Assembly: GCA_017650905.1 (NCBI GenBank)
Contig: JAGCDZ010000103.1
Coordinates: 1-60,390 of the forward strand
Direction: 5' to 3'
Length of the DNA: 60,390 nucleotides
Source of the DNA: Prevotella sp.
Lineage (GTDB): Bacteria > Bacteroidota > Bacteroidia > Bacteroidales > Bacteroidaceae
Within the stretch, counting starts at the first letter, position 1, and each line of letters opens with the position of its first letter. A model generated the notes under the pieces. That model ran no database searches and had not been told where the DNA came from. It saw nothing but the letters and a program-made list of their open reading frames with translations. This document shows positions 1 through 60,390 of the stretch, one piece after another. The translations under genes and the position numbers were made by a program.

Positions 1-40
1 AAAAATCGACGAAAAGTAGTCAAAATAAAAAAAATAGCAC

Positions 41-48
41 TACTTTTG
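41..48 (+). promoter_or_regulatory. -7 promoter element for the HTH-kinase pair
   Basis: TACTTTTG fits the Bacteroidota -7 consensus TAnnTTTG. It lies 18 nt upstream of the ATG at 67, so the leader would be very short. No clear TTTG is seen about 20 nt upstream, and the window begins only 40 nt before it, so the -33 half is weak or absent. Confidence 0.5.
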
Positions 49-66
49 CAAAAAATCCAGTTCACA

Positions 67-618
67 ATGAAGTTGCCTTTTCATATCGTACAATTACTGA
101 AGGGGAAGTCGGGAAGTGATTTGCGACAGCCTTCTGATTGTGAATTCCTGTCACTTGATATAGAGAGTAAGACGGGCGTTCATATTGGTTCCACAACGTT
201 GAAGCGACTTGTTGGCTTTGCCCAGGATGAACGTACGCCCCATGTCAGTACGCTTGATGCCATTGCCCGCTATTTAGGCTATGCCCATTGGGAGGAACTA
301 TTAAAGATTGAGGACAATGGGAACTCTGACTTTGACACTTCTGACGAAGAAGTCCGCTCTGCTGACTTGCGACCTGACACTATTGTCGAGATCACCTATC
401 TACCAGACAGAAAGGTAAGGATGAGATATCTTGGCAATTGCCACTACCAAGTTGTGGAGAGTCTGAATAGCAAACTTCAGGTTGGCGATGAGTTGGAAAT
501 CCAGAACTTCGTGCTTCATCATCCTCTATTGGTGCTCAATGTCTGGCGCTGTGGCGAGTCGATGGGCCAGTTTACAGCAGGCCGTGTATCAGGCCTTTCA
601 TCTGTTAGGATTCTGTAA
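67..618 (+). CDS. helix-turn-helix-like DNA-binding protein
   Basis: Probable regulator of about 183 residues. The start at ATG 67 is preferred to an in-frame TTG at 46, because that TTG lies inside the -7 element. Residues about 25-75 contain SKTGVHIGSTTLKRL followed by a segment ending YLGYAHWEEL. This pattern recurs in Bacteroidales proteins with an XRE-like helix-turn-helix and a second helix pair. Residues about 100-183 form a separate domain rich in beta strands (VEITYLPDRKVRMRYLG and onward) that I do not recognise. The kinase gene starts 15 nt after the stop, so the two are probably co-transcribed. The role as a DNA-binding protein is inferred from the N-terminal pattern only. Confidence 0.6.
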   Translation: MKLPFHIVQLLKGKSGSDLRQPSDCEFLSLDIESKTGVHIGSTTLKRLVGFAQDERTPHVSTLDAIARYLGYAHWEELLKIEDNGNSDFDTSDEEVRSADLRPDTIVEITYLPDRKVRMRYLGNCHYQVVESLNSKLQVGDELEIQNFVLHHPLLVLNVWRCGESMGQFTAGRVSGLSSVRIL

Positions 619-633
619 TCTTCAATTCTTAAA

Positions 634-1869
634 ATGGAGTCGTCTCAGTTTTCAGATAGCCAATCACGATTTGATGCCATCGAACAGATGGAAACACAGG
701 GAACCACTTGTGACACTTTTCGTGTGAAGCTCTATGGCAAACTGCATTTCCTGAAGCGCCTGAAATCTGAATACGCAGGAGATATCCGCTATCAGGAGGC
801 TCTTCGCAAAGAGTTTGAGACGGGCTATCGTCTGGAACATCCTAATTTGGTGCGTTATATCTCGCTCGACAATGATAGCATCTTGATGGAGTATGTCGAG
901 GGTGAGACCCTTTCACAGCGACTTTCATCGAATCCAGACTACTTTAAGAATCGGAAGAATACGGATAAGTTCATCCGTCAGTTGTTGAATGTTATTGGAT
1001 ATCTTCATAGTCATCAAGTGCTCCATCTTGATCTGAAGCCAGACAATATCCTGATTACTCGGATTAATGATGATGTCAAACTCATCGATCTTGGTTGTAG
1101 CTATACTGATTCTTTTCCTGATACCACGGGCCATACCAATGCTTATGCCGCCCCAGAACAATTATCCATAATCCATAGTCCATTATCCATTCAAACAGAC
1201 ATCTATGCTATAGGAAAGATTCTTGAGCGTTTGCCTGACCATAGTATATATAATAAGGTAATAGCCCGTTGCACAGCAGAAGACCCCGCAGACCGCTATC
1301 AGTCTGTAGAGGATATCTTGCACGATGTCAGTCACAGAAAGCGCTACTGGCTTGTCGTGGTAGTGCTTGCACTTATAATCGTTGTTTTGGCTATTGGCAT
1401 CGCAATGAATCATGAGGACAGGATTCCCGCAGACGCACCTACCGATAGCCTTTCGCGTGATTCAGACTTGCAGTCGAATCATGGACCAGCCCCCGTGATT
1501 CACGATACAATCCAACAAATATCGCCAGAATCTGTCAATATCCCTACACAACAATCATCAAAGAAAGATGAGCGGACCCAATTGAATGAAGAACTGGAAC
1601 AATTGATGGATAGAGCCTATCGCTCTACTATAGCCACTTTCTGTGATTCCATATTTCCGCCTCCAATACCTTCTGTTGATAATGCCTGGGCAGATGTCTC
1701 TACTGAGTTCCACAACCAGACTGTTCAAATAGGTGACCGTCTTGTAAAGAAATATCCTGCTATCCCTGAAAGTATCATCCGCCAAGAGACTGAGCAGAGA
1801 TTTCAGGGCCTCGTTGGTTACGTATTCAACCAGATGCGCCAAAACGGCCAACAGCAAAAAGTTCCCTAA
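634..1869 (+). CDS. transmembrane Hanks-type Ser/Thr protein kinase
   Basis: 411 residues. The cytoplasmic kinase domain (about 25-235) shows a candidate ATP-binding Lys at 41, the catalytic loop HLDLKPDN (131-138, catalytic Asp 133), DLG in place of DFG (152-154) and the APE motif (Glu 175). The loop lacks the Arg before the catalytic Asp, so it is a non-RD kinase and may not need activation-loop phosphorylation. One hydrophobic segment (about 239-260) is followed by a roughly 150-residue extracytoplasmic part with a Ser/Pro/Gln-rich linker and a helical end that I do not recognise. It follows the HTH gene closely. A heptanucleotide repeat lies between APEQ and TDIYA in the activation segment. 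Kinase activity is likely because the key residues are present; the substrate is unknown. Confidence 0.9.
   Translation: MESSQFSDSQSRFDAIEQMETQGTTCDTFRVKLYGKLHFLKRLKSEYAGDIRYQEALRKEFETGYRLEHPNLVRYISLDNDSILMEYVEGETLSQRLSSNPDYFKNRKNTDKFIRQLLNVIGYLHSHQVLHLDLKPDNILITRINDDVKLIDLGCSYTDSFPDTTGHTNAYAAPEQLSIIHSPLSIQTDIYAIGKILERLPDHSIYNKVIARCTAEDPADRYQSVEDILHDVSHRKRYWLVVVVLALIIVVLAIGIAMNHEDRIPADAPTDSLSRDSDLQSNHGPAPVIHDTIQQISPESVNIPTQQSSKKDERTQLNEELEQLMDRAYRSTIATFCDSIFPPPIPSVDNAWADVSTEFHNQTVQIGDRLVKKYPAIPESIIRQETEQRFQGLVGYVFNQMRQNGQQQKVP
1161..1191 (+). repeat. heptanucleotide tandem repeat in the kinase gene
   Basis: Four 7-bp units run ATCCATA, ATCCATA, GTCCATT, ATCCATT at 1164-1191. They encode the low-complexity stretch LSIIHSPLSI, which separates two kinase motifs that are normally closer together. 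The surrounding frame stays open. Similar 7-bp arrays occur elsewhere in this window at 34825, 35501, 54616 and 58791. Confidence 0.8.
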
Positions 1870-1872
1870 TTA

Positions 1873-1904
1873 TTTGGCGCATTGCCAAATTATTCTTATC
1901 TTTG
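1873..1904 (+). promoter_or_regulatory. Bacteroidota promoter for the gene at 1932
   Basis: TTTG (1873-1876) and TATCTTTG (1897-1904) are separated by 20 nt, matching the -33/-7 consensus of the order. The start codon at 1932 lies 27 nt beyond the -7 box, so this gene is probably transcribed apart from the kinase gene. Confidence 0.8.
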
Positions 1905-1931
1905 CACCGTTAACATTAATATTACAGGAAA

Positions 1932-2359
1932 TGACACAAGAAATTCCTTTAGGAAAAACAAAAGAAGAGATAAAGACGAGAGAGCAAATCATCATAGACT
2001 TCTATGCCCAGTGGATTGCTGCACATCCAGACAAGAAAGTCTTGAATGCTGCTCTTGGCAAATATATTTGCGTCAAGTTCCTCTCTATCAATGAGACTTA
2101 CGAGAAAGCGGCCCGTAGTTACGAATCAACGATGGCGGTGTTCAGATTGACTGAGATTCTTCAGAATGCAGCCCTAATTGAGGTACTTCCTGCAAAACGG
2201 AATACACGCAATCAGAAACAGTTCGAAAAGTTGTTGGTTATGCAATATGAGAACATCAAACTGACCGTAGGGCTCCAGCGCTCCAATCAAGATCTAGTAC
2301 AATACTGTATCACGGTACCTCGAGTGCCTGTACAAACAAAGCCATCGTCTCATAAATGA
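1932..2359 (+). CDS. conserved small cytoplasmic protein, function unknown
   Basis: About 142 residues, soluble and mostly helical by composition, with no signal peptide or membrane segment. The reading frame is open back to 1814, but ATG 1932 is chosen because the promoter at 1873-1904 lies directly upstream. The C-terminus is Lys/Ser-rich and the stop codon lies inside the hairpin at 2339-2369. I do not recognise the family. Its own promoter and terminator suggest a monocistronic unit between the kinase and the tubulin-like block. Confidence 0.75.
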
Positions 2360-2369
2360 GCGATGGCTT
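2339..2369. terminator. bidirectional hairpin terminator
   Basis: AAGCCATCG, a one-base bulge, CTCAT, an AA loop, ATGAG and CGATGGCTT form a 14-bp stem. On the minus strand it is followed by TTTGTTTGT, a fair U-rich tail. On the plus strand only TTGTAG follows, so termination there would be weaker. The hairpin overlaps the stop codon of the upstream gene. Confidence 0.7.
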
Positions 2370-2441
2370 GTAGAAGTGGGGCTCGAAACGACCTTGAAGG
2401 TCATAAAGGTTGTCATCCTTTCTGCGAATTCCCCTAATTGA
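2339..2441 (-). ncRNA. candidate small RNA of about 100 nt
   Basis: A full minus-strand promoter (2447-2478) directs transcription leftwards into a stretch with no convincing reading frame, which ends about 100 nt later at the 2339-2369 hairpin with a U-rich tail. The intervening sequence contains the complementary pair ACCTT/AAGGT. No match to 6S, SRP, tmRNA or RNase P consensus was recognised. Promoter plus terminator at this spacing is the whole argument; no homologue is claimed. Confidence 0.5.
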
Positions 2442-2446
2442 CGGTG

Positions 2447-2478
2447 CAAAGATAGGAATTATTTCTGAAACTTCCAAA
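2447..2478 (-). promoter_or_regulatory. minus-strand promoter for the candidate small RNA
   Basis: Read on the minus strand, TTTG (2475-2478) and TATCTTTG (2447-2454) are separated by 20 nt. This is the same spacing and the same -7 sequence as the plus-strand promoter at 1873-1904. Confidence 0.75.
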
Positions 2479-2543
2479 TATTTTTGAGTAAAAATCGAAT
2501 CCGAACACCTAAAATCCTATAATCCTTAGAAAAAAAGCTAAAT

Positions 2544-2577
2544 GGAAGAAATGGTCGCGCTGTTTCTTCCTTTTTTT
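2544..2577 (+). terminator. intrinsic terminator
   Basis: GGAAGAAA (2544-2551) pairs with TTTCTTCC (2563-2570) around an 11-nt loop, and seven T follow. A T-rich tract also lies on the other side, so it could work in both directions. It separates the upstream units from the leader of the tubulin-like operon. Confidence 0.75.
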
Positions 2578-2724
2578 ATGTTAGTTTCGTACATTTGCAG
2601 TCAGAAGCACTAAAAATGAGTGTATTATGTACAAATAATGACGATAAATGATGAAAAAATCGATACGAAGTGGCTAAATTCTATAATAAATGAGGATTTT
2701 TTGCAAAAAAAACAGCTCACAGTG

Positions 2725-2755
2725 TTTGTCGTTTGCAAAATTATTCTTATATTTG
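2725..2755 (+). promoter_or_regulatory. promoter of the tubulin-like operon leader
   Basis: TTTG (2725-2728) and TATATTTG (2748-2755) are separated by 19 nt. A second -7-like box, TACATTTG, lies at 2590-2597 without a good -33. Between the two boxes there is only a short AT-rich stretch with no supported gene. Confidence 0.75.
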
Positions 2756-2759
2756 CAAC

Positions 2760-3000
2760 GTCGCAGATAATCTGTGGCAAACATAGTAGGAAGCGTATTG
2801 CTTTCATCTGTACCGAAAAGTCTGGTAAACTTTCCCGTAAAGCAGATGTAGAGTGAACCGCTCCCTCCTTGGTAGGAATAATAATTGTGTAGCAGTCATA
2901 GGCTCACATCCTATATATCCTCCAAGGGTGTGGACTGTTTCTTTATCTCTTTACAGGTTTTACCAGAGCCTTCGGTAGGATACTGAGAGGCTCACACTTC
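2760..3000 (+). ncRNA. highly structured leader RNA (unknown class)
   Basis: About 240 nt of non-coding sequence lies between the promoter at 2725-2755 and the next gene. It contains several strong complementary pairs: CATCTG with CAGATG, CCTTGG with CCAAGG enclosing AGGA with TCCT and an inner ATAGG/CCTAT, and a hairpin at 2966-2993 in which GAGCCT and TCGGTA pair with TACTGA and AGGCTC around a 3-nt loop. The motif pattern GGTAGGA(A)TA followed by AGGCTCACA occurs twice, suggesting two related sub-structures. No T-tract follows the last hairpin. It may be a 5' regulatory leader or a stable ncRNA. I could not match it to known riboswitch, RNase P, tmRNA or 6S signatures by eye. Confidence 0.55.
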
Positions 3001-3046
3001 TGTTATGTTTGTGTGTTATATAACTAAAAACGGGATAAATAAACCA

Positions 3047-3649
3047 ATGTGGGCTCTATATGATATTCTTAGATACTCTTTTAGCAGTGTAATTTGGGGC
3101 ATCCTGATTGCAGTAGCTTGTATGGCCTTATTTGTTTTTTTGATTAAGGGCTGGTATAAGGATGCTACATTCTCTCCAATTAGTTACATCATTGGGGCTG
3201 TGTTGTTCCTTTTCTTGTCTATTCAGTGCATTTTAATAGTCGGTTCCCTCAAGATTATTGATACAACAGATTATTATGAGACTGAAATTTCGCGTATTGT
3301 AGATAGCGCTTACGATGCAGCTGATGAGGTGACGATGGGGCAGGCTGATGATATCATTCAGGTTATTATCGACAGATTCCCTTTGCTTCAATATTATATA
3401 GGTGGTGGTGAGTTCTCTGGCTTTACTGCCAAGGAACTGCCTCATGCGATGGCAGACGAACTTCGCTCTTTCATGCGTTGGTACATCTTCCGTCGCATCC
3501 TTTGGTGTCTGGGCTTTGTGATTGTTGGGGCAGTCTGCGTTATTAGGTCGTTGTCTAAAAATCGCATTCCATTACGTCAGAGTGAAAGACTCCAAAGACA
3601 ACGTGTCCAAACTGAACGTCGTAGGGTAAGCAGAAAACCAAGAAGATAA
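3047..3649 (+). CDS. inner-membrane protein upstream of the tubulin-like gene
   Basis: About 200 residues with three hydrophobic segments: two near the N-terminus (WGILIAVACMALFVFLI and YIIGAVLFLFLSIQCILIVG) and one near the C-terminus (ILWCLGFVIVGAVCVI). Between the second and third lies a roughly 85-residue soluble domain containing YYIGGGEF. The C-terminal tail is very basic (QRQRVQTERRRVSRKPRR) and probably cytoplasmic. An in-frame ATG at 3005 is possible, but 3047 begins right before the first membrane segment and leaves room for the structured leader. The tubulin-like gene starts 22 nt after the stop, which suggests a membrane partner. Family not recognised. Confidence 0.75.
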   Translation: MWALYDILRYSFSSVIWGILIAVACMALFVFLIKGWYKDATFSPISYIIGAVLFLFLSIQCILIVGSLKIIDTTDYYETEISRIVDSAYDAADEVTMGQADDIIQVIIDRFPLLQYYIGGGEFSGFTAKELPHAMADELRSFMRWYIFRRILWCLGFVIVGAVCVIRSLSKNRIPLRQSERLQRQRVQTERRRVSRKPRR

Positions 3650-3671
3650 CAAATTATAAAACTATAACAAT

Positions 3672-6600
3672 ATGAGTACAACAAGTTTTTGTAACAGCAA
3701 CCACATTTTAGTGGGATTGGGAGGTACAGGAGGTAAGATTCTCCGTGCCTTTAAGATGAGAATGTTTGAAGAATTCCATGACGACGAAGAGCGTAAGAAA
3801 CAGCCAGTAGCTCTTCTTTATGTCGATTCCACTGACGAGATGATGCCACAGGATGGTAAAGCACGTCCTGATTTTCGTGTAATGGGTAAGGATGCCTCGT
3901 TTGTAAATGATGAATTCTTAAATATTAAGGAAGTGGATGTAGAGTACATCTTAGATCATATAAATGATTATCCATCAGTTAAAGGAATCGTTAATAACGT
4001 TATGGCTGTAAAATCTGCAATAGGATCTTTGGGACAGGCGGCAGGACAAAAACGTCGTGCTGGTAGATTGCTGTTTGCCGCTAATGCTGTTGGTTATGAA
4101 AATAGTCTAAAGAAAGCTTTTTCTAAATGTCGAAACATATCTGGTCAAGAAGAAAAAACTAATATTCATATTTTTGCGGGATTAAGTGGAGGAACGGGCT
4201 CTGGCTCAATTGTTGATGCTGTATTGCTTGCAAGGAAGAATTATAGAGATGCAAAAATATCTGTATATGCAATGATGCCTGAAAAGAACTTGCCAAAGCA
4301 AGATATGGATCAAGGACGTTATTATCAAAATGGTTATGCAGCATTAAATGAATTGAATGCCTTGCAAGCAGGTCGTTGGTTTCCTCAAGATGTAACAGGT
4401 ATAGGTGAAGCACATTATTATTCGGATAAAGTCAAAGGAGTTGCTGATGGATTGACGATTTACAGCAACGTTAATGAAAATGGAATGTCCATAAATTCAT
4501 TGCAAGAGTTACCTAAAATAGTTAGTGATTATATTTTTGCAAGAATTTTTCTTATTAACGAAGAAGACCAAGTAAATAGTGATTTGATTCGAGCTTACAA
4601 TTTTGAGAATATGGACGATTTTGCCTTAGAATATGACGAAACGGCAAATATCGGAACTGATGGTAGAAAGACAGTGGCCCGAACCAAGAAAGTCAACTCA
4701 TTTGGTATAAAACGAGTGATGTATCCAGAACTAAGAGTTCTCAAGCATATAACATATACAGTTGGAGAAAGTGTACTCTATCAGTTTAAATATAATAACT
4801 GGCGAGAGAATCAAGGTTTTGTTAACGAAGAGCGTAATAAAGACTATCGTAAAGACTATCTGAACAGTGATAATATTCAGAAATGGATGCTTGATGATCT
4901 TCATCTTACCTATGAATTGAAAGTGTTGGAGTCGGACACAGACTATCCTCGTTTCAATGATTACTGGCATGATAAGGCTGTCGGCTATGCTGAAGAAGCC
5001 AAGAAGGCAGACAATCCGCTCAACGAGCTTGACAATATCATGGGAGAGTTCTATACAAATCATTTCCGTGAAGAAGGTGTGGAAACGTTCTTTATAGGTA
5101 AGGAAAGAGCAATACCTGAAATTGCAAAAGAGATTCGCCATAATGTAGAAAATGAACTCTATGAAAAATGGAAAGTTGGTGATGTCTCTATTGTAGAACT
5201 TCAGAAAGTTTCAAGGCTCTTACTTGAAAAGGTAACAGAGATTCGTGCCGATTTAGAATCAAAATCAAAGGAAGAGAAAGAGAATTTCGAGGCTGTTGAT
5301 CAAGACAGAAGCGACAACGTTACAGAATGGAGTCGCTTGGGCATCCTTCAAAGAATGGTGGGTGCTGGTGCTCGCAGATATGCAGAGCATCAGGAAATCC
5401 TAACAGACTATTACACCTCAAAGACAATGCTCGTCGCTTGGGAGTTCGCCAAGAAACTGGCAGCCCGTATTTATGTTGAATTAGGCAAAATGGATGCAGA
5501 CATCTCGGCATTTGGTCAGAAGATTAACGATGCCATCGATGAAACAGAACGCTTGGTGACTGCACAGCGAAAGGTGAATAAAGGTTTGGAAGACATGAAG
5601 GGCGCCATCATCGAAGTAAGCGAGGATGAGACTATGAGCGAATTTGAAGTTGAACTTAAGGTAGATAAGGTTGACATGCCTAATATTGCCCGTCAGATTC
5701 GTGAGAGTGTTTTGCCAGAAGGTGATTTCGTTAATTTTGGAAGACTGGCTACTGACATTAGTGTTGATGACATCAAGGATGCCTTTGACATTAAACTGTC
5801 TCAGATTGTTAAGACAAAGCATGATGAAAAAGCTGATAGTGACAACAAAGTTCTTGGCTTAAACATCCTTACTCAGCTCCAACAGAAACTTAAATCAGAA
5901 GATCAAATCAAAGAATTTGCGTCAAAGATCGTTAGCCAGAGTGGTGTGTATTTAAAACTGAATAATGATCAAATCCGACGTCATCTACGTAATAATGAAG
6001 ATGATTTGAGTCCAACAAATCCTGCAAGTATCAACAAAAAAACTATATTGATATCTATACCTTCTCCAGATGATAATGAAGGTTTGAAAAAATTTGCAGA
6101 TAAATTGGAACAGGCATTTAATAATTCTATTAAACAAGGTGTAGCACGCACATCTATTGTGGTTAATAGGAAGAGTCCTCGTAAGGATGAATTGTCAATA
6201 ATTACGGTTGCATATTGTTTCCCCATTCGTGCAATAGATTGGATGGGCGACTATAAGAAATTGTATGAAAAATCACTAAATACGGGAAATCCTGCTTCTG
6301 ATATGGCAAATGCAATCCTTCTTCATAGTGAAGGTGATGGAAAACAGCTCCCATCGTTGTTTGCAGTTGACAATGCAGAAGAGATTGCAGCTAAGGCTGC
6401 ACAAGAGGCAATGGCTGCGCAGGCTGCAACAGCACAGCCTCAGGCTGGCCCTGCCGTACCTCCACCAATGCCTGGAGCTGCCCCTGTACCACCACCCATT
6501 GTGCCACAGCCAGAAATAAAACTGTTCATCGCAGTTGCAGGACAGCAGTATGGTCCTTATAATATGGATATGTGTAAACAGATGGTTCAAGGTGGTCAAC

Positions 6601-6752
6601 TGACGCCTCAGAGTACGGTATGGATGGAAGGAATGCCTGCATGGGCTCCCGCAAGTCAGGTTCCTGCATTGCAGGCTCTATTTGCTCCTGCTGCCCCAGC
6701 AATGCCATCACTGCCTCCAACAGGTGGCCCGACCCCTCCACCAATGTTGTAG
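3672..6752 (+). CDS. tubulin/FtsZ-superfamily protein with C-terminal GYF_2 domain
   Basis: 1026 residues. The N-terminus carries a nucleotide-binding glycine motif, VGLGGTGGK (14-22), and the tubulin/FtsZ signature SGGTGSGS (172-179), which binds GTP phosphates in that superfamily. This fits the large Tubulin_2-type (FtsZ-like) bacterial proteins and not FtsZ itself, which is near 400 residues. A long charged, helix-rich middle region (about 400-900) contains coiled-coil-like stretches. An Ala/Pro/Gln linker (about 905-945) leads to a GYF_2-like domain (about 948-1005, with QQYGPYNMDMCKQMV and a WMEGMPAWAP segment), a fold known to bind proline-rich peptides. The chain ends in another Pro-rich tail that could be bound by such a domain. 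The gene lies between a membrane protein and a zinc-ribbon membrane protein. GTP binding and assembly are inferred from motifs; the role is unknown. Confidence 0.85.
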   Translation: MSTTSFCNSNHILVGLGGTGGKILRAFKMRMFEEFHDDEERKKQPVALLYVDSTDEMMPQDGKARPDFRVMGKDASFVNDEFLNIKEVDVEYILDHINDYPSVKGIVNNVMAVKSAIGSLGQAAGQKRRAGRLLFAANAVGYENSLKKAFSKCRNISGQEEKTNIHIFAGLSGGTGSGSIVDAVLLARKNYRDAKISVYAMMPEKNLPKQDMDQGRYYQNGYAALNELNALQAGRWFPQDVTGIGEAHYYSDKVKGVADGLTIYSNVNENGMSINSLQELPKIVSDYIFARIFLINEEDQVNSDLIRAYNFENMDDFALEYDETANIGTDGRKTVARTKKVNSFGIKRVMYPELRVLKHITYTVGESVLYQFKYNNWRENQGFVNEERNKDYRKDYLNSDNIQKWMLDDLHLTYELKVLESDTDYPRFNDYWHDKAVGYAEEAKKADNPLNELDNIMGEFYTNHFREEGVETFFIGKERAIPEIAKEIRHNVENELYEKWKVGDVSIVELQKVSRLLLEKVTEIRADLESKSKEEKENFEAVDQDRSDNVTEWSRLGILQRMVGAGARRYAEHQEILTDYYTSKTMLVAWEFAKKLAARIYVELGKMDADISAFGQKINDAIDETERLVTAQRKVNKGLEDMKGAIIEVSEDETMSEFEVELKVDKVDMPNIARQIRESVLPEGDFVNFGRLATDISVDDIKDAFDIKLSQIVKTKHDEKADSDNKVLGLNILTQLQQKLKSEDQIKEFASKIVSQSGVYLKLNNDQIRRHLRNNEDDLSPTNPASINKKTILISIPSPDDNEGLKKFADKLEQAFNNSIKQGVARTSIVVNRKSPRKDELSIITVAYCFPIRAIDWMGDYKKLYEKSLNTGNPASDMANAILLHSEGDGKQLPSLFAVDNAEEIAAKAAQEAMAAQAATAQPQAGPAVPPPMPGAAPVPPPIVPQPEIKLFIAVAGQQYGPYNMDMCKQMVQGGQLTPQSTVWMEGMPAWAPASQVPALQALFAPAAPAMPSLPPTGGPTPPPML

Positions 6753-6790
6753 TAAAGAAAAATGTATAACAGAATAAAAAAAATACGATT

Positions 6791-7468
6791 ATGGCAGAAA
6801 GAAATACAGACCGTATACGTTACAGATATGGTATTTGTCTGAACGACAATTGTGAGAAATGTAAGTCTAAAGAAGTACAGGAAATCCCTGCACGCAAGGA
6901 ATTCGTTTGCCCTGAGTGTGGTAAGCCTTTGCGCGAATGTCCACCTCCAAAGAAAGGCGGAAATACTAAGCTCATCGGCATCATTGCTGGTGCAGTTGCT
7001 CTGTTGGCAATTATCGGTGGCATCATTACTTTTAGTGGTAGTGGTGAGGAAACACCGAAACAGGAGCCGGTGGCCGTAGCCCCAGTTGACAGCGACAGCA
7101 TTAAGGCTGCTCAAATGGAGGCTGAGAATCAGAGATTGAAGGATAGTTTGGCAGCTGTTGAGGCTGCGAATGCCAAGAAACAGGAAACACCTGCAGCAAA
7201 ACCTTCCGCAGCCCCTGCTACTCCAAAGCCAGCCGCTTCTAGCTCTAAGAACCTTGGCTATGCAACCTTCAAGGGTTCTTGGCCTAATGATGTGAATGGT
7301 CGCATGGTATTCACCTCTTCACATGTCATTGACAGCAAAGACCCCAAAAAGCGTGTTGCTGAGCCTGGTGACTATGTGATAGGTGAATGGGCTGATGGTC
7401 ATCTGGTTCAAGGCATCTGGTACGGCTCTGATAATCAAGTGAAGGGTAGTGTTATCATTGGTAGATAA
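6791..7468 (+). CDS. zinc-ribbon / single-TM / MORN-like protein
   Basis: 225 residues. The N-terminal zinc ribbon has Cys at 16, 21, 24 and at 40, 43, 50 (CPECGKPLREC). A membrane helix follows at about 59-80 (LIGIIAGAVALLAIIGGII), then a Gln/Glu/Ala/Pro-rich linker with coiled-coil character. The C-terminal portion resembles a short MORN-type beta repeat (GEWADGHLVQGIWYG). The topology implies a cytoplasmic zinc ribbon joined to a periplasmic reporter domain. It starts 38 nt after the tubulin-like gene and is followed 11 nt later by a secreted protein, so it is probably in the same operon. It could connect the cytoplasmic filament protein with envelope partners; that is inference. Confidence 0.75.
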   Translation: MAERNTDRIRYRYGICLNDNCEKCKSKEVQEIPARKEFVCPECGKPLRECPPPKKGGNTKLIGIIAGAVALLAIIGGIITFSGSGEETPKQEPVAVAPVDSDSIKAAQMEAENQRLKDSLAAVEAANAKKQETPAAKPSAAPATPKPAASSSKNLGYATFKGSWPNDVNGRMVFTSSHVIDSKDPKKRVAEPGDYVIGEWADGHLVQGIWYGSDNQVKGSVIIGR

Positions 7469-7479
7469 TTTCGAATGTC

Positions 7480-8442
7480 ATGTTGAGACGCTCAGTTTAT
7501 ACATTTCTACTAATAGTATGGTGTGCTTCCGCATCATCTCAGGGCTTGAAGATATTCAGCCCTGAGGTGAAGGAGGCTGCGCCAAGAACTCAAGTGGTGG
7601 TGATGAACTTCTTGGAGCGTTATTTCAGTGAGCTGACGAATACCAAGCAGACTACCGTATTGACGAAGATGGCTGATGACAAAGTTTATTTCCGGAAGGG
7701 CAAACCCTCAGATTTGTATCAGATCTGTGATACGATGCCATTTTCCATCAATCTGCTTGATCGCTATTATGAGGTGAATTGGATGAAGGCTGATGAGCCG
7801 TTTGTCACCATTGTATTCCCTGCGCAATATGACTTGCTGCTTGGAGCGCAGAAAGATGAGGCTTCAAAACAATTCAAGGATGCTGTTATTGCTGCTCCTC
7901 AACAAACAAAAGATTCAGAAGCCCCTTCCAATTTAGAAAAAGTCAGCGAATCGATATATAAGACAAAAGGCGATACCCTCGAACTGGCAAGTCTTACAGA
8001 TGCTATATATTATAATAAGGTACGCGAAGACTATCATCCTGTCTTTGATAATGACCATATTGCCTATTCATCTGCTAACCTGTATCATGGGCTGATATCA
8101 GATGTAGACTATCGTATGTACGTGGAACAGTCTGTCTATGGTATGACAACCATTAACTATTCTATCAAACTCAGTCAATGGCTCAACTATTGTGCAGAGT
8201 GGGGCCTGAAGGTGTTTTTTGCTGTAGAGGAAGAGCGAGAGGATGGTATATTGGCGCTTGTGATAGCGCAGAGCAAGGAATTAGGTTATCATCATTTGCT
8301 TTCTGTCGTCATTCCTGACAAGTTTGTTACTGACCAAAATGCCGTTCTGAAGGTAAGGCTGACTCCTTATATACCAGTTCATAATGTGAAAGATCTGTAT
8401 CAAAAACAATCAACAACCCATAAAAAAGTAAAATGGCAATGA
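7480..8442 (+). CDS. secreted protein of unknown family
   Basis: 320 residues with a clear N-terminal signal peptide (hydrophobic TFLLIVWCASASS, predicted cleavage near residue 20). The mature part is mixed alpha/beta and has no cysteine cluster or repeat that I recognise. Its last 4 nt overlap the start of the next secreted protein (ATGA at 8439-8442), a sign of translational coupling. Its place directly after the zinc-ribbon membrane protein suggests a periplasmic partner. Confidence 0.8.
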   Translation: MLRRSVYTFLLIVWCASASSQGLKIFSPEVKEAAPRTQVVVMNFLERYFSELTNTKQTTVLTKMADDKVYFRKGKPSDLYQICDTMPFSINLLDRYYEVNWMKADEPFVTIVFPAQYDLLLGAQKDEASKQFKDAVIAAPQQTKDSEAPSNLEKVSESIYKTKGDTLELASLTDAIYYNKVREDYHPVFDNDHIAYSSANLYHGLISDVDYRMYVEQSVYGMTTINYSIKLSQWLNYCAEWGLKVFFAVEEEREDGILALVIAQSKELGYHHLLSVVIPDKFVTDQNAVLKVRLTPYIPVHNVKDLYQKQSTTHKKVKWQ

Positions 8443-9185
8443 AACGACTACTATTTATAATAGCTATTGTAATCTCTAGTCTCTCGATATGTAAGGCTCA
8501 GACGGCTACTGAAGTGTCTAAGAATATTAATAAAGTAAAGCGTGACACCATGTATATCTATGCTGAGGCTACAATGAAAGACCTCAATGAGGCATACAAT
8601 GGTGCTCGAGCTATTCTTGAAATGAAGGTAGGCGACTGGGTAAGAGAGCAGCATCCTTCAGAAGGAATAGAAGTGTGCATCGTAAAAGCCAAGGAGCACT
8701 TTTTGCAATTAGAGACGCGGCGAGGCGATTTCTATCGTGCCTTTGTCTATGTCCGTAAAAGCGACATTATGCCTGTGGCAGACAAGAGTGAAGTTACGGT
8801 TTTCGAGGTGGCTCCAGTTGCCCAACCTGATCAGCCTCAGGCTGCTCCTGCAATTATCATCTCTGAAGATGCACCTGTAGAAGAGAAGAAATCTCCTGTT
8901 TTAGAGCTTACCTCCGAAGAAAAGCAGATGAAGCTGGTACGCAGTTTCTATGAAGTGGAACCGTATATCAAAGGCTTGAAGAGCAAGGGGAAAATAAATG
9001 CCTATGGTAAATATGCGACGATGCCTGAAGATGAAGACTGCCACCTGTTTGTCTATGACAAACAGGGGAACATTTCTGCCTTGCTTCGCAAAAGCGGTAA
9101 TATACAATACAATCTGAATACACTTAAAGAAGACAACGTTAAGAATTATAAGAACTGTGGAGCCATCTGGTTCCAGCTAAAATAA
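8439..9185 (+). CDS. secreted protein of unknown family
   Basis: About 248 residues. The start at 8439 is preferred to 8433 because it gives MKRLLFIIAIVISS, a good signal peptide, and an ATGA overlap with the upstream stop. The mature protein has an SH3-like beta-rich segment (about 45-115, MKVGDWVREQHPSEGIEVC and onward), a Pro/Gln/Ala linker, then a C-terminal domain with a basic end. Function not recognised. The next gene begins 1 nt after the stop. Confidence 0.75.
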   Translation: MKRLLFIIAIVISSLSICKAQTATEVSKNINKVKRDTMYIYAEATMKDLNEAYNGARAILEMKVGDWVREQHPSEGIEVCIVKAKEHFLQLETRRGDFYRAFVYVRKSDIMPVADKSEVTVFEVAPVAQPDQPQAAPAIIISEDAPVEEKKSPVLELTSEEKQMKLVRSFYEVEPYIKGLKSKGKINAYGKYATMPEDEDCHLFVYDKQGNISALLRKSGNIQYNLNTLKEDNVKNYKNCGAIWFQLK

Positions 9186-9186
9186 G

Positions 9187-10158
9187 ATGATGATGAAAAA
9201 AATACTATTAATTGTTATAGTGGCTCTGTTTGCCATTCAAAGTAGAGCAGACAACGTCACTTTTACAGTTTCTGACGGCATTGACAATGCTGGCATTAAG
9301 TCAAAGATTGAGAGTGAAGTTAGCCATATGCTGACAGAAATCAATGCAGCCCAGGAAGCTGGTCGCAGTCTCAATTTCTCAGCTATGGGTAATATTGGTA
9401 CTCGTGTTCAGCAATCAATGGCAATGTTATGGGAAAACTCTCCATTTGTTTGTACTGATGAAGAGATTATCGAACATTGCCTTACAACTGGTACAGGTTA
9501 TCAGGTTCGTAACATTCCTCTGATGATGAAGCCTACTGGCGAACGTGAGTTTGGTGAAGATGAGTATCAAGAAGCTGTAATCAGCTTTGATAAGCAAGGC
9601 AACGTAGAGAGTTTCTATCTTAGTATCTCCATGAACCTCTACATGAACGTCATTAAGAGCAATCTGGAACTGACAGACCTTCGCCGTCGCCAGTTGATTC
9701 TTGATTATGTAGAGCAGTTCCGTACTGCGTACAATCAGAAGGATATCAACTTCCTCAATCAGGTATTCAGCGATGATGCGCTGATTATTACGGGTAAGGT
9801 TATTACCACCAAACATGCAGAAGGTTTCACCTCTCAGAAAATACAATACAACAAGCAGTCGAAAGAGCAATATATTAAGAACCTCCGTGGTGTCTTTGCT
9901 CGGAACAGCTATATTAAGGTAACTTTTGACGAAATTGAAGTAATGCGCCATCCTGTCAATCCAAACTTCTATGGCGTCACCCTTCTTCAAGGTTGGACCA
10001 GCGGCAAGTATCACGATGACGGTTACCTCTTCCTCCTCTGGGACTTCACCAACGAAGATGCTCCCCAAATCCACGTCCGCACCTGGCAGCCTGATAAGAT
10101 TGGTGGCAAGGCATTACCTAAGGACGAAGTGTTTAGTTTAAGTGATTTTGATATTTAA
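9187..10158 (+). CDS. secreted protein with NTF2/SnoaL-like domain
   Basis: 323 residues. The signal peptide is MMMKKILLIVIVALFAI; ATG codons at 9187, 9190 and 9193 are all possible starts. Residues about 175-310 look like an NTF2/SnoaL-like fold: ILDYVEQFRTAYNQKDINFL followed by DDALIITGKV and a late YLFLLWDF strand with HVRTWQP. Such folds form small cone-shaped pockets used for ligand or protein binding. It closes a run of tightly spaced genes that starts at 3047. The substrate or partner is unknown. Confidence 0.75.
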   Translation: MMMKKILLIVIVALFAIQSRADNVTFTVSDGIDNAGIKSKIESEVSHMLTEINAAQEAGRSLNFSAMGNIGTRVQQSMAMLWENSPFVCTDEEIIEHCLTTGTGYQVRNIPLMMKPTGEREFGEDEYQEAVISFDKQGNVESFYLSISMNLYMNVIKSNLELTDLRRRQLILDYVEQFRTAYNQKDINFLNQVFSDDALIITGKVITTKHAEGFTSQKIQYNKQSKEQYIKNLRGVFARNSYIKVTFDEIEVMRHPVNPNFYGVTLLQGWTSGKYHDDGYLFLLWDFTNEDAPQIHVRTWQPDKIGGKALPKDEVFSLSDFDI

Positions 10159-10382
10159 ATAGTATGGAATTATGATTTATACTCAGTTTCCAATGCATGG
10201 ATTGCCATTTAGCAAAGATAATAGTATTAACAATTTAATCGAATCTGAAAATGATTCCCCTATAGACTGCAAAATCAGGGCTCCTTAGCGAATCCGCAAA
10301 AAAGAAATGATTCTAAGAATCATAGACAATTATTTCGTTTTTAAATTATTATTATTACACAAACTAATTAAAATTGAATAAT
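10159..10382. other. intergenic segment with a 17-bp palindrome
   Basis: This 224-nt AT-rich gap holds no supported gene. ATGATTCT (10307-10314) and AGAATCAT (10316-10323) form a near-perfect palindrome around one base. A related palindrome with the same ATGATT and AATCAT arms occurs at 10725-10741, ahead of the next large gene. It may be an operator or a small hairpin. No TAnnTTTG promoter was found. Confidence 0.35.
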
Positions 10383-10607
10383 ATGAAATGCCCAAAATGT
10401 AAAATGAAAATTCCAAACGGTGCAGAGATTTGCCCTTATTGCCGTTCACGTGTTCAGGGCTTTGGAATTTTTGGAGATATGTATGATGATTTTAAGGAAG
10501 GATACAAGAAGACAAACGCAAATCTCTCAAATAGTGGTTGTATGGTGGTTTTACCTGTTATCGTGATAGCTGCATACTCAATATATTATTTAATTAGTGC
10601 ATGCTGA
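10383..10607 (+). CDS. small zinc-ribbon membrane protein
   Basis: 74 residues from ATG 10383; a TTG nine bases upstream is less likely. The N-terminal zinc ribbon has the form CPKCKMKIPNGAEICPYC, with four Cys in two CxxC pairs, like DZANK/zinc-ribbon_2 domains. A short charged segment and one C-terminal hydrophobic helix (CMVVLPVIVIAAYSIYYLI) follow. It resembles the zinc-ribbon/TM layout of the 6791 gene in reduced form. A cytoplasmic N-terminus anchored in the inner membrane is likely. Confidence 0.75.
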   Translation: MKCPKCKMKIPNGAEICPYCRSRVQGFGIFGDMYDDFKEGYKKTNANLSNSGCMVVLPVIVIAAYSIYYLISAC

Positions 10608-10622
10608 TTAGTTGATAGGAAT

Positions 10623-10654
10623 CTGGCAGGCTATTCCCGAGACTAGCCTGCCAG
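10623..10654 (+). terminator. 11-bp perfect stem-loop
   Basis: CTGGCAGGCTA and TAGCCTGCCAG pair fully around a 10-nt loop just after the zinc-ribbon gene. No T-tract follows, so it may be a 3' end stabiliser and not a classical terminator. Confidence 0.55.
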
Positions 10655-10724
10655 TAGGCCTCTAAAGATAAACTTCCCGATAATTCATATAAGTACGGAA
10701 TAGGTTGTGATAAGCCAAGTTATT

Positions 10725-10741
10725 GATGATTTTTAATCATC
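10725..10741. promoter_or_regulatory. 17-bp palindrome upstream of the Sel1-repeat gene
   Basis: GATGATT and AATCATC flank a TTT spacer, 19 nt before the start at 10761. The same half sites occur at 10307-10323 with a 5-nt spacer between ATGATT and AATCAT. It may be an operator or only an AT-rich hairpin. Confidence 0.3.
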
Positions 10742-10760
10742 TACCTAAAAGACGATAGAA

Positions 10761-12206
10761 ATGAACAAAAGATTATTTAGTTTATTAATTGGGGCTTTGT
10801 TTGCCTTTATTGTTGATGCCCAGGATATTGAGGTGAAGAAGTTTGAGCCGTTGGAGAAAGACCAGACGACGGCATTGAGTCCAAGAAAGGATATCAATGG
10901 GAATGACTGTGCTCTGGTGCTGGTTCGTACTCTCAAAAAGGGAATGGAGTTTGATGGATGGGTGGTCGGTGATGTAGAGTATAAAGATGACAGTTATTGG
11001 GTGTATATGGCTAATGGTGCCAAACATATCAATATAAAGCATCCTGATTATCAGACTAAGAAAGTCTTGTTTAGTGAGTATGGTATAGGAAATATAAAAG
11101 GTGGACAGTTATATAGTTTGCGTATTGTTGATGAAACTAAGGATGTTATCAATAGAGTATATAGTTTAGGATGGAATTTGAGTGGCTTTGAGGTGTCTGA
11201 AAAAATAAAAACGTTTTTAAACATGTCTGCTAAGAGGGGAGATAAAAAAGCGATAATTGCCTTAGCTCAGTTGTCTGTTGGAGGGAATGTTCAAAAAGGT
11301 GAATTCCTCGAACAAAATAAGGGACTTCATTGGATTAATAATCTGCTAGAAAAAGGGGATAGTGCATGTCTTGACTCTATGCCTGGTGAGTTGATGTATG
11401 TTTATGCATGTAAACTAATAAGGGATGGTTTAAGCCATGATCGAAGTCCAAATAGGGTTGATACGTACAAAGAAAGAGTTATATATACAGAAGCGAGTGA
11501 ATATGACTTGAAAGCATGCCAGAAAGGATATAAGGAGGCTGGGGATGATTTCTTCTTAGATTATATTCAAAGTAACGGTTTACCAGCATATAAAAAAGAT
11601 GTAATGCGCCTATGTTTAGATTCTGCATCAACAGGGAATACAAAAGCTATGAGATGTCTTGGCATTATTTTTGAAAACGGAATTTGTGAAGAGAGGAACC
11701 TTCTTACTGCTTCTGAATGGTATAGAAAAATATACGATTCAAGTCTTTCAAATCAGAGTAAAACAGATTTGTGTAGGGTATATGGTAATAGTAGATACCC
11801 CATTGACGGAGAGACTCTGAGTTTTATTAAACAAAAGGCTGAAGAAGGGTTGCAAGAAGCATTGTTCCAATTGGGCTGTATGTATGAAGAAGGAAGGAAT
11901 GTGGAAAAGAATATTGAGAAAGCGGTAGAATTATACAAGCAGTCCAAACCTACCATTTTTGATTCTAATCGTCATCATGGAGCAACTTATCGCTTGGCAA
12001 AGATATATTATGATCGTAAAGACTATAAGGAAGCAGAGAACCTATTAAAAGGCCTATATGATGATGAACTTGATGCCCGCTATCTGCGAGCTATGATACT
12101 GTTTCAAGATACAAGAGATTATAAAGTAGAAGCATATAATATATTAAGCGATTTATCTAAAAAAGGTTATCAAAAAGCAACAGATTTTATAAAGAATAAC
12201 TATTAA
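10761..12206 (+). CDS. secreted paralogue A: shared N-domain plus Sel1-like repeats
   Basis: 481 residues with signal peptide KRLFSLLIGALFAFIVDAQ. Residues about 22-130 form the N-terminal domain shared with the genes at 12217, 14757 and 16330 (core pattern: V-K-x-F, then G-x-x-C-x-L-V, F-x-G, VG(D/E)V, (Y/W)-W-V-Y-M, HP). The rest contains Sel1-type TPR-like repeats (for example LFQLGCMYEEGRNVEKNIEKA in pieces of about 36 residues). At DNA level its first 100 bases of the mature region closely resemble the 14757 gene, so the duplication is recent. Probably an exported scaffold for protein contacts. The next paralogue starts 11 nt after the stop. Confidence 0.85.
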   Translation: MNKRLFSLLIGALFAFIVDAQDIEVKKFEPLEKDQTTALSPRKDINGNDCALVLVRTLKKGMEFDGWVVGDVEYKDDSYWVYMANGAKHINIKHPDYQTKKVLFSEYGIGNIKGGQLYSLRIVDETKDVINRVYSLGWNLSGFEVSEKIKTFLNMSAKRGDKKAIIALAQLSVGGNVQKGEFLEQNKGLHWINNLLEKGDSACLDSMPGELMYVYACKLIRDGLSHDRSPNRVDTYKERVIYTEASEYDLKACQKGYKEAGDDFFLDYIQSNGLPAYKKDVMRLCLDSASTGNTKAMRCLGIIFENGICEERNLLTASEWYRKIYDSSLSNQSKTDLCRVYGNSRYPIDGETLSFIKQKAEEGLQEALFQLGCMYEEGRNVEKNIEKAVELYKQSKPTIFDSNRHHGATYRLAKIYYDRKDYKEAENLLKGLYDDELDARYLRAMILFQDTRDYKVEAYNILSDLSKKGYQKATDFIKNNY

Positions 12207-12216
12207 ACTGAAGAAT

Positions 12217-13875
12217 ATGAAAAGAATCATTTTTATGTTGCTTGTTTTTTCAAGCATTTCTGCATTCTCACAGAAAGAGATTAAGGTCGTAAGTTTCAAG
12301 CAGAGTTCCTCTGATATATCTGCACGTACTAATCAAAGAGAAGACCCAAAAGGTGAAGCTTGTGCATTAGTTAAAGTGCAATTGCCCCAGCGTAACGCTC
12401 TGTTTGAAGGTGACATAATTGGCGAAATCGCATTTAAAACCAATGAGTATTGGGTCTATATGCCCCAAAAGAGTACTCAATTGGAGATTAAGTTGCAAGA
12501 TTGTAAACCTTTAAAAGTGGATTTTATAAATTATGATATTCCTTCGTTAGAGTCAAAAGGTACTTATGAATTATGTATTATCAAAGAAGCTGCTGATTCC
12601 CCACAACTCTATAATGAGGGTATGACGGCTTTAGCCAAGAATGATATAGTTACCGCTTTTGAAAAGTTGGAGAAAGCATATGATGCAGGCTATGCTCCAG
12701 CAGCATACGAATTAGGGCAGGCTTCACTTGTCACTTATGATAGAAATTATGACGAAGATCCCAATACAACAGAATCATATCAGGAAGCATATAATTATTA
12801 TAAGAAAGCTGCTGAAGGTGGCAGTCCTGAAGCCCAGTATGCTTTAGGAGCAATGTTATTGGATTTCCAAAACAAATATCCAGAAGAATTGTCCAAGATA
12901 AAAGTTGATCCTCCCTTTTTAGATAAATCAAAAATATGGAATCTTATTAAAAATGCTGCTGATAAGGGCGTGGTGAATGCTCAATATCAAATGCTTGCAG
13001 ATGACAAGTGGTGTGAGGAAAATGCAAATAATGGTAATCCTGTCGCACTATTTGGTATGGGATTGAGAAATGACTCAGAGTTATCATACGAAGAATACTG
13101 GATGTTGGAATCGACAGATATTAGCTCTTCCGAGAATTTTGAAAAAGCAGCAGAATGGTACCAGAAGGCTGCTGAAATTGGTCTTGACGCAGCACAGTGG
13201 AGATTAGGGGAATTATATGCACGAGGATTAGGTGTAAAACAAGATATTAATAAAGCAATAGAATTCAGAACGAAGGCTGCAGAACAGGGAAACACCATGT
13301 TCCAGTTTATGATGGGTATTATGTATGCAACTGGCGGATTTGCAGATTATTCAACCTATATGTTCCCAGATGGATACGTATATAATGTTGAAATACCTCA
13401 AGACACCGAAAAAGCTGATAAATGGCTTAGGAGTGTAAACCACAGACAATTAAATAAGACAGAAAAGGATAGATTAGAGGGAAATGGACTGCTTTCATTT
13501 ACGCTTAATGAACTTTCAGATGGTTTTATGAAACAATCAAAATATGAAAAAGCGATCTATTGGTATCAGAGAGAGGCAGAGATGGGGTATCGTGATGCTT
13601 TTTGTAATTTAGGTGAAATATATCTTGAAGGAAAAGGCATTAGCAAAGACTATCAAAAGGCTAGAATGATGTTTGAAAAGGCGATATTGGATGATGAGCA
13701 CTATGGAGACGGCTATAGCGGACAGTTAAAGTCAAAAGCCTTGTGTTATCTAGGAATCATCTATCGGGATGGTCTTGGTGTATCTGTAAATAAAGATAAG
13801 GCAAAAGAACTCCTATATAGGGCATTAGAAGAAGGGTATGATGAAGCTAAAAATGAACTGGAAAAAATTAACTAA
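12217..13875 (+). CDS. secreted paralogue B: shared N-domain plus Sel1 repeats
   Basis: 552 residues. The signal peptide is MKRIIFMLLVFSSISAFSQ. The shared N-domain (about 20-125) includes EYWVYMPQ. At least six Sel1-like repeats follow, recognisable by A-x-x-x-L-G-x-x-Y/L and G-V-x-x-D-x-x-K-A (for example RLGELYARGLGVKQDINKA and NLGEIYLEGKGISKDYQKA). Such repeats usually make alpha-solenoids that bind other proteins. It is 11 nt downstream of paralogue A, so the two are co-transcribed. No catalytic motif is seen. Confidence 0.85.
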   Translation: MKRIIFMLLVFSSISAFSQKEIKVVSFKQSSSDISARTNQREDPKGEACALVKVQLPQRNALFEGDIIGEIAFKTNEYWVYMPQKSTQLEIKLQDCKPLKVDFINYDIPSLESKGTYELCIIKEAADSPQLYNEGMTALAKNDIVTAFEKLEKAYDAGYAPAAYELGQASLVTYDRNYDEDPNTTESYQEAYNYYKKAAEGGSPEAQYALGAMLLDFQNKYPEELSKIKVDPPFLDKSKIWNLIKNAADKGVVNAQYQMLADDKWCEENANNGNPVALFGMGLRNDSELSYEEYWMLESTDISSSENFEKAAEWYQKAAEIGLDAAQWRLGELYARGLGVKQDINKAIEFRTKAAEQGNTMFQFMMGIMYATGGFADYSTYMFPDGYVYNVEIPQDTEKADKWLRSVNHRQLNKTEKDRLEGNGLLSFTLNELSDGFMKQSKYEKAIYWYQREAEMGYRDAFCNLGEIYLEGKGISKDYQKARMMFEKAILDDEHYGDGYSGQLKSKALCYLGIIYRDGLGVSVNKDKAKELLYRALEEGYDEAKNELEKIN

Positions 13876-14023
13876 GCCTCTTCTTGATATACAGTAGGAC
13901 ATTATGTCTAAGTTTACGCTCTGAGTCTGTCATATATCCCATACTACCAAATATCACCCCTGTGGTATGTTGAATAGCATGGGCAGTAGTTGAAAGGGTT
14001 GTCATTATTTGGTTTATTTGAAT

Positions 14024-14752
14024 ATGGCTCATATAGATGAAATTTATAACTTAGGAATAAGGACATTTGATAATCATGTAATTGATAAAAATGACATCCT
14101 TTACATTGATGTTTTCTATACTGCATTAGAAAACGTTGAACATCGATATATTATTGATGAAACACCATCTGCTAATGCAAATAATGAGGTTATAGAAACA
14201 TCATACACAAGCAGGCTGGTAACTAAGATTAATATCCTATTTGAAAATCATGCAAATAATCCTTATGGTTTAGATTGCGTGGGACCTGTGAAAAAAGGTT
14301 CTTTCTCTCAGGGAGATGAAGCTAATATGGTAATAAAACATCCAGATATTGTTATACATAAAGGTGATTACCCATTAACTGGTATTCAAGAAATAATGTG
14401 CGAGATCAAAAGATCATCTAATTTAGGACCATCTGAGATGATCTATGATTTGAACAAACTGATGAAATTTAGTAGCCAATGTAATTGGAATAACCCATAT
14501 CGTGTAGCTATATTCTTAATTTATTGCAGTACAAAAGCCCAACTTGAGGGCATTGTCTCAGGATATAGAAATGGGACATATTTAGTTGAAAAACTATTGC
14601 ATGATGATACAGAAGAACAGATGACTTTTTCAACATTTGTTACAACATATCAAGAGCAATTAAAGAACATTATATGTTTTTGTCATAGTGAAGAAGGGAC
14701 AGTCGAGTTAAGTACTGTATACGAAATTGTTAAGTCCAAAATAATACATTGA
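14024..14752 (+). CDS. PD-(D/E)XK-like protein, possible nuclease fold
   Basis: About 242 residues, cytoplasmic, no signal peptide. ATG 14024 is preferred to the in-frame TTG at 14009. The central part reads HPDIVIHKG and then CEIKRSS, giving Asp 108, Glu 127 and Lys 129 in the order PD-x18-E-x-K, the arrangement of PD-(D/E)XK nucleases. The match is by pattern only; Holliday-type, restriction or inactive versions cannot be told apart. It lies between two pairs of secreted paralogues and is followed 4 nt later by a PEGA protein. A cytoplasmic nuclease-like protein amid envelope proteins is unexpected. Confidence 0.55.
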   Translation: MAHIDEIYNLGIRTFDNHVIDKNDILYIDVFYTALENVEHRYIIDETPSANANNEVIETSYTSRLVTKINILFENHANNPYGLDCVGPVKKGSFSQGDEANMVIKHPDIVIHKGDYPLTGIQEIMCEIKRSSNLGPSEMIYDLNKLMKFSSQCNWNNPYRVAIFLIYCSTKAQLEGIVSGYRNGTYLVEKLLHDDTEEQMTFSTFVTTYQEQLKNIICFCHSEEGTVELSTVYEIVKSKIIH

Positions 14753-14756
14753 AATT

Positions 14757-16337
14757 ATGAAACATAACTTATTATTGGTATTAATGTTTCTTATTCGCGT
14801 TTGGGCGTATGCCCAAGACATTGAGGTGAAGAAGTTTGAACTTATGGCGAAAGATCAGACGGCAGCATCGAGTCCAAGAAAGGATATCAATGGGATGGTG
14901 TGTGGATTAGTGAAGGTACAGTTGAAGGAGCCTGGGGCCGAGTTCGAGGGCAATGTGATGGGTGAGGTGCAGTTCACTGGGGATGAGTATCTTGTATATT
15001 TGCCCAATGGTACTAAACGACTGGGTATCAAACATCCAGACTATCTGCCAACTACCATTGTCTTTGCGGACTATGGAACCAAGAAGATCATCTCATCTAC
15101 CACCTATGAGTTAAAGGTGAAAACCAATAAGAAGCAGGCGAAGGTGGACAATAGCAAGAAAGGAATAGCTGTGTTCAACATTAAACCTTCGAATGCCATG
15201 CTACTTATCGATGGCCAGATAGCTGATGGCTCAAGTGGTGTTTATACGCTGTCATTACCATACGGTACTCATTATTACACGGTAAAGCTGAAGGATTTCA
15301 GCATCAATAACCAGTCTATACAGATTGATAAGACTGCCAAAAATATCAACGTGGATTTAACGGAGTTCTTTGCAAAGGTTGATGTTTCTTGCCAAACAGA
15401 AGATGCAGACATTTTGATTAACAGTGAGCAGAAGGGAGTTGGTAAATGGGGAGGTATGATGATTCCTGGCAAATATACCATTGAGGCCCAAAAGGATGGT
15501 TGCCATTCCCAAAGCAGACAAGTGGAACTGAAGGATAATGAGACTATCAAAGTTGAGTTTACAGCACTAAAGACCATTACGGGAAGTCTTCGAGTGGATT
15601 ATGAGCCGGCGGGAGCAGATATATTGCTGAATGGCAAGAAGGTCGGTGTGACACCATTGTACATAAAGGAGCTTCCTGTTGGTGATTATCATTTAGAAAT
15701 ATGGAAGGAATATTATGTGAAGGAGTTCGCCACTGTGAAGATAGCAGAAGATCAGGAGTGGAAGGAAACAGGGAAATTGAAACTGACACAGTTCGGGGAG
15801 TTAATAGTAAATGCAGGAAAGGATGATGATCCATACGCAATAGCCATGTATTATCGAATTGGTTCTACTGTAGGTTATAGGGGTAAGCATAACGCATGTG
15901 TGAAAGACACTTTTCATATTTCATTGGATCCCGTAAAAGCAGTATCTTGGTATAAGAAGATTTTGAGTGATAGAGGAGAACTTAATTCTGATGTTGCTAG
16001 TAATATATTAGGTCCATGTTATCCGTCAGAGACGGACGATGCTAAATTGTCATTTTGTACGTTAAAGCACGAAATAGATGAACTTGATGGTGAGGGAAAA
16101 TACGAACAACAAGTAATAATGTGGTCATATTATCCATATGCAGCTTTAGCATGGCACTATTTCTATGGGATTGGCTGCGAAAAGAATATAGAGGAAGCAA
16201 AGAAATATATGAGATGGGCTTGTACAGAGGAGGGGGAGTATTGGTACCCTGCTTATATCAAGATGATTAAAGACATGGGGCTTGATAATGAATTGAAATA
16301 TAATCCTAAATTGAACCCAGATTTTATATATGAATAG
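14757..16337 (+). CDS. secreted paralogue C: shared N-domain plus PEGA repeats
   Basis: 526 residues with signal peptide (LLLVLMFLIRVWAYAQ). The shared N-domain (about 21-125) is nearly the same as in the 10761 gene. Three PEGA-type beta domains follow: about 140-205 (with MLLIDGQ), 206-275 (ADILINSEQKGVGKWGG) and 278-345 (ADILLNGKKVGVTPLYIKEL, the classical PEGA pattern). A C-terminal Sel1-like helical part contains AWHYFYGIGCEKNIEEA. PEGA domains are common in surface or periplasmic proteins and are often found next to Ser/Thr kinases. Its stop overlaps the next gene by 8 nt. Confidence 0.85.
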   Translation: MKHNLLLVLMFLIRVWAYAQDIEVKKFELMAKDQTAASSPRKDINGMVCGLVKVQLKEPGAEFEGNVMGEVQFTGDEYLVYLPNGTKRLGIKHPDYLPTTIVFADYGTKKIISSTTYELKVKTNKKQAKVDNSKKGIAVFNIKPSNAMLLIDGQIADGSSGVYTLSLPYGTHYYTVKLKDFSINNQSIQIDKTAKNINVDLTEFFAKVDVSCQTEDADILINSEQKGVGKWGGMMIPGKYTIEAQKDGCHSQSRQVELKDNETIKVEFTALKTITGSLRVDYEPAGADILLNGKKVGVTPLYIKELPVGDYHLEIWKEYYVKEFATVKIAEDQEWKETGKLKLTQFGELIVNAGKDDDPYAIAMYYRIGSTVGYRGKHNACVKDTFHISLDPVKAVSWYKKILSDRGELNSDVASNILGPCYPSETDDAKLSFCTLKHEIDELDGEGKYEQQVIMWSYYPYAALAWHYFYGIGCEKNIEEAKKYMRWACTEEGEYWYPAYIKMIKDMGLDNELKYNPKLNPDFIYE

Positions 16338-17886
16338 AAAAATTACTAATAACATGCGTTTAATACAATTTTTTTTATTAATATGTTGGTCTATTCCTTC
16401 TATCTCACAAGGATTCAAAGTGAAAGAATTTAAGCAGAATATCAATGATGGTTCTGCCTTTCATGCTCCTTTGGATGCAGAAGGGCACCCATGTGGTTTG
16501 ATAAAAGTGAGAACAGATAATGCAGAACTGAAGTTCAAAGGCAATATTGTCGGTGAGGTAGAAAACAAAACCAATGAGTATTGGGTTTATATGATTCAGG
16601 GGAGCAAACAATTAAATATCTTACATCCAAATTTCCTGCCGATGTCTTTAGATTTCGATAGTTTCGGCATAGGTGAAGTTATCTCTAAGGCAACTTATAT
16701 ATTAACACTAACCGAACAAAAGTATAACAAAGAGAAGAGCGGCTTGGTTGCAATTGTGAAGCCAGAGACTGCTATGCTCTATATCGATGATGTTTATTTG
16801 GAGAATCTAAGCGGTAATGGCCTATATCAACTATATCTTCCTAAGGGTGACCATGTTTGTCGTATAGAGCAGAAAGGTTATCGGCCCAATGTGCAAGTGG
16901 TGACTACAGGTAAGGGAACACAGAATCTGAATGTGGAGTTGGAGTCGGTTATGGCTGAGTTTGAGGTGAAGTGTAAGACTGGTACTGCTGAAATCTATAT
17001 TGATGGAGAACGGAAAGGTAATGGCTTTTGGAAAGGAACTATATTTGCTGGCGAACATCAAATAGAGGCGAGGCAGCAGAATTATGAATCCAATATTCAA
17101 ACCATTTCAATAGCGGAGAAAGAGAGTCAGACATTTGTAATACCAGAACTCAAGCGTTCCATGGGTAAACTTCGTATTCAGACGACACCCAATAACTTGC
17201 CAGTTAGTGTAGATGGAAAATATGTAGGCATGAGTCCATGTACGATAGATATAGAAACTGGTAATCATTATTTTAGTTGTAAAACCTATGGCTACGCTCA
17301 GTATCGTTCGGATTTTGATATCAAAAGTGGAAAACAAACTGATTTGTCAGTTATGATGAGTATTGATAACGAAATAGATGATTACGATAAGGAGTTATAT
17401 ATTAAGGCTTACAATGGAGATCAGGAAGCCATAAGTGAACTTGCTGTGAATATAGCAGGGGCTATATATAGAGGAGGAATTGGTGATCCATTAGAAGCCG
17501 TTTTTTGGTTGGAGAGGTATTCGCTACCTGAAGAATTATTAGATTTCGAAGGATGGATTGATGTATATTGTTATATAGGTAATCCAGATAAGGCTTTGGA
17601 ATTATACTATCCAATAAAGAGCAAAGTAGAAAACCGTGGCGGTATGTTTTTGGCAGAATATTATATGTCAAAAATAGGTGATGCATTTTTGAAGAAAAAT
17701 GTAATTGATAAAGCTATTCAATGTTATGAAAAAGCCGATAAAGATGGCTATGAAGGATTAGGTGATTGCTATAAGGCCAAAGGCAACAAACAACTCGCTG
17801 CAAGCTACTATCGCAAGTGTATGAACTTGGATTATTATGATAATAAGAATAGGGTAGAGAAGAAACTAAAGGAATTGGGATACTGA
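16330..17886 (+). CDS. secreted paralogue D: shared N-domain, PEGA repeats and TPR end
   Basis: 518 residues from 16330; ATG 16354 (MRLIQFFLLICWSIPSIS) would give a more standard signal peptide. The shared N-domain (about 28-130, with NEYWVYMIQG) is followed by three PEGA-like units, including AEIYIDGERKGNGFWKG and LPVSVDGKYVGMSPCTI. A helical TPR/Sel1-like C-terminus (about 355-518, DAFLKKNVIDKAIQCYEKA) ends the chain. It shares domain order with the 14757 protein. The stop TGA overlaps the next start in TGATG, so translation is probably coupled. Confidence 0.85.
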   Translation: MNRKITNNMRLIQFFLLICWSIPSISQGFKVKEFKQNINDGSAFHAPLDAEGHPCGLIKVRTDNAELKFKGNIVGEVENKTNEYWVYMIQGSKQLNILHPNFLPMSLDFDSFGIGEVISKATYILTLTEQKYNKEKSGLVAIVKPETAMLYIDDVYLENLSGNGLYQLYLPKGDHVCRIEQKGYRPNVQVVTTGKGTQNLNVELESVMAEFEVKCKTGTAEIYIDGERKGNGFWKGTIFAGEHQIEARQQNYESNIQTISIAEKESQTFVIPELKRSMGKLRIQTTPNNLPVSVDGKYVGMSPCTIDIETGNHYFSCKTYGYAQYRSDFDIKSGKQTDLSVMMSIDNEIDDYDKELYIKAYNGDQEAISELAVNIAGAIYRGGIGDPLEAVFWLERYSLPEELLDFEGWIDVYCYIGNPDKALELYYPIKSKVENRGGMFLAEYYMSKIGDAFLKKNVIDKAIQCYEKADKDGYEGLGDCYKAKGNKQLAASYYRKCMNLDYYDNKNRVEKKLKELGY

Positions 17887-18317
17887 TGATGGATAAAGCA
17901 AAGTTTTATGTTGATTTCTGTTTCGAGGCTGGCGATGCAGGTTTGTGTCATCGGTATTGGTATGAGATTGAATTCTCAAAAGTTAAGTTGGTAGCGATGC
18001 TGCTACTTTGTTTGTTTCTGTTCTCCTGCTCTGTTGGAAAGCAGAATCCTATTAATCAGTTGGAAAAACTGACGGAAGATATTCGCGAGCATCACGAAGA
18101 ATACTCAACGGCAGATTGGAAAGAGGCGTATGCTCGATATGAGCAAATCGCTGCTGATATGGAGAATTACCAGTATACAAATGAAGAAGTAGAAAAGATT
18201 GGCAAATTAGAAGGAGAGTGTGTGGGATACTTCATGAAAAGTGCCGTTAAGTCTCTGGACGGCTTGGAGAGCGAAATAAAGGGTTTCTTTGAAGGTTTTA
18301 ATAATTCAATGGAGTGA
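17886..18317 (+). CDS. small membrane or lipoprotein-like protein
   Basis: 143 residues from the coupled start at 17886. An internal segment VAMLLLCLFLFSCS looks like a lipoprotein signal with lipobox LFSC, but it begins near residue 37, which is unusual. Either a start inside the frame is used or residues 1-35 stay cytoplasmic and the segment is a membrane anchor. The rest is acidic and helical (about 55-143) with heptad-like spacing. Family not recognised. Confidence 0.65.
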   Translation: MMDKAKFYVDFCFEAGDAGLCHRYWYEIEFSKVKLVAMLLLCLFLFSCSVGKQNPINQLEKLTEDIREHHEEYSTADWKEAYARYEQIAADMENYQYTNEEVEKIGKLEGECVGYFMKSAVKSLDGLESEIKGFFEGFNNSME

Positions 18318-18337
18318 TATGTAAGACTTTGGTATAG

Positions 18338-18829
18338 ATGGGAGATAAGATGGTATTGTCAAATCATAATATTCAGATACAAACAGGAAATAGTGCCTAT
18401 AAGATAATCTTTGGGTTACTCTTTCTTTTCTGTGGTTGTAGCATATATTTGTTGTCTCGTAGTGAAACACTTAATATCTACCAATGGTGCAATGAAGTAG
18501 GTTTGTCTGAGTATGTTAATCTTTTGCGGTGTGTTGTGCTTGGATGGGCTGTGCCTGACTTCGTTAAGTATAGTATCCCTGATGGATTATATTGTGCAGC
18601 TTACATTTTGATGATAGATGCAATCTGGGGGAAACAAAAAGGATTATCCAAGTATTTGATTGTTTCAATTATCCCTATTGCTGCAATAGTATATGAGATT
18701 CTACAGTATTTCGGAATCAAGAATGGAACATTTGATGTTTGTGACTTAATGTGTTATTGGGTTCCTGTATTGGTCTTTGGAGTAAACGAAATAATAAAGT
18801 ATGTACAAATTAAAAAGCTGAGATTATGA
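18338..18829 (+). CDS. polytopic membrane protein, VanZ-like
   Basis: 163 residues with four to five hydrophobic segments. The segment SIPDGLYCAAYILMIDAIWG, then a membrane span, then YEILQYFGIKNGTFDVCDLM, has the PDG and EILQxF-GTFD-x-x-D motifs of small VanZ-like membrane proteins. The role of such proteins outside glycopeptide resistance is unclear. ATG 18350 is a possible alternative start. Its end overlaps the next gene by ATGA (18826-18829). Confidence 0.6.
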   Translation: MGDKMVLSNHNIQIQTGNSAYKIIFGLLFLFCGCSIYLLSRSETLNIYQWCNEVGLSEYVNLLRCVVLGWAVPDFVKYSIPDGLYCAAYILMIDAIWGKQKGLSKYLIVSIIPIAAIVYEILQYFGIKNGTFDVCDLMCYWVPVLVFGVNEIIKYVQIKKLRL

Positions 18830-19695
18830 AAAAGTATTTTTATTCAATGTTAGTGTTGGCTGTTTTTGCCATAGGTTTTACTGCTTCAGATGAAACGAAA
18901 GCTTCTAAAGACTCTGAAGAAGAAGTGACTGAAGAGAAAGTACGGGAGAAAACATCGGAAGAATCTCAACCGAAGGAAAATCCTGACATACAGCATTTTG
19001 TTGGAGATTACATTTATAGTTATTTCCTAGGTAATACAAATTATCGTATCTTTTTTAAGATATCCCTAAAGGCAGATGGAAGTTTTATTTGGGAACCGAC
19101 TAATGAAGATACAAAAAAGACTATAGAGTTAGAAAAAGTTGTGGATGGTAAAGACTATCCTGATGGTGGCCATTGGGTGGTAATGGATACGCCAGCAGGT
19201 AAAGGCGCATTTTTGGATTTTGATTGCGATTGGGGTAAGGGAAGTATTACCTATGACAGGAAAGTCTTGGAAATAAAAAATATGAATGGATACGATTTGA
19301 AGACAGAATTAAAATATGAGGCTCCAAAGGTTCTTCCTAAAGTTCCAGATTCTCCAGAAGCAATGATTAAGGAGTTCTACAAATATGTTTTTGGTGAGAA
19401 AGAAATGGACGATGATATATTAGATACCTATCTCTCTTCAGTTTTGAAGAAGTCTTTATGGACAGAAGATTATGACGGTTGTTATGAATATTGGCGTTTT
19501 CGAACAACTGCTCAGGATTTTAATCCCGAAACAGGTGATGTTAGCAAAATAAATGAGGTAAAGTCTGATGGTGATGGTTGGTACACTGTGAAATATTTAG
19601 ATATGGGTAATGAGGGTCAGACAAGAGTGAAGATGGCTAATGGAAAAATAGTAGAACTGAAATCAGATAAGAGTTGGGAGAGTTGGGATGAATAA
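18826..19695 (+). CDS. exported protein with a DUF3828-like C-terminal domain
   Basis: 289 residues. The signal peptide is KKYFYSMLVLAVFAIGF. A very charged Glu/Lys linker (about 25-53) precedes a beta-rich domain (about 55-165) and a C-terminal domain beginning DSPEAMIKEFYKYVFGE and containing YLSSVLKKSLW. This resembles DUF3828-type exported domains, with low certainty. It is translationally coupled to the membrane protein upstream. Function unknown. Confidence 0.65.
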   Translation: MKKYFYSMLVLAVFAIGFTASDETKASKDSEEEVTEEKVREKTSEESQPKENPDIQHFVGDYIYSYFLGNTNYRIFFKISLKADGSFIWEPTNEDTKKTIELEKVVDGKDYPDGGHWVVMDTPAGKGAFLDFDCDWGKGSITYDRKVLEIKNMNGYDLKTELKYEAPKVLPKVPDSPEAMIKEFYKYVFGEKEMDDDILDTYLSSVLKKSLWTEDYDGCYEYWRFRTTAQDFNPETGDVSKINEVKSDGDGWYTVKYLDMGNEGQTRVKMANGKIVELKSDKSWESWDE

Positions 19696-19740
19696 AAGAA
19701 TTTTGATAGTTTAATTTGAAATTTTAGAATCAATATTGCT

Positions 19741-20016
19741 ATGAATATAGAAAAAAATGAAGAACAGTCACAACTGATTGTACCAGAGAGTGTTTTGCCT
19801 AAAGTGATGAATATCATAGATGGCTATAATAAGAAAGCTGCAAAATGGGGTTATGAGTTATTGACATACAATGCTGAAGATCACACCATTTCTGGTAAGT
19901 TCACACCTAAGGAAGATACTAGTGCAGGTTTTATGAAGCAAATGAAAGAAGCCTATAAGAATGGTGACTTGGGTGAAGAGTGGAAGAAAATACTCAAACT
20001 GTGTGGCGTAGGTTAG
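19741..20016 (+). CDS. small soluble protein, function unknown
   Basis: 91 residues, no signal peptide, charged, with a likely alpha/beta fold (LLTYNAEDHTISGKF). The C-terminus is helical. It lies 45 nt after the exported protein and 13 nt before the next gene, so it belongs to the same transcription direction. Family not recognised. Confidence 0.6.
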   Translation: MNIEKNEEQSQLIVPESVLPKVMNIIDGYNKKAAKWGYELLTYNAEDHTISGKFTPKEDTSAGFMKQMKEAYKNGDLGEEWKKILKLCGVG

Positions 20017-20029
20017 ATCTACTCTTTTT

Positions 20030-20560
20030 ATGCGACGATTGAAGATAATGTCTGATGATGTGCCAATGGCATGTGGTGACGAATTTGGGGTGAATGAATT
20101 GCAGGATAGGCTGAAGGCTTTTTGCAGGGAGCACGGTCTGGAGCCTCCTCGTTTCTGGATTTTTCCACCAGATGGGTTTTATATTTGCTATGCTGTGTCG
20201 CTGCATCTGAACGATAATGACAGATGCGAGCAGTTTGATGCTCATGTCGTTTTTATGCTGAAGGATTTCTCTGCGAGAGATAATCGCGAGATGGAGGCAG
20301 GCCGTTTGCAATGTATGTTCGAGGAATTGGGAGAACCTATCTTGCTGACTTGTAAAGTGGCGGAAAGGCCTGATCATCAGCAGCGTTTCTATAAGAGCAT
20401 AGGTCTAGATATGATGCCTGTGCGTTGGCAGGATGCTTCTCAGAATGATTATGAGGTGTATGTAAAGGGAAACATGGTGATGGATGCCTTTGCCAGCGTA
20501 ATGGATCGAGTGGAGTTTATCGGAAAGGAGATTGTGTATCAGGAAGATGGTGGAAAGTGA
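20030..20560 (+). CDS. soluble protein, function unknown
   Basis: 176 residues. Either ATG 20030 or 20048 may start it. The segment HGLEPPRFWIFPPDGFYICYAVSL is split by prolines and aromatic residues; the rest is mixed alpha/beta. No motif recognised. Its end overlaps the following short gene by 14 nt. Confidence 0.6.
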   Translation: MRRLKIMSDDVPMACGDEFGVNELQDRLKAFCREHGLEPPRFWIFPPDGFYICYAVSLHLNDNDRCEQFDAHVVFMLKDFSARDNREMEAGRLQCMFEELGEPILLTCKVAERPDHQQRFYKSIGLDMMPVRWQDASQNDYEVYVKGNMVMDAFASVMDRVEFIGKEIVYQEDGGK

Positions 20561-20843
20561 TCAGTTATGGATGGATAGCTATGGCTTTGTGTATTCAGCA
20601 GACGGGAAACGGTTGCTGAAAGGGGCCAATGTGGAGGGCGCATATTGGATTCCTGAGGGGGTAGAGGAGATAGAAGAGGGGGCGTTGATAGGTTGCAAGA
20701 TTGGTACGCTTCATGTTCCTTGGACGGCTCATGTGCATGAATATGATCAGTTGGAGTTTAGCAAGGATCCAGAAGAAAATGAGGAACTGATGCCTCACAG
20801 CCTTAGGGACAGGCACCTGAACTCGCGGGGACAGGTCCCGTGA
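20547..20843 (+). pseudogene. BspA-type leucine-rich-repeat protein remnant
   Basis: 98 residues from ATG 20547. YGFVYSADGKRLLKGANVEG followed by IPEGVEEIEEGALIGC is the start of an LRR_5 (BspA/TpLRR) repeat array, which in intact proteins runs for hundreds of residues. Here only about one repeat is left, and the reading frame ends inside the GGGGACAGGT palindrome at 20806-20845. The gene is probably truncated by that insertion or by a deletion next to it. No signal peptide precedes the repeat. Confidence 0.6.
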
Positions 20844-20845
20844 GT
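20806..20845 (+). repeat. REP-like palindrome, copy A
   Basis: ACTC-g-CGGG and CCCG-t-GAGT (20821-20845) flank GACAGGT, and a second GGGACAGG lies at 20806. The core GGGGACAGGT is shared with the palindromes at 28109-28177 and, as GGGGACGGTT, at 31702-31769. It forms the end of a truncated reading frame. Confidence 0.6.
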
Positions 20846-20855
20846 CGTACAAACG

Positions 20856-20893
20856 CGTTACAGCCTCGCATCCCTGCGAGGCTGTAACGTTTT
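20856..20893 (+). terminator. strong intrinsic terminator ending region 1
   Basis: CGTTACAGCCTCGCA pairs perfectly with TGCGAGGCTGTAACG around a 4-nt loop (20856-20889), and TTTT follows. This is the strongest terminator in the left part of the window and marks the end of the long plus-strand cluster. Confidence 0.85.
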
Positions 20894-21118
20894 ACTAACT
20901 AACTAATTAAAAACCAAAACGTATGAAAAAGAAACTGATGCAAAGTTACAGTGATTTTGGGTTGATTCCAAGAAATATAGCCAATTCTTCTCAAACTTGT
21001 GTGGACAAACGGCCTAATAATAGACAAATCAAGGAAATAGGACGAAAAGTTGTCCAAAAGTGCGCACAAAGAAGTTTCAGAAACATTGTGAGCGAAGACG
21101 TAAGAAAACTCATCAAAA
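20894..21118. other. gap with one doubtful small reading frame
   Basis: A frame at 20923-21174 (83 residues, starting MKKKLMQSYSDFG, basic, no recognised motif) is open, but its 3' end runs through the promoter at 21119-21150. It may be a decayed gene or chance. Nothing else was seen. Confidence 0.3.
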
Positions 21119-21150
21119 TTTGGATGATTAATAAAAGATTCGTATCTTTG
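21119..21150 (+). promoter_or_regulatory. promoter for the FetB-like permease gene
   Basis: TTTG (21119-21122) and TATCTTTG (21143-21150) with 20 nt between them, 34 nt before the start at 21184. Confidence 0.85.
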
Positions 21151-21183
21151 CAGCAAAATTGGTCTCTACTCTGACGACGAATC

Positions 21184-21849
21184 ATGTTTGTATCAGAAAT
21201 CTCTTTATGGGGCGCAGCCATAGTAGCGTGCGTGGTGTTAGTAGCGGCGATAGCACTGGCTTTCTTCGACAGGCAGATGCTGCTTAGGATGCTGGTGATA
21301 TTCGGAGCGACGGTGGCACAGATGGCCGTCGTCGTGGCTGTCGTGTGGTTGGTCTATCAGACAAACGCCTGGTGGGCCTATCTGCTCTGGTTCTTGCTGG
21401 TACTGGCGTTGTCGATATGCTGGTGCCTGTTCCCTTTGCAGTCGATATGGAAGAAGATGTTGCGGCCCGTCAGTGTGGCGATGCTCGTGGGTAGCATCGT
21501 GGTGGGAGGCAGTGCGATGCTGATGCTGCCCGCCAGTGTCTTCCTGTCCATCTATTCGGTGCTGATGGCCTGTATGACGGCTTCGCTCATGCAGACCATG
21601 ATGAGATACCAGCGCAACCAGCAAAAGCCAGAAGCGCTGCGCGAGGATATGCTTCATCAGATAAGGAATCTGGCTCAGCCTTTGGTGATGGTCGTACCGA
21701 TGCTCTATGCCGGTATGCTGCTGGGAGGTGTCGCTGCCCTCGAAGGGCTGCTCGTCACGCTGTTGCTGGTAGCCGCCTCCTTCGTCGCCAATATATTAGC
21801 GGGCGTGATAACACTGGGGATGATCAGGAATTATCCTAACAGACCTTGA
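21184..21849 (+). CDS. polytopic permease-like protein (FetB/UPF0014-like)
   Basis: 221 residues, about seven hydrophobic segments. The C-terminal part has the sequence HQIRNLAQPLVMVVPMLYAG, then MLLGG, and a last span with NILAGVITLG. In order and topology it resembles the FetB/UPF0014 family of putative metal-export ABC permeases, which usually have about 260 residues, so this is a somewhat short or diverged version. No ATP-binding partner lies next to it. Its 3' end overlaps the convergent phosphatase gene by 14 nt. Confidence 0.5.
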   Translation: MFVSEISLWGAAIVACVVLVAAIALAFFDRQMLLRMLVIFGATVAQMAVVVAVVWLVYQTNAWWAYLLWFLLVLALSICWCLFPLQSIWKKMLRPVSVAMLVGSIVVGGSAMLMLPASVFLSIYSVLMACMTASLMQTMMRYQRNQQKPEALREDMLHQIRNLAQPLVMVVPMLYAGMLLGGVAALEGLLVTLLLVAASFVANILAGVITLGMIRNYPNRP

Positions 21850-23656
21850 CGCACATCATTGTGAAGTCGTCGTTAGGCTCGGCACCGTTGCGATAGGCCT
21901 CTACTTCCTGCTTCAGCGATTCTATCACCTGTTGGGCGTTTTCAAAGTTGGTACGTCGCAGGACTTCGAGCAGACGATCATCGCCGAACTGCTCCTGCTG
22001 AGGATTCTCTGCCTCATTAAGACCGTCGGTATAGATAAACAACAGGCGATTCTTAATGCTATCGATTTCTTCGCCCTCATACTGCAGTTCAGGCCACAGA
22101 CCGATGGGCGCATTGGCAATCATCTCAAGGAAATCGCCATGATGATCGCCACCAACTATTACTGGGGGATTATGACCAGCATTGCAGTAGTCAAGATGTC
22201 CCGTCTTCAGATCCACCAGTCCCAGCCATAAGGTAACGAACATACCGTTCTCATTATCTTTTCCCGAAAGGGCATCGTTCATGCGGGTGCATATCTCTGC
22301 TGGCATCATGCCCTGCTTGGCCATTGTCTGGAACAATCGGGTGGCCTGGGCCATGAAGAGTGAGGCTGGCACACCCTTACCGCTGACGTCGCCCACGGCA
22401 AAGTAGAGTTTGTCGCCCTGAAGCAGAAAGCCGTAGAGGTCGCCGCCTACCTCCTTGGCAGGATTCATATAGGCAGCCATGTCGAGGCCTTCAATCTCAG
22501 GGAATACGCCTGGCACCATCGACATCTGGATGTCGCGGGCGATACGGAGTTCACTCTGGATACGCTCCTGTTCAGCCTTTACCTCGGCCAGACGCATGGC
22601 TGCACGATGGCGTGACCGCATAAAAATGAAAAGGAAGACGGCCAGGGCCAGGATGCCAAGGGCTATTCCGACGAACGTCAACTGCTGATTTTTGAGTCTC
22701 AATGTCTGGGCTTCGTTCTCGGCGCGGGCTGCCTCGAGTTCCAGCGAACTCATCTCTGTCTGCCTGCGTGTCTCTGCCGTTCTGGCTGAGTCGCGCGCCA
22801 TGACATAGAGATGTATGGTATCGAACGCTTCTTTCCACCGTCCCATATGCTTGTAGGCTTTATATATGCCCTCATATCTCAGCACTTTATTAGGTTTCTG
22901 ATGGGCGAGTTCCAGCATCTTGTCGTACTGGCCTGTCAGCTCTGCATAATGAATGTTCTGCGATGTAAAGAACTCGGAAGTCTTGCCCGTCTTCTTTATC
23001 ATTTTCTGCAACTCGGTGTAGTTAGTCATGAAGAGGATGCTGTCGACAGGTTCTTTACAGAAGGCGGCTTCGCATTTATAGGCCAGGATATTCATCTGCT
23101 GGTAGGGCGTCAGATCAGGTTCCTGCTGGCATTTTTCAAGTGCTTCAAGGGCTTCCTCCCTCCGGAATTTAACGAGATTGATCTTGGCAAGCATCCAGTA
23201 AAGATGGGTGAAATTGACTTTGGGCAGATATTGGTTTTTGTATTCAATGGCCTGTTTGCACAATTTCGCAGCCCGATCGTCCATGCCCACATTTACTGAC
23301 ATATTGGCCTGTGTGTAAAGGGCGGTGATGATGCCGTACTTGCTGTCGTGCTCTTTGGCATAGTCGCGCATCTCCTCGGCCACTTTCAGTCCCTTCTGGG
23401 GGTTGTGACGGAAAGTGAAGGTGGCCAGGTTTGACCATGACTTGTAGTACAACTCCTCATCGTTGGCTTTCAAGCAGAGATCCATCAGTTTATGGACTTT
23501 TTCTGTGTATGCCTCAGTTTCGTTTGTGTCGAAAAGGGCACCGGCCTCTTTCTTGGCTTCTTCTTTAGCCTCTTCGAGCTCTTTCGATGTCTCTGCAGCT
23601 ACCATACAAGGCATACAGACGAGCCATATCAGGATGGAAATGATAATTTTATTCAT
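21836..23656 (-). CDS. TPR / transmembrane / SpoIIE-type PP2C phosphatase
   Basis: 606 residues. Signal peptide or first span, then a periplasmic helical part of TPR-like repeats (about 30-300), a membrane helix (TFVGIALGILALAVFLFIF, about 325-345), a short coiled coil, and a cytoplasmic SpoIIE/RsbU-type phosphatase (about 365-606). Phosphatase motifs: ELRIARDIQMSMVP, AKEVGGDLYG, VGDVSGKGVPASL, LFIYTDGLNEAE and a final DDFTMM, covering the metal-binding Asp residues. These enzymes dephosphorylate STAS-domain anti-anti-sigma proteins in partner-switching circuits. A second SpoIIE phosphatase and STAS/RsbW-like genes lie at 52.2-56.1 kb. Confidence 0.9.
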   Translation of the reverse strand: MNKIIISILIWLVCMPCMVAAETSKELEEAKEEAKKEAGALFDTNETEAYTEKVHKLMDLCLKANDEELYYKSWSNLATFTFRHNPQKGLKVAEEMRDYAKEHDSKYGIITALYTQANMSVNVGMDDRAAKLCKQAIEYKNQYLPKVNFTHLYWMLAKINLVKFRREEALEALEKCQQEPDLTPYQQMNILAYKCEAAFCKEPVDSILFMTNYTELQKMIKKTGKTSEFFTSQNIHYAELTGQYDKMLELAHQKPNKVLRYEGIYKAYKHMGRWKEAFDTIHLYVMARDSARTAETRRQTEMSSLELEAARAENEAQTLRLKNQQLTFVGIALGILALAVFLFIFMRSRHRAAMRLAEVKAEQERIQSELRIARDIQMSMVPGVFPEIEGLDMAAYMNPAKEVGGDLYGFLLQGDKLYFAVGDVSGKGVPASLFMAQATRLFQTMAKQGMMPAEICTRMNDALSGKDNENGMFVTLWLGLVDLKTGHLDYCNAGHNPPVIVGGDHHGDFLEMIANAPIGLWPELQYEGEEIDSIKNRLLFIYTDGLNEAENPQQEQFGDDRLLEVLRRTNFENAQQVIESLKQEVEAYRNGAEPNDDFTMMCVKVC

Positions 23657-23690
23657 AAGTCTATTTTATGCGCTCATTTACTTCTGGCGG

Positions 23691-23722
23691 CAAAATTACG
23701 AAAAAAAAACTTTTCCCCCAAA
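23691..23722 (-). promoter_or_regulatory. promoter of the TPR-phosphatase gene
   Basis: On the minus strand TTTG (23719-23722) and TAATTTTG (23691-23698) are separated by 20 nt, 34 nt upstream of the start at 23656. Confidence 0.8.
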
Positions 23723-23809
23723 TAATTCTCTCTATTTATTCATGGGATTTGGGGAGACAGGTTGGGGGCCCCAATCCCAATGAATCCTTGAGCGTAGCGG
23801 GTGTTATGA

Positions 23810-23998
23810 ACGGTTTTTGGGGATTATATAAGGGGGAAGCGACATTTTGCCTTGTATCAGGCAGAGCATCTTGGGCTGGATTTGGAGAACTTACAGGCTT
23901 ACAATGCTGAAATGCCCAAATCTAGAAGGGCATATCTAACTACGATTCGAGAGTATTTTGCAAGGGTGAAGTTGTTCTGGGATGTCCTAACATTTTAA
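23810..23998 (+). pseudogene. remnant of an unidentified gene (C-terminal 62 codons)
   Basis: A frame without a start, bounded upstream by a stop at 23807-23809, encodes a coherent peptide that includes LDLENLQAYNAEMPKSRRAY and IREYFARVKLFWDVL before a TAA. It looks like the tail of a helical protein whose front is lost. The family is not identified. The neighbouring 23723-23809 stretch shows no supported gene. Confidence 0.4.
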
Positions 23999-24084
23999 AC
24001 TAACCATTTTACAAATCCCACATTCTTTATATTTTTTAACGGAAATTATTTCTGGGATCATGCCATAATCTTCGGGATATTTAT

Positions 24085-24092
24085 TACTTTTG
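24085..24092 (+). promoter_or_regulatory. -7 element of the primase-module promoter
   Basis: TACTTTTG matches TAnnTTTG. No good TTTG is seen 19-20 nt upstream. An intrinsic terminator begins only 4 nt downstream, so most transcripts would end at once unless terminator readthrough is controlled. Confidence 0.5.
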
Positions 24093-24095
24093 CAG

Positions 24096-24129
24096 ACGAT
24101 TTGCACCAATGGCGGGCGAATCGTTTTTT
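24096..24129 (+). terminator. promoter-proximal terminator or attenuator
   Basis: ACGATTTGC (24096-24104) pairs with GCGAATCGT (24116-24124), 9 bp with one G-U pair, followed by a run of six T (24124-24129). Its place immediately after a -7 box and ahead of the module genes suggests attenuation. Confidence 0.6.
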
Positions 24130-24134
24130 CGTAT

Positions 24135-24440
24135 ATGGAAATGATAGATACAGGACTAAAGGGACGTTTATCGGGTTTGTGTGACCTGGGGAGATCGGTA
24201 GCCGTAGCAGCGGCTGACGAACGCTCTGCTGCACGTATCCCCATCGTCGTGTATATAGGAGATCCGTTGGCGGCAGACAGGATGACGGAAAGAGCATCCA
24301 CTTGTTATTTCAGCGTTAGTAGACTACATCGTTTGACTTCCAACACCCCCCGCTTCGACAATGAGCAATCAGAGCCCTTTAACTATCGTTGTCAGCCCCG
24401 CAGAAATTGTGGAGCGCATCACGGCGAGCCTGAAAGCTAA
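24135..24440 (+). CDS. doubtful small reading frame in the module leader
   Basis: 101 residues if translated, starting MEMIDTGLKGRLSGLCDLG. The Arg/Ala-rich composition and an 80-nt overlap with the better-supported gene at 24361 argue against it; the open frame right after the attenuator argues for a leader peptide. No family recognised. Without it, 23999-24360 holds only the promoter and terminator described. Confidence 0.2.
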   Translation: MEMIDTGLKGRLSGLCDLGRSVAVAAADERSAARIPIVVYIGDPLAADRMTERASTCYFSVSRLHRLTSNTPRFDNEQSEPFNYRCQPRRNCGAHHGEPES

Positions 24441-24732
24441 AGGTCTGCAGAAAACTCAAGAGGATTATGATGGTATGGAACACCTGCTCTCGGGCCTGCC
24501 CTGGTGGAGCATGGTGAAATCTGAGGCGGATATACTCTTCGCCGATGAACGGAAGCGCCTGGAGGAGCTGGAACTGGCCCGCGCCAAGGCCACAGCTCCA
24601 AACGTCTATCAGTTCATGCCTTCAGCGACAGCGGGTATAGATATGGATGTCGACGTGAAGAGTCCGGGAAACACAATTGCACGAACCATAAAAATAGAAA
24701 GGAAAGATGAAGACAGACATGGAGAAAGATGA
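24361..24732 (+). CDS. small protein with a C-terminal SPGN motif
   Basis: 123 residues. The N-terminal half is helical (SPAEIVERITASLKAKGL) and contains a charged ERKRLEELELARAKA segment. The end carries VKSPGNTIARTIKIE, a motif echoed in the next protein (YSPGNFIAKEINIG). The shared beta-type motif suggests that the two tails pair or bind a common partner. It overlaps the next gene by 26 nt. Function unknown; typical of accessory loci near VirE-N primases in Bacteroidales. Confidence 0.6.
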   Translation: MSNQSPLTIVVSPAEIVERITASLKAKGLQKTQEDYDGMEHLLSGLPWWSMVKSEADILFADERKRLEELELARAKATAPNVYQFMPSATAGIDMDVDVKSPGNTIARTIKIERKDEDRHGER

Positions 24733-25189
24733 CGGATTCTGTATCAATGTGTACAGTCCGGGGAACTTTATTGCCAAGGAAATCAATATAGGCACCCTGA
24801 ATCTGGGTACACAGCCTAATAGCAATGGCTTTAGTGATGAGCAGGTGGCCAAGGCCCTGACAGCCTGCGTGGGCAAGGGTAAGGTAATCGACCAGAAGCA
24901 GAAATGGGCGGGTGCCTACTGGTATCTGCGGTGGGCCTGTAATTATCCGGTGGACGTGCAGAAGTCCTGTGATAAGATCAAGTCCCTGCCTTATGAGAGG
25001 GCGCTGGAGATACCATGTGACTACAACAACATCAGAAGGATCTGCAGTTGCTCATTCATGGATTACGACGTCCGCGATATGGAGAAGGTGAAGGTAAGCA
25101 ACATGGACCAGGACGTCTTTTTATGGTGTCGCGAAATAGCTCTTAAATTAGCCGAAGAATTAGGTAAATCATACCTTCCGCAGATCTGA
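24707..25189 (+). CDS. small protein with an N-terminal SPGN motif
   Basis: 160 residues; ATG 24719 is an alternative start. The N-terminus has YSPGNFIAKEINIGTL, then a helical, Cys- and Trp-containing domain (WAGAYWYLRWACNYP, IRRICSCSF). No known family. It is followed by a strong terminator at 25219-25250, so the pair forms a unit of its own. The SPGNxIA motif shared with its neighbour is the best clue to joint action. Confidence 0.65.
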   Translation: MKTDMEKDDGFCINVYSPGNFIAKEINIGTLNLGTQPNSNGFSDEQVAKALTACVGKGKVIDQKQKWAGAYWYLRWACNYPVDVQKSCDKIKSLPYERALEIPCDYNNIRRICSCSFMDYDVRDMEKVKVSNMDQDVFLWCREIALKLAEELGKSYLPQI

Positions 25190-25218
25190 TTTTACCAAAC
25201 TACTACCAAATCGTTACC

Positions 25219-25250
25219 AAATCGCTCCAAAAAATTGGGGCGATTTTTTT
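25219..25250 (+). terminator. intrinsic terminator
   Basis: AATCGC-t-CCAA and TTGG-g-GCGATT form the stem around a short A-rich loop, and the run of T to 25250 follows. It ends the two-gene unit at 24361-25189. Confidence 0.85.
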
Positions 25251-25288
25251 ATGCCTAATTTTGCCATTGCAAGTAAGTTGCAACGGCG

Positions 25289-25351
25289 AGTGAAGGCTGC
25301 GGCTCAGCATAGCCGAACAAGTTTGGCTATGCGTTCGCCTTGCACTTCACT
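25289..25351. repeat. large two-part hairpin element
   Basis: The inner stem pairs GCATAGCC-g-AAC with GTT-t-GGCTATGC (25307-25332) around AA. The outer arms AGTGAAG (25289-25295) and CTTCACT (25345-25351) also pair. It lies in a 385-nt gap (25190-25574) that carries no supported gene and two terminators. It could be a REP-like element or a structured RNA. Confidence 0.55.
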
Positions 25352-25462
25352 TATCCAGCAAACCCGGGGACGCCTGGAATCAGTTTGCAAGCGTTCATTG
25401 ACTTATTGCAACCATAATCATATTTCCTTGCAGTAGTATCATAGCATTTTGGCGGTCAGCGG

Positions 25463-25506
25463 ACTGCCGGACCCTGTCCTGTCGTGACGATACGGCAGTT
25501 TTCTTC
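25463..25506 (+). terminator. probable intrinsic terminator
   Basis: ACTGCCG (25463-25469) pairs with CGGCAGT (25493-25499), followed by TTTCTTCT. The loop of 23 nt is long. A second small hairpin (GTCGCC with GGGCGAC) lies at about 25528-25554, just before the next gene. Confidence 0.5.
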
Positions 25507-25574
25507 TCACGTACATTACTTATCTACTATAAAGGTCGCCTTCAAGGGGGCGACGTTAAATAAATTGTTTGCTT

Positions 25575-26234
25575 ATGAACAGAACAGAAATACAGGAATT
25601 CAAAAGATTCCTACACGTTAGAGAACTTTTCGGAATGTTCTCACAGTACTACCGTACTAACCACCTGACATCGAACCCGCCTACGCTGGAGGCTTATCTG
25701 GAGAAGGCCAAGGCTGAGAGTGTTATCCCACTGGCTTTCGTCTATCCGAAGACGATCTATGGCAAGGACTTCTGGCTGGCTATCCACGAGGAATGGAACC
25801 AACTTCTTTCGGAGCAGCGGGCTGACCGCAGCGAGGCTGACCAGCTGAACAGCTTGGGCTTGGAAATTATCGAGATCCAGACGAGAACTAACTGTCTGGG
25901 TCTACCGAAGAACACTTGTTCGTTGAGTCTGAAAGGCGGCAACCGACTGACGCTCAATATGGAGCACTCGAAGCTGGTGGCCAAGAAACTTTCGACTCAC
26001 ATGCTGCTGACCCGTAGCCGACAGACCACAGACGTGGTCCTGATGTTCAACCGGACACGGGGCATCGAGGTGAAGTTCAAGCCAGACAGTAGCAGTCTTC
26101 AGTTCAACAATGCTGAGTTGGCTAACCAACTGATCAAATTGTTGGAACTCGACCCCGAAAAGGCGTACTTCCAGATTGGCATCGAGGTGCTGACTGAGAC
26201 GAAAGACTATTTGTTGTTTATGTTGAAAAAATAA
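25575..26234 (+). CDS. accessory-module protein, function unknown
   Basis: About 219 residues, cytoplasmic. ATG 25575 is preferred to TTG 25569. It starts MNRTEIQEFKRFLHVRELF. The middle is rich in polar residues and the C-terminal half mixes strands and helices (VVLMFNRTRGIEVKF). No nuclease or helix-turn-helix motif is clear. It heads the run of genes leading to the primase-helicase-like gene, so a DNA-related role is plausible by context only. Confidence 0.65.
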   Translation: MNRTEIQEFKRFLHVRELFGMFSQYYRTNHLTSNPPTLEAYLEKAKAESVIPLAFVYPKTIYGKDFWLAIHEEWNQLLSEQRADRSEADQLNSLGLEIIEIQTRTNCLGLPKNTCSLSLKGGNRLTLNMEHSKLVAKKLSTHMLLTRSRQTTDVVLMFNRTRGIEVKFKPDSSSLQFNNAELANQLIKLLELDPEKAYFQIGIEVLTETKDYLLFMLKK

Positions 26235-26287
26235 GGATATGGATATAAGGAACACGAATCTTACGAATTACACTAATTTGTTTTAGA

Positions 26288-26581
26288 ATGGAAAGAATTG
26301 TAAGAATTCTGAATCAGAGTCCGCTGGCTACCCGCCAGTATCCGGACAAGAAGACAGGGGAACAGAAGGTGATTAATACTGTGACCCTGAAGTTGACTGA
26401 CGGCACAGATACCTTCCTCGGTGAGATCACCGGCGAGAGGGCTGTCAACTGCCCTAAGTTTGATCCCCAGTACATCTACAAGGTACAGTGCTCTATGGTA
26501 GTGCGTGAATGGGATAGTTCCCAGTCTGGCGAACACATGCAGGCTACCACTATCTACGTTGACAAGATTAACCTCATATGA
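26288..26581 (+). CDS. small beta-rich protein, possible OB-fold
   Basis: 97 residues. Alternating strands (INTVTLKLTDGTDTFLGEI, then YIYKVQCSMVVREWDSS) and a final strand match the size and pattern of small OB-fold, SSB-like proteins; no sequence signature proves this. It is coupled to the next gene by an ATGA overlap (26578-26581) and lies two genes before a primase-helicase-like gene, which fits single-strand DNA binding. Confidence 0.55.
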   Translation: MERIVRILNQSPLATRQYPDKKTGEQKVINTVTLKLTDGTDTFLGEITGERAVNCPKFDPQYIYKVQCSMVVREWDSSQSGEHMQATTIYVDKINLI

Positions 26582-27120
26582 CTTTAGAGTATCTTGAACT
26601 TATGGAAGACGTTAAGAAGACTCAGGAGATGGCAGAGCAGACCTCTGCCACTCCTTCTACGACTCGTAGGAAGCTGCAGAAGTCGTTCAAGTCGAACACC
26701 CGTATCTATGATGACGGGAGTATCGAGGTTGACCCACAGGCTCAGGGCGAGCCCAGTCAGAAGGACGTGAAAAAGGTGGGTAAGTCGAAGCGGTACGTTA
26801 CCAACGGTAAGAACCCGCTGACGTGTGTTGAACTGAAGTGTCCCGAGGATGTGCCCGACAAGGCTGCCTTCTTCCACAAGGAACTGGCAAAACTGACGAA
26901 GGACATTCAGATTGAGGAGCCGCAGTTGCCTGAGGGTGAGTATCTCTTGAATGAGGATAACGTGAAGGTACGCTTTGCGGCAAAGGAGCACAAGGTTGTG
27001 GCCTGGCTCACATTTGAGGCTAAAGGATTGATAGACGTAAGGAGAGAGCTGTACAATCTAACAAGCAAGATTGACAAATGTTTTGTAATCAACGAAGCTT
27101 CGGTCTGCCAACTGAAATAG
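26578..27120 (+). CDS. accessory-module protein, function unknown
   Basis: 180 residues. The N-terminal half is disordered and basic (STTRRKLQKSFKSNTRIY and a KKVGKSKRYV segment), which suits nucleic-acid binding. The C-terminal half is alpha/beta. It is translationally coupled to the small beta-rich protein upstream and overlaps the primase-helicase-like gene by 43 nt. It probably acts with both. Confidence 0.6.
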   Translation: MTLEYLELMEDVKKTQEMAEQTSATPSTTRRKLQKSFKSNTRIYDDGSIEVDPQAQGEPSQKDVKKVGKSKRYVTNGKNPLTCVELKCPEDVPDKAAFFHKELAKLTKDIQIEEPQLPEGEYLLNEDNVKVRFAAKEHKVVAWLTFEAKGLIDVRRELYNLTSKIDKCFVINEASVCQLK

Positions 27121-29567
27121 TAACTGCCGAACAGTTCAGGGCGCTTATCGCGGCGCCCCGGACTGTCAATCTGGTGAAAGAGGCCCGTGAGGCTCTGGCC
27201 AAGGGCGACAAGAACACCTACGACAGAAAAAAGAAGAGCCTGCCGTTTGTGATTTTCATCGCTACTTACGACGATTCGGTCAAAGTGTTCGAGAACAAGA
27301 AGACCGGCGAGAAAACCGCCAAGACGGGCCTTTGGCGCAACCAGAAATATTGCCGTTTGAACGGTTTGTGTGTCATCGACTTCGACCACATTGAGGGCGA
27401 TGTGCACAAGGTCTGGGCAGAGGCTTTCGCAAAATTGAATGAGGAGGATCAGAAGCGTATCCTTTTCGTGTTCGTAACGCCTTCGGGGCATGGATTGAAG
27501 GTGGTCTTCATAGCCGATGCGGCTGCAGGCAACCTGATTGACAACCAGAAGGCGTTTTCCCTGAAACTGGGACTGAACCCCGACGAAAGCTGCAAGGATG
27601 CCAGTCGAGGAGCGTTCCTGACTACAAGTGACGATGTTTTATTTATTGACGAAGAAAGACTGATTACGTATGAGAATAAAGAATTCGGTAAGAAGTATGA
27701 TGCTGAGTATCGGGCTGGTCATAGTGCTCCTACTAAGACTGCTGCTGTGGCCGATCAGGAAGCTGGACAAGGGGATGCGGCTGTCAGCCATGTGGATGAT
27801 CAGGAAGTGGTGACCTATCATGGTGTGCCGTACCAGAAGATTGTAGAGGCTTGGCTTGGTGACAAGAAGGTGGAAATTGGCGACAGACACCGCACAAGTC
27901 TGGTGCTGGCCGATCATCTGCGGTACATCACGGACAATGATCCGAAGCTGATAGAGCAGATCCTGCGGCAGACGCCCTTTGTGAAGGAGATTATTGAGGC
28001 ACGTAACGAGGATGTTGCTACCACCGTGAAGAGTGCCCATAACTATGAGTTCTTAAAGGGTATTCCCAAGCGGATGCAGGAGGCACTGAAGAAGAGCGGG
28101 GCTCTCGAGAATCAAGGGGACAGGTCGCGTGATATCGCTGACCCGTCAGCGAATCATGGACCTGTCCCCATTGATTCAACGCCTAATGCTCAGAATGACG
28201 ATGTTTATGGCGCTCTTCCTTTGGATGCTTGGGCTGAGGAGCTGCTGGAGATGGCAGAGTATTACCCCTGCTTGAAGGAGCTCTTTTTGAATGTGCATCC
28301 GCATAAGTTGGCGGCGGTGTGGTTCTCCAGTGCGGCGCTGTTCGGCACGCTAATGACAAGGGCCTGGTATCACTTCTGGTACGAGCCGGAGATATTGCGT
28401 AGGTTGAACTATAGCATCTTTATCATCGGTGACCCAGGTGCGGGTAAGAACATCGTGGAGAAGTTCTACAAGAAGATTGCCGACCCGATGATTCAGGCTG
28501 ACCAATGTCTGATAGATGCGGTGAACCGCTATAAGGAGGGGCGCACAGAACGTTCAACTTCTACTAAGGCACAGAAGGGTGAAGCTCTGAAAAGACCCGT
28601 TGTGGGTATCAGAGTGCATCCTGCCCGTACTGCTACAGGTGAGTTTATCCGTCACATGAATGCGGCTGTTGAGACGGTTCAGGGACAGCCTCTGAATCTG
28701 CACATGTTCTCGTTTGATGCGGAACTGGATAACGTCACCAAGCAGAATAAGGGCGGTGACTGGAAAGACCGCGAGATACTGGAACTCAAGGCGTTCCATA
28801 ACGAGCAGGACGGACAGATGTATGCCAATCAGGAAAGCGTCACCGGCATGTTCAACGTCTTTTGGAACTTCATCTATACGGGTACGCCGTATGCTTTGCA
28901 CCGCAAGGTGAATCAAAGGAACTTCGGTACGGGTATGTCAACCCGTCTGGCTGTCATCCCATTGCCTGACAAGGGCTTTGCCAATCGACACCAGCAGGTG
29001 GACCCGTCAGCCAACGAGACGCTGAAGACGTGGGCTTACCGCCTCGACAAGGTGGAGGGAGAGTTGTCTATTGAGCCGCTGAACGACGAGACCTACGAGT
29101 GGCAGACCAGCCATTTGGAGATTGCGGAGTTCAATGGCGATAAGGCAGATAGAACGCTTCTGAAGCGAATCCCGTACTATGGCATTGGCATTTCTTTGCC
29201 CTTTATCCTGATGCGTCATTGGGATGAGTGGCAGGAGTCTAAGACGCTGACCATGGATGACAGGGATAAGCGGTTGTGCCGTCTGGCTATGGAAATCCAA
29301 TACCGCTGCCAGCAGTTCTTCTTCGGCGAAATGGCTTTCAACTACTTTGCCGACCAGAACAAGGAGTTTGTACAGCGTCGTCGTACTGGTCGCTACGAAG
29401 ACTGTTTCCGCAAGTTGCCGGATGAGTTTAAGACGCAGCAGTTTAAGGACTGTTTCGGCACTAATGATTCGGCCACTTCGCGTGCTCTGAAGCGCCTGAA
29501 AGCCGATGGACTCATAGAGAAACTGACCTATGGTGCCTATCGGAAATTGGTTCAAGAGCTGCCGTAA
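27078..29567 (+). CDS. VirE-N (BT4734-like) / DUF3987 primase-helicase-like protein
   Basis: 829 residues. Residues about 10-200 match the BT4734-like N-terminal (VirE_N) domain: GLCVIDFDHIEGDVH and LFVFVTPSGHGLKVVF resemble the primase-polymerase-type core with its acidic DxD pair. A helical link (about 250-335) leads to a DUF3987 ATPase part from about 390 with Walker A GDPGAGKN and a later MFSFDAELDN segment (candidate Walker B). The C-terminus looks like a winged-helix (SATSRALKRLKADGLIEKL). These proteins are common in Bacteroidales mobile or capsule-linked loci and probably prime or unwind DNA. A palindrome has inserted in frame at residues about 345-367, between the domains. Confidence 0.85.
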   Translation: MFCNQRSFGLPTEIVTAEQFRALIAAPRTVNLVKEAREALAKGDKNTYDRKKKSLPFVIFIATYDDSVKVFENKKTGEKTAKTGLWRNQKYCRLNGLCVIDFDHIEGDVHKVWAEAFAKLNEEDQKRILFVFVTPSGHGLKVVFIADAAAGNLIDNQKAFSLKLGLNPDESCKDASRGAFLTTSDDVLFIDEERLITYENKEFGKKYDAEYRAGHSAPTKTAAVADQEAGQGDAAVSHVDDQEVVTYHGVPYQKIVEAWLGDKKVEIGDRHRTSLVLADHLRYITDNDPKLIEQILRQTPFVKEIIEARNEDVATTVKSAHNYEFLKGIPKRMQEALKKSGALENQGDRSRDIADPSANHGPVPIDSTPNAQNDDVYGALPLDAWAEELLEMAEYYPCLKELFLNVHPHKLAAVWFSSAALFGTLMTRAWYHFWYEPEILRRLNYSIFIIGDPGAGKNIVEKFYKKIADPMIQADQCLIDAVNRYKEGRTERSTSTKAQKGEALKRPVVGIRVHPARTATGEFIRHMNAAVETVQGQPLNLHMFSFDAELDNVTKQNKGGDWKDREILELKAFHNEQDGQMYANQESVTGMFNVFWNFIYTGTPYALHRKVNQRNFGTGMSTRLAVIPLPDKGFANRHQQVDPSANETLKTWAYRLDKVEGELSIEPLNDETYEWQTSHLEIAEFNGDKADRTLLKRIPYYGIGISLPFILMRHWDEWQESKTLTMDDRDKRLCRLAMEIQYRCQQFFFGEMAFNYFADQNKEFVQRRRTGRYEDCFRKLPDEFKTQQFKDCFGTNDSATSRALKRLKADGLIEKLTYGAYRKLVQELP
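28109..28177 (+). repeat. REP-like palindrome, copy B, in frame inside the primase gene
   Basis: GAATCAA-GGGGACAGGTC pairs with GACCTGTCCCC-a-TTGATTC. CGTGAT/ATCATG and CGCTGA/TCAGCG nest inside to give one hairpin of 69 bp (23 codons). It encodes a Pro/Asp-rich interdomain peptide (NQGDRSRDIADPSANHG). The reading phase of CAA GGG GAC is the same as in copy C at 31702. Confidence 0.75.
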
Positions 29568-29735
29568 AGCTGTGAGACCTCATGGGGCAAAGCCCCAGAG
29601 GTTTTGCACTTTTGCACTTTTGCAAACTTGACTTAAAGGTTTTCCGTAAGCCATGAGCAAAGCCGAGTTTACTTGAGCTTTGCCGTGGCGAGGAAAAGCT
29701 CGAATGAAGTTCAAGGTTTTATAATTAATATTATC

Positions 29736-30161
29736 ATGAGTTTACCAAGAGGAATTCGTAATCACAACCCGCTAAATATCCGCAGGTCAAAAGACCAGTG
29801 GAAGGGTATGGCAGAGGTGCAGAACGACCGCGCCTTTGTACAGTTCAAGTCATTAGAATATGGTTGGCGTGCCGCCTTTTATCTGCTCACCCGCACATAC
29901 TACCACAAGTACCGCCTCTACACCATTCGAGGCATCATCTCCCGTTGGGCACCGTCGTCGGAGAACAATACGGCGGCTTACATCGCCAACGTCTCTCGCC
30001 TCACCGGCATCGATCCAGACGAACCCATCGGCATCCCGTTGGAACGCCCTGCCCGTTGGATGATGCTCGGCGTGGCCATGGCGATTCAGGAAAACGGTAC
30101 TGACTCGCTGGATTACTTCGCCATGCTACGAGGTTGGGAGCTCTGCCGCCAAGACTTCTAA
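29736..30161 (+). CDS. P5-type structural/lytic protein
   Basis: About 141 residues from ATG 29736; the open frame extends further upstream without good support. SLPRGIRNHNPLNIRRS and then WRAAFYLLTRTYY are the hallmark of phage-P5-like structural/lytic proteins. These are related to lysozyme-like enzymes and are very common next to VirE-N primase genes in Bacteroidales. No signal peptide is present. Peptidoglycan cleavage is a family-based inference. The 168 nt between the primase gene and this start hold no other gene. Confidence 0.75.
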   Translation: MSLPRGIRNHNPLNIRRSKDQWKGMAEVQNDRAFVQFKSLEYGWRAAFYLLTRTYYHKYRLYTIRGIISRWAPSSENNTAAYIANVSRLTGIDPDEPIGIPLERPARWMMLGVAMAIQENGTDSLDYFAMLRGWELCRQDF

Positions 30162-30184
30162 TACAGTAAAACTCTATAATAACA

Positions 30185-30254
30185 GCCGCCAATATACACT
30201 TGTGGAGTATATCGGCGGCACTAAGCCCGCAGTTTGCGGGCTTTATTCTTTTTT
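30185..30254 (+). terminator. double hairpin terminator ending the primase module
   Basis: First stem: GCCGCC-a-ATATAC with GTATAT-c-GGCGGC (30185-30219). Second stem: AAGCCCGC with GCGGGCTT (30223-30243), followed by a T-rich tract to 30254. The second is a classical terminator. Confidence 0.85.
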
Positions 30255-30351
30255 ACAAGCAATCTGAAACCTTTGCTGATTCCATGCCTTTTTTCTGCAT
30301 TCTACTTATTTTTCAATAGAATTATATGTTCTTCGATTATTTTTATGTATA

Positions 30352-30396
30352 TTTGCACCCAAATTAGCATGATGAAGATAGGATACGACGCAAAGC
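30352..30396 (+). repeat. 45-bp direct repeat, left copy
   Basis: Identical to 31136-31180. It begins inside a -7 box (TATATTTG, 30348-30355) and includes ATG ATG AAG ATA GGA, the start of the glycosyltransferase. Here the frame continues for only a few codons (MMKIGYDAKPLIGLLRDGS) before a stop, so it is a dead copy of the gene's 5' end. Confidence 0.9.
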
Positions 30397-30445
30397 CTTT
30401 AATCGGCCTGCTTCGTGACGGAAGTTGAGAAATAAACAATAAACG

Positions 30446-31114
30446 ATGAAAAAGATTATACAATGGATGATGGCCGCCATCCTGATTTGCGGCGCAAGTA
30501 TGCTTACATCCTGCTCCATCGATGATGAACCGGTAGAGCCGATTGGTTACACAGGCGTGCCACTCATCATATACGACACTGACATCGGCTCATCGGCCGA
30601 TGTTCTCTTTGCCTTGGAAATGCTCTACCGCTACGAGGACGAGGGTCGTTGCCGCCTGCTCGGCGTAATGGTTGACAGAGAGGGCGAACGGAATGCGGCC
30701 TTTGCCGACGTGATGAATACGTACTTTAGCCATGGCAACGTGCCCATCGGTCTTGTCCGCGACGGCATCAAGGAGCCGAAGGTGTGGATTGACTATGCTC
30801 ACGTGACCGACATGAAGGATGGCGAGGGGCAGCCGATGTTCCAGCGCACGGTGGCCGACTATTCGTCGCTGCCCGACGGCTGGCGGCTATACCGCCGTCT
30901 GCTGGCCGCGCAGCCCGACCGCTCGGTGAGCATCGTGAGCGTGGGCTTCGTTACCTGTCTGGCACAATTGCTGGCATCAGAAGCTGACGAGTATTCATCG
31001 CTCTCAGGCGTGGAGCTGGTGCGCCGCAAGGTGAAATGTATCTATCTGCAGGGCGGCACAAATGCTGGAGAAGATACGCAACGCCAACAAAACCAGATAG
31101 CATTTTTTAGATAG
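30446..31114 (+). pseudogene. C-terminally truncated nucleoside hydrolase lipoprotein
   Basis: 222 residues. Lipoprotein signal with lipobox LTSC (MKKIIQWMMAAILICGASM precedes it), then an inosine-uridine nucleoside hydrolase start: IIYDTDIGSSADVLFALEML has the DTD motif, though the usual DTDxxxDD is changed at the last positions. Family members run beyond 300 residues and continue after the LQGG motif. Here the frame ends soon after YLQGGTNAGED in unrelated sequence near the right direct repeat. The active site is therefore incomplete and activity is unlikely. The gene lies wholly between the two 45-bp repeats. Confidence 0.75.
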
Positions 31115-31135
31115 CTTCTCTTATTTTTTCGTAAC

Positions 31136-31180
31136 TTTGCACCCAAATTAGCATGATGAAGATAGGATACGACGCAAAGC
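31136..31180 (+). repeat. 45-bp direct repeat, right copy
   Basis: Identical to 30352-30396, 784 bp apart start to start. It overlaps the -7 box TAACTTTG (31132-31139) and the first codons of the intact glycosyltransferase at 31153. The promoter bases just before the repeat differ from the left copy. Confidence 0.9.
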
Positions 31181-32301
31181 GAATCGTGCGTAATGGCACA
31201 GGATTGGGCAACTACGGACGGACGCTGGTGAACGACATCGCTCAGCAGGACAGGCAGTTGGACTTGCGGCTCTACGCCCCAGACAAAGGGCGCGACGAAT
31301 TGCGTGGACAGATTGTGGCCCGGGAGAATGTCACTTTCTGCTATCCTCACGACACCACTCTGCCTTTTGCAAAAGCCTGGTGGCGAACCAAAGGCATGGT
31401 GAAGGATCTGAAGCGAGATCAGATACAGATCTATCACGGCCTGAGCGGTGAACTGCCCTTTGGCATCAGCAAGACCAATATCCGCAGTGTGGTAACCATC
31501 CACGATTTGATTTTCCTGCGTCATCCGGAATTCTACCACTGGCTCGACACCAAGATCTACACCTGGAAATTCCTGCAGACCATCAAAGAGGCCGACCATA
31601 TCATCGCCATCAGCGAATGCACGAAACGCGACATCATGGAATTCGGCAATGTCGACGAGAAACAAATCTCTGTCATCTATCAAAGCTGCTCGCCCAGATT
31701 CATCTCACAAGGGGACGGTTCTTTTGTTATATCGCGCGATGTATCAAAAGAACCATCCCCTTGTGAGATACGCCAACGCTATATACTCAGTGTGGGCTCC
31801 ATCGAGGCAAGAAAAAATATCCTATTGGCTGTGAAGGCCCTACCCTACCTGCCTGACGATGTGAACCTCGTCATCGTAGGACGACACACCAAATACACGG
31901 ATGTCGTCATCGACTATGTTCAAAAGCACGGACTGGAGCAAAGGGTAAAGATATTACATGGCGTGAAAGATGAAGAACTGCCCAATCTCTATGCTGGAGC
32001 AGAGGCATTTGTATACCCGTCACTTTATGAGGGTTTTGGTATTCCGATTATCGAAGCCATCAGCACAGGTCTGCCTGTCGTAGCTTGCACAGGGTCGTGT
32101 CTGGAGGAAGCGGGAGGACCCGATAACCTCTATGTGGCGCCTGACGATGCCGAGGGTATGGCTGCTGCCATCCGTCAGACGCTCCGAGGAGCTGAGGGGC
32201 GCGAAGAGCGTATTTTGCGCAGTCAGGCCTATATCCGCAGGTTTGAAGGAAAGAATGTCGCCCAACAGGTTGTCGACTTGTATCACCAACTGCTTTTTTA
32301 G
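31153..32301 (+). CDS. glycosyltransferase, GT4/GT-B type
   Basis: 382 residues. The N-terminal half begins KIGYDAKRIVRNGTGLGNYG, the sugar-acceptor side of GT-B enzymes. The C-terminal half has YILSVGSIEARKN, a strand-loop PNLYAGAEAFVYPSLYEGFG and then PIIEAISTGLPVV, the E-x7-E-type donor-binding motif of family GT4. It probably adds a sugar from a nucleotide donor in a cell-envelope polysaccharide pathway. A palindrome adds about 23 codons at residues 184-206, in the linker between the two halves, without breaking the frame. ATG 31156 is an equal start candidate. It ends 4 nt into the convergent gene. Confidence 0.9.
   Translation: MMKIGYDAKRIVRNGTGLGNYGRTLVNDIAQQDRQLDLRLYAPDKGRDELRGQIVARENVTFCYPHDTTLPFAKAWWRTKGMVKDLKRDQIQIYHGLSGELPFGISKTNIRSVVTIHDLIFLRHPEFYHWLDTKIYTWKFLQTIKEADHIIAISECTKRDIMEFGNVDEKQISVIYQSCSPRFISQGDGSFVISRDVSKEPSPCEIRQRYILSVGSIEARKNILLAVKALPYLPDDVNLVIVGRHTKYTDVVIDYVQKHGLEQRVKILHGVKDEELPNLYAGAEAFVYPSLYEGFGIPIIEAISTGLPVVACTGSCLEEAGGPDNLYVAPDDAEGMAAAIRQTLRGAEGREERILRSQAYIRRFEGKNVAQQVVDLYHQLLF
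31702..31769 (+). repeat. REP-like palindrome, copy C, in frame inside the glycosyltransferase gene
   Basis: ATCTCACAAGGGGA pairs with TCCCCTTGTGAGAT, and GGTTCTTTTG pairs with CAAAAGAACC; one C-A mismatch separates the two stretches. An inner ATATCG/CGATGTAT segment closes a 68-bp hairpin. It encodes SQGDGSFVISRDVSKEPSP. The phase (CAA GGG GAC) equals that of copy B. Confidence 0.8.
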
Positions 32302-34283
32302 AACTTCCATCTCACCTGCAAATCGACATCCGATTGTGAAGATCCGTCGATCTGCTGGTAACTGCTGCCTATCACTGAACGGTCGAAATAGTCGGTAGTA
32401 CCGAATTTCGCTGTGACAGTCAAGCGCTTTCCAATCTCCCCACGCGCCATCAGCCAATAGCGAATGCCTTCGCCACTATACTGGCTGAAACCGTAGTTGT
32501 AGAGCGGCCCCGACTCGTAGAGATAAACGCGGCTGTCGTAGCTGTCGGTATGAAAATAGCCCAGACCACTACTGAGTCGTAGCCAACGATAGTTGTAACC
32601 CAACGACTGACTCACCATCCACCCCCGCTCCTGTTGTCCGGAAGCAATCTGACTATAGTCCAACTGCGTGCGACTACTCCAGCTGCCATCATAACTCAGA
32701 CTCAAACGACCACGATGGGTTGTTATGGTCTGCAGGGTCGTCTTGTCCTCATTATCCTTCTCTCGCAGTTTCAGCCGATAGCGGGCCTCCAACGTCCAGT
32801 TGTTCCGAAGGTATGACACCTGCAACAGATTGTCGAAGGCATGCGACGACTGCGATACCTGATACTTGGCCCAAGGGAAATAGGCGTAGTCGCCATAGGC
32901 CATCACCTTCCAGCGGGGCGAGGGTTGCCAATTGACACCCAGATAGACGCCGCTCTCGTTCTGCACAGTGCCGCCATCGCTGAAACTATTACCATAGAGC
33001 GAGGTATAGCGGAAGGAATAGAAACGGTAGAGCGCCATCAGCGACACCTGACCACCACATTGCAAACTCAGGCTATTGATCGTAGCCAGCGCCCCATCCT
33101 TATTCATCGCCGTCTCACCATTGAAAGCAAAACGAGGATTGACATAACCATAATCGGCACTGAAGTTAAGGAAGTCTGTTCCCTGAGCGGCATGCTGGCG
33201 ATAAAGCACAGTGGTATTGGGCTTCAATTCCCGACTGAGATGGGTACCCACTACATTCAGACCAGCATGGAAGCCGCCACCCTGATAGCGAAGCGTACCG
33301 CCATAGGAGGTATTCTTGAGATTGTTTTTCTTTTCAAGTTCTGTCTCTGTACGATGATAGCCTGTAGTGACAATGGTGGCAGCTGTCCCGTCCTTATTCA
33401 GTGTTGCATCCATCGCCCGATACGACAGGAAGCCTGTAGCTGAGAGTCCTTTCGTGATGGTGAGCGTTGCACCAACGCCTTGCAGATAGTCGGCTGAACT
33501 GCGTGAGGAATGCGCACGCAGGGTACTGGTAGCGCGCCCCAAGTTCTGCAACGACGACAACTTCCCCATTGCAAAACTATTGTTGGCTATCAGGCCCATA
33601 CCCATCGACACACGGTATTTCCCCAACACCAGCGACGCCAGTCGTCCCCAGTTCTTCAATTGCAGATAATAAGAGTAATAGTCGTATCCCATACGGTTCT
33701 TATTCGCGAAAAACGGTTCGCCTGCGTCCTGTGCCCCAACGAATCCGGCTTTCACATAATCACCATAGGAAAACTGGTATCTCATCCAATGCCGATAAGG
33801 CCAACCTTTATAAGCCTCACGGTCTCCTTTTCGCTCATACAGGGGAACTTTAGCCGTTGCCATCAGTTCGTGTCGACCATATTGCGCCATCGTTTTCAGA
33901 TTGGGATAGTCTCGTTTCTGTTCGCCATCGTCAATTTCAATGAAATAGGTAAGTAACCGTCGTCGCTGATAATCCAGCGAACGGATCATCTGCAATTCCC
34001 CCACAGACTTCATAGGACCGTACTGATAGAGATAGGCCATGATTTCCTCCACTTGTTGGGCAGAGAGAAACGGCAACTGCTCCAATTGCTCACGCGAGGC
34101 TTGGTTCAGATTGATCGGATGCTGGTCCAACTCACACATTTGTTCATACATCTCTTCCCATGCAGCCGAACCAACATCTTCAACCGTAATCACCTCACGG
34201 AGATAGGTTTCCCACTCACGCGCTGACTGCGCACTGACACTCATCCCAAGCATCAGTGCAGCACAAAAGAAAATGTTTCTCAT
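32298..34283 (-). CDS. helix-hairpin-helix outer-membrane beta-barrel protein
   Basis: 661 residues. Signal peptide (MRNIFFCAALMLGMSVSAQ). Residues about 45-110 form two ComEA-like helix-hairpin-helix units (NLNQASREQLEQLPFLSAQQ and VGELQMIRSLD). The rest has the alternating aromatic/polar strands of a large beta-barrel and ends in VDLQVRWKF, with the terminal Phe typical of barrel proteins. Helix-hairpin-helix units in an exported barrel hint at DNA contact or uptake, which is unproven. A truncated ORF6N gene lies just upstream on the same strand. Confidence 0.8.
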   Translation of the reverse strand: MRNIFFCAALMLGMSVSAQSAREWETYLREVITVEDVGSAAWEEMYEQMCELDQHPINLNQASREQLEQLPFLSAQQVEEIMAYLYQYGPMKSVGELQMIRSLDYQRRRLLTYFIEIDDGEQKRDYPNLKTMAQYGRHELMATAKVPLYERKGDREAYKGWPYRHWMRYQFSYGDYVKAGFVGAQDAGEPFFANKNRMGYDYYSYYLQLKNWGRLASLVLGKYRVSMGMGLIANNSFAMGKLSSLQNLGRATSTLRAHSSRSSADYLQGVGATLTITKGLSATGFLSYRAMDATLNKDGTAATIVTTGYHRTETELEKKNNLKNTSYGGTLRYQGGGFHAGLNVVGTHLSRELKPNTTVLYRQHAAQGTDFLNFSADYGYVNPRFAFNGETAMNKDGALATINSLSLQCGGQVSLMALYRFYSFRYTSLYGNSFSDGGTVQNESGVYLGVNWQPSPRWKVMAYGDYAYFPWAKYQVSQSSHAFDNLLQVSYLRNNWTLEARYRLKLREKDNEDKTTLQTITTHRGRLSLSYDGSWSSRTQLDYSQIASGQQERGWMVSQSLGYNYRWLRLSSGLGYFHTDSYDSRVYLYESGPLYNYGFSQYSGEGIRYWLMARGEIGKRLTVTAKFGTTDYFDRSVIGSSYQQIDGSSQSDVDLQVRWKF

Positions 34284-34296
34284 TTCTTCGTCCGCT

Positions 34297-34629
34297 TTAC
34301 TGTGTTGTTTCCGTAGCCTTTTTGCTTTTTAAAATAGTAGCTATCATATATAGTCCTCTTTCTGTAAAAGCCCTTGGAACTACTGGTGATTTGTCAAGAT
34401 TTCCTAAGTGGTCGAAATTTTCGACTACATGCTGTTTTTCAGAAGGTTGCAATCTGAAGCAATACTTTTCAGGAAACTTTTCTGTATTGTTTTTTACAGC
34501 CTCGTTCACTCTTCTCGTTTCGACACCATACACATAGGCGACATCTCTATCGAGCAACACTTTCTGACCTCTCAAATCGATTAAGAGAGCCTCTATCTCA
34601 CACGGAGTAATCTCATGCATTTTTTCCAT
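34297..34629 (-). pseudogene. ORF6N-domain protein, C-terminally truncated
   Basis: 110 residues from ATG 34629, with a good promoter at 34668-34698. LIDLRGQKVLLDRDVAYVYG and RVNEAVKNN followed by FPEKYCFRL are the ORF6N domain signature, a DNA-binding domain often found in phage-like or toxin-linked proteins. It stops at KSKKATETTQ, where relatives go on for another 60-80 residues, so the tail is lost. The domain itself may still be functional. Confidence 0.7.
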
Positions 34630-34667
34630 AGCTAATGATTTTTTGTTTAACAAATAAGTTTTCGTTG

Positions 34668-34698
34668 CAAATATACAACAAAATCCTCTTTTAACAAA
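34668..34698 (-). promoter_or_regulatory. promoter of the ORF6N gene
   Basis: Minus-strand TTTG (34695-34698) and TATATTTG (34668-34675) with 19 nt between them, 38 nt before the ATG. Confidence 0.8.
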
Positions 34699-34770
34699 GT
34701 TTTTCTCATGTTTTTATGCAATTAATGCTAAATATGCCTACATATTTATCGTCTATTCAGAAAAACTGAG

Positions 34771-34778
34771 TATTTTTG
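34771..34778 (+). promoter_or_regulatory. -7 element for the DUF4294 gene
   Basis: TATTTTTG lies 8 nt before the ATG at 34787, so the transcript would be almost leaderless. No TTTG is seen at the expected -33 place. Confidence 0.5.
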
Positions 34779-34786
34779 CAGTCGAA

Positions 34787-35440
34787 ATGATAAAGACAAA
34801 CCCATATCTCAGAGTGATAGCGATACTATTCACTATTCACTATTCGCTATTCACTGCTTTCGCCCAAGAGGAGCGGATCACAGCCGAGCAGGCGTTGGCA
34901 GAGATGGACTCTCCGACGTTTGTCCCCACCGTGAAAGTGGGCAAGGTGCTCGTCGACGGCGACAGCATCCAATATATGGAGATGAACAATGTCTACGTCT
35001 ATCCTGAACTGACCTTCAAAAACAAGAAACAGGCACAGGCCTATATGCGTCTGGTGACTAACGTAAAGAAGGTTCTCCCGATAGCCAAAGAAGCCAAGCA
35101 GATGCTTTATGAGACCACCGAAGCACTGGAGATGTTGCCCACGCAAGAGGCGAAAGAGGCTCACATGAAGAAAGTGGAGAGCGAAATCTTCCGCACTTAC
35201 AAGCCTAGAATGAAAAAGCTCACCTACTCTCAGGGCAAACTGCTCATCAAATTGATTGATCGTGAGTGCCACTCATCGAGCTATGAGATGATCCAGGCTT
35301 TTATGGGTCCCTTCCGTGCCGGTTTCTGGCAAACCTTCGCCTGGGCCTTTGGTGCCAGTCTTAAGAAAGGCTACGATGCAGAAGGCACCGACCGCCTGAC
35401 GGAACGTGTGGTGCTGATGGTGGAAGCCGGACAGATATAA
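34787..35440 (+). CDS. exported DUF4294 protein
   Basis: 217 residues. The signal peptide ends HYSLFTAFA and is built from a 7-bp repeat array (34825-34855). The mature part matches DUF4294: YMRLVTNVKKVLPIAKEAKQ, GKLLIKLIDRECHSSSYEMI and FWQTFAWAFGASLKKGYD. This family is widespread in Bacteroidota and its function is not established. The cysteine-peptidase lipoprotein follows 10 nt later, so the two exported proteins are co-expressed. Confidence 0.9.
   Translation: MIKTNPYLRVIAILFTIHYSLFTAFAQEERITAEQALAEMDSPTFVPTVKVGKVLVDGDSIQYMEMNNVYVYPELTFKNKKQAQAYMRLVTNVKKVLPIAKEAKQMLYETTEALEMLPTQEAKEAHMKKVESEIFRTYKPRMKKLTYSQGKLLIKLIDRECHSSSYEMIQAFMGPFRAGFWQTFAWAFGASLKKGYDAEGTDRLTERVVLMVEAGQI
34825..34855 (+). 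repeat. heptanucleotide array in the DUF4294 signal peptide
   Basis: ACTATTC three times, then GCTATTC and ACT. Four 7-bp units encode LFTIHYSLFT. Gain or loss of one unit would change the reading frame. Confidence 0.85.
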
Positions 35441-35450
35441 GTAAGAAGTG

Positions 35451-36248
35451 ATGAGGAAGTACAGTAAAAAAGGGCGGTTTCTCGTGGGAGTGATACTTCT
35501 CACTTTTCACTTCTCTCTTTTCACTTCCTGTTTCCGCAAGGAGCCCAAGCATTTCACCCACGAAGTGCTCAATCGCATGACACCTATCAAAGACCAGGGC
35601 AACAGCCAGACTTGCTGGATCTACGCCATGCTGGCAGCCATCGAGACAGAACATCTCGCATGGGGCGACTCCGTCAACCTCTCACCTTATTATATAGAGA
35701 AGATGATGGAACGGGAGCCCAACCAGCCGGAAAACAAACGGGGTATGGGTAAGACACTTCTCAACCTGATTCAGAAATACGGCATCGTGGGCTATGATGC
35801 CATGCGGACCATAGAGACACCTGCACCCAGATACGTCTTTATGGCAGGAGCAGAATACACGGCTCAGGAGTTCGCCCGCAGCGTCTGCAGACCCAATGAG
35901 TATATCGCCCTCACCTGCAACGACGACAAAGCATATTATCAGGAGATAGATATCGACCTGCCTGACAATTGGATGCACGACCGATTTTACAACCTTCCCG
36001 TCGATTCGCTCCTGAAGAAGACAGAACGTGCCGTGCAAGAGCATCACGGTGTCTGCTGGGAGAACAAAGGCCACGCAATGGCCATCGTCGGCATCGCTCA
36101 CGATGAAGAGGGCAAGAAATATTTCATCATGAAAAACTCTTGGGGCACCGACAATCCCTACAGAGGACTCGAATATATTTCCTTCAGCACATTCCGCAAA
36201 CAGACGGTGGCGGTAGAAATGACAAAAGAAGCCTTTACTCTGAATTAA
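35451..36248 (+). CDS. C1-type (papain-like) cysteine peptidase lipoprotein
   Basis: 265 residues from ATG 35451; a GTG at 35448 is less likely. Lipobox LFTSC near residue 25. The catalytic Cys lies in IKDQGNSQTCWIYAMLA, the His in GHAMAIVGIA and the Asn in MKNSWG, the order of papain-family enzymes. Length and motif spacing suit a bacterial C1-type peptidase without a long propeptide. It would act at the outer surface or in the periplasm. It lies just behind the DUF4294 gene and its stop overlaps the convergent patatin gene by 4 nt. The signal segment includes another 7-bp array (35501-35528: CACTTTT, CACTTCT, CTCTTTT, CACTTCC). Confidence 0.9.
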   Translation: MRKYSKKGRFLVGVILLTFHFSLFTSCFRKEPKHFTHEVLNRMTPIKDQGNSQTCWIYAMLAAIETEHLAWGDSVNLSPYYIEKMMEREPNQPENKRGMGKTLLNLIQKYGIVGYDAMRTIETPAPRYVFMAGAEYTAQEFARSVCRPNEYIALTCNDDKAYYQEIDIDLPDNWMHDRFYNLPVDSLLKKTERAVQEHHGVCWENKGHAMAIVGIAHDEEGKKYFIMKNSWGTDNPYRGLEYISFSTFRKQTVAVEMTKEAFTLN

Positions 36249-38449
36249 AACTCGTAGCCCAGGTTGATATAGAAATACGGTTTCTTGGTTCTGTTGCAAT
36301 AGCCTGCAGACACACCAAGGGGACCGAACATCGAGTCATAATAATAAGCTAACTGACCACCAATAAGCGTCTTAGTTTCCATAATCTTATCGATATCAGG
36401 GGCATGCTGGGCGACGGACGCAAGCAGGCAGACATGATGATTCTTGCCCATGCGCTGGCGTCCCTGCAGCTGCACGCCAATAAAATGACGTTCAGCATAC
36501 TCCACATGACCCAATCCGGCAAACGGCATCTGCATCTCGACATAATGGCCGAAATTAGTGCCACCGATGATGTTGCCGTAGATATTGGGAATGTCAGTAC
36601 CGAAGAGCAAACGGCCATAGAGCAGACTCTCGAGCGTGAAGCGATTACCAAGCGGAAATGACTTGCGCCACGAGGCACTCACATCAGATATACCTTCACG
36701 GTCGTTCAGTTGCGCAAAATTGTCAGTGATATAGGCATAGCGGGCCACAAAACGTCCACCCCGGGTGGGGAAGTACCAGTGATCCTCGGAATTAAACTCC
36801 ATCTGAGCCTGATAGATGAAATAATGACCGTTTTCGAAGTCGACCTGCCGCGAGGAACTGGACTGAAGCTTATTGCCAAAGCGGTAATAGTCCCAGCGCA
36901 GTCCAGCCTTAAAACCGAAATTACGGATGGCAATGTTCACGGGCTCAACCTGCGTCTGGTGCATATTATAGAGGATACTATATTCACGATCGCCCTCATA
37001 ATTGACATCGATGTCGTTTCGGCGGAAATAATAGGAAATGACGGGTCGGGTAAACCTGAGCGCACGAGGGTGGAGAATCAGATCGCCACCAGCCATCAGA
37101 CGCTTACCTAAACGCAAAGTGATATCGGAACTGACGATAAGCGTTTTCTTCAGAGGAAGGTTGGCATTCACCTGCAGCGCCACCATCTCCTCGTTGTCAA
37201 AACGTAAACCGAGATTCACATGACTGGTCTTACGGTTACCAGCCGTCAGCACCAGACGGTAGCCGTCTTTTTCCTCTATCAGACGGGAAGTGGCCGTCTG
37301 ATAGAACAGGTCGGTACGCATCGAGGTGGTAATCTCTTCCTCCTCACGCGATGTAATACTGTCGAGCCGGTTCAGGTGGAACTTGGCCCGCAGGAAACTC
37401 TCGTCCTGAGGCGTCATGTTCTCGAAAGTGAAACCGGTGATATGCACACGATCAGTCATCACCGAAGGACGGAGGGGAGTGAGTCTGACAGGCTTGAACG
37501 AGGAGTCGATACCAATCATCGGCTTTAGAGCCAACAGCTCGTCCCAATGGCGCATCGCCTCCACTTCACCACGGTTGATCAGTGTGTCAACAGCTGCGGA
37601 GTTGAAACTGGCAGCAGAATAGCCAGAGGGATCCACGTGGATAAAGACATCTGTATTAGCAATGTTTTCATCGAGTTTGTTCAACGTGTTCAGATCCACC
37701 ATCTGCATTAGAATGCTGATGGTGCTGTTCAGCTTCTCGGAAGACCTCAGCGAATCCTGTACAGAAACACCTATCACAATGTCTGCACCCATGGCACGAG
37801 CCAAGTCGACGGGAAAGTTGTTGGTCAGGCCACCGTCCACCAGCACCATCTTTCCGATACGTACGGGGGAGAAGACGGCTGGAATGGCCATCGAGGCTCG
37901 CAAGGCCTGAGGCAGACGACCGGAATGGAAGTCAATCTCGGTATTGTCGACGAGGTTAGTGGCCACACAGGCAAAGGGGATAGGCAAACGGTTGAAGTCG
38001 ATGGAGTCGGTATAGCCTATACAAAGCTTCTCGAGCAGCATATTGATGTTCTTGCCCTTGATAAAGCCTCCGTCGTTCTCATTATGCTTGCCGATGGTCA
38101 GTCCCTGTGAGAGGATATAGGTATTCTGTTTCTTGCGGTCGCTCAAGCTCTGGCGGCTCATATTCTCACGGTCGCTGATGACATAGCTCCAATCCAAACC
38201 GCGCACTAATGAGTCGAGGGCATCAGCATTGTAGCCGATGGCATAGAGGCCGCCTATCAGACTGCCCATTGAGGTTCCCGTCACGATATCAATCGGGATG
38301 CCTGCCCGTTCAATGACCTTCAGTGCACCGATGTGAGCCGTTCCCTTGGCTCCTCCACCACTCAGCACAACGGCAACCCGTTTGCGCTCCTGGGTGAAAA
38401 GAGGCAGGGCAACCATCAGGGTCAGCAACAGCCAGGCAATCTTTTTCAC
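36245..38449 (-). CDS. patatin-like phospholipase fused to an outer-membrane barrel
   Basis: 734 residues from a GTG start (38449); no nearby ATG fits. A signal peptide (KKIAWLLLTLMVALPLF) precedes a patatin domain: oxyanion loop VLSGGGAKGTAH, nucleophile GTSMGS and dyad Asp in LVDGGLTNNF. A POTRA-like link follows (about 300-400), then a BamA/TamA-type barrel ending in FYINLGYEF with the terminal Phe signature. This matches patatin/BamA-like (PlpD-type) autotransporter lipases. It is downstream of cysS on the same strand with 28 nt between them. Confidence 0.9.
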   Translation of the reverse strand: MKKIAWLLLTLMVALPLFTQERKRVAVVLSGGGAKGTAHIGALKVIERAGIPIDIVTGTSMGSLIGGLYAIGYNADALDSLVRGLDWSYVISDRENMSRQSLSDRKKQNTYILSQGLTIGKHNENDGGFIKGKNINMLLEKLCIGYTDSIDFNRLPIPFACVATNLVDNTEIDFHSGRLPQALRASMAIPAVFSPVRIGKMVLVDGGLTNNFPVDLARAMGADIVIGVSVQDSLRSSEKLNSTISILMQMVDLNTLNKLDENIANTDVFIHVDPSGYSAASFNSAAVDTLINRGEVEAMRHWDELLALKPMIGIDSSFKPVRLTPLRPSVMTDRVHITGFTFENMTPQDESFLRAKFHLNRLDSITSREEEEITTSMRTDLFYQTATSRLIEEKDGYRLVLTAGNRKTSHVNLGLRFDNEEMVALQVNANLPLKKTLIVSSDITLRLGKRLMAGGDLILHPRALRFTRPVISYYFRRNDIDVNYEGDREYSILYNMHQTQVEPVNIAIRNFGFKAGLRWDYYRFGNKLQSSSSRQVDFENGHYFIYQAQMEFNSEDHWYFPTRGGRFVARYAYITDNFAQLNDREGISDVSASWRKSFPLGNRFTLESLLYGRLLFGTDIPNIYGNIIGGTNFGHYVEMQMPFAGLGHVEYAERHFIGVQLQGRQRMGKNHHVCLLASVAQHAPDIDKIMETKTLIGGQLAYYYDSMFGPLGVSAGYCNRTKKPYFYINLGYEF

Positions 38450-38477
38450 GTCGTCTTCACTGATTGATGGTCAATTC

Positions 38478-39968
38478 TCACTTATTCAGTTTCCAGGTGA
38501 CGCCATCCTTCGTGTCCTTCACCTCGAAGCCGGCTGCAGCAAGTTCATCGCGGATCTTATCACTGGTGGCCCAGTCTTTCTCGGCCTTGGCTTTCGCACG
38601 AAGCTCGAGCACCATATCCATCACCTTGCCAAAGGCCTCCTCACGAGCATCGTTAGAACTGCTCTTTTCTGCCTTCAGACCGAGGATATCGAAGGTAAAG
38701 AGCCGCATGGTCTCAGAGAGCTCCTTCAGACAGTCGGCACAGATGGTAGCCTTATGGTCGACGAGCTTGTTAATCGTGGTGCAAGCCTCAAAGAGATAGC
38801 TGATCACCTGTGGTGTGGCGAAGTCGTCGTTCATGGCGTCATAGCACTTCTGGCGTAGGCTCGTCACTACAGCCTTGGTCTCAGCATCGCACTCGGCGGC
38901 AGCCTGAATACGCTCCATATCACTGATGGCGTTCATCAGCTTCTCCAAACCCTTCTCAGCAGCCTCAAGCGCCTCGTTGGAGAAGTCGACGGTGCCGCGA
39001 TAGTGGGCACTCAGTACGAAGAACCGGATGGTCATGGGCGAATAGGCCTTCTTCAGAAGCGGATGATTGCCAGTAAAGAATTGCTCCAACGTAATGAAGT
39101 TGTTATACGACTTACCCATCTTCTGACCATTGATAGTCAACATATTGTTGTGCATCCAGTATTTCACGGCAGGGTGACCCATCGAAGCCTGTGCCTGGGC
39201 AATCTCACACTCATGATGCGGGAACACAAGGTCCATACCGCCGCCATGAATGTCGAACGCTTCGCCCAGATACTTCCTGCCCATCGCTGTACACTCGCAG
39301 TGCCAGCCCGGGAAACCGTCACTCCAAGGTGAAGGCCAGCGCATGATGTGCTCGGGCTGCGCCTTCTTCCACAGGGCGAAATCGGCCTGATTACGCTTCT
39401 CGCCAACGCCGTCGAGCTCACGACTGGCATCCTTGATATTCTCAAGGCTGCGGCCGGAAAGAATGCCGTACTTGAACTTCTTGTTATAAGCTTCAATGTC
39501 GAAATAGATGGAGCCGTTACTCTCATAGGCAAAACCGTTGTCAAGGATCTGCTGCACCAGCTGCTGCTGTTCGATGATATGCCCAGTGGCATGGGGCTCG
39601 ATAGATGGGCGCAACACATTCAGCACATCCATCGCCTGATGATAGCGATTGGCATAATACTGGGCTATCTCCATCGGTTCTAACTGCTCCAGACGGGCCT
39701 TCTTGGCGATCTTGTCCTCGCCCTCGTCGGCATCGTGCTCCAGATGGCCTACATCAGTGATATTACGCACATAGCGCACCTTATAGCCCAAGTGCTTCAG
39801 ATAGCGAAACACCAGGTCGAACGTAATGGCAGGACGGGCGTGGCCCAGATGGGGGTCGCCATAGACCGTAGGACCACACACATACATCCCCACATTGGGG
39901 GCATGCAGCGGCTCGAAACGCTCTTTCTGCCGCGTCAACGTATTGTAAATAACAAGTTTTGATTCCAT
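38478..39968 (-). CDS. cysS: cysteinyl-tRNA synthetase
   Basis: 496 residues from ATG 39968; a longer open frame upstream is unsupported. HIGH-type motif in [16 protein letters not shown], zinc-ligand region in [10 protein letters not shown] and HHECE, and the KMSKS loop as KMGKSYNN. It charges tRNA-Cys with cysteine in the cytoplasm. The chain is of normal bacterial length with a helical anticodon-binding end. A -7 box lies upstream at 39988-39995. Essential housekeeping gene, so it also anchors this part of the window as chromosomal. Confidence 0.97.
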
Positions 39969-39987
39969 ATTCCTAAGATTTTGGTTG

Positions 39988-39995
39988 CAAAGGTA
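39988..39995 (-). promoter_or_regulatory. -7 element of cysS
   Basis: Minus-strand TACCTTTG, 19 nt before the ATG. The -33 half is not clear. Confidence 0.55.
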
Positions 39996-40109
39996 CATAT
40001 TTTCTCTCAAATAATGCTACTTTGTAACCAAAATCTGCTTTTCATTCAAAGATTCCGAAGCCATCCTTTATTTTCTCATTTAAATGCAGGTTGTTTCAAA
40101 TAAAATTTG

Positions 40110-40117
40110 TATCTTTG
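40110..40117 (+). promoter_or_regulatory. -7 element of the GH5 gene
   Basis: TATCTTTG matches the consensus and lies 20 nt before the ATG at 40138. No exact TTTG is at -33; TTG occurs at 40091-40093, too close by three bases. Confidence 0.55.
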
Positions 40118-40137
40118 CAGCAGAAACTAAACAACTG

Positions 40138-41100
40138 ATGAATATGAAACGATTTTTATGTATCTTAGCCGTGTTATTTAGTGTGATGACAGCGGTGGCA
40201 ATCAGCCCCGTAAAGACTTACGGGCAGCTGCAAGTGAATGGTGCTCAGCTCTGCGACCAGCAGGGTAATCCCGTCGTTTTACGTGGTGTTAGTTTCGGCT
40301 GGCATAATATCTGGCCGCGATTTTATAACAAGAAGGCGGTGAAATGGCTCAAGGACGATTGGCATGCCACGGTTGTCAGGGCAGCCATTGGCGCCTCTTC
40401 TGTGGATGACCATTATGGCGAAAACCCGCAGTTTGCTCTCGACTGCCTCTATCCGGTAGTCGATGCCGCTATTAAGCAGGGGCTTTATGTGATTATCGAT
40501 TGGCACAGTCACACACTCCAGCAGGAGGCTGCCGTGACGTTTTTCGGCCAAGTGGCCAGGAAATACGGCAATCGTCCGAATGTAATCTATGAACTGTTCA
40601 ATGAGCCTGTCAATGATTCGTGGGATGATTTGAAAGCCTATGCTACGGCCGTCATCAAAGAGATCAGGCGCTACGACCCCGACAATGTCATTCTTATGGG
40701 CTGTCCACATTGGGATCAGGACATCCATATCGTGGCCGACTCTCCACTGAAGGGGTTCACCAATCTGATGTATACCGTCCATTTCTATGCTGCCACCCAT
40801 CATCAGTGGCTGCGCGATCGTATGGCCGATGCAGTCAAAAAAGGGATACCCGTCTTTGTCAGCGAGTGCGCCGGTGTTGAGGCCTCTGGCGACGGCCCAA
40901 TTAATGCAGAGGAATGGCAAGCGTGGGTCGATTGTATGGAGCAGAACAAGGTGAGCTATGCCTGCTGGTCACTCTCCGACAAGAACGAGACCAGTTCGAT
41001 GTTGCTTCCCAGGGCCAAGGCAACAGGACAATGGACCGACGATCTTATCAAACCATGGGGTAAGATGGTGCGGAATACATTGTTGAAGTATAATCCGTAA
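40138..41100 (+). CDS. GH5 family endoglucanase (cellulase)
   Basis: 320 residues; ATG 40138 or 40144. Signal peptide (KRFLCILAVLFSVMTAVA). The domain starts with GQLQVNGAQLCDQQGNPVVL and RGVSFGWHNIW, typical of GH5 subfamily 2-like cellulases. The acid/base Glu is 156 (YELFNEP) and the nucleophile Glu is 243 (FVSECAG). It would cut beta-1,4-glucans outside the cytoplasm. No carbohydrate-binding module or lipobox is present. It stands alone, with no susC/susD pair beside it. Confidence 0.93.
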   Translation: MNMKRFLCILAVLFSVMTAVAISPVKTYGQLQVNGAQLCDQQGNPVVLRGVSFGWHNIWPRFYNKKAVKWLKDDWHATVVRAAIGASSVDDHYGENPQFALDCLYPVVDAAIKQGLYVIIDWHSHTLQQEAAVTFFGQVARKYGNRPNVIYELFNEPVNDSWDDLKAYATAVIKEIRRYDPDNVILMGCPHWDQDIHIVADSPLKGFTNLMYTVHFYAATHHQWLRDRMADAVKKGIPVFVSECAGVEASGDGPINAEEWQAWVDCMEQNKVSYACWSLSDKNETSSMLLPRAKATGQWTDDLIKPWGKMVRNTLLKYNP

Positions 41101-41271
41101 CCAGCCGTTTGTAGAAGCACGATATCAGTGGTAAAAAAAGTCATCAAAGAAACAAGCAAGTACGTTTATTAACGCAATTATATCATTATAAGAACAACTA
41201 AAACATCTTCGTATGGACTCGCCAACCGAGTAAAGGCCCTCTTCTTCGTCCTTGTAAGTTTACTAATCCTG

Positions 41272-42345
41272 GTGACCTCTTGCGCTACCAATGATATCCC
41301 CGTCGAAGAGCCGATTCTGAAAGGCAAAATTACATCGTATAACGAATTTGGCGCAGCAATGTTGGATTTCCAGGAAGTAGACATGGAGAAGGCTGGATTC
41401 ACACTCGGCGATATTATTAGCATCACCATCGACGACAAAGAAATCGTCATGCCATACTACGACGGCTTCTATACTCGCAATGGAGAATACCTGTGCGTGG
41501 CTTATCCTACCTATCCCAGCGTCTGCTTTACGGCTAATAACGTTGGCCTGCCCCCAGAACTCACAGGACTGGAAGGGCATGCCGTCACCATCAGGATGAA
41601 GGAGAAGGGTGGCAGTCTCGACATTCAAACGGCTCTGAGTATGAAATACAGCAACAACCGCAATGATTATCCCTTAATCTCTGATGCAGCGTTTGCCAAT
41701 GCACGCGCCGTAAGCGCCGGCAAAATTGCAAGCGGTGTACTACTCCGTTGTTCATCGCCGTTCTGCAACGACATCAACCGCGCCTACTACGTATCGGAAT
41801 TTCTAAAGCAAGAAAAGGCAAAGACGGTGCTCAACCTCGCTGACACAGAGGAGAAAATGCTGACCTACGACATGCCTCCCTATAGCCGCACGCTCTGGGA
41901 AGAAGGTGATGTGATAATATGTCCGCTGAAGGCAGACCCTACGGCAGATGATTTCAACAACCGACTGATAGCAGCGCTGAAGGAACTTTTGTCGCGCCCA
42001 GCGCCATATGCCGTGCATTGCATGGAGGGAAAGGACCGCACCGGATATGTATGCGCACTTCTTGAGGGATTATGCGGTGCGACGTATGAGGAAATGGTGA
42101 CCGACTATCTGATCACCTATAGCAACTATTTTCACATCACCCCAGCAAAAGACCCCGATATATGCAACGCCCTGGTGTCGCTGAGACTCAACATGTGCCT
42201 GATGTATTATGCCGGTGTAAGCGACGAATCACAATTGCCAAACGTTGACTACGCCAAAGCTTTTTCCGACTTTCTGCTCTCTCACGGCATGAGTCGTCAG
42301 CAACTAGATGCACTGATTCAAGTCCTAACGGCTAATCCACAATAA
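41272..42345 (+). CDS. tyrosine-phosphatase lipoprotein with an out-of-frame start
   Basis: 357 residues if it starts at GTG 41272. N-terminal beta domain (about 15-115) resembles the SAM-hydroxide-adenosyltransferase-like segment found in such proteins. The C-terminal domain (about 130-350) has the phosphatase P-loop HCMEGKDRTG (Cys and Arg present), Y_phosphatase3 type. The codons before 41272 (frame 41222-41271) spell VKALFFVLVSLLILVTSC, a clear lipoprotein signal, but no start codon lies in that frame; ATG 41213 is out of frame by one base. Either a one-base loss has occurred after that ATG or a rare start is used. The gap 41101-41212 holds nothing else. Confidence 0.75.
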   Translation: MTSCATNDIPVEEPILKGKITSYNEFGAAMLDFQEVDMEKAGFTLGDIISITIDDKEIVMPYYDGFYTRNGEYLCVAYPTYPSVCFTANNVGLPPELTGLEGHAVTIRMKEKGGSLDIQTALSMKYSNNRNDYPLISDAAFANARAVSAGKIASGVLLRCSSPFCNDINRAYYVSEFLKQEKAKTVLNLADTEEKMLTYDMPPYSRTLWEEGDVIICPLKADPTADDFNNRLIAALKELLSRPAPYAVHCMEGKDRTGYVCALLEGLCGATYEEMVTDYLITYSNYFHITPAKDPDICNALVSLRLNMCLMYYAGVSDESQLPNVDYAKAFSDFLLSHGMSRQQLDALIQVLTANPQ

Positions 42346-42362
42346 GCCCCTCTACCGTTCTA

Positions 42363-43529
42363 TCAATCTGCGCTGAATTTGAGCCTTAATATGCGGCGCA
42401 CGCTCTGGTTGAGGCGTGACTCGGTGATGGTGCCATTCTCGACGGCGGTTAAGACAGCTTCAAAAGCCTCGACAAAGTCCTTGGGACATAGTACGATGTC
42501 AGCGCCAGCCTGGATACAGCCCACAGCAGCCTTGTCGACGGTGTACTGCTGCGTTATGGCTCCCATATCCATAGCGTCAGTCACAATGATGTTCTGATAG
42601 CCCAGCTCACGGCGCAGTTTATCTTGCAGGATAACGGACGGCATGGTGGAAGGGATATCCTCGCCAATAACGTTAGGCGCACTGATATGGGCCGTCATAA
42701 TCAGCTGGCAGCCCCACTGGATGCCTGCACGGAATGTCACGATCTCGCAGTTGAGCATCTCAGCCCATGTTTTCTGTGTCTGAGCGTAGCCGTAATGCGT
42801 ATCGGCCTTGGTATCGCCATGACCTGGGAAATGCTTAATGCAACCAGTAATGCCGGCATCCTTCAGTCCCTGCAGATAGTTGGTCACCATAGGTGCAGCC
42901 ACAGCAGGATCATCGCTGAAGGCACGTGGGCCGATAACGATGTTCTCAGGGTTGGTGTTCACATCGGCCACAGGGGCAAAATCGATGTCGAAACCATAGT
43001 GGTTCAGATAAGTACCGATGGTGTTTCCGCACTCGTACGCATTCTTTGGATTACCAGTAGCACCGATGGAAGCCATCGACTCGTACTTCTTCACGTGAAA
43101 GTTATCGTTGTTGGCGATACGTGCCACACGGCCACCCTCCTCGTCGATACACATCAGTGGCTGTCCGTTCAGTGCTTTCAGCTGTGGCAGGAACTGCGCC
43201 AATTGTGCCTCATCCTTGATATTCCATGCATAGAGAATGATACCACCTACAGGATACTTCTCGTTTACATCCTTCATGCAATTGTTCACCGCCTGCAGTT
43301 CCAGAGGCATCAAATCGGCATACTCCTTCCAGTGGATGGTGGTGTCGAGCGCCTCGGGGCGAATAAAGAACAGTTGCCCCACTTTCTCACGTAGCGTCAT
43401 TTTCTGTAACTGTGCCTCCACCTTGTCTTCAGGCGATGGCCCTACGGGAGTATCGTCGCTGGTACACGAAGTCAATAAAGAGCCGCAAGTCAGAATGGCG
43501 GCAAGCATCCATAATTTCAATTGTTTCAT
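42363..43529 (-). CDS. GH3 family lipoprotein, beta-N-acetylhexosaminidase-like
   Basis: 388 residues from ATG 43529. Lipoprotein signal MKQLKLWMLAAILTCGSLL followed by TSC. GH3 motifs: MCIDEEGGRVARI, GCIKHFPGHGDTKADTH (the KHFPGHG-D-x-H motif of NagZ-like enzymes) and the nucleophile segment VTDAMDMGAI. It probably removes N-acetylhexosamine from muropeptides or glycans at the cell surface. It follows the NRPS gene by 46 nt on the same strand, so it may share its transcript. Confidence 0.9.
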   Translation of the reverse strand: MKQLKLWMLAAILTCGSLLTSCTSDDTPVGPSPEDKVEAQLQKMTLREKVGQLFFIRPEALDTTIHWKEYADLMPLELQAVNNCMKDVNEKYPVGGIILYAWNIKDEAQLAQFLPQLKALNGQPLMCIDEEGGRVARIANNDNFHVKKYESMASIGATGNPKNAYECGNTIGTYLNHYGFDIDFAPVADVNTNPENIVIGPRAFSDDPAVAAPMVTNYLQGLKDAGITGCIKHFPGHGDTKADTHYGYAQTQKTWAEMLNCEIVTFRAGIQWGCQLIMTAHISAPNVIGEDIPSTMPSVILQDKLRRELGYQNIIVTDAMDMGAITQQYTVDKAAVGCIQAGADIVLCPKDFVEAFEAVLTAVENGTITESRLNQSVRRILRLKFSAD

Positions 43530-43575
43530 CCTGTATAATAATCTTTTATCTTCTCTATTCATCTTGTGTTCGTGT

Positions 43576-46500
43576 TTACTCAAAGAATCCGAAGGCAGCT
43601 ATTTGTCGCAACATCTGGATGATGTATTCGCTGGAGGTATCGCTCCAATGGAAACCGAGACGGTGCAGGACACTGCAGGTGTAGCGGTTGTCGCGTTCGA
43701 TAATGGCAGCCTTTTGTCCGTGAGCCATGTCCTGGTATGCCAACATAGCAGAAAGCAATTTAGCCTTCTCCGGGTCTTGTCCGGCAAGGTCAATAGCCTG
43801 TTGGAACTCATCGGCTTCCACAAAGCGCATCTCACGACCCACTTTTTCCATGAGGAGAAGCACATCGCCCAATAGTTCGGTGTGGTTGTTGAAAGCCTGG
43901 AACAAGGTGCATTCCTTAGGTGTAGATGCAAGGAGCACCACAGCCTTGGCTGTTTCATTGACAGGAGACATCTCGGTATATTCGTCATAACCGTCGTAGG
44001 GGCAGCAGCCCAACGTATGGAACACTTTGAGTCGTCCCATATAACTGTTGCTGTTAAAGTTGGCCTGGAATTCACCATCATAACTGCGCGGTGCCAGATT
44101 GCCCACGCGTATCACTTTGGCACTCAGGCCATGGTGGGCGACGGCATCGAGCACCAGACGCTCCGCAAGGAACTTGGAGTGGATGTAACGGTTGTCGAGG
44201 AACTGGCCGAACCAGAGCTTACGTTCGTCCAACATGGGCACCTGTTCTCCTTCGCTGCGAACAATCCAGACTTCACCCACTGAAGTTGTGGAAATATGTA
44301 CTAATCGGGCGCCAGTCTTCAGACAGAATTCCATGCAGCGCTGGGCACCTCCGATATTCACGTCCTCGATGTCCGTTCCCTTGGAGAAGTGCTTGACGTT
44401 AGCAGCGCAGTTGAACACGGTCTGGATGGCTGGATGTCCGTCGGGCAGAATGCCTGACATATCCACCGTCACGTCACCATTCACCACAAAGAGGCGACTA
44501 CCGAAGAGTTCTTTAAATGATCGCTCGAAATAGTAAAACAGCAGATTCTTAAGTCGGTGCTCAGCAGAAGCCTGATCTTTGCCACGCACAACACAGGTGA
44601 TGGTGGAAGCATCGGAGTCGATGAGCTCGCGTAGCACATGGATGCCCAGATAGCCCGTGGCACCAGTCAGGAGAACGTGCCCCAACTGCTGATGCTCACC
44701 CTTCAGGAACGTCTCAATATTGTTGCGCTGCAGGATAGCATTGATGCCCGAATAATCGAAGTTCTGAATCTCAGTGTCAGTATCCTTTTCCGGAGCAGTT
44801 CCTCCTACAAACTGTGCCAACAGGCGCGGCGTGGGATGATCAAACACATCGCCATAGGCCACATGATGTCCGGCCTTGTCAGCCTCGATAATCACTTTGG
44901 TCACCATGAGCGACGTGCCACCCATTTCAAAGAAATTGTCGGTGGCCCCCACCTTATCGAGAGACAAGATGCCAGCGAAGATATCACAGAACAACGTCTC
45001 TATATCCCCAACAGGAGCCACATAATCGTGTTCTTCCACCTGAATCTGCGGGGCGGGTAAGGCCCGACGGTTCACCTTCTGGTTTTGGTTCAGTGGAATA
45101 CTGGGGATCTGCATCGTGGCAGCAGGTACCATGTAAGGTGGCTTGCGGTCGCGAATGAAGGCGTTCAGTGCCTGAATATCAATCTGCTGATCGCTCACCA
45201 CATAAGCTGCGATAAACTTGCCGCCATTGGGATAGTCGAAAGCCTGCACGGTGGCATCGCCAATGCCCGGGAACTCGCGAATGACTGATTCAACCTCCTT
45301 GAGTTCAATACGGAAACCACGAATCTTCACCTGACCGTCACGGCGTCCCACGAACTGGATATTACCATCAGACAAATAACGCACTACATCGCCTGTGCGG
45401 TAGCAGCGCTTCCCGTTCCAATTAATATAGGTGTCGGCCGTCTTCTCCGGCAGGTTTAAGTAGCCACGGCTCACCTGGGGACCGGATACCAACAACTCAC
45501 CAGCGGCGCCCAACGGCAGACGGTTCATGTCCTTATCGACGATGAAGAGCTGCAGGTTGTCCAACGGTTTGCCGATAGGCGCGTTCTGTTCATACTCCGT
45601 CAACGCGTAGGTAGTCGTGAAGATGGTGCACTCCGTAGGACCGTAGCCATTGTGTAGCTGATAGGTAGTTGGCGGTGTGAGCGGCAGAATCTTCTCACCA
45701 CCTACAGAGAGGTGACGCAGCGAATGGTTGTCGAAATTCATCGCAAATTGACAGCCTACCTGCGTAGTCATGAACGAATGGGTGATACCTTCGCGATTGA
45801 AATAGTCGTTCAAGTCGGGCAGGTTCAGACGGATGTCCTCGCCGATGATATAGACAGCAGCACCACAGGTCAGGGCCGAATACATGTCCATCATACAGGC
45901 ATCGAAACCGTAGCTGGCGTAGGCGGCCACCTTGTCTTCAGGCTTAAGGTCATAGTAGCGATGGTACCAGTGACAGAAGGCCACAAGGTTTCCATGCTCT
46001 AACTGACAACCCTTAGGCGTACCGGTAGAGCCTGAAGTATAAAGGAGGATAAACAGGCTATTCGGATTAATCGGAGTATTCAGAGTAATCTGAGTATTCG
46101 GAAGACTTGCGATATCCTTGGTCAGTAGCACCTTGCCTTGATAATCATTCACGATGGGACGCAGTTCTTCGTCGGCAATGAGCAGCCTGGCATTAGCATC
46201 CTGCATCATGAAGTTCAGGCGTTCGGCAGGATAGCTTGGATCCAGTGGCTGATAGGCACAACCAGCCTTCAGTACACCCAGTGATGCCACTACCATCCAC
46301 TCGCATCGTGGAATCAGAATCGATACGACATCCTCGCTAGCGAGACCCAATGAATGAACGTATTGTGCAATGCGCTCCGACTGTTCGTCGACCTGTTTGT
46401 ATGTCAGACGCACATCATGATATACCATTGCAATATTGTCGGGATACAGCTCAACCTGACGACGGAACAGTGATACGACGGTCTGAGTGTTGTCGTAATC

Positions 46501-49500
46501 CACTGCTGTCTGGTTAAAGGAATCCAACAAGGTGACACCAGCGCTGTCCATGAGCGAAATGCTACGAAGCGGCTTGTCGGCAGCGGTTGCAAAAGCACTC
46601 ACAGCATTGCTCACACTCTGTGCCAGACTCTGCATCATGGCCTCGCTATACTGTCCGTTGTCGTATTCGATAGCCACAACGGGCTCTCCGCTCTCGTCGG
46701 TAATGTAGAAAGCAATCTTGAACTTGGGAACATTCAGTTCCATTGTCTCGTCAGCCAACACCTTCTTACCACCTACACGGTAATCGCTCAGCACACCAAT
46801 CTGGTAGGCGAACATGATGTCTGCCTTGAGGTCGAAGTCAGCAGCGACGCGTGCAAAGGGATAGTTCTCGTGGGCAAGGGTCTGCTCGAAAGTATCGGCA
46901 CTCTCATGCAGGAACTCCTGCACACTCTGGGTACCTATTTTCGAGGAAAGCGCAAGGGTGTTGACGAACATACCCATCGTATTGGCCACTTTCAGGTTGC
47001 TGCGGCCGTTGGAGATGGTGGTGATGCACACATGGTCGTTTCCAGAGAAACGTGAAAGGCAATAGAAGACGGCACTCAGCAGTACGGCCGAAGGCTTCAA
47101 GCCCTGCTGCTTGGCCAACTGCTCAGCATCGGCCCACACGATGGGAGCCCATACACGACCATTCTCGCCCTGAGGACGGGGATTAGTGAGATCTGGAGCT
47201 AATTCTGTCACTTCTTCTACTTCGGCCAGCTGTTGCTTGAAGAACTCGGCAGCTTCTGTGAAAGCCTTACCCTGTTCGACAGCCTTCTGCTCGGCAACGA
47301 ACTGATTATAACTGCACATTTCTGGCTCAATCTCCAAACCATTCATAAGGTCGCAGATCTCATGTATGAACAAGTCATAGGAATAGCCGTCACACACCAG
47401 ATGATGAATGTCGCAATACAGATAAAGTGCTTTGTCGGTACGAATGGTGGCTAAGCGGAAGAGACGATCCTTGCCCAGGTTGAAAGGGCGCACGAATCCG
47501 TGGCGGAAAGCGAGTGCATCCTCTTCGCTCATGGTATAGTCTTCAACCTCTACCGGTTCTCGATCGCCCATCACCTGCACAACGCCACTCTCATCGGTCG
47601 TAAACCGAACGAAGAGTGCTGGGTGATTCTCCACAGCCTGGACTGTCGCCTTCTTCAGGGCCTCAGTATCGGTTTCTACAGGGAAGGTGAGACATACGGG
47701 GGTGTTGTAAAGCGTGGAAGTGGGGTTCTTCATGCAGTCGAAATAGACACCGGTCTGAGCATAGCTCAGCGGGGCAGAACTAACCGGACTAGAAGAACTG
47801 ATCATGCTAGATGGACTAGTCGGATTAGCAGCGCTACCAGAGAGCATCGCAGTCAGGATTTCGTTCTCCATCTTCTGGATGCTGGCACCCTGAGTAAGGA
47901 GCTTGGCGTCCAGTTGTACGCTGAAACGTTTGTAAATCTGTGTAGCCAACTTGATGGCCAATATAGAGGTGAGACCAACATAGCGGAGGTCGGTAGTGAT
48001 ACCGAAGGCATCGGTATTCAAAACGCCAGCCACGATTTCCTTCAATTGCTCCTCAAGGATATTGAGCGGCGCAGCAGATTCTGTCTCCGTTTCGTCGGCA
48101 GCGCCGAAAACAGGTTCCGGCAGCGCACGGCGGTTCACCTTTTGGTTCTGGTTCAGGGGGATAGCATCGATTTGCATCGTGGCAGCGGGCACCATGTAGG
48201 GCGGCTTCTGATCCATGATGAAACTATTCAGTGCCTTGACATCAATCTGTTCGTCGGACACGATATATGCAGCGATGAATTTTCCGCCAGTAGGATAGTC
48301 GAAAGCTTGCACTGTAGCATCCTTGATACCGGGGAACTGTCGGATGACAGCCTCCACCTCTTTCAGCTCGATGCGGAAGCCGCGAATCTTCACCTGACCA
48401 TCCTTACGACCCACGAACTCGATGTCACCGTTTTCGCGGTAGCGTACGATGTCGCCGGTACGATAGACGCGCTTTCCGTTCCACTCCACAAAGGCTGCTG
48501 CGGTCTTCTCAGGCTGGTTCAAATAGCCTAATCCCACTTGCGGACCAGCCACGATGAGCTCACCAGCACAGCCCCATGGCACCTGCTTCCCGAAACGGTT
48601 TACGATATGGAGTTCTACCTCGTCGTTTGGCTGGCCGATGGGGATATTAGGTTCATTCTGGAGAACAAAATGGCTGCAGACATACACCGTTGTCTCCGTG
48701 GGGCCATAGCAATTGTCCAAAGTATAGTGAGGCGGATCCATGCTCATCATCTTCTCGCCACCCGTTCCTAACCACTTCAAGCCCGGGATGTCGGGATAGT
48801 TGAGCACCAGTTGCGTAGCCATCTGCGTGGTCATGAAGCAATGGGTGACATTCTCTTTCTGAATATAACGGCTGATGCCTTCGAGATCGAAACGGATGTC
48901 ATCCTGGATAATATGGATGGCGGCACCAGCCCAAACACAACTCCAAAGGTCCATTTGGAAGGCATCGAAACCATATCCGGCGTAAGTGGCATAACTCGAG
49001 TCGGCTGTCAGCCCAATATTCTTGGCATGGTAGCGGGCAAAGGTATTGAAATTAGACTCGCTCAGCATCACGCCCTTAGGCGTACCCGTGGTACCACTGG
49101 TATAGAGGAGCACCAGCGCATCGGTTCCGTCATAAGCGGAGGCATCCTTTTTCATAAACTCCAGTCGTTCCTCAGGATAACTACTATCTAATGGCAGTTG
49201 CGTGAGCCCGGCCTTGACAATGGCCAGCGGCGCCAATACCATCTTCTCGTCGCGGGGCACGGAAAATCCCACAACGCGTTCTCCACAGCGGACGGTATAC
49301 AACGGATTGATAGTGTCCGTAAGCTTATCGACCTCGGCGAAAGTAAGACGTTTGTCACCAGCAACACAGAAGATATCGTTCGGACGCTCGGCCACGTGTT
49401 GCTTGAAGCGCTCCACCAACGTCTGGTGAGGAGCTGGCTTCAGCGTGGGGTTGAGGCTATTCAGCCATTCCACTTGTTTCGGCAAGGCATATTCAATATC

Positions 49501-50742
49501 CTTTATGGTTTCGGCCGTGAGCATGGAATGGAGGATGGCGCTATAACAGGCCGCCAGTTCCGTCATAAATGCCTCGGAATAATCAGCGTTGCTGTGGCCT
49601 AACTTAAGAAAATAACCTTCAGTTGTCGTCATGAGTTCTGCAACGAGCTTCCAGCCAGGGGTGAGTGCACGCAAGTCTTGGGTGTAAAGGCGCTGTCCTT
49701 CCAGATTCATACATAATCTATCTTCGAAGATGCTACCTTGATAGACAAAGACAATCTGATTATTCAGTCCCAGATCGCGGATGGCATCTTGGTAGGCATA
49801 GTATTGCAACTGTTGGGCAGTATCCATCTGATCTTTCAATGTGCAGAAGAGTTCTCCAAGAGTCTCGTCTCCACGTGTCTGAACAAACACCGGCAGGGTG
49901 TGTGCCATCATGGTAGCAGAACTTTGATAACGGACGTCTGAACGACCGTGATAAACGGTGCAGTAAGAGGCTTTATCTTCTGCACTATATGCAGCCAGAA
50001 GTAGGCCCCATGTTGCTTGCATCAGGGTGCTCTCTTTGACATTCCATTTCTGCCTGATGGCTTGGATGTCTTCCTTGGAGAAAGATAAGGGGTAGGGCTT
50101 ATAACGGATTTCGGCGGTTGCCGTATTCTGCGTGCTTTCCGGTAGCGGCAGGGAATCGGTGTCGGCAGCGTCACAGAAAGTCTTAGTATACCACTCACGC
50201 GCCTCAGTCATCTTGGCCTCGTCAGCACGCAGCGTTTCTTCTTCCTGCGCAATGATACTGCCGTCAACCGTCTCGCCCAAAGGTTGCTGACCATTATAGC
50301 AACGTTCGATTTCATGATTAAAGAGTATCATCGAGAAGTCATCGGTGATTACATGATGTGTATCGAAATAGAAGTATGCCTCACCGCTGGAAGTCGTATA
50401 GATCTCAGTACGCCAGAGACGCTCACCGTGAGGGTCCATGGTGTGTGCAAAACCACGACGGGCTTCATCTAGGGAATTTACGGAAAAGATGGGGACGGTT
50501 TCTTCTAAACTGGGGAACACGCCGCTCTCCATCTGGGGCAACCCATCGTCATCAAGTACAACATGTGAGGCTAAGTACGGATGGGCACAAAGGGCATCAT
50601 AGACCGCTTTGCGGAAACGCTTCAAATCAATGACTGACGGAAGTGCCACCAACAATGCGTTCTGGTAATTGACATTATTGTCCTTGTTAGCAACGCAGGC
50701 ATAATAGACACCCAACTGGCTTTGACTCAGAGATGATCTCAT
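43576..50742 (-). CDS. dimodular NRPS, C-A-T-C-A-T with terminal reductase
   Basis: 2388 residues. C1 about 1-440 (HHVITDD in place of HHxxxDG); A1 about 450-880 (LLYTSGTTGTPKG near 544, CYGPTETT, VYRTGD, NQNQKVNRRAL); T1 about 895-970 with Ser in VGLTSILA near 924; C2 about 985-1420 (HHLVCDG); A2 about 1430-1900 (LLYTSGSTGTPKG near 1566, GYGPTECT); T2 about 1905-1985 (MGGTSLM near 1942); reductase about 2010-2388 with NAD(P) motif TGATGYLG and YIHSK catalytic pair near 2182. The reductase would release a dipeptide aldehyde, which can become a cyclic imine or pyrazinone. A1 lacks about 35-40 residues between motifs A2 and A3 compared with A2-domain, and T1 lacks the usual GG before its Ser. 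Starter C1 implies N-acylation or another first substrate. No phosphopantetheinyl transferase is in the window. Confidence 0.95.
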   Translation of the reverse strand: MRSSLSQSQLGVYYACVANKDNNVNYQNALLVALPSVIDLKRFRKAVYDALCAHPYLASHVVLDDDGLPQMESGVFPSLEETVPIFSVNSLDEARRGFAHTMDPHGERLWRTEIYTTSSGEAYFYFDTHHVITDDFSMILFNHEIERCYNGQQPLGETVDGSIIAQEEETLRADEAKMTEAREWYTKTFCDAADTDSLPLPESTQNTATAEIRYKPYPLSFSKEDIQAIRQKWNVKESTLMQATWGLLLAAYSAEDKASYCTVYHGRSDVRYQSSATMMAHTLPVFVQTRGDETLGELFCTLKDQMDTAQQLQYYAYQDAIRDLGLNNQIVFVYQGSIFEDRLCMNLEGQRLYTQDLRALTPGWKLVAELMTTTEGYFLKLGHSNADYSEAFMTELAACYSAILHSMLTAETIKDIEYALPKQVEWLNSLNPTLKPAPHQTLVERFKQHVAERPNDIFCVAGDKRLTFAEVDKLTDTINPLYTVRCGERVVGFSVPRDEKMVLAPLAIVKAGLTQLPLDSSYPEERLEFMKKDASAYDGTDALVLLYTSGTTGTPKGVMLSESNFNTFARYHAKNIGLTADSSYATYAGYGFDAFQMDLWSCVWAGAAIHIIQDDIRFDLEGISRYIQKENVTHCFMTTQMATQLVLNYPDIPGLKWLGTGGEKMMSMDPPHYTLDNCYGPTETTVYVCSHFVLQNEPNIPIGQPNDEVELHIVNRFGKQVPWGCAGELIVAGPQVGLGYLNQPEKTAAAFVEWNGKRVYRTGDIVRYRENGDIEFVGRKDGQVKIRGFRIELKEVEAVIRQFPGIKDATVQAFDYPTGGKFIAAYIVSDEQIDVKALNSFIMDQKPPYMVPAATMQIDAIPLNQNQKVNRRALPEPVFGAADETETESAAPLNILEEQLKEIVAGVLNTDAFGITTDLRYVGLTSILAIKLATQIYKRFSVQLDAKLLTQGASIQKMENEILTAMLSGSAANPTSPSSMISSSSPVSSAPLSYAQTGVYFDCMKNPTSTLYNTPVCLTFPVETDTEALKKATVQAVENHPALFVRFTTDESGVVQVMGDREPVEVEDYTMSEEDALAFRHGFVRPFNLGKDRLFRLATIRTDKALYLYCDIHHLVCDGYSYDLFIHEICDLMNGLEIEPEMCSYNQFVAEQKAVEQGKAFTEAAEFFKQQLAEVEEVTELAPDLTNPRPQGENGRVWAPIVWADAEQLAKQQGLKPSAVLLSAVFYCLSRFSGNDHVCITTISNGRSNLKVANTMGMFVNTLALSSKIGTQSVQEFLHESADTFEQTLAHENYPFARVAADFDLKADIMFAYQIGVLSDYRVGGKKVLADETMELNVPKFKIAFYITDESGEPVVAIEYDNGQYSEAMMQSLAQSVSNAVSAFATAADKPLRSISLMDSAGVTLLDSFNQTAVDYDNTQTVVSLFRRQVELYPDNIAMVYHDVRLTYKQVDEQSERIAQYVHSLGLASEDVVSILIPRCEWMVVASLGVLKAGCAYQPLDPSYPAERLNFMMQDANARLLIADEELRPIVNDYQGKVLLTKDIASLPNTQITLNTPINPNSLFILLYTSGSTGTPKGCQLEHGNLVAFCHWYHRYYDLKPEDKVAAYASYGFDACMMDMYSALTCGAAVYIIGEDIRLNLPDLNDYFNREGITHSFMTTQVGCQFAMNFDNHSLRHLSVGGEKILPLTPPTTYQLHNGYGPTECTIFTTTYALTEYEQNAPIGKPLDNLQLFIVDKDMNRLPLGAAGELLVSGPQVSRGYLNLPEKTADTYINWNGKRCYRTGDVVRYLSDGNIQFVGRRDGQVKIRGFRIELKEVESVIREFPGIGDATVQAFDYPNGGKFIAAYVVSDQQIDIQALNAFIRDRKPPYMVPAATMQIPSIPLNQNQKVNRRALPAPQIQVEEHDYVAPVGDIETLFCDIFAGILSLDKVGATDNFFEMGGTSLMVTKVIIEADKAGHHVAYGDVFDHPTPRLLAQFVGGTAPEKDTDTEIQNFDYSGINAILQRNNIETFLKGEHQQLGHVLLTGATGYLGIHVLRELIDSDASTITCVVRGKDQASAEHRLKNLLFYYFERSFKELFGSRLFVVNGDVTVDMSGILPDGHPAIQTVFNCAANVKHFSKGTDIEDVNIGGAQRCMEFCLKTGARLVHISTTSVGEVWIVRSEGEQVPMLDERKLWFGQFLDNRYIHSKFLAERLVLDAVAHHGLSAKVIRVGNLAPRSYDGEFQANFNSNSYMGRLKVFHTLGCCPYDGYDEYTEMSPVNETAKAVVLLASTPKECTLFQAFNNHTELLGDVLLLMEKVGREMRFVEADEFQQAIDLAGQDPEKAKLLSAMLAYQDMAHGQKAAIIERDNRYTCSVLHRLGFHWSDTSSEYIIQMLRQIAAFGFFE

Positions 50743-50789
50743 TTTATTGTGATTTTTACGTTATTATATAATGGGGCAGAAGAATCGTT

Positions 50790-50864
50790 TTATAATATGA
50801 CAGAGTCGAGGAAAATGATGACGATAGCTATAGGAACGAACCATCCTATGGTTTGTTTCACCAT
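50790..50864 (-). CDS. 24-residue membrane peptide between barrel and NRPS genes
   Basis: A frame too short for usual calling: MVKQTIGWFVPIAIV, then a hydrophobic tail ending LDSVIL and TAA. It starts inside the stop region of the barrel gene (the two overlap by 7 nt), so it could be translated by coupling, and ends 47 nt before the NRPS start. One basic residue then a single hydrophobic helix fits a small inner-membrane peptide. The 50743-50789 gap has no promoter motif. Chance cannot be ruled out. Confidence 0.45.
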   Translation of the reverse strand: MVKQTIGWFVPIAIVIIFLDSVIL

Positions 50865-52201
50865 TTAGTCGTGAACAGGCTGGGTGAAACGGCTAATGTG
50901 AACCAGCCCCAGCGAGCCCGTTTGCTACTGCCGTCCTGCTTCAGGCAAGCCATCGTTTCGGTACCATACATCTGGGTGTAGCCTGCCGAGAGGGAGATGT
51001 CCTTTGAGAACTGATAACTGGCCTGAAGTTCGACACTGTGACCCAGTGTGCGGTTGAGTACAGCGAGTTCGGTGGCTACAGCAAGATAGTGGTAGGTGGC
51101 GCTACAATTCAACTTGCTCGTGGGCTTGCCGAAGACGCTCACAAAGGCATTCTGCAGACCTGGCGTGAAGCCATTGGAGTAGGCACTCTCATAGAAATAG
51201 TCCATGATGCCGTAGAATTTGGTACGTGAACCGTAGAGTGGTGAAAAGCCGCCTATTTCAGGGTGATTCACCATGACAAGAGGGCCGCCATAGGCTACCG
51301 GCACATAGTCGTCGCCACTCAGATAGTCGTAGCCCAGCTGAAAACCGTAGCTGTCGGCAGGGTTGACCGTGGCTTTCACACTGGCCATCCAGGCTTTGAT
51401 CGGTTTAGGATATTTATCCTCGTTCACCACTTTACCCGTCTGACGGTAGTAGGAGCCTTCAAGCGTCAGGTACTTGGGATGGAAATTAAAGTAGCCACCC
51501 CACATTTGCTGATACTCGGTTCGGGGTGGATTGACTTCATCCTCCACTGTCTGATCGTTCACCTCCTTATAGCCGCCTGCCTGCAGGCCTAAGTTCATAA
51601 AGAGCAGCGAGGCGCCCAGCGGGAATTTGGGCACATCGTAATGATACCAGATGGTCTGCATGGTCTTATAGGCTTGTGCGCCGTTGTCGTAATAGGTGCC
51701 ATTATAGACATTGTCGCCATTCTGGTTGTAGGCCAGTATGGCGTGCAGCTTATGGCCATGACCTTCATATCCAGTCCGCACAATGTCGTGCGAAAGGGCT
51801 GCGGTGGCAAAGTCGTTAGGGCCGATCATGCGCTCGTCGTCATAGGCCAGTGCCACACGCCCCGCCTGAACGAAGAGTCCGTTGTTGGCAGTCAGCTTCA
51901 CCCAACCTTCATAAAGATTGAGACTCTGGTTGCCACTCATGCCCCATACCGCCTTGTTCTGAACGACGGCATGAGCCTGCAGACCTTTCCTGCTGTAATC
52001 TGCAATCAGGCGGGTACGACCGAAGAGGAAGTGCGACCGGTCGTCATTGATACTCACGTCGTCAGACCTGGGCAGTCCGCCACCACACGTCTCACCATGA
52101 GTCATCAGATCCAGACCGATGCTTAATGTGTTAAGCGTGTCCGTCTGAGCCCAACTGCCCATAGATACCAATAATAGTAGTAACACACAATACTTTTTCA
52201 T
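50858..52201 (-). CDS. outer-membrane barrel, alginate-export-like family
   Basis: 447 residues. Signal peptide MKKYCVLLLLLVSMGSWAQ. Alternating strands throughout, with RTRLIADYSRKGLQAHAVVQ and LYEGWVKLTANNGLFVQAGR typical of the alginate_exp barrel family (PF13372-like). The cargo is unknown. It starts 12 nt after the STAS gene and precedes the NRPS gene, so it may carry the peptide product or another small molecule across the outer membrane. Confidence 0.8.
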   Translation of the reverse strand: MKKYCVLLLLLVSMGSWAQTDTLNTLSIGLDLMTHGETCGGGLPRSDDVSINDDRSHFLFGRTRLIADYSRKGLQAHAVVQNKAVWGMSGNQSLNLYEGWVKLTANNGLFVQAGRVALAYDDERMIGPNDFATAALSHDIVRTGYEGHGHKLHAILAYNQNGDNVYNGTYYDNGAQAYKTMQTIWYHYDVPKFPLGASLLFMNLGLQAGGYKEVNDQTVEDEVNPPRTEYQQMWGGYFNFHPKYLTLEGSYYRQTGKVVNEDKYPKPIKAWMASVKATVNPADSYGFQLGYDYLSGDDYVPVAYGGPLVMVNHPEIGGFSPLYGSRTKFYGIMDYFYESAYSNGFTPGLQNAFVSVFGKPTSKLNCSATYHYLAVATELAVLNRTLGHSVELQASYQFSKDISLSAGYTQMYGTETMACLKQDGSSKRARWGWFTLAVSPSLFTTKW

Positions 52202-52213
52202 AGGCGTTTTTTC

Positions 52214-52516
52214 TTATTCGAATTCGAAAATGCTGATGAATCCCGTCAGTTTGAATACATTCTTGATATCGTCGTTAACACCGCGCATTACAACCTTGCT
52301 CCCACTGGCCTTGGCTCCCTTCAGGATGCTCAGCAGAATGCGCAGACCACTTGATGCGATATACTCAAGGTTAGTGCAGTCGATGATGACATCCTTGCCG
52401 TTACTGTTGTAAATCGGCTTCAACACTTCCTCGGCCTCGAGAGCAGCAGCGGTATCCATTTCTCCATCCAACGTGGCAACATACTTGTCGTCGATTTCTT
52501 CAATTTTTGCAATCAT
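52214..52516 (-). CDS. STAS-domain anti-sigma-factor antagonist (RsbV-like)
   Basis: 100 residues from ATG 52516; the frame also runs to TTG 52522. One STAS domain: IEEIDDKYVATLDGEMDTA, VIIDCTNLEYIASSGLRILL. The Ser pair before GLR is where RsbV-type proteins are phosphorylated. It would bind the RsbW-like kinase when unphosphorylated. The kinase gene ends 2 nt upstream. Dephosphorylation by the SpoIIE phosphatase at 54313 is likely by context. Confidence 0.9.
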   Translation of the reverse strand: MIAKIEEIDDKYVATLDGEMDTAAALEAEEVLKPIYNSNGKDVIIDCTNLEYIASSGLRILLSILKGAKASGSKVVMRGVNDDIKNVFKLTGFISIFEFE

Positions 52517-52518
52517 AA

Positions 52519-52971
52519 TCAATTATTTATTAAAGTTTTTATTAAAGTCAATATGTTCTTTCCGTCTTCACGTTCGTAGTTGATAGAGTCCATGAGTTCA
52601 CGAACCAAAAGGATGCCAAGTCCACCTATCTGACGGTCTTCGGCAGAGAGCGTAATATCGGCCTTTTCCTTCTCCGTGGGGTCAAATGGAACACCCGCGT
52701 CAATAATCCGGAATCGTAGGATATAGCCGTCATACGTCATCTTGATCGTAATGTCGCCCTCGGTACCTATCGGATACGCATATTCTATCACATTGACCAC
52801 GGCCTCCTCAACAGCAAGCCGCAATTGGCGGGCCAGCGATGCCTCGACACCCAGCTTCCCGGTTGCCGATTTCATGAAGCTACTTAAGCGTGTCACTTCG
52901 TGAACGTCATTCTTTAACACAAGCGTTTCCGTCAGCATACTCTGTTCGTTATGATCATCTGACTTCTTCAT
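52519..52971 (-). CDS. anti-sigma-factor-type Ser kinase (RsbW-like HATPase)
   Basis: 150 residues from ATG 52971. GHKL ATPase motifs: N box in LAVEEAVVNVIEYAY, G1 box IIDAGVPFDP and G2-type GGLGILLVRELMD. It would phosphorylate the STAS protein encoded next to it and, when free, hold its target. The start overlaps the stop of the desulfidase-like gene (ATGA at 52968-52971), so translation is coupled. The target (sigma factor or enzyme) is not in view. Confidence 0.92.
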   Translation of the reverse strand: MKKSDDHNEQSMLTETLVLKNDVHEVTRLSSFMKSATGKLGVEASLARQLRLAVEEAVVNVIEYAYPIGTEGDITIKMTYDGYILRFRIIDAGVPFDPTEKEKADITLSAEDRQIGGLGILLVRELMDSINYEREDGKNILTLIKTLINN

Positions 52972-54257
52972 TTTGACGTCATAATGTTGAGTACCATGTC
53001 GTCGGTCTTGCACATGGCATCGGCACCGATGCTGGTCAGGTTGTGGATACTCTTGTCCACACTGTCGTCAACGATGCCTTCAGACGAACCGACACATTTT
53101 CCTTCCATGGCCAGCAGAGCCGAGAGTAGGGCTGTTGAGACACCCGAGGTAATCTTCAGTGAGCAGGCCGGCTTGGCACCATCGCAGATCATACCCGTCA
53201 GATTGGCAATCATGTTCTTCACCGAATAACAGATGCGTTCATAGTCACCACCCATCAGATAGGTGATGCCACAGCTACTGCCGATACTGGCCACCACACA
53301 ACCACAGAGTGCCGACAGCTTACCCAGCGACTGCTTGATGTAGATGGCCGTCAGGTGACTAAGCATTAAGGCACGGATCAGTTCCTCCTCAGTATTCTCG
53401 TTCTCCTTGGCATAGACACATACAGGATTGGTGGCACAGATGCCTTGATTACCGCTGCCGCTATTCGACATCACGGGAATCATAGCACCGCCCATTCGGG
53501 CATCACAAGCTGAAGCCGTACGGGAGATAATGTGACAATAGATGCTATTACCGAAAATGCCTTTCGATAGCGGACGGTCGATGGTCTTGCCGAGGTTGTG
53601 CCCGTAATTACCCTTCAGAGCCTCGCGGGCCGCATTCATGTTGTAAGTGCGGGCTTCCAGGATGAAGCTGATCTCGTCGAGGGGTGCCGTCGTAGCGAAA
53701 TCGTAAACAAGGCGGAGGTTTAGCGATACGCTTGTTTCGCTATCCGTATCAGAAAGGCTATCCGTATCAGAGAGGCTTGCCATATTAGAAAGGGCAGATT
53801 CACAAGGTTTGAAACTGGTGTGGCTGCCGGCAATGATGGCCGTAGCCTTCTTGTCGCCAGCGGTACAGATGACTTCTACATACAGCTTTTCATAGATATT
53901 CTCCTTCTGTTTGATGGAGATGCGGTTCTCAGCAATATACTGTTTGCCTGCTTCGAGCGCGTCAGGCGTCAAATCCTTAAGCACCTCCAACTGATAGGCG
54001 CTCTTGCCGATGAGGGCACCCAAGGCAATCGCGATGGGCAGGCCTATCATGCCTGTTCCCGGAATACCTACCCCCATCGCATTCTTCAGAATGTTTGCAC
54101 TCAGCAATGCCTCGATCCTGTCTGGTCGGCAACCCAACTTCTCGGTAGCTTTCGCCGTACACAAAGCTACACACATTGGCTCCGTACAGCCAATGGCAGG
54201 CACCACCTCCTGGTGTATCAGCTCAATAATACGTTCACGTAATTCCTTGTTAACCAT
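52968..54257 (-). CDS. UPF0597 family protein, cysteine desulfidase/serine dehydratase-like
   Basis: 429 residues. EVVPAIGCTEP at the start, MSNSGSGNQGICATNP in the middle and several conserved Cys (GCVVASIGSSCG, MICDGAKPAC) match the UPF0597/YhaM-type family, linked to L-cysteine breakdown with an iron-sulfur cluster. It would release sulfide, ammonia and pyruvate from cysteine. A tandem 18-bp repeat (53740-53775) encodes SLSDTDSLSDTDS in a surface loop. It sits between phosphatase and kinase of the partner-switching set, an unusual place for a metabolic enzyme. Confidence 0.85.
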   Translation of the reverse strand: MVNKELRERIIELIHQEVVPAIGCTEPMCVALCTAKATEKLGCRPDRIEALLSANILKNAMGVGIPGTGMIGLPIAIALGALIGKSAYQLEVLKDLTPDALEAGKQYIAENRISIKQKENIYEKLYVEVICTAGDKKATAIIAGSHTSFKPCESALSNMASLSDTDSLSDTDSETSVSLNLRLVYDFATTAPLDEISFILEARTYNMNAAREALKGNYGHNLGKTIDRPLSKGIFGNSIYCHIISRTASACDARMGGAMIPVMSNSGSGNQGICATNPVCVYAKENENTEEELIRALMLSHLTAIYIKQSLGKLSALCGCVVASIGSSCGITYLMGGDYERICYSVKNMIANLTGMICDGAKPACSLKITSGVSTALLSALLAMEGKCVGSSEGIVDDSVDKSIHNLTSIGADAMCKTDDMVLNIMTSK

Positions 54258-54312
54258 ATTGCAAGCTCTGTTTTATTCACACCACGCATCACGACCTTAG
54301 CATACTCTCAAG

Positions 54313-56058
54313 CTACTTTGGTGAGTAGCGGATGGCGAGCATCGTCAGGTCATCGCTCTGTTCGGCATCGCCTATAAAGCGATGCACTTCCTCGCTGACA
54401 GTTTCTAATATCTGCCGAGGCATCAATTTTTGTTGGGCACACTTGCTAAGCACCTCTTCCGTACGCTGTATGCCAAAGAATTGTTTTGGCGCTTTCTTCG
54501 CTTCCGTCAGACCATCCGTATAGAGGAAGATGGTACTGTCAGGCTGTACCTGAATCTCCTCCATACCATAATCCACATCAGCAAACACGCCAATGGGAAG
54601 ATGAGGAGTGACATCGATCATTGACCATTGACCATTGGCCATTATAAAGGGCGCATCATGCCCGGCATCGCAATAGCACAGATGGCCTGTGGGTAATTCG
54701 AGTACACCGATGAAGAGCGTGACAAACATATTCGACTCATTGCCGTCACACGCGGTCTTATTGATAGTCTGCATGATCTGTGCAGGATTGTTCTCATTGG
54801 CAGAGGCCATGCGGAACATGGCATGTATCACCGCCATCACGATGGCCGAGGGCACACCCTTGCCACTCACGTCGCCAATACAGAAGAACAGCTTCTCATC
54901 GCGGATGAAGAAGTCGAAAAGATCGCCACCCACTTCCCGGGCAGGTGTCAGCGAACCAAAGACATCTATATCATCGCGCGCCAGATTGAACGAATGGGGC
55001 AACATCTCCTTCTGGATGTTCTTCGCGATGCGCAACTCACTGCCAATACGTTCCTGCTGCAGATTCGCCTTCTGCAACTTACGGTCGTTGTTGGCAAAAC
55101 GGGCGATGATCAGACCCAGCACCAAGAGACCCAGCAGCATCAGGATGCCGATGGTGTGACGCATCCTCATCAACTTGGCATAGACCTCCTTGTCGTAGCA
55201 TACCACGGCAATCTGCCATTTGGGCTGTCCTTTGAAATGGGTATAGAACACCATGCCCTTGTCGCCATCAGCGTCTTTGATTGGGAAGATGACACTTCGG
55301 CCGCTGTTGCTGGGCGATTTCTCCACCGTACTGTCGTTGATCAAATCGATGATGTGCTGCATCTCCTTGACCTTCTTCTCTCTGGTATGCTTGGGACCCG
55401 CAATCAGCTGGCCTTTCTCCGTCAGCAGGAAATCGTATGACGAAGGATAGATATGCCGGTAGTTGAGCGTATCTCCCAACTGTTCCGTCGACACATCAAG
55501 ACCGAACATGGCCACAATATCCCCCCTTTCATCATGGATAGGGAGGATATAAGTAACCAGGTTCATGTCTGTAAGGAACTCATGATAGACGTCTGTCCAC
55601 ATCGGAGTGTCTGAAGCATATACAGCTTTGTAGTAAGGGTTCTGGGTATAGTCGCGACCTTCAGCAGCAATCTCCGCGTTCTTAATCTCCCCGTTATCCC
55701 ACCAGGCATAAGGCTCGAACAGCCGTCCTTTTTCAGGGAAATAGTCTGGTACGTAGGCCACCCAGCAACCCGCCAGATGGGGATGAGACTTGAGCACCCA
55801 CTCCATCACCGTATATGAAGAATCCGGATGGAACAGATTCCGTTTCAAGTCCCAGACATGTCCCATCAGCGAGTTCTCCGACAGATTCAGGGAATTCTTC
55901 ATGAGAATGGCTTTCGTCGTGATTTCCGACTCAGCCCTTTTTTCCAACTCATCAGCCAGCAGACTGCGCGTATAATAATACTGCACAGCCAATATCCCTT
56001 GCAGCAGAATCGCCGCAGCGATGATAATCATTAAGCCGGAGTTGGTTTTTAGTTTCAT
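54313..56058 (-). CDS. Cache-like sensor / SpoIIE-type phosphatase (RsbU-like)
   Basis: 581 residues. Two membrane helices (about 8-28 and about 305-325) enclose a periplasmic dCache-like sensor (WVAYVPDYFPEKGRLFEPYA, then YKAVYASDTPMWTDVYHEF, and FGLDVSTEQLGDTL). A short linker leads to the phosphatase (about 345-581): REVGGDLFDFF, GDVSGKGVPSAIVM, LFLYTDGLTEA, and final DDLTMLAI. It should convert an external signal into dephosphorylation of the STAS protein two genes downstream. A heptanucleotide array (54616-54643) encodes the MANGQWSMID loop between phosphatase motifs. The gene starts the operon. Confidence 0.93.
   Translation of the reverse strand: MKLKTNSGLMIIIAAAILLQGILAVQYYYTRSLLADELEKRAESEITTKAILMKNSLNLSENSLMGHVWDLKRNLFHPDSSYTVMEWVLKSHPHLAGCWVAYVPDYFPEKGRLFEPYAWWDNGEIKNAEIAAEGRDYTQNPYYKAVYASDTPMWTDVYHEFLTDMNLVTYILPIHDERGDIVAMFGLDVSTEQLGDTLNYRHIYPSSYDFLLTEKGQLIAGPKHTREKKVKEMQHIIDLINDSTVEKSPSNSGRSVIFPIKDADGDKGMVFYTHFKGQPKWQIAVVCYDKEVYAKLMRMRHTIGILMLLGLLVLGLIIARFANNDRKLQKANLQQERIGSELRIAKNIQKEMLPHSFNLARDDIDVFGSLTPAREVGGDLFDFFIRDEKLFFCIGDVSGKGVPSAIVMAVIHAMFRMASANENNPAQIMQTINKTACDGNESNMFVTLFIGVLELPTGHLCYCDAGHDAPFIMANGQWSMIDVTPHLPIGVFADVDYGMEEIQVQPDSTIFLYTDGLTEAKKAPKQFFGIQRTEEVLSKCAQQKLMPRQILETVSEEVHRFIGDAEQSDDLTMLAIRYSPK
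54616..54643 (-). repeat. heptanucleotide array in the SpoIIE phosphatase gene
   Basis: On the plus strand the units are GATCATT, GACCATT, GACCATT and GGCCATT. They code on the minus strand for NGQWSMID in a variable loop. Confidence 0.75.
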
Positions 56059-56083
56059 ATTTCCATCTAAAGTTTAGTTTAAT

Positions 56084-56153
56084 GTTTATAGTTTATAGAT
56101 GATTACCCTGCCAGCCTTTCAGCCTATGGAGAATTCAACTATAAACTATAAAC
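56084..56153. repeat. 15-bp inverted repeat in the gap before the NRPS operon
   Basis: GTTTATAGTTTATAG (56084-56098) and CTATAAACTATAAAC (56139-56153) are perfect complements, 40 nt apart. Each arm is itself two 7-bp units. It lies between the CoA-transferase stop and the phosphatase start. No TAnnTTTG promoter was found in this gap. Confidence 0.6.
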
Positions 56154-56166
56154 GATCAACTGCAAA

Positions 56167-57672
56167 CTACTTCACGTATTCCGAGAAATCCGTCAGCTTC
56201 ATGTCGCCCTTACGAGCCAGCGTGTCGTGCATGGCGAAGGCGGCAGTAAGGCAGTGACGGGTATGACCGCCAGTACCCAGCTTCAGGTAATCCCACAGCA
56301 ACTGCTTGTAGTCGGGATGTGCACAATTCTCGATGATGGTCTGAGCGCGCTGCATCGGGCTCTTGCCGCGAAGATCGGCCACACCCTGCTCCGTCACGAT
56401 GATATTCACATCGTGCTCCGAGCTGTCCTGATGAGTCACGAAAGGTACCACTGAAGAAATCAGACCGCCCTTGGCTACAGAAGGACATGTGAAGATGCTC
56501 AAGTAAGCATTGCGGATGAAGTCACCCGAACCGCCGATACCGTTCATCATCTTCGTTCCACTGATATGGGTTGAGTTGGCGTTACCATAGATATCCACCT
56601 CGATGGCCGTATTGATGGCAATCACACCCAAACGACGGATCACGGCAGGATGGTTCGAGATTTCACTCTGACGCAGTGTCAGGTGATCCTTGAAGTAGTC
56701 CATATTGTCATAGACCTGCTTCAGACACTCGTTCGAGACGGTCAGCGAGCAGGCCGAAGCATCCTTCACACGACCATTCAGCATCATGCCGACCACAGCA
56801 TCCTGCAGCACTTCGGTATAGATATTGAAATCGGGCACATGCTTGTCCTCACCCAATGCACCGAGGATGGCATTAGCGGTAGATCCCACACCACTCTGCA
56901 ACGGCAGGAACTCCTTAGGAATACGACCTTTGTGCAACTCGTCGACGAGGAACTCTGCAGTCAGATAGCCGATCTTATCGGTTACGGGATCGCTGTCCTT
57001 GAAGGCACGGGCCTCATCGGGAATGTTACACTCCACGACACCAACCACCTTCTCCTTGGGAATCGAGACGTAAGGCACACCGATACGGTCGCTCACGTTG
57101 AAGATGGGGATGGGCTTGCGGTAAGGAGGATCCAACGGCTCATAGACGTCGTGGATATACTTGGCATTGGGATTGTGGAAGCTGTTCAGCTCCAGGATCA
57201 CCTTCTTGGCCAGACGGGCAGCTGTGGGAGAGATACCGCCGGCAGCGGTCAGATAGACATGATAGTCGTTGCCCACCTCTTCGATGTCGCACACCTCGAG
57301 GATAGCCCAGTCCACATCACCATAGAAACCATAGCGCAATTCCTGAGCCATGTGACTCAGGTGCAGGTCGTTGTAGGGAATCTCACCCATGTTCACATGC
57401 TTGCGGAAATCGGGATTCGTGGTGTAGGGAGCACGATAGAGGATAGCCTGGGCATTAGCCAGGTCACCATCGGTTGACTGTCCCGTAGAGGCACCCGTAA
57501 AGATAGCCACCTTGAACTCTCGCCCTGCCTCATGTTCGGCAACGGCGATCTTTGCTAACTCCTTTGTGGTAGCCTTGGCTACACCAGCTGGAGTAAAACC
57601 ACTCATGGCGATATGGTCGCCATTCTTAATCAATGCTGCAGCCTCTGCAGCGGTCATACGTGTATAAGCCAT
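56167..57672 (-). CDS. succinyl-CoA:acetate CoA-transferase / acetyl-CoA hydrolase family
   Basis: 501 residues. The family core includes GDHIAMSGFTPAGVAK, the segment with the catalytic Glu near residue 285 (IYTEVLQDAVVG), and IGGSGDFIRNAYLSIFTCPS near the end. Length and motifs match the class of CoA-transferases that swap CoA between succinyl-CoA (or propionyl-CoA) and acetate, a step in propionate and succinate fermentation in Bacteroidales. A strong promoter lies upstream. It is followed by the partner-switching/NRPS operon 108 nt later on the same strand. Confidence 0.92.
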   Translation of the reverse strand: MAYTRMTAAEAAALIKNGDHIAMSGFTPAGVAKATTKELAKIAVAEHEAGREFKVAIFTGASTGQSTDGDLANAQAILYRAPYTTNPDFRKHVNMGEIPYNDLHLSHMAQELRYGFYGDVDWAILEVCDIEEVGNDYHVYLTAAGGISPTAARLAKKVILELNSFHNPNAKYIHDVYEPLDPPYRKPIPIFNVSDRIGVPYVSIPKEKVVGVVECNIPDEARAFKDSDPVTDKIGYLTAEFLVDELHKGRIPKEFLPLQSGVGSTANAILGALGEDKHVPDFNIYTEVLQDAVVGMMLNGRVKDASACSLTVSNECLKQVYDNMDYFKDHLTLRQSEISNHPAVIRRLGVIAINTAIEVDIYGNANSTHISGTKMMNGIGGSGDFIRNAYLSIFTCPSVAKGGLISSVVPFVTHQDSSEHDVNIIVTEQGVADLRGKSPMQRAQTIIENCAHPDYKQLLWDYLKLGTGGHTRHCLTAAFAMHDTLARKGDMKLTDFSEYVK

Positions 57673-57725
57673 TTCAATTTAACGATTTGACAATTTACTT
57701 TTTACAATTCTACAAATTTTGCTTG

Positions 57726-57757
57726 CAAAATTACTATTTTTCCGTCAAACCGCCAAA
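57726..57757 (-). promoter_or_regulatory. promoter of the CoA-transferase gene
   Basis: Minus-strand TTTG (57754-57757) and TAATTTTG (57726-57733) with 20 nt between them, 53 nt before the start. Confidence 0.85.
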
Positions 57758-57760
57758 TTT

Positions 57761-57875
57761 TTAGAAACGAATTATCCTAATTGGTCTTAATTATATTCAC
57801 GAATTATCTTAATTCTATATTAATTAAATAAATTCGTGGTCAAAATTAAGGGTTATTAGGGGAATTCGTTTCTAA
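57761..57875. repeat. long nested hairpin, MITE-like element
   Basis: Outer arms TTAGAAACGAATT (57761-57773) and AATTCGTTTCTAA (57863-57875) pair fully. Inside them CCTAAT/ATTAGG, CTTAATT/AATTAAG and CACGAATT/AATTCGTG pair in the proper nested order. The whole 115-bp gap segment therefore folds as one imperfect hairpin. It starts 3 nt beyond the CoA-transferase -33 box and ends 2 nt before the PAQR stop. Confidence 0.65.
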
Positions 57876-57877
57876 AT

Positions 57878-58525
57878 CTATAACTGCTGCATCAGCACAT
57901 CCCAGACGGCGATGATATGGCAGACCGACCCCGCCAGCACGAAGAAATGGAAAACTGAATGCATGTATTTCTTCTTGTTGAACGAATAGAACACGGCACC
58001 CGTAATATAACTCACACCCTCAGCAATCAGCCAGATGACGGCCGCTTCCGACACCGAGTCCATCAGCGGCTTAAAGGCCACGAGTATACTCAGACCCATG
58101 CCGACAAAGCAGAAGGTCTCCAGATGAGAATGCTCTTTCAACCGGATAAAACTCACGATAGTGCCCGCGATGGCGCACGACCAGACGAAGACAAACATGC
58201 TCCACCCCCAATAGCCCTGATCGCGCAAGGCCGTCAGCGTCAGCGGTGAATACGAACCCGCGATATGCCAATAGATAGCTGCATGATCCCACTTTCGAAG
58301 CCGTTCCTTCCATTTCGAGTGGTGCTTCATCGAGTGATAGAGCGTTGAAGCCACATACGAACCCAGCATACCGAAGAGATACAGGATGACCCCTACCCGC
58401 GCCCAGTTGTTGTCGGCCTGGAAACACCAAACCAAGAAGATGATGCCGAACACGACACCCAACAGAATACCCCCGCCATGCGACGCAGCATTCCATATCT
58501 CTTCCTTTTTGGTATAGCGTATCAT
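57878..58525 (-). CDS. hemolysin III / PAQR-family membrane protein
   Basis: 215 residues with seven hydrophobic segments. HGGGILLGVVFGIIFLVW, then STLYHSMKHHSKWKERLRKW, then DHAAIYWHIAGSYSP and a final HSVFHFFVLAGSVCHIIAVW supply the Ser/His/Asp/His residues that bind zinc in the hemolysin-III/adiponectin-receptor (PAQR) fold. In bacteria its role is usually membrane or lipid homeostasis; haemolysis is not implied. A -7 box (minus TACCTTTG) lies at 58556-58563. It is divergent from the GH43 gene. Confidence 0.92.
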   Translation of the reverse strand: MIRYTKKEEIWNAASHGGGILLGVVFGIIFLVWCFQADNNWARVGVILYLFGMLGSYVASTLYHSMKHHSKWKERLRKWDHAAIYWHIAGSYSPLTLTALRDQGYWGWSMFVFVWSCAIAGTIVSFIRLKEHSHLETFCFVGMGLSILVAFKPLMDSVSEAAVIWLIAEGVSYITGAVFYSFNKKKYMHSVFHFFVLAGSVCHIIAVWDVLMQQL

Positions 58526-58555
58526 TTCCGTCTATGGTATGAATAATTGACGCCG

Positions 58556-58563
58556 CAAAGGTA
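58556..58563 (-). promoter_or_regulatory. -7 element of the PAQR gene
   Basis: Minus-strand TACCTTTG, 30 nt before the ATG at 58525, without a clear -33. The gap to the next promoter (58564-58689) contains A-rich and T-rich stretches (around 58574-58602 and 58650-58680) that are roughly complementary, and no gene. Confidence 0.5.
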
Positions 58564-58689
58564 CAAATTATAAATGAAAAAAGAAAGAATGAAAGAATGA
58601 AATTGGTCTTCTGGTGCACTTTTTCATTAATAATTGCAATTTGCATGCTTTTCATTTCTCCATTTCTTCATTTTTTCATTTTTATTATT

Positions 58690-58697
58690 TATCTTTG
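58690..58697 (+). promoter_or_regulatory. -7 element of the GH43 gene
   Basis: TATCTTTG, 24 nt before the ATG at 58722. No TTTG at the expected -33 place. Confidence 0.6.
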
Positions 58698-58721
58698 CAC
58701 CAAAATTAAAACCAAAAGATT

Positions 58722-60390
58722 ATGAAAATCAAGAATCTCATTCTTTGCGGCGCCACAGGCATGGCCATGACCGCATGTCAGAATCAATCCCAACTGTCAA
58801 CTGTCAACTGTCAACTGTCAACTCAAGGCAACCCCTACATGCCCCTTTGGGAACACATTCCCGATGGTGAACCCTATGTCTTCGAAGACCCCGATCAGCC
58901 TGGCAAGTATCGTGTCTATGTCTATGGTTCCCACGACGACCTGATTACCGAATACTGCGGTCGCGACCAAGTGGTATGGTCGGCCTCCGTCGACAGCCTG
59001 AACAACTGGCGCTACGATGGTGAGATACTCGTGGTCGACAAGAACCGCGATGGTGAGCCTTTCGACTCCGCTGGCACAGCCGATGTACTCTATGCACCCG
59101 ACGTCACTTTAGTCACCGACAAGGATGGCAACAAGACCTACTACCTCTTCCCCAACGACCAGACGGGTTTCCGCAATGGTCTGATAGCCAAGAGCTCACG
59201 GCCTGACGGTCCCTTCGAGGTCTGCAATTGGAGCAAGAATGATCCTAACAAGGTTGATGGCGTGCTGCAGTTCGATCCCGCCGTATTTGTCGATGATGAC
59301 GGGCGCGTCTACGGCTATTGGGGTTTCGAGCGCTCTTATGCCGCAGAGTTCGATCCCGAGACGATGGCTACCGTCAAGCCCGGCACCAAGATTGTCGAGG
59401 ATATGATCTCAGGCCGCTATCAGGAAGGTGAGTTCAGCTTCTTCGAGGCCTCGAGCATCCGTAAGATCAAGGATAAATATGTGTTTATCTACAGCCGCTT
59501 CACCAAGGACGGCGAGTTCGGCCTGCCCACTTCCAACTACACCCTCGCCTATTGTTACAGCGACACACCCTTAGGACCCTGGACCTATGGCGGCACCATC
59601 ATCGACGGTCGCGGTCGCGAGAAAGACGAGCAGGGCAATGTCATCGCTTCGGCCACGCCCGATGGCAATACCCACGGCTCTATCTGCGAGATCAACGGTC
59701 AGTGGTATGTGTTCTATCACCGTCAGACGGGTACCGACGAGTACGCCCGTCAGGCGATGGTCGCTCCCATCAGTGTCAACGTCGAGGAAGGCAAAGGTGG
59801 CAAGGTGGAGATCTCTGAGGGTGAATACAATAGCAACGGCTTTGCGCTCAACGGCCTCGATCCCTTCGAATGTCACTCTGCCGGCATCGCCTGCTGGCTC
59901 ACCGGTCCGAAACCCGCCGTCCACGAATGGCCTAACAACAAGTTCTTCGGCTCCTACGTCGAGGCCGGCTACGGCGGCACGCCCGATATGACCAAGGAAC
60001 AGGCCCTCGCCTCGAAAGAGAAATACGATGCGCCTTACGACATCCGCTACAACACCAACCGCGTGGTCAACAATACCGACGGCTCGATCGTGGGCTACAA
60101 ATACTTCAACTTCGATGCCAAGCGTCTGGCAACCAAGGGCAATCTGATGTTCATCCTGAGCCTCATCCCCGAAGGCATCGAGGGAGATATCGACATCATG
60201 CAGGACCGCCCATGGATCTCGCAAGGCGGTAAGAAGATCGGCGAAATCCACCTTTTAGCCGACATGAAACGGGAACCCTGGAAATGCGCAGTAGGCATCG
60301 ACAAGACCGAGCTCGTAGGTCTGCATGCCATCTTCCTCGTCTTCAAGTCCGACACTAAGGAGAAATCACTCTGCACCCTCGAGAACTTCT
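58722..60390 (+). CDS. GH43-family glycoside hydrolase lipoprotein (3' end outside the window)
   Basis: At least 556 residues, open to the window end with no stop. The lipoprotein signal MKIKNLILCGATGMAMTAC has lipobox MTAC. A heptanucleotide array follows at once. The catalytic domain shows GEPYVFEDP and RVYVYGSHDD, then LYAPDVTLV, DPAVFVDDDGRVYGYWG and SSIRKIKDKYVFIY, the five-bladed propeller pattern of GH43 (arabinofuranosidase/xylosidase-type). The C-terminal part (from about residue 440) looks like the start of a CBM6-type module (GLHAIFLVFKSD). It should release pentoses from plant hemicellulose at the cell surface; the exact sugar cannot be told. Confidence 0.9.
   Translation, partial: MKIKNLILCGATGMAMTACQNQSQLSTVNCQLSTQGNPYMPLWEHIPDGEPYVFEDPDQPGKYRVYVYGSHDDLITEYCGRDQVVWSASVDSLNNWRYDGEILVVDKNRDGEPFDSAGTADVLYAPDVTLVTDKDGNKTYYLFPNDQTGFRNGLIAKSSRPDGPFEVCNWSKNDPNKVDGVLQFDPAVFVDDDGRVYGYWGFERSYAAEFDPETMATVKPGTKIVEDMISGRYQEGEFSFFEASSIRKIKDKYVFIYSRFTKDGEFGLPTSNYTLAYCYSDTPLGPWTYGGTIIDGRGREKDEQGNVIASATPDGNTHGSICEINGQWYVFYHRQTGTDEYARQAMVAPISVNVEEGKGGKVEISEGEYNSNGFALNGLDPFECHSAGIACWLTGPKPAVHEWPNNKFFGSYVEAGYGGTPDMTKEQALASKEKYDAPYDIRYNTNRVVNNTDGSIVGYKYFNFDAKRLATKGNLMFILSLIPEGIEGDIDIMQDRPWISQGGKKIGEIHLLADMKREPWKCAVGIDKTELVGLHAIFLVFKSDTKEKSLCTLENF
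58791..58823 (+). repeat. heptanucleotide array in the GH43 lipoprotein gene
   Basis: CAACTGT four times plus CAACT. It lies six codons after the lipobox Cys and encodes QLSTVNCQLST. One unit more or less shifts the frame of the enzyme. The present copy number keeps the frame open. Confidence 0.9.

Follow-up and report, generated by a model that had tools for sequence, protein, structure and literature searches.

What might a tubulin homologue of 1026 residues, with a GYF domain near its C-terminus and membrane and secreted proteins as neighbours, do in a gut bacterium? We addressed this question in a window of 60,390 nucleotides, the whole stretch of Prevotella DNA that was analysed, in which the protein (here TUB) lies among the features collected in Table 1.

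Table 1. Coordinates of TUB, its domains and neighbouring features in the window, with the evidence for each ("loci" are TUB loci with enough flanking sequence)
Feature	Position	Strand	Evidence
R0, partner gene of KIN	46..618	+	no Pfam match
KIN, Hanks-type kinase, C-terminal hydrophobic segment, optional partner	634..1869	+	Pkinase E 2e-26
Promoter-like site, Bacteroidales-type, upstream of TM4	2725..2755	+	pattern TTTG-N(17-23)-TAnnTTTG
TM4, membrane protein with basic C-terminal tail	3005..3649	+	family in 59/67 testable loci, upstream of TUB
TUB, Tubulin_2/FtsZl1-family protein, 1026 aa, ATG start	3672..6752	+	Pfam, ORF call
Tubulin_2 (GTPase-like) domain within TUB	3705..4775	+	Pfam
GYF_2 domain within TUB (aa 952-1000), then Pro-rich tail	6525..6671	+	Pfam E 1e-14
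ZNR: putative zinc ribbon (below Pfam cut-off), LRECPPP stretch, one TM segment, MORN-like C-terminal domain	6791..7468	+	64/67 testable loci
S7, secreted protein	7480..8442	+	66/67 testable loci
S8, secreted, LPP20-like via L191 fusion protein	8433..9185	+	64/67 loci
S9, secreted, NTF2-like domain (sub-threshold)	9187..10158	+	64/67 loci
Secreted Sel1-repeat protein, PEG group	10761..12206	+	Sel1 E 4.2e-10
Secreted Sel1-repeat protein, PEG group	12217..13875	+	Sel1 E 3.1e-33
Secreted PEGA/Sel1 protein	14757..16337	+	PEGA E 1.9e-19
Secreted PEGA/TPR protein	16330..17886	+	PEGA E 1e-20

The preliminary description had read TUB as a tubulin-superfamily protein with a GYF_2 domain and two glycine-rich loops, and had named the Tubulin_2 and GYF_2 profiles as a check. 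Pfam confirmed both matches, with Tubulin_2 (PF13809) covering residues 12-368 (E 7.3e-47; 160.8 bits, cut-off 27) and GYF_2 (PF14237) covering residues 952-1000 (E 1e-14). Both loops are likewise present, as T1 (VGLGGTGGK) and T4 (SGGTGSGS), and an alignment of 54 homologues revealed invariant residues in each (G15 and G17-G18-T19-G20-G21-K22 in T1; G173-G174-T175-G176-S177-G178 in T4). By its sequence, TUB is a member of the FtsZl1 (Tubulin_2) family. We rejected a plain FtsZ: the Tubulin profile (PF00091) remains sub-threshold in Pfam (E 5.9e-6; 27.1 bits against a cut-off of 33), which lists no FtsZ C-terminal domain, and two separate FtsZ-type matches above cut-off occur in the same genome besides TUB.

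Comparison with FtsZ placed T1 to T5 of a diverse TUB set weakly in register (hhalign, E 0.0018, probability 15%), and the 54-member alignment matched the FtsZ profile at the T4 loop alone. We predict that TUB binds GTP and then polymerises or switches. Alternatively, TUB might not polymerise but serve S7-S9 secretion as a GTP-dependent switch or chaperone, consistent with the main text of PMC2875224, where the filament-related elements T6-H7 of FtsZl1 were not confidently identified. That reading appears improbable, given that all superfamily members characterised by 2010 form filaments according to the same text, and that 88% of 26 diverse sequences retain N268, a candidate for the T6 asparagine.

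Genomic context revealed a conserved gene set around TUB. All five partners (TM4, ZNR, S7, S8 and S9) are kept in 54 of the 67 TUB loci with enough flank, S7 being the most constant (66/67), and PEG-group proteins follow downstream in 30 of the 67. Within the genus, TUB and S9 lie no more than 12 kb apart in 37 of 40 genomes. The co-occurrence in these 54 loci bears out the envelope link and the run of secreted proteins that had been proposed. No description of the TM4-TUB-ZNR-S7-S8-S9 cassette was found in the literature searched, nor was any paper joining a tubulin-like protein, a GYF domain, a kinase and Bacteroidetes; what appears to be new is the cassette as a gene set, the FtsZl1 family itself having been known since 2010.

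The individual neighbours had been called a Hanks kinase, a basic-tailed membrane protein, a zinc-ribbon/TM/MORN-like protein and secreted proteins, assignments that stand except that the zinc ribbon and MORN are sub-threshold or unlisted in Pfam. The zinc ribbon of the window's ZNR falls under the cut-off (E 0.0064) and no MORN is listed in it at E≤1, while the ZNR homologue in L018 reaches E 1.1e-4 for MORN (22.4 bits, cut-off 22.5). Three hydrophobic segments are found in 50 of 71 TM4-family members. For S7, Pfam and PDB profile searches gave no convincing match, and the S8 and S9 profiles likewise matched nothing convincing in the PDB. S8 has no direct Pfam family (29 members gave scattered weak matches), and its profile overlaps the Pfam LPP20 match in the N-terminal part of the L191 protein; S9 members matched DUF4440 (27/30) and Cds6_C (19/30) at E≤0.1. 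The Bacteroidales promoter consensus TTTG-N(17-23)-TAnnTTTG has 8 matches in the window against 1.23 expected, one of them in the 1.1 kb between the end of KIN and the start of TM4.

The earlier remark that no described system has this set proved too strong, since the FtsZl1 family, and the kinases and membrane proteins often encoded next to it, were described in 2010 (Makarova & Koonin, main text of PMC2875224). TUB shares with FtsZl1 (Tubulin_2, PF13809) an N-terminal tubulin-like domain, a length of about 1000 residues, membrane-associated partners and kinases that are sometimes near. Judged against the 2010 main text, whose supplementary context tables include Bacteroides members, TUB differs in its C-terminal GYF_2 domain and in a secreted part common to TUB-less loci. 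Its constant partners are TM4, ZNR, S7, S8 and S9, whereas vWA proteins, GTPases and OmpA accompany FtsZl1 frequently, not universally; none of these three was found when the neighbours in the window and representative members of the conserved partner families were scanned. Such partners are contextual, and the FtsZl1 membership of TUB therefore stands.

The same main text (PMC2875224) proposed that FtsZl1 forms a membrane-remodelling cytoskeleton, in which case TUB polymers would deform the inner membrane, for example into vesicles, and the secreted genes would be secondary. Family membership and the frequency of the membrane partner TM4 (59/67 loci) are consistent with this proposal, yet the absence of its vWA, GTPase and OmpA partners among the neighbours scanned, the secreted nature of the most constant partner and a compartment problem raised by a reviewer of PMC2875224 make it unlikely here.

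The kinase behaved differently from the cassette genes. Its claimed association with the tubulin gene did not hold as stated in the wider sample: a Hanks kinase lies near 6 of 67 TUB loci (6 of 54 when those with at least 5 kb upstream are counted) and near TUB in 7 of the 40 TUB-carrying genomes of the genus, which rules it out as a constant partner. The refuting condition set beforehand, that such neighbours do not co-occur with TUB in other genomes, did not come true for the membrane and secreted genes, while the kinase accompanies TUB in a minority of loci. Of 134 homologues of KIN, whose hydrophobic segment was identified by eye from the translation, 15 have an S9 homologue at most 12 kb away against about 0.6 expected, so that their proximity to S9 is not mere chance. 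Tubulin is absent from the surroundings of eight of the 15, and the kinase is therefore tied to a wider S9/PEG neighbourhood, not to tubulin specifically; at six of these eight sites the S9 match is partial, and S7 and S8 were not recognised. R0 adjoins KIN in L188, L189, L194, L195, L198, L200, L201 and L202, and was not recognised beside it in L196, L197 and L199.

Fourteen TUB-less loci, chosen around S9 homologues, further separate the secreted set from tubulin. Ten of them carry S7-S8-S9 without tubulin (S7 and S9 in 10/10, S8 in 9/10), and in these ten neither TM4 nor TUB was found (tblastn, E 1e-3). KIN stands beside S7-S8-S9 in two of them (L188 and L189), as the window's R0-kinase pair. 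Directly before S7 lies a pseudokinase-TM-MORN protein in 4 of the 14 (L180, L181, L182 and L186), and L183-L185 have a zinc-ribbon protein without a MORN-like end before S7. Neither a MORN-like nor a zinc-ribbon protein was recognised in L187 and L190-L193, and no MORN-like protein was recognised in L194-L199. L190 and L191 contain fused S8-like and S9 domains.

A MORN-like end resembling that of ZNR occurs in 6 of the 14 TUB-less loci. In L188 it shows 4 differences in 72 residues from that of the window's ZNR, whereas the cytoplasmic end differs: its zinc ribbon is double and CPPP is missing. In L189 the domain (57% over 77 aa) ends a 908-aa protein whose signal-like N-terminus suggests a location outside the membrane. 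In some loci other than those of TUB, the MORN-like end and S7-S8-S9 are thus accompanied by genes for a pseudokinase, a zinc-ribbon protein or a kinase, so that inputs of the tubulin and kinase types seem to replace each other. Tentatively, and short of an even chance, the predicted tubulin-like GTPase and Hanks-kinase-type modules may be interchangeable cytoplasmic drivers of the same secreted S7-S8-S9 machine of the envelope, acting via swapped cytoplasmic ends of a MORN-ended coupler.

The C-terminus of TUB offers a candidate contact with ZNR. Among 74 TUB rows, a GYF domain occurs in 58 (57 distinct proteins, because L016 and L071 are one locus seen twice), a helical tail in 15 and neither in 1, the two being mutually exclusive. 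A PP stretch in ZNR accompanies GYF in 48 of 52 GYF loci versus 2 of 11 non-GYF loci (PP without GYF: L099 and L100), as scored with a GYF profile and a loose PP rule; L065 was scored without PP, its stretch starting at the edge of the 30-residue slice. These counts supersede an earlier regex scoring of GYF/PPP (40 loci with both, 9 with neither, 8 and 7 discordant and 12 lacking ZNR), which overlooked several GYF domains plain by eye. Because the pairing of GYF with CPPP runs along two main clades, it may represent one event.

Our best reading is that a common envelope module may be driven from the cytoplasm by several kinds of protein, of which TUB would be one. Domains, the conserved gene set, the TUB-less secreted sets and the S8-like/S9 fusion form its sequence basis. 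The cassette, together with PEGA/Sel1 or x1/x0 secreted proteins, would span the envelope, with TUB as a cytoplasmic core whose state is passed via ZNR to the secreted module, a proposal to which we give slightly less than even weight. Upon GTP binding, TUB would polymerise or switch, and its C-terminal GYF domain would dock on ZNR at the proline-rich segment, close to the cytoplasmic face of the inner membrane. ZNR would cross the membrane and touch S7-S9 outside through its MORN-like end, thereby relaying the state of TUB to the secreted module, which would build or position an envelope or surface structure. Both this cassette model and the interchange of drivers are held less firmly because the MORN-like end is present in only 6 of the 14 TUB-less loci.

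TUB might instead give the positional cue in a motility or adhesion complex, comparable to the focal adhesions of gliding cells or to pilus-linked movement. The TUB profile matched 'Adventurous gliding motility protein X' of Myxococcus in the PDB through the GYF domain (chain 7z3c, E 0.0032); we take this protein, AglX, to be GltJ. GltJ carries GYF, zinc ribbon and TM in one protein, whereas here these domains are split between TUB and ZNR. The NCBIfam GltJ model matched TUB (E 2.3e-8, 33.6 bits) and ZNR (E 1.1e-6), with scores well short of its equivalog cut-off of 450 bits in both cases, so TUB was rejected as a GltJ gliding protein; the ZNR match spans TM and low-complexity sequence. No further gliding gene appeared among the proteins scanned, leaving the small GYF domain alone in common, and no paper on GltJ with GYF and zinc was found in the literature searched. 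Sll0445 of Synechocystis shares the Tubulin_2 domain with TUB, and sll0445 mutants show impaired phototaxis and altered photosystem fluorescence (PMC9880817, section 9); unlike the TUB cassette, it is cyanobacterial and was studied with FtsA-domain and DivIC-domain proteins. Fimbrillin-like genes were read by eye beside S9 in L197. On balance, a motility or adhesion role seems quite unlikely.

TUB is patchily distributed, occurring in 40 of the 398 genomes of the genus and in 6 of the 344 sampled from the order (its own genome counted), and S9 homologues are commoner (152/398 genus genomes). GC content is 0.36-0.42 at 1-20 kb of the window versus 0.50 at 20-60 kb. On a Paraburkholderia megaplasmid, TUB (TUB profile, 601 bits) adjoins a zinc-ribbon-TM protein (ZNR profile, E 1e-11); this proteobacterial TUB lacks GYF, its partner has TPR without MORN, and no homologues of TM4, S7, S8 or S9 were found around it. 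A distant Tubulin_2-type relative, on Meiothermus plasmid pMtWR-220, belongs to a vWA-Tubulin_2 operon with vWA and 679-aa partners beside HmaC/BrxL defence genes, unlike the TUB cassette. Patchiness, low GC and this plasmid relative would fit an anti-phage or conflict system, but no PADLOC family matched TUB at E≤0.1, excluding a known PADLOC defence system, nor did the Meiothermus tubulin and vWA proteins match at E 0.001. With membrane or secreted proteins as its constant partners, a defence role for TUB is very improbable.

Although FtsZl1 has been known since 2010, Sll0445 is the only member with a mutant study found in the literature searched; the passages of PMC9879509 and PMC11188069 that touch on the family are mere mentions of it or of its 2010 paper. 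The cassette described here offers FtsZl1 concrete, testable partners, a candidate site for docking, and natural swaps in which tubulin is missing and other cytoplasmic modules accompany the same secreted genes. Interchangeable tubulin-like and kinase-type drivers, if confirmed, would amount to a hitherto undescribed system that couples the cytoskeleton directly to the periplasm. If the proposed relay from TUB through ZNR is true, it would show by what route a tubulin homologue in the cytoplasm can influence the periplasm.

hmmscan confirmed what the preliminary description had read as a large tubulin-superfamily protein with a GYF_2 domain: the 1026 residues of this protein (TUB) contain Tubulin_2 at residues 12-368 (E = 7.3e-47) and GYF_2 at residues 952-1000 (E = 1e-14), with a sub-threshold match to the Tubulin profile (E = 5.9e-6). 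The Tubulin_2 family is equivalent to FtsZl1 as defined by Makarova and Koonin (PMC2875224), and PMC9871819 likewise equates the Tubulin_2 group with their FtsZ-like sequences. PMC2875224 reports vWA proteins, kinases, a GTPase and OmpA proteins as FtsZl1 partners and proposes a role in membrane remodelling. The literature searched yielded one mutant study of a Tubulin_2 member, in which disruption of sll0445 of Synechocystis left phototaxis impaired and photosystem fluorescence altered (PMC9880817).

Alignment of 26 diverse Tubulin_2 N-termini with 29 FtsZ sequences by hhalign gave a weak match (E = 0.0018, probability 15%) that brought T1, the T2 strand and T4 into register and set the AGQ-R-GR stretch of Tubulin_2 opposite FtsZ T3. 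With a 54-member TUB set, T4 alone aligned to FtsZ, and a PDB search with TUB matched beta-tubulin over residues 153-205 only (best E = 0.0092). Across the 26 diverse sequences, N220 is present in all and N268 and N313 in 88% each; from this pattern, we propose N220 and N268 as candidate guanine-contacting asparagines of H6 and T6/H7. PMC2875224 was itself unable to assign T6-H7 in the family with confidence.

Strong matches to A1, a three-row TUB profile, occur in 40 of 398 genus genomes (E = 4e-102 or better); A1 at E <= 1e-40 finds 6 of 344 genomes in the order sample, and Tubulin_2 of any kind occurs in 10 of 345 in the phylum sample (7 above cut-off), each count including the window's own genome. 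The window's own genome (G000; L162 on C25, L163 on C68) carries two FtsZ-type matches above cut-off, one of which may be foreign, given 3% contamination. In other Tubulin_2 operons of the genus (L013, L019), the partner of the tubulin is a protein with a papain-like C1 peptidase (E = 3.9e-17) or transglutaminase (E = 6e-18) domain.

The plasmid and phage collections yielded one long relative, encoded by a Paraburkholderia megaplasmid (coverage 83%, identity 26.7%), and partial matches on one Meiothermus plasmid and in one "phage" record. In the Paraburkholderia locus (L203), TUB lacks GYF, adjoins a TPR-repeat protein matching the profile of the putative coupling protein ZNR (E = 1e-11) and has, 2.4 kb upstream, a glycine-zipper protein reminiscent of the secreted protein x0; no homologue of TM4, S7, S8 or S9 was found in its surroundings. 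On the Meiothermus plasmid (L204), vWA and tubulin-like genes directly adjoin genes annotated DUF1156 and BrxL; HmaC is also matched there, whereas neither the tubulin nor the vWA protein is listed by PADLOC. The 9.8 kb record deposited as phage (L205), probably bacterial DNA, has a tubulin-like gene after a vWA-like gene, alongside ordinary bacterial-looking genes.

Coordinates of features in the window and in related loci
Locus	Feature	Coordinates	Description
Window	R0	46-618	Kinase partner gene
Window	KIN	634-1869	Hanks-type kinase, 1.1 kb upstream of cassette
Window	ORF	1814-2359	Overlaps kinase end; LPD3 (large polyvalent protein-associated domain 3), E = 2.4e-7
Window	Promoter-like site	1873-1904	
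Window	Promoter-like site	2447-2478	Minus strand
Window	Promoter-like site	2725-2755	Bacteroidales-like pattern
Window	TM4	3005-3649	Membrane protein with basic tail
Window	TUB	3672-6752	1026 aa
Window	ZNR	6791-7468	Zinc-ribbon/TM/MORN-like protein
Window	S7, S8, S9	7480-10158	Secreted proteins
L013	Tubulin_2 operon	9017-15327	
L019	Tubulin_2 operon	4189-9885	
L190	S8-like/S9 fusion	8903-10687	
L191	S8-like/S9 fusion	7703-9613	
L197	S9 and PEG genes with neighbours	1229-7957	
L204	vWA and tubulin-like genes with neighbours	1175-14371	
L205	vWA-like and tubulin-like genes	4710-9792	

The TM4-TUB-ZNR-S7-S8-S9 cassette forms a tight one-strand run (3005-10158): the first three junctions between ORFs are gaps of 22, 38 and 11 bases, the fourth is a 10-base overlap and the last a single-base gap. 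GC is 0.36-0.42 over positions 1-20000 and 0.50 in the remaining contig, in keeping with an acquired island. The 2725-2755 site resembles the Bacteroidales promoter consensus, a pattern with 8 matches in the window versus 1.23 expected; it is one of three similar sites spanning less than 0.9 kb between kinase and cassette.

For comparison we used the best 80 of 151 TUB relatives, whose titles name Bacteroidales or their families or genera with four exceptions (L053 and L054, Bacteroidetes; L070, Clostridium sp.; L082, Clostridiales). Of these plus the window (81 loci), 67 were testable (TUB >800 aa, >=0.8 kb upstream, >=4.5 kb downstream), two lacking full TUB and twelve being too short. The expectation that kinase, membrane and secreted genes accompany TUB elsewhere held for the membrane and secreted genes, all five core partners being present in 54 of the 67 loci (four in 10, three in 2, one in 1), but not for the kinase, present in 6. 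Individually, TM4 was found in 59, ZNR in 64, S7 in 66, S8 in 64 and S9 in 64, x0 in 40, x1, another secreted protein, in 35, secreted PEGA/Sel1-type PEG proteins in 30 and R0 in 6. Genes beyond the cassette vary between loci.

Where the upstream flank reaches at least 5 kb, 6/54 loci have the kinase. When 134 kinase homologues (of 136 rows) were placed in the 398 genus genomes, 15 had a listed S9 homologue no more than 12 kb away versus 0.57 expected under uniform placement, which ignores kinship and contig structure. TUB accompanies 7 of these 15 and is missing from 8. The full S7-S8-S9 set occurs in two of the eight (L188, L189); the other six (L194-L199) have a partial S9 match beside PEG genes, no recognised S7 or S8 and, in three, a recognised R0 beside the kinase. 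The kinase thus goes with S9/PEG neighbourhoods, TUB being an optional companion. In L197, the S9 and PEG genes adjoin 1197-aa and 318-aa proteins resembling, by eye, fimbrillin-type lipoproteins.

S9 homologues occur in 152 of the 398 genus genomes. Fourteen S9 places away from TUB, hand-picked rather than random, revealed S7, S8 and S9 together in 10, S7 and S9 without S8 in L182 and L192, and nothing but the S9 part of a fusion in L190 and L191. Each fusion is a single protein joining an S8-like N-terminus (LPP20 in L191) to the S9 NTF2-like domain, adjoining PEG proteins.

Upstream in L180, L182 and L186 lie a LytTR protein, an FHA protein, a zinc-ribbon/FHA protein and a pseudokinase-TM-MORN protein, the last also present on the short contig L181. 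Pfam assignments of these genes are for the L180 proteins, where the kinase match is below cut-off (E = 2.1e-6); we use "pseudokinase" because the sequences, judged by eye, lack the HxD asparagine and DFG motifs. Pfam detected MORN in L181 (E = 2.5e-7), L182 (E = 1.1e-6) and, below cut-off, L186 (E = 3.3e-4). The LytTR and FHA genes recur in L183-L185, where S7 is preceded by a zinc-ribbon protein and both pseudokinase and MORN are missing.

With a ZNR C-terminal profile, a MORN-like end was found in 6 of the 14 hand-picked loci (L180, L181, L182, L186, L188, L189). L188 and L189, in which neither TUB nor TM4 was found, carry R0 and kinase homologues upstream of S7-S8-S9 (58-71% and about 48% identity to the window; S9, 75% and 67%). 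The MORN-like end of the L188 coupling protein differs from the window's at 4 of 72 residues, but the cytoplasmic end of this protein is a double zinc ribbon without CPPP; in L189 the MORN-like domain closes a 908-aa protein whose N-terminus looks signal-like.

C-termini of the 74 TUB rows >900 aa, one GYF locus being counted twice, comprise GYF in 58, a helical tail in 15 and neither in 1, cut by a contig end. In GYF loci, ZNR has a proline stretch, mostly LRECPPP, just ahead of the TM segment; PP occurs in 48/52 GYF versus 2/11 non-GYF loci (Fisher p = 1.4e-6, kinship ignored), and L099 and L100 contradict the pairing. GYF domains are known to bind proline-rich peptides, and we read the stretch as a putative docking site for this domain.

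The domains, gene set, exchanges and fusion are observed in these sequences. In the mechanism that we propose, TUB would be the cytoplasmic, GTP-dependent part and would dock through GYF on ZNR, which would cross the membrane and meet S7-S9; GTP use, polymerisation, docking, topology and signal direction are what we infer. The BspA-type LRR (L182, E = 1.9e-132) and PEGA/Sel1 proteins in the neighbourhood point to a surface or envelope structure.
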